Origin: Liolophura sinensis
Taxonomy: Eukaryota > Mollusca > Polyplacophora > Chitonida > Chitonidae
Direction of reading: 5' to 3'
NCBI RefSeq assembly: GCF_032854445.1
Contig: NC_088307.1
Location: 21,280,017-21,344,016, forward strand
Length of the DNA stretch: 64,000 nucleotides
Part shown: piece by piece, positions 1-64,000 of the stretch
How positions within the stretch are numbered: the first letter of the stretch is position 1
Layout of the letters: each line of letters opens with the position of its first letter
Translations under genes and position numbers: made by a program
Notes under the pieces: model-generated
What the model saw: the letters and a program-made list of their open reading frames with translations, nothing else
Databases searched by the model: none
What the model was told of the DNA's origin: nothing

Positions 1-305
1 CCTTGAGGATTGTGGGATGACTAACCTTGTGGATTGTAGGATGACTAACCTTGTGGATTGTGGGATGACAAACCTTGTGGATTGTGGGATGACTAACCTT
101 GAGGATTGTGGGATGACTAACCTTGTGGATTGTAGGATGACTAGCATTGACGATTGTGGGACCACTAATCATGAGAATTATGAAATGATAGAACTTGATG
201 AGTGTGGGATGACTAACCTTGATGAGTGTGGGATGACTAATCTTGATGAGTGTGGGATGACTAACCTTGAGGACTGTGGGGTGACAAACCTTGAGGATTG
301 TGAAA
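1..305. repeat. 24-bp minisatellite at the window edge
   Basis: About 12.7 imperfect copies of a 24-bp unit (core GATGACTAACCTTG) begin before base 1, so the array is cut by the window edge. The period is eight codons, so one frame stays open and reads MTNLVDCG-like octapeptides. There is no splice signal or domain, and I treat the open frame as a by-product of the period. Confidence 0.9.
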
Positions 306-1714
306 TGTCTTTCCAATGCGCAGCTCGTCTGAAAAAAAATTTCAAAATGAAAGATTACCTAAAAGTAAGTAAACATTAGTGAAAAACCACTGACAACTTT
401 ATCATTGATAAACGAATGATGGTTGATAAACGTGTGGTGATTTTTAAAGGGTATTGATTGGGAAACGGATGGTGATCATCAGACGGTTGACAAAGCGATG
501 GTTCATATAATGTCAAGCTGAATGTTTAGGAGTGTATTGTCAGCATTGACACTGACCTTGCTTTGGCACTTTACGAGGACATTTGCTTTTAAACGAAGGA
601 ATTCCTATCGAAGGATTTTATCGAAATACTTTAGTGTTCTTGAAAGATCCGGGAAGCGTATTCTTTAAAGTTTGACAGCATCTTAGAATGAAATGTTAAC
701 AGCTACTTCTCTTGTGATAGAAAGGCCATAAAGTGCATGCTAGACGGACAAAGCACTTAAGGTTGACAAAATTCTGTGATGGCTGATGACAATGAAGCAT
801 ATTTAGATTTTCTCTCACTTTGTCATAGTTGGATAAAGAATCCATTTTGAACCAAGTGTAACCTACTTTTTCTTTCGCAGCTTTTAAGTAATTAACTGTA
901 CTGTATAGGAAGATTCCAGTGGATCAGTTTTGAGATGACTTTGTTAATGGATGCCGGCTTGACAAAGAAACCGCCTATAAGATGGTCCAGGAAGTCAAAC
1001 ACAATGGCGTCTTGCCTTGGCGTATTAAATAGCCTCCCTCATACGTAAAGTAGGTAGGAACAATGCCATCGATTTGGGGAATTTCCTTTTCTCTGCACAG
1101 TACAAAAACTGATGTTGCAATTTCTAGAATTGTGAAATCTATCGATATACCTTTCAACATCCTCATTTAAAACATGAATATGCTAGGATGATATAAAACA
1201 AACGGTTGCCCCATGGAAATACCCGCCACAAATACATTATTTTCAAATGTCCCTTTCTCTTTAACGCAAAGTCGAAAAAAAGATTCAAGACCATGTTTAC
1301 AAATAACCTTTGATATCCTTTGAGCTAAAAGAAGTTATGAGAAAAAAAACCAGATCAAAGAGCGTGAAAACTTATTTGCAAATATGGTCTTTAATATTTT
1401 ATTCGATTTTTTCTTTCAAGAGAAAATGATATTTTAAAATATTTTTATAATGTGGATATTTGGGACTGCCTTTTGGATTATCACGTCTTTGCATAGTAAT
1501 GTTCTAAATAAAGATACGATGTATAATTACTGTAAATTTCTTGTTTATATCCAAACACATGGATTTCATCTTAATTATGATAATATTTATGAGTATATAA
1601 AATGTAAATATGATCAAATCGTGGTTGTACACAAATGTTGGCTGAAATGACCCTTATTATAGTGCAAATATATTGATTAACATGTGTTACACTCTCATTC
1701 ATAACAATACTACG

Positions 1715-1835
1715 CCCAGATTATGTATACCAAAAGGTGGTCCCCAATACCCACTATACAAAAGTCATTTGCAAGTGTTTTTTTTCTGTATAAAAAAAAA
1801 TGGAGAAAAAAGACTGAAGACGATATTTTGTGGCG
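1715..1835 (+). repeat. Dispersed repeat, copy 1 (partner at 50634-50757)
   Basis: A stretch beginning ATACCAAAAGGTGGTCCC is matched in reverse complement near 50.7 kb (ATACCAAGAGGTGGTCCC), followed in both by a diverged adenine-rich stretch and an AAGACNATATT-like end. Two copies 49 kb apart in opposite orientation suggest an old interspersed repeat. I cannot name the family. Confidence 0.55.
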
Positions 1836-2559
1836 CTCTTTCATCTGAATTTAATGTAATTTTGATGTTTTACTCGCCCTTTAAACCTGGCAAAGTAGAG
1901 AATTTAAAATGCGATTCTACGGAACGGTGAAAGTGAGACAAAATTGTAAATAGAAAAAAAGACAACAACACAACTATTAAAGTTCAGTATTTGTTCTTTT
2001 TTTAAGTAAGTCGTTCGCACGATTGGTAAAACACCAATCAAATAAATAAATAAATACAGCTGTATATAACTCGCATTGTGTTCAAATTGGTGGAGGGCAT
2101 AGCTGCTTTTCATCGAGTTATAAGATGTGTTTACTCTTTAGGATGGCTGCAGAACATCATTTGTTTTCGTTTTGGTTGGAAGTATCTTGCGTCACTATAG
2201 CCACTATCCCATGAGCTCTAAGTAAAAATCACAATTGCCTGTTATCTCAGCCCAGCTTTGGCCAGATTTGTACATTTACAATCCTGGCAAATGCATGCAA
2301 CAAGAGACACTGTACAAGACAAATCCAAGCAGGTAAAGTTTCAGGCGAAATGAAAAGATTATGAATCAAATATTTGAAATTTGCCAATAATTTCTTTTTA
2401 ACGTTTGCTTCATATGCAACAATAATGGGTAGAACCTAATACGCATGCGCAATAAATCAGCAGTATCTAAAGATATTTGACTCTCTTATATATATTTAAG
2501 AAAGGAACGAAGCATCCATACTTTCATGCATTTCAGATAAACGCCTCAAAGCAGATCGA

Positions 2560-2632
2560 TATATTTATTTATTTATTTACTTGACTGGTGTTTTACGCAG
2601 TACTAGTGAATCTTTCAATTATACGCCCGCGA
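2560..2632 (-). mobile_element. SINE-1 tail fragment
   Basis: TTTATTTATTTACTTGACTG followed by GTGTTTTACGCAGTACT is the reverse complement of the common SINE-1 3' end. It is strongly 5'-truncated. Confidence 0.7.
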
Positions 2633-3944
2633 AAGTTGCATGGAAGTGAAAACGAAAGTTGTTCGATAAGAGCTGCATAAAGCAAAGGACTAAGCTGACC
2701 CAGAGACCAGCTGATAAAGGCGTTAGTATAGATTCAAAAATAAACACATAAATGTATTTTATAGCCGAACAATGGACACCTGGATAGCTTGGCCCGCACT
2801 AAACCTTGCGATGCCATAATAATTCATTTCCAAACCAGTAATTATATCATTTATGTATAACAAAGCCAAGTATAGCCACGTAATGAAGACACCAAGTCAA
2901 AAATGTGGACAGAATCGACTGCTTGCCTTACTGCTTATGTGCTCAATCAGGCTTAATTGATAGCTAATTTCTTGTCCACAGGAGATCTTTTTACATTTGT
3001 TTATTTTATTGATCAACTCTTGCTGGCGACGTAAAAGCATTATCATCTAACGGCAACTAAAGGTATCAATTGGCAGAGACGAGCAGCTCCATAAGCTTGG
3101 CCTCGGTCCAAAAAACAGTCGTTAGATGCAAATGAAACTTCAACAGAAGCTTGGGTCAGTTAATATCATTGAGGATTATTTTTTTTATTGATGAAATTTA
3201 CAAACGACCCCCATTAGTGTGTCTTTAAATGTGGCCGGTTTTATTGATTGGATGTACACAAAGAAAGCATCAGCCGTATCATTGCCATTGCTTTAAAAGC
3301 TTGATAAAGCTCGATTATACTTCTTAAGAACGATTAGTTAATTATCACGCTGGATGCAGCAAACAGTTACCTTTTTTTCTCTTTGAAGTTGAGATTTTAA
3401 TGTTTAGCACTGGTCTAACACAGTACAGGTGGACTGACTTCAAAAATAGTGCTTTTTTCTTGGCATGGTAAATAATTGTTTCAGATGAAACTGTACGGAA
3501 TGACTTTGACACGCCCACTGTATTTTGTTTATTTCCAGCCTGTCGGTATACGTTGACTTCTGTTTAATGCGGCGTTAAGTAGTTTGCGAGAAAAGTAAAT
3601 AAAACTCAGGCACGTATGCTATGGCAAGACACGGCGCTTTGGCAATTCTGTACAGCTGTATTGTCAGCATCCCTGAAGAATGAATCGATACACTGAACGC
3701 TCTGGTATATGAAATACATTATCGTTGTACTAGTACACCTATGATTTAAATGAGCTGATGCATTCTACTACAACATGTCTCATTTTAAACGGATCTTCTC
3801 ATTGCTGATTTATAGTCTGACACAATGATAGGCTGAATGATTGATCGATGGATTGATTGATTAACTGACTCACTGTTTGGGTGTTGAACGTCATAAGAGG
3901 GTGATCTGTTGTGGAAACCGGATTATTTAAGTAAATAATTGATA

Positions 3945-4240
3945 AGTAAACCACCGGGATGCCCGGAGTAAACCACCGGTGTGTCCGTAGAAAATCACCG
4001 GAATGCCCGGAGTAAACCACGGGAATGAAGGGAGTAACCCACCGGGCTGTTGAGACTAACATACCGGGTGCTGAAAATAAATCACCGAGGTGCTGGAAGT
4101 AAACCACCGGAATGCCCGGAGTAAACCACTGGTGTGCTCGGAGTAAACCATCGGGGTGTCCAGGAGTAAACCGCCCAGGTGCCCGACAGTGAACCAACGG
4201 GATGTCCCGGTGTAAACCATCAGGGTGCCCGGAGTGAATC
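3945..4240. repeat. 22-bp minisatellite
   Basis: About 13 diverged copies of a 22-bp unit with core TAAACCACCGGGATGCCCGG. Each unit contains a CCGG-centred near-palindrome. The minus-strand open frame over it is an artefact of the repeat. Confidence 0.85.
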
Positions 4241-4599
4241 AATGGCATTCTACTTCAGTGATGCATCGTGCCTACCACAGCTTACAATATACTCATAAAG
4301 AACCAACAAGACTATTATGAATATGGTAAATTTGTGGAGCCACGGTAGTGTTTTTACCAATGGTAATCCTTCCACCTGTCGATCTTACTCACGGATACAT
4401 GTAATCTCTACTTCGTCAAGGTATCAAGTTTCTCATCTCCAGGTTAACCAATTGAAAAATTATTGATTACTACGTTAAACAATAAATCAATCAAGCAATC
4501 GACAATTCAGTCAATCAATTAATCAAGCTAGGCTAAACACAAACTAAAAGTGTTCCGTCAAGTCAGAGAAATATCTGTATTGTCCCCGGGGCCAATATA

Positions 4600-4715
4600 A
4601 TGTACGATCAGTGGGAACAGAAGAATCTACAAATTCCCTGAACAAGGCTGGAGTTGAACCCACACCTCGTGTAACTAGTGTGTTCACTGACGTGACGGCG
4701 GTCGAGATTACGTCT
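4600..4715 (-). mobile_element. SINE-3 (tRNA-headed) copy
   Basis: Reads on the minus strand as a tRNA-like head ending in a B-box-like GGGTTCAACTCC-type segment, followed by a body that contains GGGAATTTGTAGATT. The same arrangement recurs near 8.1, 18.0, 48.8 and 51.9 kb. It is too degenerate to be a functional tRNA gene. Confidence 0.55.
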
Positions 4716-5194
4716 TCCGGCCGCAGTCGGATCCAGAGTATTAATTTAATAAGAAAGCAATCACCAGTTGATAGTCTGTTGTTGGAATCGAAACATTTCA
4801 TCTCTAGCGGCAAAATGTAAAACGGGGAGACAACTCTTACAGCCATCTCTCTCTCGCTCTCGAGCTTGCATGAGTACGCCATGCCGTTTCGTCATATCTA
4901 CATGCTTATATGGTCAAAATAAGCCATTTGAGCCTCAGGTTGTTCTATATCTAACACATTCCCTCATCCAGTAACGACCATTTTTTAAGATTCCCTGGAT
5001 AGGGAAAGAGTCATAACTCTGTAAAGAACTTTGTAAAGAAATATTCTTCATAAAAAGACTTTAGTATCGTATACGATAGATGTAGATGTGCGTGATAAAC
5101 AACAGTGACCCCATTACCCGTATAACGCCAAAAGTCAAAAGTATTCTCAAACGCACATAAAACAAATATGTATGAGTAGATTTGCCGGGATAAG

Positions 5195-5430
5195 TACGCC
5201 TGCGCGGCGCAATGACCCAAGAGTCTCTCACTAATGCGGTCGCTGTGAGTTCAAGTCCAACTCATCCTGGCTTCCTCTCTGGCCGTACGTGGGAAGGTTT
5301 TACAGCAACCTGCGAATGGTCGTGGGTTTCCCCGGAGATCTGCCTGGTTTCTTCCCACCATAATGCTGGCCGCCGTCCTATATATGTGAAAAATTCCTGA
5401 GTAAAACAAAACCAATAAAATAAAAATACT
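5195..5430 (+). mobile_element. SINE-1 copy, diverged
   Basis: Contains the family body (AATGACCCAAGAGTCTCTCA, then GTGAGTTCAAGTCCA, then the CCACCATAATGCTGGCCGCC block) and a decayed tail. The first part of the tRNA-like head is missing. Confidence 0.8.
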
Positions 5431-7194
5431 CAAAGTGATAGAGGATAACCTGGTTAAATGTGCACTGTATATTGAGTTTCTACCAAAGCCTCGAGCTCCA
5501 TGCTCTCAAACAAACAATTTGTTAAATTTAACAGAAAGTCTGAGTGACGATGGAATGTATTGCGATTATTGACCTGGAACTTCCTTATTGGTTGACGGCT
5601 GGGATACGAATGTCTAGTTTCAACGCATAGATTCATCTGTTGTAGTGGATAATGATCGGAAACTTTCGGAGATAACCTCAACGATGAACTTAGCGGCTTA
5701 GAGAGACAAGCTCCACAACAGCTATCACCATTGACGTCACAACTGCGTCAATGCCTCATTACCTCATTTCCAGATTCACCACTGGAGTCTTATCAAAACA
5801 GTAGTTCAAAGCCATTTTTACTCAATACTCGGTTTTGTTCCTTTATGATTATATGTTAGGAGACATCATAAACTGCGTATATTGATTTATAAAAACCATG
5901 AATCTTTTAAAGACCGATCCGAAGATTTTCTGGATATTGTCCAGCAACTTCCAGTCGCTGATCTGTCGTAACAGACGCTTGATCCATTTCGATAACAGAA
6001 AATGCGCCCAAAGAAGGGTTGTGTTCTGTCCCAAGCTCTCTCTCTGTTCCAGGAGCATCCATGACATCGTAGCAATTGGTGTCGCTCTCGTGGCCATTAG
6101 CGCGGTCTTACTTTTGACTACGGCGCGTTCAAGGGATGTGTCCTCAACCAATCACAGACGCGCTGCTCGCAAGAAGGCGGTACGTGATTGAGCACAACCT
6201 CGGGTGGGGGGAGTGTGGGGATTTTTACAGAAAACCACGAGTCGTGAAGCCACAACCAAGCCATAAGCATGTCTGCAAAGTCAACATCTGGTCGCAAAGC
6301 CAGCGAATTCTTGTTACAGCTTCAAGAACAAGTTAAAACTGTATTGTAGACATCGACTGTTCCCGACGAAATCGAGCGGTTTAGAAAGCCTCGTATTGAC
6401 CTGTGGCTATTGACTAGCTATTTACGTCATCTCAGTTTAGTGAATGTCAGATCGTTGTAAGCGAAGTGATATACCAACAATCTGATTTTGTTCAGATTGA
6501 GGTACTTGTCTTTCAGTTTTTTTACTTTAATTGAATGTTGACTGAAAGAAATTGTTTAGTTTTCGTAGCAAAATCGATAACATTTTTGTTATTGAGCTTT
6601 TTGACACTCCTTGTATTACTGGTACGTTTGCGCTGGCGCATTAGGCCATGTTTCGTCTTCACGTTAGACGTCATTTTGACATTACACAAGCAACCATGCT
6701 CTATCTTCTTCAAAGCCAATGGATGTTCAGAACAAACATGCTACAAAATCACAAACACTGTGAACAGAACCCGTCACTCTGAGTATTTTACTTTGTGTTT
6801 TATTTTCAAAAGAAGTACTGTTCAAGGTACGAGTCTATGTCTCCATGAAGACATTTATATAATCAGTCATCATATATTAGGTCGATAACCGTAATGTCTC
6901 CTTCAAAAAGCAACAGGGAATGTAAGATTGCAAATATACTGGAACTAATTAAAACAGACAAAGTGCTACCACTAGGAATGCGCGACCGACGCATAGTTTT
7001 GAGATGAGTTTCAGATCTAATTTCGCTTTAATTCTGACTGTTCTTTTTTTTTACATGACTTGTTTACACCTCGTGCGTTTAGAGCCCTTCAGAGCTCGGA
7101 AAAGATTGATAAAACTTTGCTTATGACGTAAAGGGAAAGACGTGCTAATTACAACAATAATAATTCATGTGAACTGTGTGAGCTTTACCATTCA

Positions 7195-7315
7195 AACGTA
7201 CATGGGAAAGTCTGCAACCAACCTGCAGGTGTTCGTGCGTTTTCTCCGTGTTCTGCCCTCTATCCCCTCCACCATAATATTGACCTTCGTCGTATAAGTG
7301 AAATATAAGCAGGGC
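7195..7315 (+). mobile_element. SINE-1 central fragment
   Basis: Diverged copy of the central block running from ACATGGGAAAGTCTGC to GTCGTATAAGTGAAATAT. Both ends are lost. Confidence 0.65.
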
Positions 7316-7529
7316 ATATTTTGGTTTGTGTTAAGGCTTTTCGAAACACGATTGCATCAATGTAAATGTACAATAAATGGATGTAATTAGACTATTCACT
7401 TTGTGTAATTATAATTGACAAAACACACCAATAAACCGTACGCGTTTTGATGTTTCAGCGTTATTGGTAAACTGTTTATCTATATTACAAATATTTAATA
7501 TTTTTTAGCAAATCTGACTCATGTTTATA

Positions 7530-7690
7530 TTTAGGTATTTAACTGATGTTTTACGCCGTATTCAAGACTATATGTACAGCATTTTTCTTAAAACAACCAC
7601 GACCAGCATCATAGTGGGAGGAAACGGGACAGAGCCCAGGGGGAACTTACTATCATCCGCAGGTTGCTGGAAGAACTTCCCGTAGAGACG
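7530..7690 (-). mobile_element. SINE-1 copy, 5'-truncated
   Basis: Reverse complement of the SINE-1 tail and central block (GATGTTTTACGCCGTATTCA, then GTGGGAGGAAACGGG, then ATCCGCAGGTTGCTGG). Confidence 0.75.
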
Positions 7691-8084
7691 ACAGGTCAGG
7701 CACTCTCATATTTATTGGGTATCCCCTATACGGGTATTCCGTTTTGGATATAGTATGCACAAAACGGCCATGATCCGCCCCTTCATGTTATACAAAATGT
7801 TAGACGTATACAGACATTATATGTAATTACAATATACGAAGGATTTATGATTCGATTTTATTGCCCTTTCCTCTATACTCAAAGATTTTTCGCTAATACT
7901 GTAAGCAGCCAGTTTCATGCTTGAAAAAAAATCACCGATCGTTGACAAGTTCCAGACATGTACCGATGAATTTCCTAACATGTGACGTGCATATATGTAC
8001 ACCAGACCTGTGGCCTTTATGAATGTTAGACTAACGCAAACGCCCCTCTATCGTCTTCGACCTCTTGTTGTCAGCTAGCAGTGA

Positions 8085-8205
8085 AAGCGAGGGATATTTA
8101 CAAATTCCCAAAGACCGGCTTTGTACCTGCACCTCTTGTGTTCACGCGACAGCAATACGATCAACTTTAACCGCTAGATCGCGGCCTGTTCCCCACTTTG
8201 AGAAG
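8085..8205 (-). mobile_element. SINE-3 copy
   Basis: The minus strand reads a tRNA-like head (AGCGGTTAAAG, then ACACAAGAGGTGCAGGTAC) followed by GGGAATTTGTAAATATCC, matching the copy near 18.0 kb. Confidence 0.5.
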
Positions 8206-8889
8206 TGTATTTGGGTTCCGTCTTTATAACTTGTCCAGAACGTCTAGTTTAATATTTGGCGCATGGTGGTGAATAGAACTTCTCTTTTATGTTTCTAAAT
8301 AATGAACAACCGACAACATAGGGTACAAAAGGAAGCTTATAATACACGGCCACTTCTCTTCAGGCTTAAGACGCTGAGAGTCTTCGCTTTATATTTGCAA
8401 ACACTTCTATTGGTGTCTATAAAAAAAGAAGACACAACTGAGTCTGACAGCAGCCTTTCTACAGACTCTCAGTAAACGCAGCGTGATGCGAATGAAACGT
8501 GAATGCGTACAGACATACCTCTTACTGCTACGATGTGTCATGTATCCTGACATAACAAAGTGTTTAGAGTTGCGTGCATTGTGCTAGTGACTAGAGTGAG
8601 CTGATGACGGTATGCTGAGCTAAGACATTAGCATTGCCTCCAGGGCATAAAACACCAATCTCTGCTCTTTGATACATCACCAAAGGTCCTCCGTCAAAGT
8701 TCACATGAACTGTATGATACGCTCATTGTTGGATGTCATGTTGTTATCTCGAAGCTAGTTTTCCAAGAATTTCTCTTCCACCATAGAGATCGCCTCTTAG
8801 AGAAAACTTTTGTGAAAAGTATTCACTTCCGTGCCTTCACATTTTGCTAACCTTTTCTGAAAAATTATGAACTCATTTTTGTTCATTGT

Positions 8890-9030
8890 AAAAGTACGTG
8901 GGAAGGTCTATCAGCAACCTGCGGATGGTCGTGGGTATTCCCAGGTTTCCACCCACCATAATGCTGGTCGCCGTCGTATAAGTGAAATATTCTTGAGTAC
9001 GGCGTAAAACACCAATAAAATAAATAAAAT
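8890..9030 (+). mobile_element. SINE-1 copy, 5'-truncated
   Basis: Well-conserved central block and tail from GTACGTGGGAAGGTCT through GAGTACGGCGTAAAACACCA to an AAATAAATAAA end. Confidence 0.85.
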
Positions 9031-9394
9031 TTATTGTAAAAAGCGAACTCTAAGAATGTTACTCGCAATCGTGAACATGGAGCAACAGTAGCTGTATAGT
9101 CGTTGGAATCTTGGGACAGTCTTGGTATATGCTCTCTATTGGGTAAAAAAGGTAGAAACAATGGCATTTTGCGGGACAAAACATGCCGACATGTAATTGT
9201 TTCCACCTAGCCCAGCTCGGTCGTCAAGAACCTAACTCTTTTATTTCAGTTTGACGCCGATTTGACAAGTTTTGGTCAATCCTGATGAACGACTAATACA
9301 AACATGTAAATGAAATGCCCAAATAATGTAAGAATAAGTGTCTACTTTCGTCTTCGTCTTTATTTATAGCCAATCCCCAAGAAACGTTTGAACT

Positions 9395-9661
9395 ATTTCT
9401 TTATTTATTTGATTGGTGTTTTACGCCGTACTCAAGAGTATTTCACTTATACGATCGCGGCCAGCATTATGGTGGGTGGAAACCGGGCACATCCCGGGAG
9501 AAACCCACGACCATCCGCAGGATGCTGTCAGACCTTCCCACTTACGGCCGGAGAGGAAGACAGCATGCGTTGGACTTGAACTCACAGCGACCGCATTGGT
9601 GAGAGGCTTCTGGGTCATTACGCTGCGCTAGCGCGCTAACCAACTGAGCCACGGAGGCCCC
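9395..9661 (-). mobile_element. SINE-1, full length, with target duplication
   Basis: Complete element on the minus strand, from the head GGGGCCTCCGTGGCTCAGTT (a tRNA-like A-box region) to the (AAATA)n tail. A short direct repeat, TTTGAACTAT at 9387-9396 and TTTGAACTGT at 9665-9674, flanks it and is consistent with a retrotransposition target duplication. It is one of the best-preserved copies in the window. Confidence 0.9.
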
Positions 9662-10197
9662 ACCTTTGAACTGTATACTTCCCCAAGGAGTATGGAGTGA
9701 TATACTACCGAGGCTCATAATTATCAAAAACCCTAAGACCTTAGTCAAAAACTCAAACGCAGCAACATTCAAAATGTTATGCTTCAGGGAATGTAAAATT
9801 TCTACACTGATTCTTTACTGCAGAACAATATACCAACCACAATTTGAGTTCTTTCCTTATTTTTATTTTGTCTTTTTAAGCTCTTGCTGCTTATGATTTA
9901 AGTCTTAAGTTGCTGGATATACGATTCCAAGACCAGTATTTATCGAGCAACTTAAGATTTAAGTTATGAATTGTAAGAGCTTATAAAGCCAAACTGTGAA
10001 CAGGAAAGAATTCAAGACTTTTGAACTTCCAACAGCAAAATATTTTAATTGTAGCTTTATTTGAATTTTGACGTTTGATTAATATGGCTCCTAATCGTAG
10101 ACGTAGACTCTGGGTATGTTACTGTGCGAAACGTTTCAGCTAAAATAACAGAAAGAACATACCAAATTTAATTATTAAAACTGACTTAAGTTAAAGA

Positions 10198-10412
10198 CGG
10201 TCAAGTCCAGCTCATGATGGCTGAAAAGGTCGCATGTGGGAAGTTCTGCCAGCAACCTGCGGATGCTCGTGGGTTACACCCCCCTCCCCCCCCCCCCCCC
10301 CCCCCCACCAGGCGTGCCCGTTTTCCTCCCACCATGATGCTGGTCGCCGTCGTATAATTGAAATATTCTTGAATACGACGTAAAACAACAAATAAATAAA
10401 TAAATTAATTAA
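10198..10412 (+). mobile_element. SINE-1 copy containing a poly-C expansion
   Basis: The body and tail are recognisable (GTCAAGTCCAGCTCATG, CCACCATGATGCTGGTCGCC). The CCCCC segment of the central block has grown into a run of about 28 cytosines at 10279-10306. Confidence 0.8.
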
Positions 10413-11386
10413 TTAATTAAGTCTAAGGCCTCAGGGCCGGGTGCCTAACTTAAGTCCACAGCTGAAACAGCCAAAGATGTATTCGAGTACATGACCTCTT
10501 TGTTTAATTTGGCCCTGGTAGTAGCAGCGACCCAGAGCTTTAAATCTCTGAGCCAGGCCAGGCCCAATTCCACAGTGATGTTCATGTATTTACTGTTACC
10601 CAGGATAAATGATTGGGATTTAACGGAATGGCTGTTTTCAAGGAGTTAATATCAGAGGTAACAGCTGAATATCACAAAAGCGTGAAATGACAATTTCGAC
10701 TGATTAACGAACGTCATGTGAAAGGTCATCATGGAAAAGTACAAACGACCTGTACCACAGACGAACAACATTGCTGTTATTTTCTATCTTTCGTTGATCT
10801 CTTGCCTACATTTTTTTAAGGTTTTCAATCTACCTCCCTAAGCAATACGACAGCCAATCTGTTGGAGCATTATTTAGCTCATTGCTTTCGCCATACGGTT
10901 TTCCTCATTTATTATTAACGCAGATTTGTTGCAAATGAAAGAGGATTTCTGGGAATCTGTCAACTGTGGCTTAATGACATTTATAATCCTGTAATTCACT
11001 AATAATGACGAAATTTTTAATAAGGGTGTCTAATACCCATTTAATAATGCATGTAGAATATCAAAGCTCTACGTTTAAAACATTTTGACTAATTGCCTTT
11101 TTAAACAGGGTATTCATTTCTTGTTTCTTTTGCGTGTTGCTGCTTTTTTTTTTTCGCTCTGACCTGATATATGGTGCATGTAAAGTGCACGAGATAGCCA
11201 ACAGATCTGGTAGACGTCTCCGCCTAGGCCATACAAGCAACCGAGGTCGCGTCACAGGTCTCCATGGCAACACAGTGTTTTAAATGAAGATAGTACTATA
11301 AGTTTCTTACCAAGTTACTTTCGCTTCATATTCAGCGAAGAAAAGACGTTCTTATCACATATTTGCCATCATCGGCCTTTGCTTGG

Positions 11387-11394
11387 TATATATA
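11387..11394 (+). promoter_or_regulatory. Candidate TATA box of the receptor gene
   Basis: TATATATA lies 71 bases before the ATG at 11465, leaving room for a short 5'UTR. The start codon context CAAGATGG has a G at +4. This is a motif observation only, and an upstream non-coding exon cannot be excluded. Confidence 0.4.
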
Positions 11395-11464
11395 CTACGT
11401 TCACAAACCAAACAGTAACTTTTACCCACTCGCGGTGCGGAATAAAAGAATATCTTTGTCCAAG

Positions 11465-28400
<16,936 letters not shown>

Positions 28401-28707
28401 AGAGCCGGATAACTTGTACCAATCCGCGTCGGAAAAAAGTTCCGGAGTTCCAGATGTAAAGAATCTCCGGCATTTGTAATATAAAGTTCTTGTCAAGTTG
28501 GATGCGAATCAGTATACCTATATATCAGAGATGATGTTTCTTTGAGGATGGGACGAAATGAAGGCGCCAGAATGCATCAAGCACAAATACATGGTACAAA
28601 TTGTTTTAACAGTTATATACCATCAGCAAGAATATGAGTGTTATGCATCTGGCATTAACTGTAAAACGCCGGAAATTGTCAAAGGAATGAAAAGTTCCTC
28701 CACTACA
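28401..28707 (+). other. Receptor 3' flank / probable 3'UTR
   Basis: No canonical AATAAA is seen before the transposon boundary at 28708; AATATAAAG at 28478 is a weak variant. 28590-28707 is duplicated in inverted orientation at 33751-33867. Confidence 0.5.
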
Positions 28708-29028
28708 CTCCTGTAATCTGGAAAAACCTAGTAAGTCAGTTGAATGCAAATTGGAGGAAACAAAGGAAACGTGTTTTGTTTCAGGATTAAGCTGCAAAAT
28801 ATAAAATAAATTTTATTTCGGCATTTTAGATCAAGACAATTAGATGCCTTTTCAGCTCACATAGGTATATTATTGTTACTGGTTTAATTTGGTTACAAAA
28901 TGACTTACTATGTTTTACCTGATCTAACCAATCCTTCAACTAAAACATTTTATCAACACAAGCCTAGTATGTCAACAGCAGCGTGATAACTTCACTTTAT
29001 TGCCTAACACATGAACAATTATCAGAGA

Positions 29029-29160
29029 AATAACACCAAGTGTAGTTTGAATACATAAAACAACTGTTTTAACTAATCAACGAGATCATGATTTGCTGTG
29101 ATTTCCAGCCAGAATTTTATCTTAGCCGTGGTAAATAAATCTACCAGTCTGAGACATTTT
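29029..29160. repeat. Degenerate tandem copy of the transposase 3' end
   Basis: Resembles 29170-29300, the last coding part of the transposase gene: CCAGCCAGAATTTTATCTTA versus CTTGCCAGAATTTCCTCTTA, and TACCAGTCTGAGACATTTTC versus GGCCAGTTTCAGAATATTCT. A duplication of about 140 bp that has since decayed. Confidence 0.65.
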
Positions 29161-29202
29161 CGAGGAATAGCAGCAAGTGCAGCTTGATTACATATTTAGG
29201 AA

Positions 29203-31925
29203 TCACCCAAAGTGTTCAACAAGGTCATCATTGTTGTCATTTACTGGAATTTCTTGCCAGAATTTCCTCTTAGCACCGGGGAATGAATCGGCCAGTTTCA
29301 GAATATTCTGGCGTTTCACGCTAGGAATTCCTCTTGGTTCATTCTGTGTTGGTGGTGTAAAGTCCAGTCTGAACTTGGGTTTAAGAAAGTCAACTTCCTG
29401 GTATATGTAGTTTCCTTCAAAACCCTCCTTAAACCACATTGCGCGTGAACCTTTACGAAATTCTGCCACTGATATGGAGCTGAGATGAGGTAGCGTTACG
29501 TTCTTGGACTTTCTATTACGGTGACCGTCCTCAAATTCATAAAAGTCATTGTATTGCATTGTGATTGGCTTGATCTTAGTTCCCGATTTGTCACACAAAT
29601 CTACGAAGTCCTGAAAATTACAGGACTCAGGACATTTCTTCATTTTCCTTCCGATGCAGCCATGGACGCTGTCTGCACGCATAAAAGTGTGTCCCCTTTC
29701 AAAATACTTCATTGTGATACTTTGTGGGCCCCAGGGTTGATTGACACACCAACACAACACCGTGTAAAGGACCCAGTTTTTGTTTTGTCCCGTGCAGTTG
29801 TCTGCCCAGAATATCACAAAATCTGTCTCACAAAGGCACAAACACTTTATATATGTGGAGGCAACGTCAACTCCTAATCTACCCCTGATAGCCTCATGCC
29901 ACAAAATAACAGTCACCGTCTTCTTTTACTGATGCAAATGTCTCATTGAAGACAACTAATCTGCTAACAAAGAAATGTTCTTTGATGGTCATTTTGGGAA
30001 GGAGGATAACCTTTTGCATATCTACAGTAAATATACTGGTGTTTTCCTTATCAACAGCACCATCGTGGTCTTCTCGATAATGGGTGCGAGCTGCTTTTAC
30101 TTTCTCGTTATGATCTCGGCCAACTTTGCATTGTTCACAAACATTGACATCATGAGCTTCATCAATCCTTGCAGTACACTTTGTACTTTGCACAAACGTC
30201 ACAATCGTCCTGTGATGGTTTGCCAAAGGCAATGTTTTCTGGTTAAAACACCCGCTGATACACAATGTAACTAATGTCCCCATGCTTCGACTTACAGTCT
30301 TCCCACATGGCGGTGATTGTTAAATGTGGTTCAAGATACCGCTTGTTTGGGGCATTCTGGATCTTATAGTGGCTAATCTGGGGATGATAAGAGATAATAT
30401 GCTCCCGAATTAAATCTTTATCAGCTTTGTTTTTCGGAGCTGACTTTCCACGATTGTCTTTCATCAGACTCCCAATGTCACCTGACTCTTTTGCCTGTTA
30501 CAAACTCAGAAATCATGCCGTCTGTTTTCAGTCCTAGTGTTCTTAGGAACATGATTTTACAAACTGATTCCTTTGTAGTTGATAGTGGCAATGAGTAGAT
30601 AAGTAAATGAGAACGTTTATATTGCTCTTTGACATTTTTTCTGCTTTTCACTGGGGTAACAAGAATGTGGCTATCAAGCCACAACCTTCTTTCGGAAAAA
30701 GACAAATCCCAGAAGGATTCATTAATGAGAACCCTCTGTTCATTTGTGAATTTAGCCTGACAATTCTTCCTACATGTGTCCTGACATCCATCAAGTAGTG
30801 GGTACTTGGCCTTGTGGTAGGATTTCTGGTCTTCAATTCGGCGCCTTTTCCTACAAAGAAAAGGCAAATTATCAATTAAGCATTCTATTCCACATGAAAT
30901 ATATGTGAAAAGAAGACATTTTGACTTACCTGAATGAATTACTGAGCTTTATATTTAAAAATTCATTGGCTACACGAATTACTGGGATATGAAAATAATT
31001 TTATGTTACCTTATTTGCTACCCAGTTGCTGGTTATTTCACCATTTAAAATATTTTCCACTGTGAAAGTTACAATTATATACTTTTAAAGCCAGTATTTT
31101 TTTCACTAATTCACAACGACTGTATATAAAAATGGTCTATTTATGGAAGATTGATTGATTAATAGCAGCTTTACGCCGTTCTTAAGAATATTCCACTCAT
31201 AGGATGGCGTGCCAGCATTATCGTGGAAAGAAACCGGGCAGTACCCACGGGACCTTCGCACGTTAAGTTGGAAACAAAGCCATTGATAGGTGCATATGAA
31301 CTCTCAACCTCCTTGGTGCGAGACTACAGTGGTCGTTGCGCTGCGCAACTGTATTTCCCGTGTATTTGTCATGTTTATGGTAAAATGCTGACAACTTGAT
31401 GGTAAAAGTTTTGAGTGTAGCCTTTACTTACTTCGGCCTTGAAACCTCTGGCTGCGATTGTTGAGGGACTGCATTCATTTCCACGTCATCGAGATCATCA
31501 GAGCGGCTCGTGGTACTCACGGTGACAGTCTCAGCTACTGTAATATTATGACCTTCATCCTCATTTCCAGGGCATTGGTCACCAGCAGGCATCGCGAGGC
31601 TTTCAATGTTTTCATAATCAGGGCCCTCATCATTGGTTATGTCAAGCTCTTGGGTGAATATAGCAGACATATCGGTCGTAGAATCATCTGTCATTTCAAC
31701 TGTCTTAGCAGGAAAGGGTTCAAAATAGCATCTGGCGCCCAAGCTACTCGCAGACTCGACTGTAGTCATGGTAGTAGCACTATCAGGCATGTTTACATTG
31801 GTGCCTGTGCCGGATTTTTCCTTCTGCACCAATTTGTCTGCCTCAAACGACACTGTCTTGTCACCTTCTTGGTGCCTAGCCTTCTTCAGTGCCAACTCTA
31901 GCATTAGTTTCCCACGTGATGCCAT
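29203..31925 (-). pseudogene. Broken transposase-like gene with an ADNCTGQNKN core
   Basis: Two exons are visible: 31925-31432 (ATG start, acidic Ser/Thr-rich, donor GTAAGT) and 30850-29203 (acceptor TTTGTAG), which join in frame as RPK-KRRRIED. Exon 2 has an N-terminal CxxxCRKNCQAKF cysteine segment with ERRLWLDSHI, then APNKRYLEP, a VCEQCK cysteine pair, and FWADNCTGQNKNW, a motif typical of a widespread invertebrate transposon-derived family (I associate it with a DDE-type nuclease; the assignment is from memory). The frame is broken by shifts near 30485, 30165 and 29905 and a TAA at 30243. The original frame resumes for the last 230 residues and ends VEHFG. It should be inactive. I give no repaired protein. 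Confidence 0.75.
31148..31352 (-). mobile_element. SINE-1 copy nested in the transposon's intron
   Basis: Diverged minus-strand copy (TTACGCCGTTCTTAAGAATA, then ATTATCGTGG and GAAACCGGGCA) lying between the two transposase exons. It must be younger than the transposon or have travelled with it. Confidence 0.7.
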
Positions 31926-32068
31926 TTTACTAACAGTACTAGCAATAAATATTCAGAAAACGTGAGAACATCCTGACTGAATTGTCTTTAAAAAAGTTGT
32001 CCAATTTGTTGTGATCACATGACCAGAATTAGGTAATGTGATTGGTTTAACTCATATGAGAAATAATT

Positions 32069-32352
32069 TGACTTGCTATGTTTTTCCCTTTCAATTGATC
32101 CAGGTAAAGAGTGTGAAAGCGATTCCTGTTGAGAGCTTTTGATCTTGTAGAACCTAGTAAGTGACATGTAGTCGTACATTGATCTGGAAAAACCTAGCAA
32201 GACGAATTACTAGGTTTTCCCAGATGACTATGTGGTATTTTTCCACATGACATTGACTTACTAGGTTCTTCAAGATCAAAAATTCCCAACAGGAGGGACT
32301 TTCACACACTTTACCTGGATGAAATGAAAGAGAAAAACATAGCAAGTCCAGT
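32069..32352. repeat. Subterminal imperfect palindrome of the transposon
   Basis: The left arm (GACTTGCTATGTTTTTCCCT, then ATCCAGGTAAAG, TTTTGATCTTG, AACCTAGTAAG) is matched by the reverse complement of the right arm over about 130 bp. Several TIR-like ACTAGGTTTTTCC motifs occur inside it. Only this end carries the structure. Confidence 0.8.
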
Positions 32353-33255
32353 TGTGGGCCTAACTCATTTTTCACCAAAATTTGACTTACTAGGTTTTTC
32401 CAGATGACAGGAGTACAGATGTGGTAGACGTGATTCATTGTTGCCATTCTTGTACAAATGTATTTAGTCCATTCATACTTTATGATCACACTGGTATTGT
32501 TATGTATGTGCCTTTTGATGCGTGATCAAAAACAACTTGAACAATGTTCCTTTTTGGCCAGTTTAAAAGTCAGACTTTATTTCCTGCCTTAATGTAACAC
32601 AGATATGGAATATAAGAGACTATGTGACTCGTAAAATAAAACAAGACTACTAAAACAAAACACTAAATCAAAAGACTAAATGGAATAAATCATATCGAAC
32701 TTTTTAACCCACTGTAAATTTTGACGTATATCATAATACGTTATCCTACATGTATCTGTGTTTTGATTTACAACAAAGATTTTGCATAGCCGGTTGCAAA
32801 AACGCAATAGGTAATGACATGTTTTAAATATCCAGTTTTGCCTGTGTATGTATACTACTCACTTACTTGGTATTTCAAGCCAAATAATGTAATTATCTAT
32901 GACGTAGATGTATGCAAGCTTACAACTGTGTAGCGTCTCTTTGGTAAACATTTGGTTGTAGGTATACCGAATACTAATTTGGTGAAAAGTACGTAGACTG
33001 TGAATGTATATCACAGCAGATGAGTCATATTAAAGCCTAAAGCACACTAGTTCATATGTGTTAAGAGTTATCTATACCATATATTTTGTAGATTTAACTG
33101 TTAGATTCGGATGCACTGAAATAACTCTACATGAAATGATAGATTGTAGACCGTGTTTCTTGAAGATACATAGATATTTGTGATATATTATTAAATAAAG
33201 TCGAACTGAATTAAACTTAATATGTTCGGGTTTACTAGTTTATTAGACTAGTTTA

Positions 33256-33510
33256 CACTCAAAAATAATCTATTAATTTAAACAGAAGGTATGCTGTCTG
33301 AGTGATGCTAGAATGTATACTGTTATTATAACTTAATGCTGTGTCACATTCAACATAGTATCTTGTTGGTCTAATAAAAGCTGTCTGTTGTTTAATAGAC
33401 TATGTGTTATATTTAACAGAATATTCTGTTACAATAGCAGAATACATTCTAGCATCACTCAGACAACATAGTTTCTGTTAAAATTAATGGATTATTTTTT
33501 TTTTTGAGTG
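33256..33510. mobile_element. MITE, 255 bp, long terminal inverted repeats
   Basis: Begins CACTCAAAAATAATC and ends with its complement. The inverted arms extend about 60 bp and include CTGAGTGATGCTAGAATGTA. No coding capacity. A relative lies at 42663-42882 and a single arm at 5518-5566. Confidence 0.85.
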
Positions 33511-33679
33511 CAGCAAGCACTTATACAAGCTGTGGTGAACTATTTGCTGCACACGTATCAGAGGTTTCCGCTATGGCATTATAAAGTCAAGATGTTTATC
33601 AGAAAAGTGCGTTTTGTTAAAATCGCCAGCCTTTGGCCACTGAGCATGCGTGTTGCACTACCGTCGACATATGAGAGAG

Positions 33680-33740
33680 AAATATTTACTTATTTGATTG
33701 GTGTATTACGTCATACACAAAATTTTTTCACTTATACGTC
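33680..33740 (-). mobile_element. SINE-1 tail fragment
   Basis: TTTGATTGGTGTATTACGTC and CACTTATACGTC are the reverse complement of the SINE-1 3' end. It is continuous with the inverted copy of the transposon's flank at 33741-33867. Confidence 0.65.
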
Positions 33741-33867
33741 TACCACATCTGTAGTGGAGGAACTTTTCATTCCTTTGACCATTTCCGGCGTTTTCCAGTT
33801 AATGCCAGATGCATAACACTCATATTCTTGCTGATGGTATATAACTGTTAAAACAATTTGTATCATG
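33741..33867 (-). repeat. Inverted copy of the receptor 3' flank, preserving the empty transposon site
   Basis: Reverse complement matches 28590-28707 almost base for base (for example ATCAGCAAGAATATGAGTGT) and then continues GATGTGGTAGACGT, which is what follows the transposon at 32414. It is therefore the unoccupied version of the insertion site. Confidence 0.85.
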
Positions 33868-36115
33868 TAACTACCGTTCGCTGGTTTAAGAGAGAATATC
33901 ATATATGTTTCTTCATAACTATATCACGTGATCTATCAAAAACATTAGGCAAATAATTTTGATCACATTTACTGTAATATGGGCATAAAAAGTAATTACA
34001 CTAGAGGAACAACTGAGAAAATTGAGAAGCTGAACGCTTTTTCTGGATGGAGAGAGGTGTTATTTGTGCCAGGTGGCACAGGTGGCAGGTCAATAAATGT
34101 CAACAAAGGTTGCCTATAGCATTTTTCACAGACACAAACATAATAGGCTTACAGCTAGACCGAAAGAATTCGATATTCCATGTTCTTGAGTATAATCTTA
34201 AACACGAGTCAAATAAATATATTTATATAGTTTATTATTGCACAGAGCCCATGGGTCATGAGTATACAAACGTGTTATTGTTAGGCCTAACATCGAAATA
34301 GCACTGCAGTGAAGCAGCACTAAATATCAAAATAATGAATTTCCCTGTTATATGAAGATATATTAAAACATGAAGTTAAAACAAAGCCACATGGAACATT
34401 CTGAGGGAAAAAAAATTTTCTCCAAAACCCTTCATCCGATCATCCTCTCACCATACCAAAAAATAATTATTTATATCATTTACAAGGTATAAAGTCGGCT
34501 ATATATGATTAAAGTCATCTTGCATTACTGTGTATACCCGCCCATGTTAAAATGCTTTGAATGATTTACCTCATCGTGACGTAAAGGGGCTACGTCACGT
34601 GACCAACGGACGTCAACACGATGTTGTCATGTCAAAACTCGAAATTTTTTTATTGTAGTTGCACTTAACTACACCTGTATATGCAGTACTCCAAAGTTGT
34701 TGGGTAAAAAGTGCACTGAGTATATACAGGGTTACACTGAGGTAAGTCAGAAAGTTGTTCCGTGAAAGCTGGTCAATGACCGGCAATAAAGAGGGAAAGA
34801 AAAAGAAATAATTAGAATGTTCCATAACTGATCACATCAAAAGATGCATAATTTACTTTCTCAGTTCTCATTGAGAATTCTGGTAAATAATGTTTTGAAA
34901 ATTATATTTTATACGATTTGGGGATTTAGAATTTTAATTTCACGCCAGAATGATAAATGCTTCCGGAAGTATTCATGCCTTGGATTATAGATTGGAAATC
35001 TTGTCGAATTAATTAGTATAATATGAAAAAAAAATCTATCCGCATGTTTAGTTTGCTTTTTGACTGAGCAATGATTGCATTTTTAAATCAAATGTCTGCG
35101 TATTTGTATGTAGTTTAATTGATGTTCACCTTCACATTACGGTTGAATGAAAAGACCATATTTGCTGTAGCGTGAATCATCCGTGAAGCCAACATCTGTG
35201 TCGTCTAGTCTTATCGTTGTAGCCAGCAGTCTCAGTCGGGGCGATTTTAATTCAGAACAGTTCTGAACACAGCCTTTCAGTGTATCCAACTAGGTGTAAA
35301 ATATAGATAACCGCGACAAAAGGGAATGGGGAATCAATGCATTTGCCGTGATGGCTTTGGGTATGTCAACAAAATATAAAATGTCAACGTTCCTTAGACT
35401 GATTCTCACGGGGGTTGGATACTAAATAGAAACCGACGTCGATCCTGTAAAATATTTTCACCTAAAGCGGTTAACAGAACATGACAGCGCTGATTAAACA
35501 AACTGGGGCCAGTTCAACAAAGCTTTCGAAAATTTGCGAAAGCGGGAAGGGTTGCTTGTGCGTTGATGGCTGTAACTCGTCTAATACATAAGTGAAAGGA
35601 TCGGAGTTACCTTCGGGCAAGTGAGAACATGTAACCTCCTGCCATCGGCACGCGCCAGTCCCCCTGTCCCAGACACCTAAAGGGTTATATACAGCAAAAG
35701 CAGAACCTGGTTCACAATCTAACGCTTGACGATTTCGTTCATGGACAAAGCCGTTGACAGTGAATTATTTATAATTTTGTGGGATATCATGAACAGTGAG
35801 TTACCCATTTACGCTAAGCTGGTGATTTACTAACTGGCTGGTGTTTAACCCCGTGTTCAAGAATCTTTCACTTATTTAATGGCGGAGGAGCTTACGATGC
35901 CGGGAGAGGGACAAAAGCCCCGCGGGCAAAACTCTTGGCGGATGAGTGTGTGTCAATTGTTCCTATCCCGGAAATGTAACAAAGTCACACTATATATGTA
36001 TTTCGTCGACAAATATTTGACATCATGTTTATTAGACTGTCGGATGTTTTGTCGATTAATAAGACGACGGAGCTTTTGTCCGCCAAAGTTTTTGTCCGCC
36101 GAGGTTTTTATCCTG
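33868..36115. other. No gene seen
   Basis: AT-rich sequence with a SINE-1 tail fragment (-) at 35830-35880. The open frames are short and have no recognisable character or splice context. Confidence 0.55.
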
Positions 36116-36381
36116 GATTCCGTGGCCGAGGTGGTGAGCGAACCTGCACAGCGCAATGATCCAAGCAGAAGCCTCTCACCAATGCGATCGCTGTGAGTTC
36201 AAGTCTAGCTTATGCTGGCTCCCTTTGGGGTGTACCTGGGAAGGTCTGTCAGCAAACTGCGAATGGTCGTGGGTTTCCCCCCCCCCCCGGATTCTACACG
36301 GTTTCCTACCACCGTAATGCGAAGCGCAAGTGAAATATTCTTGAGTATGGCGTAAAACATCGATCAAATAAATAAATAAAT
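36116..36381 (+). mobile_element. SINE-1, full length
   Basis: Head GATTCCGTGGCCGAGGTGGT (a head variant), body, central block with a C run, tail ending AAATAAATAAATAAAT. Confidence 0.85.
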
Positions 36382-37084
36382 TTGGCGGCGATCTGGTTTA
36401 TGCGTGTACTGAGGAAAGCGGGGCTACCGGAGTAAACCACTGAAATTCGTTAAGTATTTAATAAACTTTCTGACATAAACCTGCGGTCTGATAGTCGAGA
36501 ACTGGATTCGAAGACGCCACCCCAAAGGCTTGACAGTCTTAGTATACGAGTGTCTTAAACACTGAGCTGGTGAAAAGTTATGTGAAATGTTATGTGATTG
36601 ACATTAGGTCATGCAAAACTTTCTGTTGAACAGTTTGTGCGGCATTGCTGCGGATTAGCTGGTGAAAAATTCCCATTCATTTCCCATCGTTGTAAAATCA
36701 GTGTTTATTAATTAATAAATTTACATATTTATTTTATTGGTGTTTTACGCCAGACCTAACAACGTGCTTTGAGTGGATTGGTTCACAATTTGACACACAA
36801 CGGTAACACGTGCCACGTTGATAGGTAGATCTGTCGGAAGTCTGATTCATTTTCCCATATTCCCACAGCTTTCAAAAATTTACCAACTAATCACTAACTT
36901 GGAAGTCCGTCTTTTCGAGCGTGCAGTCCTCAACATATCAGATCTGAATACGTTTCAACAAACTGTTTCGTTCCACCCTGCTGTAATTATCACTTCATAT
37001 CAGTCGGTTATTCTTGAATAGTAAAGACCATAACGTCACAATTAAGAAGAATGTACTTGGGGCATCCACAGTAAGCTAAACTCG

Positions 37085-37323
37085 GGGGCTTCCGTGGCTC
37101 AGGTGGTTAGCTTCACTAGCGCAGATTAATGACCCAAGAGCCTCTCACCAATGCGGTCGCTGTGAGTTCAAGTCCAGCTCATCCTGGCCTCCTCTCCGGC
37201 CGTACGTGGGAAGGTCTTCCAGCAACCTGTGGATGTTCTTGGGTATCCCTGGGCTGTGCCCGGTTTCCTCCCGCCATAATGCTGGCCGCTGTCGTATAAG
37301 TGAAATATTCTTAAATAAATAAA
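37085..37323 (+). mobile_element. SINE-1, full length, with target duplication
   Basis: Flanked by AGTAAGCTAAACTCG (37070-37084) and AGTATGCTAAACTCG (37324-37338). The tail lacks the GTACGGCGTAAAACACC part. Confidence 0.9.
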
Positions 37324-37619
37324 AGTATGCTAAACTCGAAAAAGAAAATGAAACATTTACATTTAAATCGAATAGCTTACACCATTACAACGGCGACTGA
37401 CAACTTGTTTGAGATTCTTAAGTCTTCACTGTAGCAATACGGACATGACCAGTGCTGCCTCACGGGAAAACTATGCAGAAGACACCAAAGGTAACGCTTT
37501 TTTCGACCTATCAATAATACTGACTGCCAAGTGAGGTAGTACCAAGAATTCAAAGGATTTATACTTTTATTAAAGTCATGATTCCACAAGGGTTTAGTAA
37601 TTTGTCAGGTGGAATGCAG

Positions 37620-37830
37620 TCTCTCGGCGTATCGGAACATGGCCCAGTAACACGCGCGACTTCTAACCGCGAGACACGATCGAGCACGAGTGCAATCCCG
37701 GCCTTGCGGAAGGTCGACGTCGTGGATTTCTCCCGCGCTCTCGCCGTACCACAATAATACTGGCTGTGGTCGTATAAGTGAAATATTGTCGAGGGCTGGT
37801 ACGGCGTTAAACTCCAGTCAAATAAAATGC
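37620..37830 (+). mobile_element. Chimeric SINE: different head, SINE-1 tail
   Basis: The 5' part (GGCGTATCGGAACATGGCCC, then GAGTGCAATCCCGGCC in the B-box position) differs from SINE-1. The 3' part (ACCACAATAATACTGGCTG, then GTCGTATAAGTGAAATATTG and ACGGCGTTAAACTCCAGTCA) is the shared tail. Confidence 0.65.
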
Positions 37831-38793
37831 ATACGTTTACAACATAATATCAGTCGTTTTACTGGCTTTATTTACGTATGACCAGATGGTTTTAAAAGGT
37901 GCAATAGTTCAAGATTTGTCTCCCCTTTCCTGTTAACCGTCTTGCCTTTTTGCTTTTATCCATATGCGTCGGCGCTTTTATCCGTGCGCATGTCCGTGAT
38001 TGAGACAGTATTTATCGGTGTGCGTGGCGTGACTCTGTCCTTTGAGGGAATACGCTTCCGTCTTCAGGAACAACTACAACGCAATAAATATACAAATGCA
38101 AAGTTAAATAAATGCTATTTTGCAACGTACTGATTAAGGGATTAGGGTGTACATAAAGGCAAAACAATGTGTCTCAAATGGAGGGTAACATCGTGTACTA
38201 CCAGGAAAAATTTTAAAAAAAAAGAATTAATTGCTAAGGGGAGTTTTCGAGACCAGTTATTCCAAGGTTTTATCACATTATTTTAAGCATCCAAAAATAA
38301 GTTAATTAAAACTTTTCAGAATGATCCTAAGGTAGCTCATGAGAGATGATTTTACAGAAAATTATTTTTTGGGATAATGTTCTGTGGATAAAAAAGGGAA
38401 ATACTTGTCAAGAAAACGATGTGACGTCACACTCAGATATGACCCGCCATCGAATTTTGTTCTACTATCAATGATTTTTTTTTTGACATGTTGTAAAAAT
38501 ATAAATGAAAATAGGCCTAGTTTGGGGGGAGAGTTTTTCACGGCGCTTTAAATGGTGCTGATATTGTCGCATCTTTTATGTCCACTTAAATAAATAAAAG
38601 TTTGCAGAACAATGACATATAGACACACACTGATCATGTCTTTGATTGAAACAGATGAGATTTACATGTATGACTGTAAACTAACCAAACTTTACCTTCC
38701 ACAATTTGTAAAAAAGAACAAAAAAGAACAAAACAGGCGAAACAAATGTATGAAAGGGCGATGCCAAAGTACAAATGAGCTGACCCCTTCCGT

Positions 38794-38962
38794 GGCCTTA
38801 TGGTTAGAGCAAGGAACATGACTGGTTGGTGTGGTGTCAGTATAATGTGACTAGGTGGGGTGCCATGTATGGTGTCTTCGGCATGATACTTTAGGGCGGC
38901 AGCACTTTGGCGAATAAGACTCGCCCTACACGAGAAGACAAAATATATGTACACACAACTTA
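38794..38962 (+). mobile_element. SINE-2 copy
   Basis: TCCGTGGCCTTATGGTTAGA (a tRNA-like A-box region) and the body GGTGCCATGTATGGTGTCTT followed by GGCATGATACTTTAGG. Shared with copies at 40.0, 46.9 and 58.7 kb. Confidence 0.65.
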
Positions 38963-39584
38963 TGACACCTCATCTTCCTGTGACTGAAAAATTGTTAAAT
39001 ACCCTACATTGTTAAACCCCAAGCATACATATATGCATATATATGGTGGCAAACCTCGTTGTTTTGCGAGGCACATTCGTACTTTCGAATCGCCCTTTCG
39101 TGCTTTGGATTTGCATTTGTGTGTGGTTCAATAATCAGTAGAGAGAACGAAAGCAAACTTGGCCGTTATCGGCTTCCATATCTTGGCCGTAACAATGTAA
39201 TGATGTCTCATTACCTTGTGGCACTTAACGAAAGTGTCAAAACATTATTTTGTTCCAGTCTGCTAAGAAAACACGCACGGACCTCAATCCAATATATACA
39301 TGTGCAAGAAAATCAAACGAATTCTGCACGAGTCGCCTTCAATTCGTCGAAATGACTATCATTGGCTGCTTTCATTAGTGTTGTCAGATGACTAGTTACC
39401 GTATGACAACATTATATACTTGACAAAGACATCAGTAAAATATTAATTACTACCTTGACCTTTTTGATTTAAGCATAGATCCGCAAGGACAATAGGTAAA
39501 GAGTAAATTCGTGCTTTCTTGACATCAATGTATTTTACACTAATATATTTCTTAACACGTTTTGTATATCCAGACAGCACATGA

Positions 39585-39665
39585 CCTTTCCATCCCAAAT
39601 TCCGGGTCACCTGACGGCGAAAGTAGAAGCGCCAAATGGAGATCAACCCGAAGAAACGAAGGACA
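39585..39665 (+). repeat. KWRSTRRNEG-type dispersed repeat
   Basis: Nucleotide and peptide similarity to 13296-13375 (minus): GGAGATCAACCCGAAGAAAC versus GGCGGTCAACCCGACGAGGT. Confidence 0.5.
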
Positions 39666-40007
39666 ACATTGTTTAGTTTTGTCGTGCATATTGGCAAATA
39701 GTCCGTGCATGCTTGTTTTGAAACATTTATTAACGTGGTGTTTGTTCATGCGAATCAGTTTTAAGCACGTTCAAGCAAAATAGCATCGTTTAAAACCGGC
39801 CAATGTTCTGTAAAAGACTGACACAGATCACTTAGCCCTTCGGTGAAATGTCACTGTGTGGCCCTTTAATGATTGACAAGTTAGTGCATCGTGAATTATG
39901 CCATATCTACGTGCAGCTATTCTGTTTTAAGCTTTCTATACTAAACAATCCTGTTTTTAAATGGCGCTTCACACGACGAGGAGTCATTAAGTGTGTATAC
40001 GTATATT

Positions 40008-40195
40008 GTGTCTTCTTGTGACAAGGGGAATCTATGCTGTCAAAGTGCTGCCGCGACAGAAATATCATACTGAAGACACAAGACATGACACCCCATGCGG
40101 TCACAATATGATGACACCGGGCGAAACTACTCCTGTTTCTTTGCTTTAACCTCTCAGCACCGAGCGCCAAAAGAGGCAGTATTTTCACTAAACCA
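40008..40195 (-). mobile_element. SINE-2 copy
   Basis: Reverse complement of the SINE-2 body (GTCTTCTTGTGACAAGGGGA, then CAAAGTGCTGCCGCGACAG and ACACAAGACATGACACCCCA). Confidence 0.65.
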
Positions 40196-40667
40196 ACACT
40201 TTTAAAAGGAGTTTGAACACTAATCATCATACCGTAAATTAATAAACACCTCACGAAAAGGCAAAGATTCATAATTGTTTTATGAATCCTGAAATTTAAA
40301 AGAATATCAGACTTTCTTAGAACAAACCAGAGTGAGTTGGATTAGAACGTAGGATGGAGTTAAAAAATATCTGAAGGTCAAAGACCACAATTAAGGGGTG
40401 TTCACTCCAGCTGCGTGGTTTGGATAACCGTGGCCCTACCTAAAACTGAAACCAATCCCGTACTCTGAGATAATGTTATCAAAAAGACTAGAATAAAATG
40501 TGACATGAAAAATGCGTTAAGCCGGCTTGTGAACCACACCATCTGTTCACTAAAGGTTTCATCCATTGCCAGCGACGTTATCTGCACCTTTGGTATTTGA
40601 CAAAGCACACAGTTACCGTCCACACTGTTTGATCAATTAACCCAATATTGTATCAGGGGTCAACCTC

Positions 40668-40756
40668 GGGCTGTACATTGGAAGGCCTGCCAGCAGCCGA
40701 GGGTAAACCACGACCATCCGCAGGTTGCTAGCAGACCTTCCCACGTACGGCCGGAG
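40668..40756 (-). mobile_element. Older SINE-1, interrupted by the next copy
   Basis: Part of a minus-strand SINE-1 ending TTCCCACGTACGGCCGGAGA. The sequence resumes as TGGAGAGGAAGCCAGC at about 41026, after a complete inserted copy. Confidence 0.75.
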
Positions 40757-41023
40757 ATGATTTATTTATCTATTTGATTGGTGTTTTACGCCGTACTCAA
40801 GAATATTTCACTTATACGACGGCGACCATCATGGTGGAAGGAAACCGAGCCGAGCCCGGGGGAAACCCACAACCATCCGCAAGTTGCTATCAGACCTTCC
40901 CACGTACGGCCGGAAAGGAGGCCAGCATGAGCTGGACTTGAAATCACAGCGACCGCATTGATGAGAGGCTCCTGGGTCATTATGCTGTGCTAGTGCGCGA
41001 ACCAACTAAGCCACGGTGGTCCC
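40757..41023 (-). mobile_element. SINE-1, full length, nested in an older SINE-1
   Basis: Complete from the GGACCACCGTGGCTTAGTTG head to the (AAATA)n tail on the minus strand. GGAGA-type sequence on both sides fits a short target duplication. Confidence 0.88.
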
Positions 41024-41210
41024 TGCTGGAGAGGAAGCCAGCCACGTGTTCATAAAGGTCTTATAATAATTATTTGATACAAACACTTATGTTTTTCTGA
41101 TAAGAAGTTAATCAAACTTCACAAAAACTCTTATGTGGCCATATAAGGCGGACGAATCAATCAGAAATTAGTAAAATGTGTCAGTTGACAAATGTTAAGC
41201 TTTACGTAAA

Positions 41211-41286
41211 ATGAAGCTTATTTATCTTTACGTGGTAAATTCGGCTTTCCTTTCAAATGTTGCGGGTGCACCCGCAGGATTGAAAG
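41211..41286 (+). CDS. Possible first exon of a secreted protein
   Basis: ATG opens MKLIYLYVVNSAFLSNVAGA, which looks like a signal peptide with an A-x-A-type end near residue 20. The donor AAAG/GTATGT follows after 25 codons in phase 1. No matching downstream exon was identified and the open frame beyond the donor has no domain. Random sequence can yield this combination, so treat it as a candidate only. Confidence 0.25.
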
Positions 41287-41289
41287 GTA

Positions 41290-42349
41290 TGTACAGGACA
41301 CATGGGACTAAACATACGCATAACTTTAGGTGCGTTTGCAGTAGGTACTCACCGCTTCCCAGTAACGGACGAATTCCAGGTCGGTCACAATGTTGTCACC
41401 TGTTTAGGGGTTTGAGAGGAAGCTCTGGGTTAATACGCAAAAATCTATTCAAGACTGTCGCGGTGAACACGTTTGTGGGTATAAGAAACCGAGAAGAGAG
41501 CAGAGGGTATTCACAGCACTTCGCCATGATAAAACTCCTGATTTCAAGGCGCGATAAAGCAGGCGGGACCTGGGTTCGAAATTATGACCTCAGTGGTTAC
41601 ACTATGTAGAAAATTTCGGGCAGGCTCCGTTATAGTTCACATGGACAGAAATGGTCCAGAAAATAATGTGAATATATTTATCTACTTGATTTATCTGCAC
41701 AAGTTAACGATAAAAACATTAAAAGCCTATGATGGCCATAATTTTACATAGTTAGGACAGGAGTGGAAAACTCTGTGAATGAGTTAGTTGTTCTCATGAC
41801 TTAGACGAAAAAGAACATTGGAATGTTTTCTAGCTTTGCATTTCTGATTTTTTACCCCTCTACATTCATTATTCACGAACAAAAATCCACAAATAACTCT
41901 GTCATACTGAAAACTACCTCTTTTTGTTCAGTTAAATTTTAAAGCTTCTGCTTTGAAATTGAAATTGAAATTATTCGGAATTACAAGTTTCCAGTGTAAT
42001 GTAATTAAGGCCTCGGCTGTGTAGTATATTCTTCATTGCTCCCTTTTCAGTCATGTTTTGGGAGCAAACTAGCCGAGTATTACTTATCCATTTCCTGGAG
42101 AACAACTAGTAGAGGGGTAGCCAACTAATGTTGGTAATGAATATACCTTCAATATCAGCATCATCTCTTCCATATTCTTCAATATACAATGCGCAAAGAT
42201 ATCACCGGTACTTCAGAAGAAATTCAGAAATCAGTCTATATGCTTAGCCCATCACCACAGATATAAACGCACGAACGCAGTCACAGTCTTTCATACACGG
42301 ATAAACAGTATTCCCATATCCGAATCTGAGAGTTTGCTGCAGCTAGACG
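41290..42349. other. No gene seen
   Basis: AT-rich sequence downstream of EF-hand gene 1. I found no polyadenylation signal of the AATAAA type on the minus strand close to its stop codon. Confidence 0.45.
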
Positions 42350-42522
42350 CTAATTACCGTCTTCGTCCATCTTTTTATAGAAAGCATCGTAATCGGCGAC
42401 CTCTAGTTTGTGATCGTTGTTGTTGTCGTATTCGTCGTAGAGGGCTTGCGCCAAGTGACCCATCAAAGGGTTTGCCCGCGTAATGTAACAGACATATTCG
42501 TGGCGCTCGATGATCTTGTCAT
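42350..42522 (-). CDS. EF-hand gene 1, exon 3 (EF-hands 2 and 3)
   Basis: Acceptor TTTTTCAG, then DDKIIERHEYVCYIT to DEDGN and TAG. The sequence GAC-G/GTAATT just before the stop is a possible donor at the same place as a better donor in gene 2. Confidence 0.88.
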
Positions 42523-44800
42523 CTGAAAAATGATCCACAAACACTTGTTTCTTAATCATACTCATTGAACAATTTTCAGTCAATTTTATTTGATTGCTGT
42601 TTAACGCCATATTTTCACGTACACGATGGTGGAAAGAGGGAACTACAACCCTCTCTTACTTCTGAAAAAAAAAGCAATAATCTGTTAAATTTAAAAGAAA
42701 GTCTGTTTTCCGAGTGATGCTGGAATGTATCTCTGCATATTATTCTGTACAGCACACATATTCTGTTAATTCAACACAACGATTCTGTTAGACTACCAGG
42801 ATGTTATGTTGAACATAACACAATATTGTGTTACAATACATTCTAGCTTCACTCAGACTTTCTGTAAAAATTAACAGTCCAGCTTAAGACGATGTTTTGT
42901 AAACGGACGACAGTTCGTTCCTCTCCGGTAGACTGAGCGCAGAGATACGCAATTACATGTAGTCACCTCTACATCGTCTGGCTTCCTCTCTGGCCGTACG
43001 CGAGAAGGTTTGGCTGCAACCGGCTTGGTCGCGGGTTTCACCCCGTTCCCCGGGCTCCCAGCATAATGCTGGCTGCCGTCGTGTATGTGAAATATTCTTG
43101 AGTACGGAGTAAAACACCAATCAAATAAATAAATAAATCAATAACTAAAATGGTCTTTGTCAGAATTTTTCAGAGAAATCGACTATTATACATTAGAAAG
43201 GACAACACAATCGCCCACCTCTTTAGGTCAAGAGAATCTAATGCTATAGAAGACAAAAAACAAACTTTTTTACCGTGAGTTGTTTGGGAATACCGTATGG
43301 GAATATAAGAGAGCATTTAAACGTCAGTGGAATTGACATACTTACCATTAAAGTCGTACACGACGAAAACCTGATCGAACTCGTGCGCAGTTAAAAAACC
43401 GTCGTTGTTTAAGTCGTTGTTGACAAACATAATAGCAGCACTAAGATTGTACGGGCGCAGATCAATTCTGTAACAACAATAACAACAAATGCAACAGCAA
43501 CATTTCACATAGCGAACGACAACAGACTTCAAAATGTCATGGCAATTCAAAATTATGTGGAAATATAATATAATTTATAACATTTGTCAATGATTTCCCA
43601 CTTGGCTCATGCATTTACAGGTCCACGCAGGATTAGCCGTATTAGCAAACGGCGAACCTATTCCACTAGTAACTGAGCCAACGTGAAAATCATTGATAGT
43701 TGACAATTTTATTAATTATAGCTTACTATGTTTATATTAACAAAACGTGGATGGTCATCTATCCCGATTTCACATCTCACGTGTGTTTGGTACAAGCTCA
43801 TTGGTCCAGTTAGATGATATTGTCCGAGTTAGATGATATTGGCCCGGTTAGATGATATTGGCCCGGTTAGATGATATTGGCCGAGTTAGATGATATTGGC
43901 CCGGTTAGATGATATTGGCCCGGTTAGATGATATTGGCCCAGTTAGATGATATTGGCCCAGTTAGATGATATTGGCCCTGTTTGTCATGAAAATGATTGA
44001 AATCGTTTCCTGTGTATTATGCCAATAACATCAACAGTTAATTAATAATGTAGATTGTTAGACTGAGTTATATTGCGTAAGCCAACATTCATATTGCTAA
44101 GAGCAAGGCGGCGTTCGATAGGCTTTCTAAATGCATAAACACCACTGACACAGGATTAATAAACAAATATGTACCGTATGATAAGCTACCATGACAGCCC
44201 GCATTGCTTTCGTTAAAGGAAAAGGCAACAAAGAATGTAACCTGTGTTAATCAGGAAGAGGGCTGGAAACAGATCTAAACGGCCACGGTCACTTTTTCTG
44301 ATATGTTGGTTACTCACTAAATAAATTTTTAATTGTTATTTCTTAAGAAGTCCATCGGATGCGCCATATTAAAGCAACCTGAAACACAATGTCGAGTCTT
44401 TCGTGCCACACGCATGTATGGTTAAAAGACATATAGAGATATGATCTCGTTTGATTGATCAATGCATACATACACTTGGTCTTTTGCTTTGTCTTTTCTT
44501 TTAACAGTTACTGCTGATAGAAGGTCCGGTTCACTCGCTTAGGACGACGACAAAAATTTAATCATTAATTCGTCCAAACTAAGACAAGCTGTGGAAATAT
44601 TTCCAAAATCCGCTCACTTTCTCTTAGGATTCGTAAGTCCATTCGTACGTATAACCGTAAGTCCAGAACGCTGTCTGGGTTACGTCAGCGAAACATAAGT
44701 AAATGGTTTAAGCATATTCACTAGGTATATATCGTATATGCTGTACTCACTGAGCGGACACCCCAGCGAACAGCGCCCCACAAGCAATCAAGAACAACAT
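42350..44800 (-). CDS. Secreted EF-hand protein, gene 1 (114 aa)
   Basis: Joining 44800-44751, 43467-43346 and 42522-42350 on the minus strand gives 345 nt with GT..AG introns. Residues 1-16 (MLFLIACGALFAGVSA) are a signal peptide. The intron splits codon 17, the first mature residue (Gln), so the signal forms its own exon. The mature part starts QIDLRPYNLSAAIMF and carries EF-hand loops at 35-46 (DLNNDGFLTAHE), 55-66 (DFNDDKIIERHE) and 90-101 (DNNNDHKLEVAD). A fourth loop would start at D110 by the same 20-residue spacing, but the frame stops after DEDGN. It has one cysteine (VCYIT). It is small, acidic and presumably calcium-binding outside the cell. Such proteins occur in invertebrate mineralised or extracellular matrices, but that role is inference. 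A paralogue lies at 52210-55694. Confidence 0.85.
42590..42650 (-). mobile_element. SINE-1 tail fragment in EF-hand gene 1 intron
   Basis: TTTTATTTGATTGCTGTTTAACGCC and a decayed central part. It lies about 70 bp upstream (in transcription direction) of exon 3. Confidence 0.55.
42663..42882. mobile_element. MITE, second family member
   Basis: Inverted arms AATAATCTGTTAAATTTAAA and TTTCTGTAAAAATTAACAG with internal GAGTGATGCTGGAATGTAT and ATACATTCTAGCTTCACTCA, matching 33256-33510. Confidence 0.75.
42963..43138 (+). mobile_element. SINE-1 copy, 5'-truncated
   Basis: From CTGGCTTCCTCTCTGGCCGT to AATCAAATAAATAAATAAAT. It lies in the second coding intron of EF-hand gene 1. Confidence 0.8.
43346..43467 (-). 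CDS. EF-hand gene 1, exon 2 (EF-hand 1 and start of 2)
   Basis: 122 nt between acceptor TTGTTACAG and donor GTAAGT. The same length and phases are found in the paralogue at 54677-54798. Confidence 0.9.
43803..43980. repeat. 19-bp minisatellite, about 9 copies
   Basis: Unit GTTAGATGATATTGGCCCG, nearly uniform. It lies in the first coding intron of EF-hand gene 1. The entry sequence CTCATTGGTCCAGTTAGAT recurs alone at about 47949. Confidence 0.93.
44751..44800 (-). CDS. EF-hand gene 1, exon 1 (signal peptide)
   Basis: 50 nt: 16 codons plus CA, donor GTGAGT. It is preceded by a 5'UTR stretch (44801-44824) behind the acceptor TTTTTGCAG, so there is an upstream non-coding exon. Confidence 0.85.
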
Positions 44801-45275
44801 GGCTGTGTCTCTCAACTATAAGGCCTGCAAAAATACAAAAAATGAGTATAATTCTTTATTACATATATTCAAATTACTACTGTGAATATCGTTGTACATC
44901 TGTGGAATATTATGACAGTGTCGTGGCGAACATGAGTGCACCGAAACTGAAACTCAGACGAGTACAGTATAGCGTACATAGTATTCTGTTCCCCCGTAGT
45001 CAATGGCTGTGGAGCGTTGGTAATGGTAAGTGGTAGACGATACGTTCACTGAGAATCACTTGTCCCACGTTACACGTGGGAAAGTTAGTGAATAACTTGC
45101 CAAAGGTCGTGATTCGCGTTAGGCATGTCGGATTCTTCCGCTCCTAAAAGTTCACCACTATCACACAAGGAAAAGAAAGCAATGAGTATGCCTTTAAGTT
45201 ATAAATAAATAAATAAATAAATAAATAAGTATTCTGCATAGACATACTTGAAAACATATTGTCCTGAGATCATGG

Positions 45276-45276
<1 letters not shown>

Positions 45277-45318
<42 letters not shown>
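45277..45318. repeat. (TA)n microsatellite
   Basis: Pure TA run of about 42 bp. A short AAATA array is at 45205-45230. Confidence 0.9.
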
Positions 45319-45321
<3 letters not shown>

Positions 45322-45607
45322 CGCCGACTTTAAGTAATTCTAATTCTGTTGCGCAAATTATATACGGCAAAAACTTTGTACTCGTAGCCAAATTCAGAAG
45401 TAACTTTGTCTTAAGGTTAAATGCTACCCGGTGACATGATTTTACTATAAATGGACGAAAGAAAACTGATTGAGACAGTGGATCCAGGAATATAATTCAA
45501 ATATACTGGAGACATTGTTTATTTAATGAGACCACGCCAATTGCAAAGCATACAGTTCTAAGCTAGTCCTGGCAGACTGTCTATGATAAACTCGACCCTG
45601 TACTTAC

Positions 45608-45660
45608 CAGTGATCCAAGATAACATGCGGCATAGGTTGGGTCAGTAACAGTCTTATATT
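45608..45660 (-). promoter_or_regulatory. Candidate promoter and 5'UTR exon of EF-hand gene 1
   Basis: On the minus strand AATATAAGA (about 45652-45660) precedes, by about 45 bases, a consensus donor CTG/GTAAGTA at 45607. The acceptor that would receive it is at 44824, 24 bases before the ATG. Together they suggest a TATA-driven short non-coding first exon. Confidence 0.5.
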
Positions 45661-46899
45661 TCGAAAAGCTTATCTCCCAGAAGTGGTATTTCGTGCGTGT
45701 TTGACCTACTAAGTCTAAATCACACAGCTAAAGACGGGCTCTCGAAGCTGACATTCTCCATGTTGTAATCTGTGAACATTTATTATTATTGATCTTATTG
45801 TTATTTAATTCAAGATGGTTTTTTTAGCTTATACAACGACGGTCAAGTTGATGATTTTTGACGAACAGGTTCAAAAATCTAACCACTTCCGAAGAATCCC
45901 ACGGGAAAACGTGAAGCCAAATTTTATTAAATTTCGTCAAGCAGTTAAGGAGATATCATACCGACAAATATTAACCAGTTACAACATGGTCAAAGACACA
46001 AACAAACAAACCAACATGCATCAAAATATAATCAGTTATTAAACCGCTCATATGTAAAGCTTGGGACCAAAAACTTGGGACCGGAAGTATTGTATTCCGC
46101 CAAGCAGTTCTGGAGGTCGCCAGTGATAATACATGGCGTCTACAAATTTCACTTTGCAGCATTTGATAGATCCGTGTAAAATGTTATGATTTCATCCTAC
46201 CTTAACATAGATTCAAAAACTAGTGTGTCAAGGTTACTCGGTCAAGTTAAAGTTTCTTACAGTGAGTATGACGCTCACATGCACACAAAAGACACTTGTG
46301 TTGAAATCTAACACAACAACTTGAGTTCTTTTCATTCAACACAGAAACACGTGTTAAATAAATATGAACTATACACCTGTGTCACAAAATAATAAAGCTC
46401 AAACCTGTGTTGAACCAAAGGAATGAGGTAATTTATGCAATACAACAAATACTTGTGTATTTTTCTTTTCACACAAGCTACAGGTATTCAAATATGGCAC
46501 AAGACTTCTGTTGGAAAGAACATAAGTTTCTGTTCACACAACACAAGGGGAAGTTGACAAATATGGATAGGGCTCTAAAAATGCAAGCCTGTGATAATAG
46601 ATCCATTCATGGTTTTGAAACAACCTTAAAGTTTCTGATGGCCTTTGGTTGCTCACCAATATAGCGCGTTGACCTCAATGCAGCTGTTCTCGGTGCACAG
46701 ATAACGGTTAGCTTTTGACATGGGAGCTGTCCATAATTATCTTTATATAAACTTGCTTTACGAAGACTATTCTCTGAGTAATTGAGCGATCCTAGTTGGC
46801 ACAAAAAATCACCTCGGCCACATTTATGCATTTATAGCTGTATATCCAATTTCAGACACACGAACTCAGTCTGTCGGCAATGGTGTCGGTGGCATAAGG

Positions 46900-47145
46900 C
46901 ATAGAGTGTCCACCTCGAAGCCGGAAAACATGGGATTTCCAAATCTTTTTAAAAGAATGGCACTTTTTGCTGCCTCGCTTGGCACTCAGTACAGAGAGGT
47001 TAGGGCAAGAAAAACAGGACCGATACGTCAGCTGTGAGCATAGTGTGACTGCGAGGTGGGGTATCATGTCTGGTGACTTTGGCATGATAATACAGCGGAG
47101 GCAGCACTTCGATGACATATACATATTTACACACAGCTAATAACT
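46900..47145 (+). mobile_element. SINE-2 copy
   Basis: GTGTCCACCTCGAAGCCGG, then TGCCTCGCTTGGCACTCAGT, then GGGGTATCATGTCTGGTGAC, in the same order as at 58695-58980. Confidence 0.65.
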
Positions 47146-47307
47146 TACTGTCGTCAAATGGTTTATAAATACGACGTAAAAACCGGAGCATACATAAATA
47201 GAATTGAAATTATATTGTCTTGATACAATATAGTAAACAATGATATGGATGACATCTACTAATGGTGGAGTGGAAAACGGAATGTTTTTATTATTTGTAT
47301 TTATTTT

Positions 47308-47555
47308 TAGGCGATTAGCACGCCATTGCAGCGCAATCACCCAGGAGCCTCTCACCAATGCGGTCGATGTGAGTTCAAGTCCAGCTCATGCTGGCTTCCT
47401 CTCCAGTTTTTGATTTTTTTTTTAAAATCCTCTCCAGCTGTATGTGGGAACGTCTGCCTGCAATTTAGGGATGGTCGTAGTTTTCTCCACTATAATGCTG
47501 GCCGCCATCGTATGAATGAAATATAACGAAAAACACCAATCAAAATAAATAAATC
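47308..47555 (+). mobile_element. SINE-1 copy with a small internal insertion
   Basis: Body CACCCAGGAGCCTCTCACCA. After CTTCCTCTCC there is a poly-T-rich insertion and a second CCTCTCCAGCTGTATGTGGG, that is, a local duplication. The tail is AATCAAAATAAATAAAT. Confidence 0.8.
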
Positions 47556-47570
47556 TATTTTTGTGAGGAC

Positions 47571-47597
47571 ATGTCCTTGTACAAAGTACAAGGACAT
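47571..47597. other. Perfect 12-bp stem inverted repeat
   Basis: ATGTCCTTGTAC, loop AAA, GTACAAGGACAT, just after a SINE-1 tail. No T-run follows and no function is assigned. Confidence 0.7.
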
Positions 47598-48289
47598 AAG
47601 AAGATCTAGCAGTATCCTACAAAAGTAAGTTAGGTTAAAACAGACTAATACCTGACATCCATTTAAAAGTACATACCAATCCTACTGGTCTTAAAACCAA
47701 TCCACTTATATAGGACGATGACAGGTTCATATTAAGGAGGCTATACCAGAGATGTTTGGCCAAAAGTCCATATTCACAATTCAAATTTAATTTTCTGAAT
47801 TCACCAGTAATAGCTCGAGTTATGGCCTTTTAGAAAATGTCAGTCTCATACTTAATATACTGTTAAGACAATTCTAAAGTTTGAAAAGTTATAATGCGAC
47901 CCGCTTCAAAAAATTTGGGAACTTATATATGTGTGTATGGCGGTACAGGCTCATTGGTCCAGTTAGATATATATATATGTAAACCCTCTTTAACTGAAAT
48001 TTGTCGAAGTCTATTTGTCGCGTGGCTTATTAATGATCACAGTAAAACTGCAAGGCATTTTAAAATTACATTAAATTTTAAATTATATTAAACTTATAAC
48101 GATGGAAAATTGATAATGATTTTGTTTTCGTACATAGCGGCTCTTTTCAAGCGAATGATGTGCGCCAAGTTCAGATGATGCAAACTTTCGTTTTTGCCTC
48201 TGTAATTATTCACTTGTGATACACTTTTCTGTCCTAGCTTTAAGCGTGGAAAATCTTATGTCATAAAAGTTTGTGAACAATGCAAAATA

Positions 48290-48600
48290 ATCAAAGACGT
48301 AGAGCACAGAGAGTAAAACAAGAGCTGTAACGATAATGTGATATCTGACAAATGGTCACACCGATGAATTGCGGCCTCTTGTCAATTTACCTCAGTTAAG
48401 GTTTTATTCTAATTGTTCATGTAAATGCATAAATAGTAGCAATTTACACGTCCCCTAAAATGCAGTGATGTTGATTGCAATTTATAGAGGTCACTGGTCG
48501 AGATTTACTCAAAAGGCTATGTTGTCTTCACATTTAGCGTAGAATCACATTAAAACGATGCAAAGAGACCAGACGGGAATGCTTAGTTCGCCAGTAGTTA
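48290..48600 (+). repeat. Repeat R1, copy C
   Basis: AGAGCACAGAGAGTAAAAC, CTCTTGTCAATTTACCTCAG, AGGTCACTGGTCGAGATTTA and GGGAATGCTTAGTTCGCC occur in the same order as in copy B. This copy is uninverted and fairly complete. Confidence 0.65.
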
Positions 48601-48809
48601 TAGCCGGAGGAACATTGTGAAGGGATGACCGTCGTCATATAGGCCGACCGAACCACTAATATTCGACTTGAGCGTGATTCGCGAGGGCCACGCGATTTTG
48701 GGAGTTCTGTTAACAGATTGTGGTCACACTCAGGAATTTTTCATTTACACGATGGCAGTCAGCTTTATGGTTGGAGGAAACAGGATTGCCCCAGTGGCCC
48801 CCAAAAGAG

Positions 48810-48885
48810 GGATAATCTACAAATTTGGTGTCCAAGACCAGGTATGAAACGGCACCTCGTGTGTGCTGTAGGTATTGTAAGGCAA
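48810..48885 (-). mobile_element. SINE-3 fragment
   Basis: GATAATCTACAAATTTGGTG, then CACCTCGTGTG, is the reverse complement of the SINE-3 body and head. Confidence 0.4.
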
Positions 48886-49135
48886 ACACCTTTAACTCAC
48901 AGGAAACAGCAATTAACTTGTTCAGACTAGAAATCTGGATCAGTCGAGTTGTAAAGATTCTCGTCTTTATATTAATTTATTAGATTGGTCTTTAACAAAC
49001 TACAATTCGTTTAAAGTAAACCTCTATATATACGGCGCAGATCATTTTCATGGGTGAAGGAAACTGATGTGCCCGGGAATAAACTGTCGACATTTGGCAA
49101 ATAACTCACGAGATTTTTCACATATGACGTGCAGA

Positions 49136-49377
49136 ATTGGTGGTTAGCGTGCTAGCGCAGAACAATGAACCAGGAGCCTCTCACAAATGCGGTTGCTGTG
49201 AGTCCATGCCCAGTTTATACTGGCTTCCTCTCCACTTATACATGGGAAGCGTCTTTCAGCAACCAGTGGGTCATCGTGTGTTTCCTCGGGGCGGTGCCCA
49301 ATTTCCTCCCACTGTAAGCTGGACGTCGTCCAACAAGTTAAATATTTGTCGACGTGAAACACATTTGAAATGAGTAA
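49136..49377 (+). mobile_element. SINE-1 copy, diverged
   Basis: GGTTAGCGTGCTAGCGCAG, ACCAGGAGCCTCTCAC and a decayed central block and tail. Confidence 0.7.
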
Positions 49378-49477
49378 ATAAAAATTTCCAGTCTAAAGTA
49401 GGGATTAAACCACAATATGTTGTGTGAATACACTAAAAGTCAAGCTTTATAGTTACGGCTATGTGCAAGCCCTACCC

Positions 49478-50215
49478 CATCCTGCCCAACCGTACTCCGT
49501 CCTACCCAACCCTACCCCGCCCTACCCAACCCTACCCCATCCTGCCCAACTGTACTACGTCCTACCCAACCCTACCCCGTCCTACCCAACCCTACCCCAT
49601 CCTGCCCAACTGTACTACGTCCTACCCAACCCTACCCCGCCCTACCCAAACCTACCACGACTACTCCATCCTACCCTTACCCCATCCTATCCAATCCTAC
49701 TCCGTCTACCCAACCCCACCACTCCCTACCCAACCCTATCCTGTCTTGTAACATCCTACCCCATCCTACCTTGCCTAGCCCTACCCTATCCTGTAACATC
49801 CTACCCCATCCTACCCCATCCTACCCCATCCTACCCTACCTAACCCTACCCCATCCCACCCTACCCATCCTACCCTACCTAACCCTTCCCTCTCCTATCC
49901 TACCTAACCCTACCCCATCCTACCCTACCCTATCCTACCCTAACCCTACCCCATCCTGTCCTACCTAACCCTACCCTACCCTATCCTACCTAACCCTACC
50001 TCGTCCTACCCTACCTAACCCTACCCTATCCTACCCTACCTAACCCTACCCCATCCTACCCTTCCTAACCTTAACCCCATCCTATCCTACCTAACCTTAC
50101 CCAGTCCTACTTTACCTAACCCTACCCCGGCATACCCTAACCCTACCCAGTCCTACCCTACCTAACCCTACAATATCCTACCCAACCCTGATCCATCCTA
50201 CCCAAACCTACACCA
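49478..50215. repeat. CCTACC-rich satellite, strongly strand-asymmetric
   Basis: About 740 bp of C/T/A with almost no G, built from CCTACCCAACC, CCTACCTAACC and CTACCCCATC blocks of variable period. The complementary strand has frequent GGGGTAGGGT-like G runs and could form G-quadruplexes. It resembles degenerate CCCTAA telomere repeats but is not a pure telomeric array. The proline-rich open frames over it are artefacts. Confidence 0.9.
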
Positions 50216-50291
50216 CCATAAGCCCACCATTCGTAGCTATAAAAAAACAAAACACAAAAAACAGCAGTTTGACAAAAAATTTTGACAAAGT

Positions 50292-50497
50292 TTTATTGAC
50301 AAGTTGTATAAATTTTGGGTAATCCGATCGTACATGTAACCTTAACCTGGGACTCGAGCTTTATCTGGGCCTCTTTATTTGCTCTCCCAAAGTTTTCGTC
50401 TCTAGCCGTGGGCATGGCCGTGACTGAGGCAGTACTTGTCGTTGTGTTGCGGGTGCTTTTGACCGTGCATAGAGAAATTTTCCTTGCTCGCGAATAA
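50292..50497 (-). other. Candidate terminal exon with polyadenylation signal
   Basis: On the minus strand the acceptor GTTTCACAG/TT is followed by about 200 bp of non-repetitive sequence ending in AATAAA at 50297-50292. It lies 1.7 kb downstream of EF-hand gene 2 in the same orientation and could be its 3' end. Joined to the alternative donor at 52283 (phase 1) it would add about 45 basic residues. It could equally belong to nothing. Confidence 0.35.
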
Positions 50498-50633
50498 CTG
50501 TGAAACAAAAACAAACGTATTTCATCAGCAATAAATCAGCTTAAAACTTAAATGTTAACCTGAATAGTGTTAAAAGAGGAAAAAAATGCATTGATTCAAA
50601 TTTCAGATGAATAGGCGTAAAAATTTATTATTA

Positions 50634-50757
50634 AATATGGTCTTAAATATTCTTTTTTGAATTTTCTTCATGGAGGAAAGAACACCATTTTTGTATGGTG
50701 GGTAACTGGGACCACCTCTTGGTATGTATCGCATTTGCATAATAATGATCCAAAAGT
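50634..50757 (-). repeat. Dispersed repeat, copy 2 (partner at 1715-1835)
   Basis: Minus strand reads ATACCAAGAGGTGGTCCCAG, then ACCCACCATACAAAAATGG and AAGACCATATTTAA. Confidence 0.55.
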
Positions 50758-50759
50758 TA

Positions 50760-52209
50760 TGTATGACACAACACTTTCCAGGAACCACATTATCTCTTGC
50801 GTCATTACTATGAAAATTTTCGTATCATTTTGGTAAGGTGGGCTCGGCTGCTCTACCCAAAATTAAGATCATCTCCTTTTTTCACAATAGTTGATTACAC
50901 TTCCTTTCTGTACATTATTAACTTTAACGCACAAATTGAGTGAAGGCTCCTAAGCAACTTGTCAATTGCCCTTTAAATGGTGTACGTCTCATTAGTTTCA
51001 ATCAAATCATTCCACGAGTTAATCTTTTTCCGGATGATGCCGAGCGCGGCAGACTAAAATTGATAATGGCGGTTAGTGAAGGCTACCCTGCTGCCAATGT
51101 AATAGGTTCATTTGTGACTTTATTATTCTTTATTACATAGACTTTATTATTTTTGTGATCTTTATTATTTACGAATAACTAGGTGATTTTAAGTCAGAAG
51201 TACTGCAGGACGAAAAGAAACGCCTTTTTGTTGCATGTAAAAATGCAAATTTAAGGCTGCATGTCTACTATGTAAGTGTCTTGTTACCGGGCCTTGTAAG
51301 GCGTTCAGCATTTTTTTTTCTGTGGGAGAAGAAGAGGGGGGAAGCGACACTTCATCGATTCACTTCCTGCCTCATAGATTTCCTACTGATGTCCTTACCA
51401 CCTCCCAGAAACGTACAAACTCCAAGGCGCTGACAACATCGTCATCTGTTGAAAGAAGAATATTTCATTTTTAAAATTTTGGCATATATACACATCACCA
51501 GTTCCAATTTCACTCTCCCCAGCTATCAAATTCTTTATCCATGACAGATTTGTGCGTGTTACTACCGGTCAAAGACACAACGAGCTCCTTATAGGTGCTA
51601 TGAATTGTGAGAATTTTTTGCTTATTCGAAGGCGGTGAACATTTTGGGTGAAAGAAACCGGTGTGATCGGAACAAAACAACCAACCTAGGGCTAGTTAAT
51701 GACGGACTTGTGAAGAACAGATATGCATATTAAATATATACTACTGAATGATGAGAGAAGTGGTCTTAGATTTTGAACAAACGGTCACGTGATAGTCGTC
51801 GACCGCTTACATTCTGCAAGGTAACACAAACAGTGAGAGCAGGTAAAATCTACAAATTCCCTGTCCAAGGCCGGGACTGAACCGCCACCTCGTGTGCCAA
51901 CTCTAATATTTCCATCTCGTTTCCCGCTCCTGTGCCTTGCTCAAGAATATTTCAGCATTATGGTGGGAGGAAACCCACGACCATCCGAAGACTGCTGACT
52001 CAGGACCCACTCAGGATATGTTAATCTCAGTATAACAATATATGTACATATACAATCTGTAAAATAGTCCCAAGAGTTATTGTCAGTATGACACAATGTA
52101 ACGCGAAAAAATTATATAAATAAACAAATAAAAACTCAGGCTGCGACGCATGCGAATCTCAAGAATGTAACCCAGGAATCAGGAATATAAGAAAAAAAAA
52201 CACCAATTA
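50760..52209. other. No gene seen
   Basis: Unique sequence with a SINE-3 fragment (-) at 51845-51915 and a SINE-1 fragment (-) at 51930-52000. Confidence 0.5.
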
Positions 52210-52448
52210 CTAACAAAAATGCTTGTTCCAATTGCAGCTAAAAATTTTGTATACATAATCTTCATTACTGCTATCACACTCACTGTCTTCATCCATCCTG
52301 TTAAAGAAGTTGTCGAAGTCGTGTCTTTCTAATCGGTGGTCGTGATCCATGTCGTATTCGTCGTACAGACTCTGCGCTAAGTTGCCCATGAAAGAGTTGC
52401 TCTTGGTTATGTAACAGACATACTCATGGCGCTCGATGATCTTGTCCT
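52210..52448 (-). CDS. EF-hand gene 2, exon 3
   Basis: Acceptor CATTTCTCAG, then DKIIERHEYVCYIT, loop 3, the degenerate loop 4 and a 15-residue tail. Exon 3 is only about 40 bp from a 51-bp minisatellite that fills the preceding intron. Confidence 0.85.
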
Positions 52449-55400
52449 CTGAGAAATGAACAGGGTGATATCAGCCACGAACGAAAACCGAGATGCGGAT
52501 ATTGAGGATACTGGGATTTATCAGCAACAAACGGAAAAGCAGATGCGGATATTGAGGATACTGGGATTTATCAGCCAACAAACAGAAAAGCAGATACGGA
52601 TATTGAGGATGTTGAAGTTTATCAGCCAACAAACGGAAAAGCAGATACGGATATTGAGGATATTGAGGTTTATCAGCCAACAAACGGAAAAGTAGATACG
52701 GATATTGAGGATACTGGGATTTATCAGCCAACAAACGGAAAAGCAGATACGAATATTGGGGGTATTAAGGCTTATCAGCCAACAAACGGAAAAGCAGATA
52801 CGGATATTGAGGATACTGGGATTTATCAGCCAACAAACGGAAAAGCAGATACGGATATTGGGGGTATTGAGGTTTATCAGCCAACAAACGGAAAAGTAGA
52901 TACGGATATTGAGGATACTGGGATTTATCAGCCAACAAACGGAAAAGCAGATACGGATATTGGGGGTATTAAGGCTTATCAGCCAACAAACGGAAAAGCA
53001 GATACGGATATTGAGGATATTAAGGTGTATCAGCCAACAAACGGAAAAGCAGATACGGATATTGAGGATGTTGAGGCTTATCAGCCAACAAACGGAAAAG
53101 CAGATACGGATATTGAGGATGTTGAAGTTTATCAGCCAACAAACGGAAAAGCAGATACGGATATTGAGGATGTTGAGGTGTATCAGCCAACAAACGGAAA
53201 AGCAGATACGGATATTGAGGATGTTGAGGTTTATCAGCCAACAAACGGAAAAGCAGATACGGATATTGAGGATGTTGAAGTTTATCAGCCAACAAACGGA
53301 AAAGCAGATACGGATATTGAGGATGTTGAGGTTTATCAGCCAACAAACGGAAAAGCAGATACGGATATTGAGGATATTGGGATTTATCAGCAACAAACGG
53401 AAAAGCAGATACGGATATTGAGGATATTGGGATTTATCAGCAACCAAACGGAAAGCCAGACACGGATATTGAGGATACTATCAGCAAACAAACGGTATTT
53501 AGCCACATACGGGTAGTCAGATACGAATATTGAGGATACTGGGATCTATCAGTGAACAAACTTAAAGACAGATAGTTATATTGAGGATTCTAGGATTTTT
53601 GAGAAAACAAACGGAAAACAGATAGTGATATTGAGTTTAGTGAGATTTATCAGGAAACAAACAGAAAATCGAGGCCTTTCCACCCGGCAATGCCTTAGAC
53701 TCCATGAATAAACATACACATTATCTCTGTAGGAACGCTTAACGTCGTACGCGTTGCCAGAGGCAGACTATGTTGTTTCATAGCTGATGAGATCCATAAT
53801 TAAGATAGACTATCACCTCATGCAAAGACGTAAAATGTTCTGCCTCATGCTAAAAGTAGTTTGGAGTAGTGTTTTAATGATTTATTTATTTATAACTTCC
53901 TGACCTCAAGCCGTAGCGAGAGCTGGATTCGAACACATTACTTCACTGGTCGGGGACGTTTAATAATGCAGTCTCTCCACGACAGACGATGTGAATCTGT
54001 CTATTCTGTGCTATGTCGAAAGACACCTGCTTTTCTGCTACGATTGAAAAGTGATGTAATCCGCGTTATACAATGAGTTTTTCATTGGTTCAGGGGGTGT
54101 GTCTTCATAAATGCTCATATGGCTTATTATTTATTATTTATTTATTTATTTATTTGATTGGTGTTTTACGCCGTACTCAAGAATATTTCACTTATACGAC
54201 GGCGGTCAGCTTTATGGTGGGTGGAAACCGGGCAGAGTCCGGGGGAAACCCACATGGCTTATTAATCTCAACTTGTCAACTATCGTGTTTCGGGCGAAAA
54301 AAGAGAAATACCTTAGCAATTATTGGCGTCACGAAGCACCCACAAGATTACTAGAAATAAGATTCCCACCAATGAATTTGGTCGAATGTGACTCATATTC
54401 ACCTACCCGCTTCATTCTGTCACAATAACTTTACAACAGCAACATGTTTCGGATTACGATAGTAGCGTTGTTTTCATTGACAATTCTGGATTAATTAATT
54501 CTGTTAATTAGCCATCTATTTCAGCTTTTGTGTTCTCTCAACGGAGGCAGTAAACGGAAGACATCTGCACGAGGAGAGATGCAAATGAGCCACACGTGTT
54601 TTGACGCCTTTCATGTCATCTCATCGCCGCTGTCTTCACAACAAGAAAAAAGAAGATTTATTCAGCTTAAACTTACTGTTAAAATCGTAAATTTCAAACA
54701 CATGGTCGAACTCTGTTTGCGTCAGCTGGTTGTCATTGTTGAGATCATTTGTAACAAACATGATGGACGCTGTCAAGTTGTACGGCCGTAGGTCGATCCT
54801 GAAAGTGAAGAACATAGAAGACACTGTCGCATTAAACGTTGAACGGCTTAAAGGGTACATAGACAAGACTTCCAAAACCAAGATTATGGTTTCAAATGAG
54901 ATTGAGAAAAATCACTATCATCTTTGGGGTATAGTTTGCATCTTTTAATAATCCCTCTATTTTACGATCCGTCAGTTGTCAGCCATTTTCGGAAATGGTG
55001 TCATAAACGAACATACTGGGAAGGCAGGACCTGTATAGCATCCATCAACGTTGACGCCACGGCTGCTAGCTACTTAATTTCCGGGCTGACCACTGGGGCC
55101 TTAAGAAATGTAAAATTTAGAGTCCTTTTCAATTCCAAGAAAATCGATGATCTTTTTGCGCTTCTAAATGTTAGGACTCACTTTTAACTGCATGCCAAAC
55201 AATAAAAACCAAACACTTCATGTATCTGTTTAAATGAAGAATGATTGAATGAATCACTATGTCTTCACCCACTTCGACGATCCACCATAATGTTGGCCGC
55301 CGTCGTAGAAGTGAAATATTTATCTTGAATATGGCGTAAAAACATGAATCAAATAAATAACTAAACACTTCGGCAAGTTTAAACCTTGAGATATTGAGCG

Positions 55401-55694
55401 ATTTTCGCGTTACGTGTTTTTTTTTTCTCTTCAGCCAATATGACATATACAAGTACGTCAGACAGGGAAAGGCTCGCCGTTAACTTTCCAAAGTTCCGTG
55501 GTCTACTCCAGGCATTCTGTTTTCTTCCACACATAAATCAGACGGCTAAATATGTAAATATAAATATATTCTTGAGTACACTATACTACATAGTACACTG
55601 GTATAATGTGTGATCAAAGTAAACAAATAAAAATGAAATCTTACTGCGCCGAAGCTGCGGCAAAAGCAGCTGCCAAAGTCACGAGTAACAACAT
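52210..55694 (-). CDS. Secreted EF-hand protein, gene 2 (136 aa)
   Basis: Joining 55694-55645, 54798-54677 and 52448-52210 gives 411 nt with GT..AG introns at the same positions and phases as gene 1. Signal peptide MLLLVTLAAAFAAASA, then QIDLRPYNLTASIMF. EF-hand loops are at 35-46 (DLNNDNQLTQTE), 55-66 (DFNKDKIIERHE) and 90-101 (DMDHDHRLERHD). At 110-121 the acidic DEDSECDSSNED sits where a fourth loop is expected; it lacks the central glycine and the hydrophobic residue at position 8, so binding there is doubtful. The tail after 121 has two cysteines. Loop 1 has Asn in place of the Gly of gene 1. An alternative donor (GAC-A/GTGAGT at 52283) could bypass the last 24 residues. Clearly a tandem duplicate of gene 1, predicted to be secreted and calcium-binding. 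Confidence 0.85.
52490..53510. repeat. 51-bp minisatellite in EF-hand gene 2 intron
   Basis: About 20 copies of a 51-bp unit (GCAGATACGGATATTGAGGA, then TTATCAGCCAACAAACGG). The period is 17 codons, and long open frames exist on both strands (up to 308 codons). It ends just before the exon 3 acceptor and degenerates at its far end (53510-53680). Translation is not supported: no start context, no splice sites, and several frames are open at once. Confidence 0.95.
54130..54253 (-). mobile_element. SINE-1, 5'-truncated, with target duplication
   Basis: Tail and part of the central block only. The direct repeat ATGGCTTATTA at 54119-54129 and 54254-54264 shows that truncation happened at insertion. 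Confidence 0.9.
54677..54798 (-). CDS. EF-hand gene 2, exon 2
   Basis: 122 nt, acceptor CACTTTCAG, donor GTAAGT. Encodes IDLRPYNL through YDFN. Confidence 0.9.
55270..55365 (+). mobile_element. SINE-1 tail copy
   Basis: GATCCACCATAATGTTGGCC to AATCAAATAAATAAC with an inserted TTATC. Confidence 0.75.
55645..55694 (-). CDS. EF-hand gene 2, exon 1 (signal peptide)
   Basis: 50 nt, donor GTAAGA. 5'UTR 55695-55713 lies behind the acceptor TATTCACAG. Confidence 0.85.
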
Positions 55695-55789
55695 TCTGTT
55701 TTGTGGGTCCGATCTGTGAATACAAAAGTTAACTGTCGTTACCCGCGAGCTGGATGAGAGAAAAAGGTTAATGTGTACGACAGGAAGAT

Positions 55790-55975
55790 GACCCAGGAGC
55801 CTCTCACCAATGCGGTCGCTGTGAGTTCAAGTCCAGCTCATGCTGGCTTCCTCTCCGGCCGTAAGTTGGAAGGTCTGCCAGCAACCTGCGGATGGTCGTG
55901 GGTTTCCACCCACCATAATGCTGGCCGCCGTCGTAAAGTGAAATATTCTTGAGTACGGCGTAAAACACCAATCAA

Positions 55976-56025
<50 letters not shown>
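55790..56025 (+). mobile_element. SINE-1, 5'-truncated, with 28-bp target duplication and (TA)n tail
   Basis: Starts GACCCAGGAGCCTCTCACCA and ends AAATAAATA(TA)n. The 28-bp direct repeats at 55762-55789 and 56026-56053 (core AATGTGTACGACAGGAAG) are identical. A second TA run follows the right repeat. Confidence 0.92.
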
Positions 56026-56030
<5 letters not shown>

Positions 56031-56049
56031 GTTAATGTGTACGACAGGA

Positions 56050-56103
<54 letters not shown>
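55980..56103. repeat. Two (TA)n microsatellites flanking a target-duplication copy
   Basis: 55980-56025 grew from the SINE tail. 56053-56103 follows the duplicated target, whose last bases are GAT(AT)n. Confidence 0.92.
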
Positions 56104-56109
<6 letters not shown>

Positions 56110-56358
56110 TTCCTAACATTGATGATGTTTAGAAAAATGATGTTTCTTAAATTCTTAAAAGGAATGATTTACACCATGACTGTACGAAGAGCTATCAAAG
56201 TTCAAGTAATCAAATACCAAAATGTCTTAGTGGCTACCATATGATTTGCAACCCTATGAGTAACCCTACAGCAGAAAATTCCCACACACATACGCCAGCT
56301 CCCGGCTCGAGCTTGTCTCTGTACTGTTCCCAACAATGAAACACCGTCGAAGCTTTGG

Positions 56359-56510
56359 CGTGGGAAGGTCTTACAGCAGCCTGCGGATGGTCGTGAGTTT
56401 CTCCCTGTCTCTGCCCGGTTTCCTCTCACCATAATGCTGGTCGCCGTCGTATAAGTGAAATATTCTTGAGTACGGCGAAAAACACCAACCAAATAAATAA
56501 ATAAATAAAT
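56359..56510 (+). mobile_element. SINE-1, 5'-truncated, with target duplication
   Basis: Direct repeat CGAAGCTTTGG (56348-56358) and CGAGGCTTTGG (56511-56521) flanks the copy. The tail is (AAATA)n. Confidence 0.88.
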
Positions 56511-56529
56511 CGAGGCTTTGGTAGGCCTA

Positions 56530-56745
56530 CTACCACGCGTCAGTCCAAAACGTTAAGATGTCGGTCATACAAGAGTTCACAGTGCGATTGGGGATAAACG
56601 AACTGTTACAGTCTGTTTCTTTTAGCGAGTCGCCTATTTTCAGCTGGTTGTAAAACCAGTCATACTCGCTACCAAAATTGCCTGTAGTCAGTGAGATGTA
56701 ATAACCCAAGGCATACACATCCATAAGCCTATACTGGAGGTTCAT
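56530..56745 (-). other. Unrecognised open frame, possible exon
   Basis: 72 codons on the minus strand with a possible acceptor CCTCCAG before TATAGGCTT and a pyrimidine-rich tract upstream. It has two cysteines, an N-x-S and an N-x-T sequon, and ends FWTDAW before TAG. The start (DMNLQYRLMDVYALGYY) loosely resembles the third EF-hand of gene 2 (DMDHDHRLERHDFDNFF), but the other loop residues are gone. It lies inside the proposed 5'UTR intron of gene 2. Confidence 0.25.
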
Positions 56746-57349
56746 ATCCGTGCAAAGAAAATGAAGTTAGAACGCTTTTTTCTAATTTATAATGGTAAAC
56801 CCCATAAGCATTGTTTCGACACCAAGAACGCATTGCTTCGGGTGACGTCGTAATTATTCTGAAACAAGTGGCATGCTGGACACTGAGCGTGAAGAGTAAT
56901 ATGTTTACAACAGGTTTAGAGTGACGTCAATAGAGCTTAGATGTTGTCACTTTTCCTCAAAACATACCGGACTCCGCTGATTCCCCAGGATCCCACTTGT
57001 TTTTGAATGACTATGACGTCACCCGAGGCAGTGAGTTCTTGCCGTTGAAACTGTGCTTACGCAGTTTAACATTTTGAATTAGAAAAAGCCTTCTAACTTT
57101 ATTTTCTTGGCAAGGATATGAATTTTCAACACACCGATGTGTAGAATTAGTGTTCTTACGTGTCACTGTCAAAAGCAATCTTTGTATCGGGTATGACTGA
57201 TTTTACAGACAGCTGAATATAGGCGACTCAGCAAAAGAAAGACTATAGCATCCCTGAAAGAGCTCACGCAACCACACCTCGCTCACTGAATTGTCAATTC
57301 ATGTTTCAAACGAGAAACCGTGAATTCGTGTATTCACAATTTTACGAAA

Positions 57350-57475
57350 GTTGGGTCATTTACTTGCCAATGGTCGGTGGTTTATGTCGGGCACTCCGTT
57401 TTGCCCACCCACACAGCTGATCGCCACCATTAAAATTTTTTTGAGTATGGCGTCAAGTATAAATCAAATAAATTA
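57350..57475 (+). mobile_element. SINE-1 fragment, old
   Basis: GCCAATGGTCGGTGGTTTAT, then TTGAGTATGGCGTCAAG and AATCAAATAAATT. Confidence 0.6.
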
Positions 57476-57860
57476 ACGACAGCAACGATTTAAGCGACAG
57501 CAATGACACTTATCACTAGAGTGTCATGTTTGGTATCTTTATCAGCCTACGTCAAAGGGGAAGCCCTGTTAACGTGACAACATTAAAGGCAATGGCTTGG
57601 TGCCATGACACATCGGCCATCGTAGTATGACAAAAATAACGACAAAATGACGACGAATCCCAGCCGGAACCAAGAGACACGTTACAATAGTTTACATTCT
57701 GGATTTTCATGGTATTAAACTTTTCACAAACGCAAATACTATCTAACGAAAACGCATGAATGACATCGCTTTTACGATCGACGCTTGTAGCGATCTTCGT
57801 AAATTTTCAGCAATGTACACAGGTATACCAGAGAGAATGAACGACAAAAGACGTACTTAC

Positions 57861-57914
57861 CTGCAATTAATGGCAAATGACAGGTGGCAAGTCCTTTGGA
57901 TTGGGTTTTATATC
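57861..57914 (-). promoter_or_regulatory. Candidate promoter and 5'UTR exon of EF-hand gene 2
   Basis: Minus strand GATATAAAAC (57914-57905) is followed about 44 bases later by a consensus donor GCAG/GTAAGT at 57860. That is the same arrangement and spacing as upstream of gene 1. The matching acceptor would be 55713. Inferred from layout only. Confidence 0.4.
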
Positions 57915-58694
57915 AAAGGTTATCTCAGGTCACGAGATAATGTCTCCCACGAAGCCATGTGTCGCCAGATATACATGTATATATGTAGTAGAACATGTAA
58001 ACGACACATAAACATCCAATGGTAGCGGTAAATGTAGACAGGAGTGGCTGCGAATATGTCAGTTTTAAACATCAAAAATATTTTAAGGCATATGGAAAAA
58101 AAAACTTTTCAAAAAAAAAAAAAAACAAAGAAAAAAAAAAGGAAATTGCAAGGGGGAATGGAAGAGTCTATGGGGATAGAGCGTCCTCATCGAAATAATG
58201 CCGGGACACGCAAGATGCGGGTTCAATCCCGCCCTTGAACAGGGAATTTGTCTTTTTTACAAAACACGGTAGACGACGCTGGGATGCCCGTTTCCGCAGT
58301 CTAACGTTCGCTGAAGAACTCTTGTCTTCCACTAATAAGATATTAATTTCTGCCGTTTACGTCATGCGTGAGTGTTTATCCGTGGAAATTCCTGGCTATG
58401 GTGTTAATAAATATATAAATAAAAATATCGAAGTAAGGGCTTTTTAAAACATTAAAATTCGTACACTTGGTGGATGTATTTTATCTCTTGACGTGCAATG
58501 GTCAAGCCGGTGTTTTTGTATAAACTGCCACTGTAGGAGGAGGCCTACATATGGTATCATGTCTGTAGGCATGAGATACGACGTTCTGGTGATTCAGCAC
58601 TACACACTAAAAAACAATCTGCTAAATCTGACAATGTAGATTAGATTATGTTACTTTCAGTGTAACATTATGTTATGGGTTACACAATAACACA

Positions 58695-58980
58695 GACCGC
58701 TTAGCTGGCTTAATGGTTAGAGCGTCCGCCTTGAAGTCAGGGAACCTGGGATCAAAGACTTCAAAAATGGTACTTCTTCCTGCCTCGCATGGCGCTCAGT
58801 ATTGAGAGATTAGAGCACGGAAACAAGACCGGTTGGTCCGGTGTTAGTATATAGTGAATGGGTGGGTTGTCATGTCTGGTGTTTTCTGCATGATACTTCA
58901 GTGGCAGCAGCACTTTGATGGCATAGATTCGCCTTGCCGCAAGAAGACAATATATGTACACAAATCTAATGACTCCACGT
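58695..58980 (+). mobile_element. SINE-2, most complete copy
   Basis: tRNA-like head CTTAGCTGGCTTAATGGTTA followed by GAGCGTCCGCCTTGAAGTCA and AACCTGGGATCA, then a body found in three other places. Defines the family in this window. Confidence 0.75.
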
Positions 58981-59644
58981 TGTTATAGGTTTGAAAAAAA
59001 TGCTAAGTACAACGTAAAACATATACCTACACGATATTCCATTACACTAACAAAAGTATCCTGATCAAATAAGAGAAGACGTCATTAAAATATAGCAAAA
59101 TATTTTATGGCAATAACATGATCTTTTCCGTGACCACCTGGAAAAACACAGTATTCTCTAAATTTTAGAGATTAATTTCTAGAGGGTGTAATAAATAAAG
59201 ACCCGCTTTCTTTCCACCATAACGCGGGCCGCCGTCGTATAAGCGAAATATTCTTTAGTACGGCATAAAACACCAATCCGATACTAAATAAATTGACAGT
59301 TACAAGGATGTACATGGTAGAATTCATGCTGTTCTAAGTTTGTTCACGACGTGTCATGATCACCGTCAAAAACACACCAATACCGTGCCATGTGCATTCA
59401 TTTATCACGACATACACACGAATCCCGTAGGCCTTCATTCGAAATTTTTCATTACACTGTGCCAGTTGTCCCTTCCTTCATATCTCAATATTATTACTTA
59501 AACTGTTTGTCTAATTAAACACATGATAATTGTGGCTCATTTATATACACTGTCATCTACCCATTTATACAAGTTTTATATAAACGTTATAAGCTTATGT
59601 GGGCCTATTCACACTGATGCCTCTTAAACGTTATAACGGTCTAT

Positions 59645-60110
59645 GGTATATATCTGTTCTTATCTGTATTACTCAACCATTCACATTTACAATTATGCAG
59701 CCGTATTGTCGAAAACTTATTTATTTATTTGATTGGTGTTTTACGTTGTATTCAAGGGTATTTCACTCATACGACGGTGTCCAGCATTATGGTGGAAGGA
59801 AACCCACGACCATCCGCAGATTGCTGTCAGACCTTACCACACACAGCCGGAGAGGAAGCCAGCATGAGCTGGACTTGAACTCACAACGACCGCATTGGTG
59901 AGAGGCTCCTGTGTCATTACGCTGCGCTAGCGAGCTAACCAACTGAACTTTTCGAAAAATATCAACACGATCAGTAATACCCACTGTCATTCTACGGTAT
60001 ATATCTGTTCTTATCAGTACTATGTAATCATTCACAGTTAGAATTATGCAATAGTATTTTCGAAAAATATCAACACGATCTGTAATATTTACTGTTGTTC
60101 TTTGCAGTAA
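59645..60110. repeat. Tandem 125-bp units, one split by a SINE
   Basis: GGTATATATCTGTTCTTATC to TTTCGAAAAATATCAACACG occurs uninterrupted at about 59995-60080. The first occurrence begins at 59645 and is broken after GTCGAAAA by the minus-strand SINE-1 at 59716-59946, resuming with TTCGAAAAATATC. Confidence 0.8.
59716..59946 (-). mobile_element. SINE-1 inserted in the 125-bp unit
   Basis: Nearly full length on the minus strand. The central block lacks the GGGCTCTGCCCGG part. TCGAAAA on both sides is a probable target duplication. Confidence 0.88.
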
Positions 60111-60445
60111 TGTACAGGCAGCTGTCAAAATCCCACCCTTCAGTCGTGGGTGTCTGCATGCACACAGGTATATAAAGGTTTTGGATTGAACTGGTTCAGG
60201 ATTGATAGGTCAATTGCGGTCATGTCCGGGTAAAAGTCGGCGGTAGTCGTGTACTTGTAACGTAACGATCTTTTCTTTTTAACGTCGGCATTACAACGTC
60301 CACCGAGATATTAGTGAAATCGCGAAGGGCCCAAATAGCGCTATGACCTGACATCAATATAGAAAAGTGTCACTTGTTCTGACCAAGTCGCGTTTAATAC
60401 TCCCTGTTCATTTTGACATAAATTCTGTTGTCTTTGTGATGCTTG

Positions 60446-60950
60446 AAATGATGAGTCGTTTGTGACTAAACCTTGATAGAGTGTGGACGAAATAGTACCG
60501 CCACGCATAACCGTGACTAATGAGTCGTTTATGATTAAATCATCCAGGAGTGTGGATGAAATGGTACCGCGAGGTATAACCGTGACTAATGAGTCTTTTG
60601 TGATTAAATCATCCAGGAGTGTGGATGAAATGGTACCGCGAGGTATAACCGTGACTAATGAGTCGTTTGTGATTAAATCATCCAGGAGTGTGGATGAAAT
60701 GGTACCGCGAGGTATAACCGTGACTAATGAGTCGTTTGTGATTAAATCATCCAGGAGTGTGGATGAAATGGTACCGCGAGGTATAACCCTGACTAATGAG
60801 TCGTTTGTGATTAAACCGTTCAGGAGTGCGGATGAAATGGTACCGCGAGGTATAACCGTGACAAATTAGTCATTTGTGATTAAATTGCCCAGGAGTGTGG
60901 GCGAAATGATACCGCCACATATAACCCTGACTATTAAGTCGTTCGCTTTA
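60446..60950. repeat. 69-bp minisatellite
   Basis: About seven units of 69 bp (23 codons) with core GGTACCGCGAGGTATAACCG and GAGTCGTTTGTGATTAAATC. Central copies are almost identical. A SINE-1 tail fragment (-) at 60950-61010 interrupts it, and ACTAATGAGTCGTTTGTGAC resumes at 61034. Confidence 0.93.
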
Positions 60951-61609
60951 TGTGATTGCTATTTTACGCCGCACTCTTGAATATATCACTTTTTATGACG
61001 GCGTTCAGACCTTCTCACACAGGGTTGTCGGGGACTAATGAGTCGTTTGTGACAGAAGTCACATACACCTTACCGTGATATGCTCATTATGAAGATTTTG
61101 ATACGTATATACATCCGGAGTTAAGTGTGTACGGACGGGAATCAAAAGGGGCTTGGTGATACAAACAATATAAAGTATGTAGTTTTCCAAACGTACACCG
61201 CAAGCTAAATGTAAGCTTTGATTAAGCGAAAGATGCTTGAGGGGAACTAAAAGAATGCATCTCTTTGTTACTTTGATAAACCTAGTCAAAACATACAAAG
61301 TAACCCGGATAGATCACACAAATGTCACGTCAAGCATAGTTGTATAACGGACATCCGCTCGGATGCACGCGACCGGAAATGCGACGTACACAGATATTGT
61401 GCCATTTTGAAATGGGACGGCCTCTATAGATTCCTACAAACATCCAGAATTTAGCCTATGTTAAACTGTCCAAGTAATTTGTGTTCGTGGTTGGGGGGGG
61501 GGGGGGGGGCCTGAAATAGGTTCAGTCCATCCGTCTTACTGTTTGCTCGTCGGTTCGTCCATCCTGTCGTCCGCCTATTCCGAGCCGTTTATACATTCAC
61601 AAAGGTTTA

Positions 61610-61800
61610 AGGGTTAAACTCCGTGGTCGAGTGATTATAGCGTGCTAGCGCAGCCCAATCACCCACGAGTCCACAAGCCGGGGCATCATGTAGTGTGCGT
61701 TTGGTTTAATTTTCGCTTGTTTGATAAACATCTCACCATAATGCTGGCTTCAAATATTCTTGCGTACCACGTGAATCACTAATCCAAAAAATAAACAAAA
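61610..61800 (+). mobile_element. SINE-1 copy, internally deleted
   Basis: Head ACTCCGTGGTCGAGTGATTA, then GCTAGCGCAGCCCAATCACC and CACCATAATGCTGGC. The middle is lost or replaced. Confidence 0.6.
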
Positions 61801-62389
61801 AATACAAAAACAAAACAAGAGCAAAACAAAAATAAATAAATAAAAATAAATAAATACATCCTAGTTAATCAGGCGGCGATCTGCAGAGGGGATAATGGGC
61901 AAATACGAAGCAAGAAAACTGTTTTTCACACAATCATGTTATATTCAAGTTTTCAACAAAACGTAAAGCTTCCTACACAAAAGCTTCAATAAACTTTATA
62001 ACATCTGGACATTCCTGTGGACATTTTCGGCTCGTTTCGTAACAACTCACTACGTAGGCCTATACATGAAATGTGTTACGCTGAACTTACGTCTGACCGA
62101 CTGGTATGACGGATGGCGAGTAACATAAAACGAGACATTCTGTCGACTATTACCGGAAAACAAGACAAACGAAGACGGAAACACCCACACTCTTGTTTGG
62201 CGCCCGACTCAAGCATACATACTACAAACACAATGGCCGGCATCGTGTAACGTATACATAATGGTAAATACCTGTTATATGTGTTATAAATACTGTGATT
62301 TGACCAACAACAATGTGTAAACATCTCATAACGTTGTGGTGTCAAGTAACGAGTGGCATACTATATATTATGTTAACTGTAAACACAAG

Positions 62390-62503
62390 GCTTCATCACA
62401 CTTTTCAACTTCATCACACTTTTCAACTTCATCACACTTCTCGACTTCATCACACTTTTCGACTTCATCACACTTTTCGACTTCATCACACTTTTGAACT
62501 CTA
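62390..62503. repeat. 18-bp minisatellite, about 6 copies
   Basis: Unit CTTCATCACACTTTTCAA with CGA variants. The period is six codons, so both strands stay open (LHHTFQ and KCDEVE). Confidence 0.93.
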
Positions 62504-63789
62504 ACTTCACAAAGATACAACACAACTATATTAGTCGTCCGATAATCAAAACACAACTGAATGTAGGCCTTGCCATTCTTTAAACCTCCATACAAAATGC
62601 AAATACATGAAAATTTTTCCTCGAAAATAAATTGAAATCTCTTCTAGTAGCTGACTTTCAGTCGTAAAAACGATTAGTTTTCGCCTTTCTGGTCAAAGAT
62701 AATTTGAACATTCTGAATTCCTTTAAAATCAACGGGAATCAGCTAAAAATTCTCATTGGTGCAAATAAGTTTTAATTCACAAAACCGATCGAGATGCACT
62801 GGTACCTTTCTGTGTACACTTCCAAGACATTTCTAAAAAAAGAAAAAAAGAATCCACTATTCCCATATCTCCGAACACATTAACTCGAACGTTGTTGCCT
62901 ATCGATGCAGTCAGTACACAGGATAGCACTGGGGATGTACCGGCATTTCGCATATGCCTCATACCATATAACAACATACCAATCCAATCCAACTTAAGAC
63001 AAATCGGAGAATTCCGGGGTCTCAGATTCACTTCCATAAGCCTGGGATTAAGACAGGCGTCTACCTTAATCCCAGCTTACACAGCAGAGACCAATCTTAT
63101 ATCGCGCACAACCTTAATTCTGTAATGAAAAGGTATCCGATTGGGACGACTGTCGCAGACACGATTCATAAATCCTAAGACCAGCTTGTATATCAACATC
63201 CAATGGCAAACTCAAGATATATAGTAGACTGATCCCCCGGCGAGTACTGGAATCAATCGAACTGTGTACAGCAACTTTAATGTCAAGAGTTCTCAACATT
63301 TATAGCCTTAATTTCGTTAAATGTGATAAGTACAACACGTTCAACTTCTAGTAGGCCTACCGGTAGGCTAATTAACTCCTGGTTTCTCTGCACGCTGACA
63401 TCAAAATAATGACCTTGCTCTCTTCAGCATTTGCCTGTATACAATATTCTAAAAACTAGACTTCACATTAAGGAACTGTAATGCTAAAATACCTCTTCAG
63501 GTGAACAACAACAACAACATTCCATTTCAACAACAACAACATGAACAAATTTGTCTACAGATCACATTTCTGGTATATAAATACTCTAGTTTGTTAACTC
63601 TCATAAATATAGGCTTTACGGAAGCATGAACAATTCGCTCAACATTTACAATCTCCCCTAGCAGGACAACGGATTAACATTTCTCCTGCAAAACGTTATC
63701 CATTTACATAAACAATTTTAATTTACATATCTGGAAGCTGATCAGATGATCTTCATGTCCACCATATTTTACATCCTATAGAAGTGTAT

Positions 63790-64000
63790 ATGCATGTATA
63801 CATGTACATCAACCTTTGGACATTTGTCATTTTGTCTCGGACATTTGTCATTTTCGCACTATTGAATTTATCAATATTGTCTCAGACTGTGGCTATTTGT
63901 CATATTGTTTCAGTCTCTGGACATTATCTCAGGCTCCAGCCATTTGTCATTTTTTGTCAGTCACTCGACATTTATCACACTGTCTCAGAATTTTGATATA
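63790..64000. repeat. Loose TTTGTCATTTTGTCTC-type repeat at the right edge
   Basis: GGACATTTGTCATTTTGTCT recurs with spacing near 30 bp and increasing divergence. It is cut by the window end. Confidence 0.6.

Follow-up and report, generated by a model that had tools for sequence, protein, structure and literature searches.

Two neighbouring genes within a window of 64,000 nucleotides, the whole stretch of DNA that was analysed, encode small proteins in which EF-hand loops follow one another at short intervals, whereas the loops of calmodulin-type EF pairs lie about 36 residues apart. This raises the question of whether the spacing is a real property of the proteins or a product of their gene models, and of whether such proteins belong to a kind that has already been described.

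Structure of the gene pair

The two genes, A and B, are neighbouring paralogs on the minus strand, each with five coding exons of 50, 122, 165, 47 and 96 nt in identical phases throughout (Table 1). The first-pass annotation of the window had proposed a tandem pair with a signal peptide encoded by its own 50-nt exon, a 122-nt second exon and the conserved stretches IDLRPYNL and KIIERHEYVCYIT, and all of these are found in both members. Its interval of 42350..57914 was wrong for gene A, which continues through exons 4 and 5 to 37978, and its gene content was incomplete, having missed the last exon with a histidine-rich tail.

Exon 1 encodes MLFLIACGALFAGVSA in gene A and MLLLVTLAAAFAAASA in gene B, each followed by the first 2 nt of Gln17; its 50 nt are the coding part only in both genes. 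Acceptor-like CAGs precede the ATG by 24 and 2 nt in gene A and by 19 and 1 nt in gene B. Both leaders are hydrophobic and 16 residues long, with VSA in A and ASA in B just ahead of Q17; A is likely cleaved before that residue, and hydropathy and inspection by eye identify both leaders as putative signal peptides. Downstream, gene B has an AATAAA at 50379. Reading through exon 4 gives 8 codons and then a stop in both genes, and this C-terminus was rejected because a phase-0 exon 5 was found in which 19 of 31 residues are identical between A and B. Exon 5 encodes the 31-aa His-rich tail, with five His and one Cys in gene A and six His and one Cys in gene B. Tail residues E6, G12, H15 and C23 are invariant in all 10 rows of an alignment of 10 of 12 tails, from which one duplicate and one near-duplicate were omitted.

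Table 1. Features of genes A and B, in window coordinates
Feature	Position	Strand	Details
Gene A coding exon 1	44751..44800	-	50 nt, ends in phase 2; donor GTGAGT
Gene A coding exon 2	43346..43467	-	122 nt; acceptor TTACAG, donor GTAAGT; loop 1 (residues 35-46) and beginning of loop 2
Gene A coding exon 3	42358..42522	-	165 nt = 55 codons; acceptor TTTCAG, donor GTAATT; remainder of loop 2 (55-66), loop 3 (90-101), beginning of loop 4
Gene A coding exon 4	41353..41399	-	47 nt; acceptor AACAG, donor GTGAGT; remainder of loop 4 (110-121)
Gene A coding exon 5	37978..38073	-	96 nt including stop; acceptor TTGTAG
Gene B coding exon 1	55645..55694	-	50 nt; donor GTAAGA
Gene B coding exon 2	54677..54798	-	122 nt; acceptor TTTCAG, donor GTAAGT
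Gene B coding exon 3	52284..52448	-	165 nt; acceptor TCTCAG, donor GTGAGT
Gene B coding exon 4	51399..51445	-	47 nt; acceptor AACAG, donor GTAAGG
Gene B coding exon 5	50402..50497	-	96 nt including stop; acceptor CACAG
Gene B promoter and 5'UTR exon, both putative; TATAAAA at 57912, exon end CAG/GTAAGT	57861..57912	-	consensus only

The proteins are 159 aa each and share 105 of 159 residues. Substitutions fall mostly at third codon positions (36, 37 and 91 differences at positions 1, 2 and 3 of 160 codons), with dN of 0.26 (NG86) or 0.23 (LWL85) and saturated dS. It is highly improbable that A and B are decayed paralogs with EF-hand-like remnants: related sequences on contig C13, described below, do include one or more copies that look broken, as well as fragments consisting of the tail alone, but in A and B the reading frame stays open and splice signals and phase are intact across all five exons, and their dN lies far below dS.

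Loop spacing and the internal repeat

Each protein contains four loops of 12 residues, in which positions 1, 3 and 5 hold acids or amides and position 12 an acid; they start at residues 35, 55, 90 and 110 and are thus separated by steps of 20, 35 and 20. All four match a PROSITE-type EF-hand pattern at identical places in both proteins, and 20,000 shuffles of each mature protein never produced more than one match. Sequence supports the description of A and B as EF-hand proteins that are secreted and have closely set loops: the 20-residue step from loop 1 to loop 2 was correctly noted in the first-pass annotation, and the same step predicted for loops 3 and 4 proved right once exon 4 was added. 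Eight residues lie between the end of loop 1 and the start of loop 2, and likewise between loops 3 and 4. A and B share with calmodulin-type pairs (PF13499) the canonical 12-residue loops and, for loops 2 and 3, a step of 35; they differ in loops 1-2 and 3-4, which are 20 rather than about 36 residues apart.

The proteins also repeat internally. In both proteins 55 is the best-scoring of the 50 offsets tried, which ran from 30 to 79, and its score still exceeds that of shuffles when the loop columns are removed (P 0.010 and 0.003). Exon 3 has a length of exactly 55 codons, and introns 2 and 3 interrupt loops 2 and 4, respectively, at an identical codon position. Judged from these features, the four loops are two copies of a 55-residue unit. 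The same introns give some room to the idea that an ordinary calmodulin-type protein was misread through a wrong splice model that lost some 16 residues from the stretch joining loop 1 to loop 2, since a missed small exon could change loops 2 and 4. This explanation has next to no probability and is already contradicted by contiguous exon sequence: the coding sequence runs without a junction from D35 to D55-F-N57 within exon 2, and from D90 into loop 4, as far as its third residue, within exon 3. The same contiguity recurs in all nine family models described below, and an abalone protein known from a cloned cDNA, Hdh-SMP5, has EF-hands at 36-48 and 56-68 in the available part of its description.

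Further relatives are present in the same genome, one on contig C8 and a cluster on contig C13 about 4 Mb away; their models cover exons downstream of the signal exon. Steps of 20, 35 and 20 are kept in all nine models that have exons 2 and 3, so the short step extends beyond the A/B pair. Left out of these nine are K5, with exon 2 at C13:17331899 and a seemingly broken exon 3 at 17327723; K7, for which exon 2 lies at 17340058 and exon 3 was not found; Kd2, represented by exon 2 alone at 17358637, close to where the retrieved sequence ends; and isolated tail pieces at 17307058 and 17316280. Among 17 invariant columns, 12 are calcium-ligand positions 1, 3, 5 or 12 of the four loops; the strict EF-hand pattern is failed by loop 4 of K1 and by some loops of the C8 copy, K6 and Kd1. 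Exon 4 candidates have fair donors in K1 and K6 and a weak donor in K2-K4, and a search for exon 4 in the C8 copy and Kd1 gave no candidate. A and B group together in 23% of 200 bootstrap trees, and their status as each other's closest relatives is not supported by these trees. Three weak genome matches (E about 1 to 1.6) lie at 15.2, 29.96 and 30.02 Mb of C13.

AlphaFold2 models were obtained for single exons. The gene A exon 3 piece (pLDDT 66.9) is predicted to have helices flanking loop 3, one of which (21-38) overruns the start of that loop, and a single helix, piece residues 44-57, leading from loop 3 to loop 4. In the weak exon 2 model (pLDDT 56.5) the helix after loop 1 spans residues 28-34 only, and a single helix from loop 1 to loop 2 is not shown by this model.

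Comparison with described EF-hand and shell proteins

Pfam models EF-hand_1 (PF00036) and EF-hand_6 (PF13405) score above cut-off in both proteins, and PF13499 reaches 23.2 and 26.4 bits for A and B, below its cut-off of 30. The SPARC extracellular calcium-binding domain (PF10591) stays at 14.3 and 15.9 bits, below 22; the remaining Pfam matches, BrxA and, for A only, DUF7514, are weak and below cut-off, leaving nothing beyond generic EF-hand models. Against the PDB, two phmmer searches gave weak matches (best E 0.00053 and 0.0014), and a profile search returned many solved, general EF-hand proteins. Foldseek with the exon 3 model found 35 matches, none with E <= 0.001. A codon-biased scan for bacterial short-step EF-hands yielded at least seven open pairs in frame whose two loops are canonical, at steps of 23 (one), 24 (four), 27 (one) and 28 (one); they share with A and B the order of loop, short stretch and loop, but none among the matches listed has a step of 20. 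In viral contigs scanned for close relatives, 10 stretches fit a pattern and none was confirmed.

The first-pass annotation recognised no named family, yet a very similar architecture has been published as abalone SMP5. In the available part of PMC10741955, Hdh-SMP5 of Haliotis discus hannai is described as a secreted EF-hand shell matrix protein of 134 aa with a 16-aa signal peptide, EF-hands at 36-48, 56-68 and 112-124, 24 acidic and 9 basic residues and a pI of 4.31; the alignment there includes proteins of H. rufescens, Crassostrea, Mercenaria and Pecten. The first two EF-hands give a first step of 20, as in A and B. Loop starts at 36, 56 and 112 compare with 35, 55 and 110 (offsets of 1 and 2 residues), and both kinds are acidic, with a signal peptide of about 16 aa and similar length as far as loop 4. 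The differences are that three loops are annotated in Hdh-SMP5 and four are found in A and B, and that Hdh-SMP5 is without the 31-aa tail, ending about 4 residues past the point where the A/B tail starts (134 versus 159 aa). From these printed coordinates and properties, rather than from sequence alignment, we infer homology; SMP5 proteins are recorded as UYL69037 and XP_046328359. The Hdh-SMP5 primers, when translated by eye, gave ambiguous readings and do not enter the comparison. Since A and B resemble a published abalone shell protein, the kind looks known, and they look like additions to it, with loop geometry as the unremarked part: in the literature as available to us, a matching architecture is described in PMC10741955 alone, and no comment on the close spacing was found, including in the accessible text of that paper.

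Other shell proteins are likened to A and B by description only. We take IMSP5 to carry EF-hands, and relatives of SMP5 presumably go under that name in databases. Bivalve transcriptomes contain matches to 'insoluble matrix shell protein 5/6', named as shell proteins in the excerpts available (PMC8933548, PMC6641155, PMC8696127). Likewise, going by the accessible part of PMC4094399, Lottia EFCB1 and EFCB2 are named shell proteins that contain EF-hands, EFCB2 being represented in the shell proteome by several copies that resemble one another, and EF-hand proteins are minor components of that shell. PFMG1 and related Pinctada fucata genes are mantle-expressed and have EF-hands in common with A and B, and three of five new EF-hand genes there have signal peptides (PMC3120837, in the portion seen); in one P. 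fucata shell proteome an EF-hand domain was not found.

Function and a possible mechanism

On balance we favour the reading that A and B are functional tandem paralogs of a small, secreted, acidic EF-hand family of the molluscan shell-matrix SMP5 kind. By analogy, they would bind calcium outside the cell, probably as part of shell formation. The calcium-handling or biomineral-matrix role suggested in the first-pass annotation gains from Hdh-SMP5 expression, which the available part of PMC10741955 gives as strongest in mantle and higher in the trochophore, in the veliger and after shell damage; for A and B themselves it is not shown.

It is rather unlikely that the family serves outside the shell, buffering extracellular calcium or carrying metals in mucus, haemolymph, egg fluid or gut, the main function being the binding of Zn or Cu by the tail. 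Such a use would fit the conservation of the tail among family members, the multiple copies in one genome, which suggest diversification, the Hdh-SMP5 transcript in muscle, ovary and haemocytes (PMC10741955, in part), and the peak in hepatopancreas and intestine that the text available reports for Placuna IMSP6, a shell protein related by name. However, Hdh-SMP5, the nearest described protein, is a mantle-strongest transcript that responds to shell damage, and the EF-hand proteins of Lottia shell, though minor, and of Pinctada mantle point the same way.

Under the shell-matrix reading, the signal-peptide-like leader would direct secretion, by the mantle if the source is a shelled mollusc. Within each 55-residue unit, one short helix would be both the exit helix of one loop and the entry helix of the next; with this helix common to adjacent loops, the face-to-face pairing seen in calmodulin would therefore be closed to loops 1 and 2. 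An ordinary EF pair would form at the centre from loops 2 and 3, with loops 1 and 4 outside and free to pair mutually or with another molecule. Each protein would bind about four Ca2+ and may serve outside the cell to carry Ca2+ or as part of the matrix; its His/Cys tail may bind a further metal or anchor the protein to the matrix.

More tentatively, and with greater doubt than confidence, the 20-35-20 spacing may represent a distinct EF-hand architecture: duplicated units with a shared helix, whose outer loops pair only between molecules so that Ca2+ drives chaining or assembly, with the tail as second metal site or matrix anchor, in what would be an old family of secreted proteins shared by shelled molluscs and perhaps by further lophotrochozoans.

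EF-hand proteins have been reported in mollusc mantle and shell, but the way in which they hold calcium outside cells is poorly understood. A family with fixed 20-35-20 spacing, traceable by its gene structure, turns this into a concrete question, whether the outer loops pair between molecules, and the several copies in this genome are natural variants with which such pairing could be tested.

Gene models and duplication of the pair

The tandem pair of EF-hand genes recognized by the first-pass annotation is real, though the interval given and the number of exons had to be corrected. Both paralogs, gene A and gene B, lie on the minus strand and contain the 50-nt signal-peptide segment and the 122-nt second exon that had been claimed, the latter with AG/GT borders, which also flank the 165-nt exon 3. 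Exons 4 and 5 were located by comparing the open frames downstream of A with those downstream of B; exon 5 was first met as a 31-residue segment (E = 1.6e-11). The coding exons measure 50, 122, 165, 47 and 96 nt, and lengths and phases are equal between the genes for all five. Gene A ends at 37978, 4.4 kb beyond the interval originally proposed (42350 to 57914). The upper end of that interval fits a TATA box at 57912, followed by a CAG/GTAAGT donor at 57860, and together these elements possibly represent a 5′UTR exon of gene B.

Features of the window and of contig C13
Feature	Position	Strand	Remark
Gene A signal-peptide coding segment	44800-44751	minus	exactly 50 nt
Gene B signal-peptide coding segment	55694-55645	minus	exactly 50 nt
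Dispersed repeat	42978-43149		intron 2 of gene A
19-bp array	43800-43982		intron 1 of gene A
C-rich array, CCTACCC type	49470-50211		downstream of gene B exon 5
51-bp minisatellite	52469-53477		part of gene B intron 2
240-aa open frame	29206-29925	minus	weak DUF7869 match
Long open frames	27564-28508, 29897-30319, 30481-30948, 31431-31952	minus	near the 240-aa frame
EF-hand gene cluster	C13:17294001-17344000 and 17352001-17360000	both	related genes

A and B are identical at 105 of 159 residues. Nucleotide differences at codon positions 1, 2 and 3 number 36, 37 and 91 of 160, with dN of 0.23-0.26 and saturated dS. Comparison of the two gene regions by blastn yields 23 matches, one coding (exon 3) and 22 outside the coding exons, the latter mostly found at several places in the fashion of dispersed repeats. 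Taken together, these sequence comparisons fit an old duplication followed by purifying selection.

The repeat in intron 2 of gene A has copies of ~82-85% identity across the assembly, among the best candidates scored; related copies occupy intron 2 of gene B and other parts of the window. The minisatellite comprises ~20 copies with a 91% match and starts ~20 bp away from exon 3. Long open frames on both strands stem from its 17-codon unit and are probably not a gene. The DUF7869 match scores 22.4 bits against a cut-off of 26, and none of the four neighboring long frames has a Pfam match above cut-off; these frames are possibly a mobile element.

Loop spacing and internal repeat

Each protein has 159 residues, with EF-hand loops starting at 35, 55, 90 and 110. 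The predicted 20-residue step is thus borne out in A and B for loops 1-2 and 3-4, and is independent of the splice model because each pair lies in one exon up to the second loop's third residue. The mature proteins contain four EF-hand pattern matches each; 20,000 shuffles never gave more than one. When 50 self-offsets (30 to 79) were compared, 55 ranked first in A and in B, and this repeat stays above shuffles when the loop columns are removed (P = 0.010 and 0.003). Exon 3 is exactly 55 codons long. Loop 2 is interrupted by intron 2, and loop 4 by intron 3, at the identical place, after three codons and one base. Both proteins therefore look like products of internal duplication.

The AlphaFold2 model of the exon 3 piece of A (contiguous piece, two rows, pLDDT = 66.9) has helices at 9-19, 21-38 and 44-57, the last a single helix that starts where loop 3 ends and extends into loop 4. 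Helix 21-38 runs over the start of loop 3, which suggests that the model is imprecise. Foldseek returned 35 matches to this model, chiefly EF-hand proteins, with E above 0.001 in every case. The exon 2 model is poor (pLDDT = 56.5; helices 9-20 and 28-34). We favor an arrangement in which one helix would be shared by two loops, as the spacing and the exon 3 model suggest.

A profile of nine relatives run against solved structures retrieved 322 distinct sequences at E ≤ 0.01, the best 60 of 322 being general EF-hand proteins. Two of the three alignments seen require a 16-residue insertion between loops 1 and 2; the third starts within loop 1. A bacterial pattern scan, confined to steps of 19-29 and biased to GAC/AAC codons, covered at least 118 stretches. 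Among the matches listed there were at least 149 placements, of which 35 were out of frame, 5 contained a stop and 109 were open. Both loops are canonical in seven of the open placements listed, at steps of 23, 24 (four), 27 and 28; step 20 occurs in 12 of the open ones listed, none with both loops canonical. Short EF-hand steps exist elsewhere, and 20 is absent from the few canonical bacterial pairs listed.

Other family members in this genome

Searching the 609-Mb assembly with protein A gave 26 matches up to E = 10, including exons 2-5 of A and exons 2, 3 and 5 of B. It also identified a relative on contig C8 (14.091-14.096 Mb) and a cluster on C13 (17.296-17.356 Mb), ~4 Mb from the window; three further matches are weak. 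No additional copy was found by tblastn within 100 kb either side of the window. In the cluster, four copies on the plus strand have exons 2, 3 and 5 plus a candidate for exon 4, several others lie on the minus strand, and some copies are apparently broken, partial or tail-only. Two more distant members also belong to it; one of them has exon 3, and its loop steps are unchanged.

Exons 2 and 3 were modeled from similarity and splice borders for A, B, the C8 copy, cluster copies K1-K4 and K6, and the distant member Kd1. Exon 3 is 165 nt in all nine models; exon 2 varies from 116 to 131 nt. Steps of 20, 35 and 20 recur in nine of nine, with loop 4 represented by its first three residues only in C8, K2-K4, K6 and Kd1. 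Twelve of the 17 invariant columns are ligand positions 1, 3, 5 or 12 of the loops, and a thirteenth is loop 1 position 8. The strict EF-hand pattern is failed by loop 4 of K1 and by some loops of C8, K6 and Kd1. Tails were located at 12 places, with Glu6, Gly12, His15 and Cys23 invariant in the 10 aligned. These predicted sequences demonstrate that the compact step does not vary among the modeled members.

The family tree is mostly unresolved, with the five cluster rows together at 79/98. A and B are the most alike among the window and C8 copies (71% versus 57%); yet just 23% of 200 bootstrap trees unite them, so neither is necessarily the other's most recent duplicate.

Molluscan counterparts and possible role

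The first-pass annotation recognized no named family, but the kind appears to be known: Hdh-SMP5, a shell matrix protein of the abalone Haliotis discus hannai, has a similar signal peptide, loop positions and acidity. The available portion of the published account (PMC10741955) describes 134 residues, a 16-residue signal peptide and EF-hands at 36-48, 56-68 and 112-124; no remark on the 20-residue step was found in that portion. Its pI of 4.31, with 24 acidic and 9 basic residues, compares with 4.19 (A) and 4.31 (B) for the mature parts through exon 4, with 24 and 25 acidic and 8 and 9 basic residues. A separate exon encodes the tail, which carries five (A) or six (B) histidines and a cysteine in both; adding the tail brings the pI to 4.70 and 4.89 and the counts to 26 and 27 acidic and 11 and 12 basic residues. 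Mantle shows the strongest Hdh-SMP5 expression, and levels rise at the trochophore and veliger stages and following damage to the shell (PMC10741955).

Excerpted accounts describe EF-hand proteins as minor components of the Lottia shell, with EFCB2 in several copies (PMC4094399), and report them from Pinctada mantle. Other excerpts count against a plain shell role: Placuna IMSP6 peaks in hepatopancreas and intestine, no EF-hand domain was found in one Pinctada fucata shell proteome, and the EF-hand protein in the excerpt of a Perna shell table is a myosin light chain. These contrary papers slightly lower our confidence in a shell role. By analogy, extracellular calcium handling for shell formation is the best inference for A and B, and a moderately probable one. 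The present analysis completes the gene model, adds the His-rich tail and describes a gene family in the Liolophura sinensis genome, with a compact loop step that is fixed across the modeled family members.
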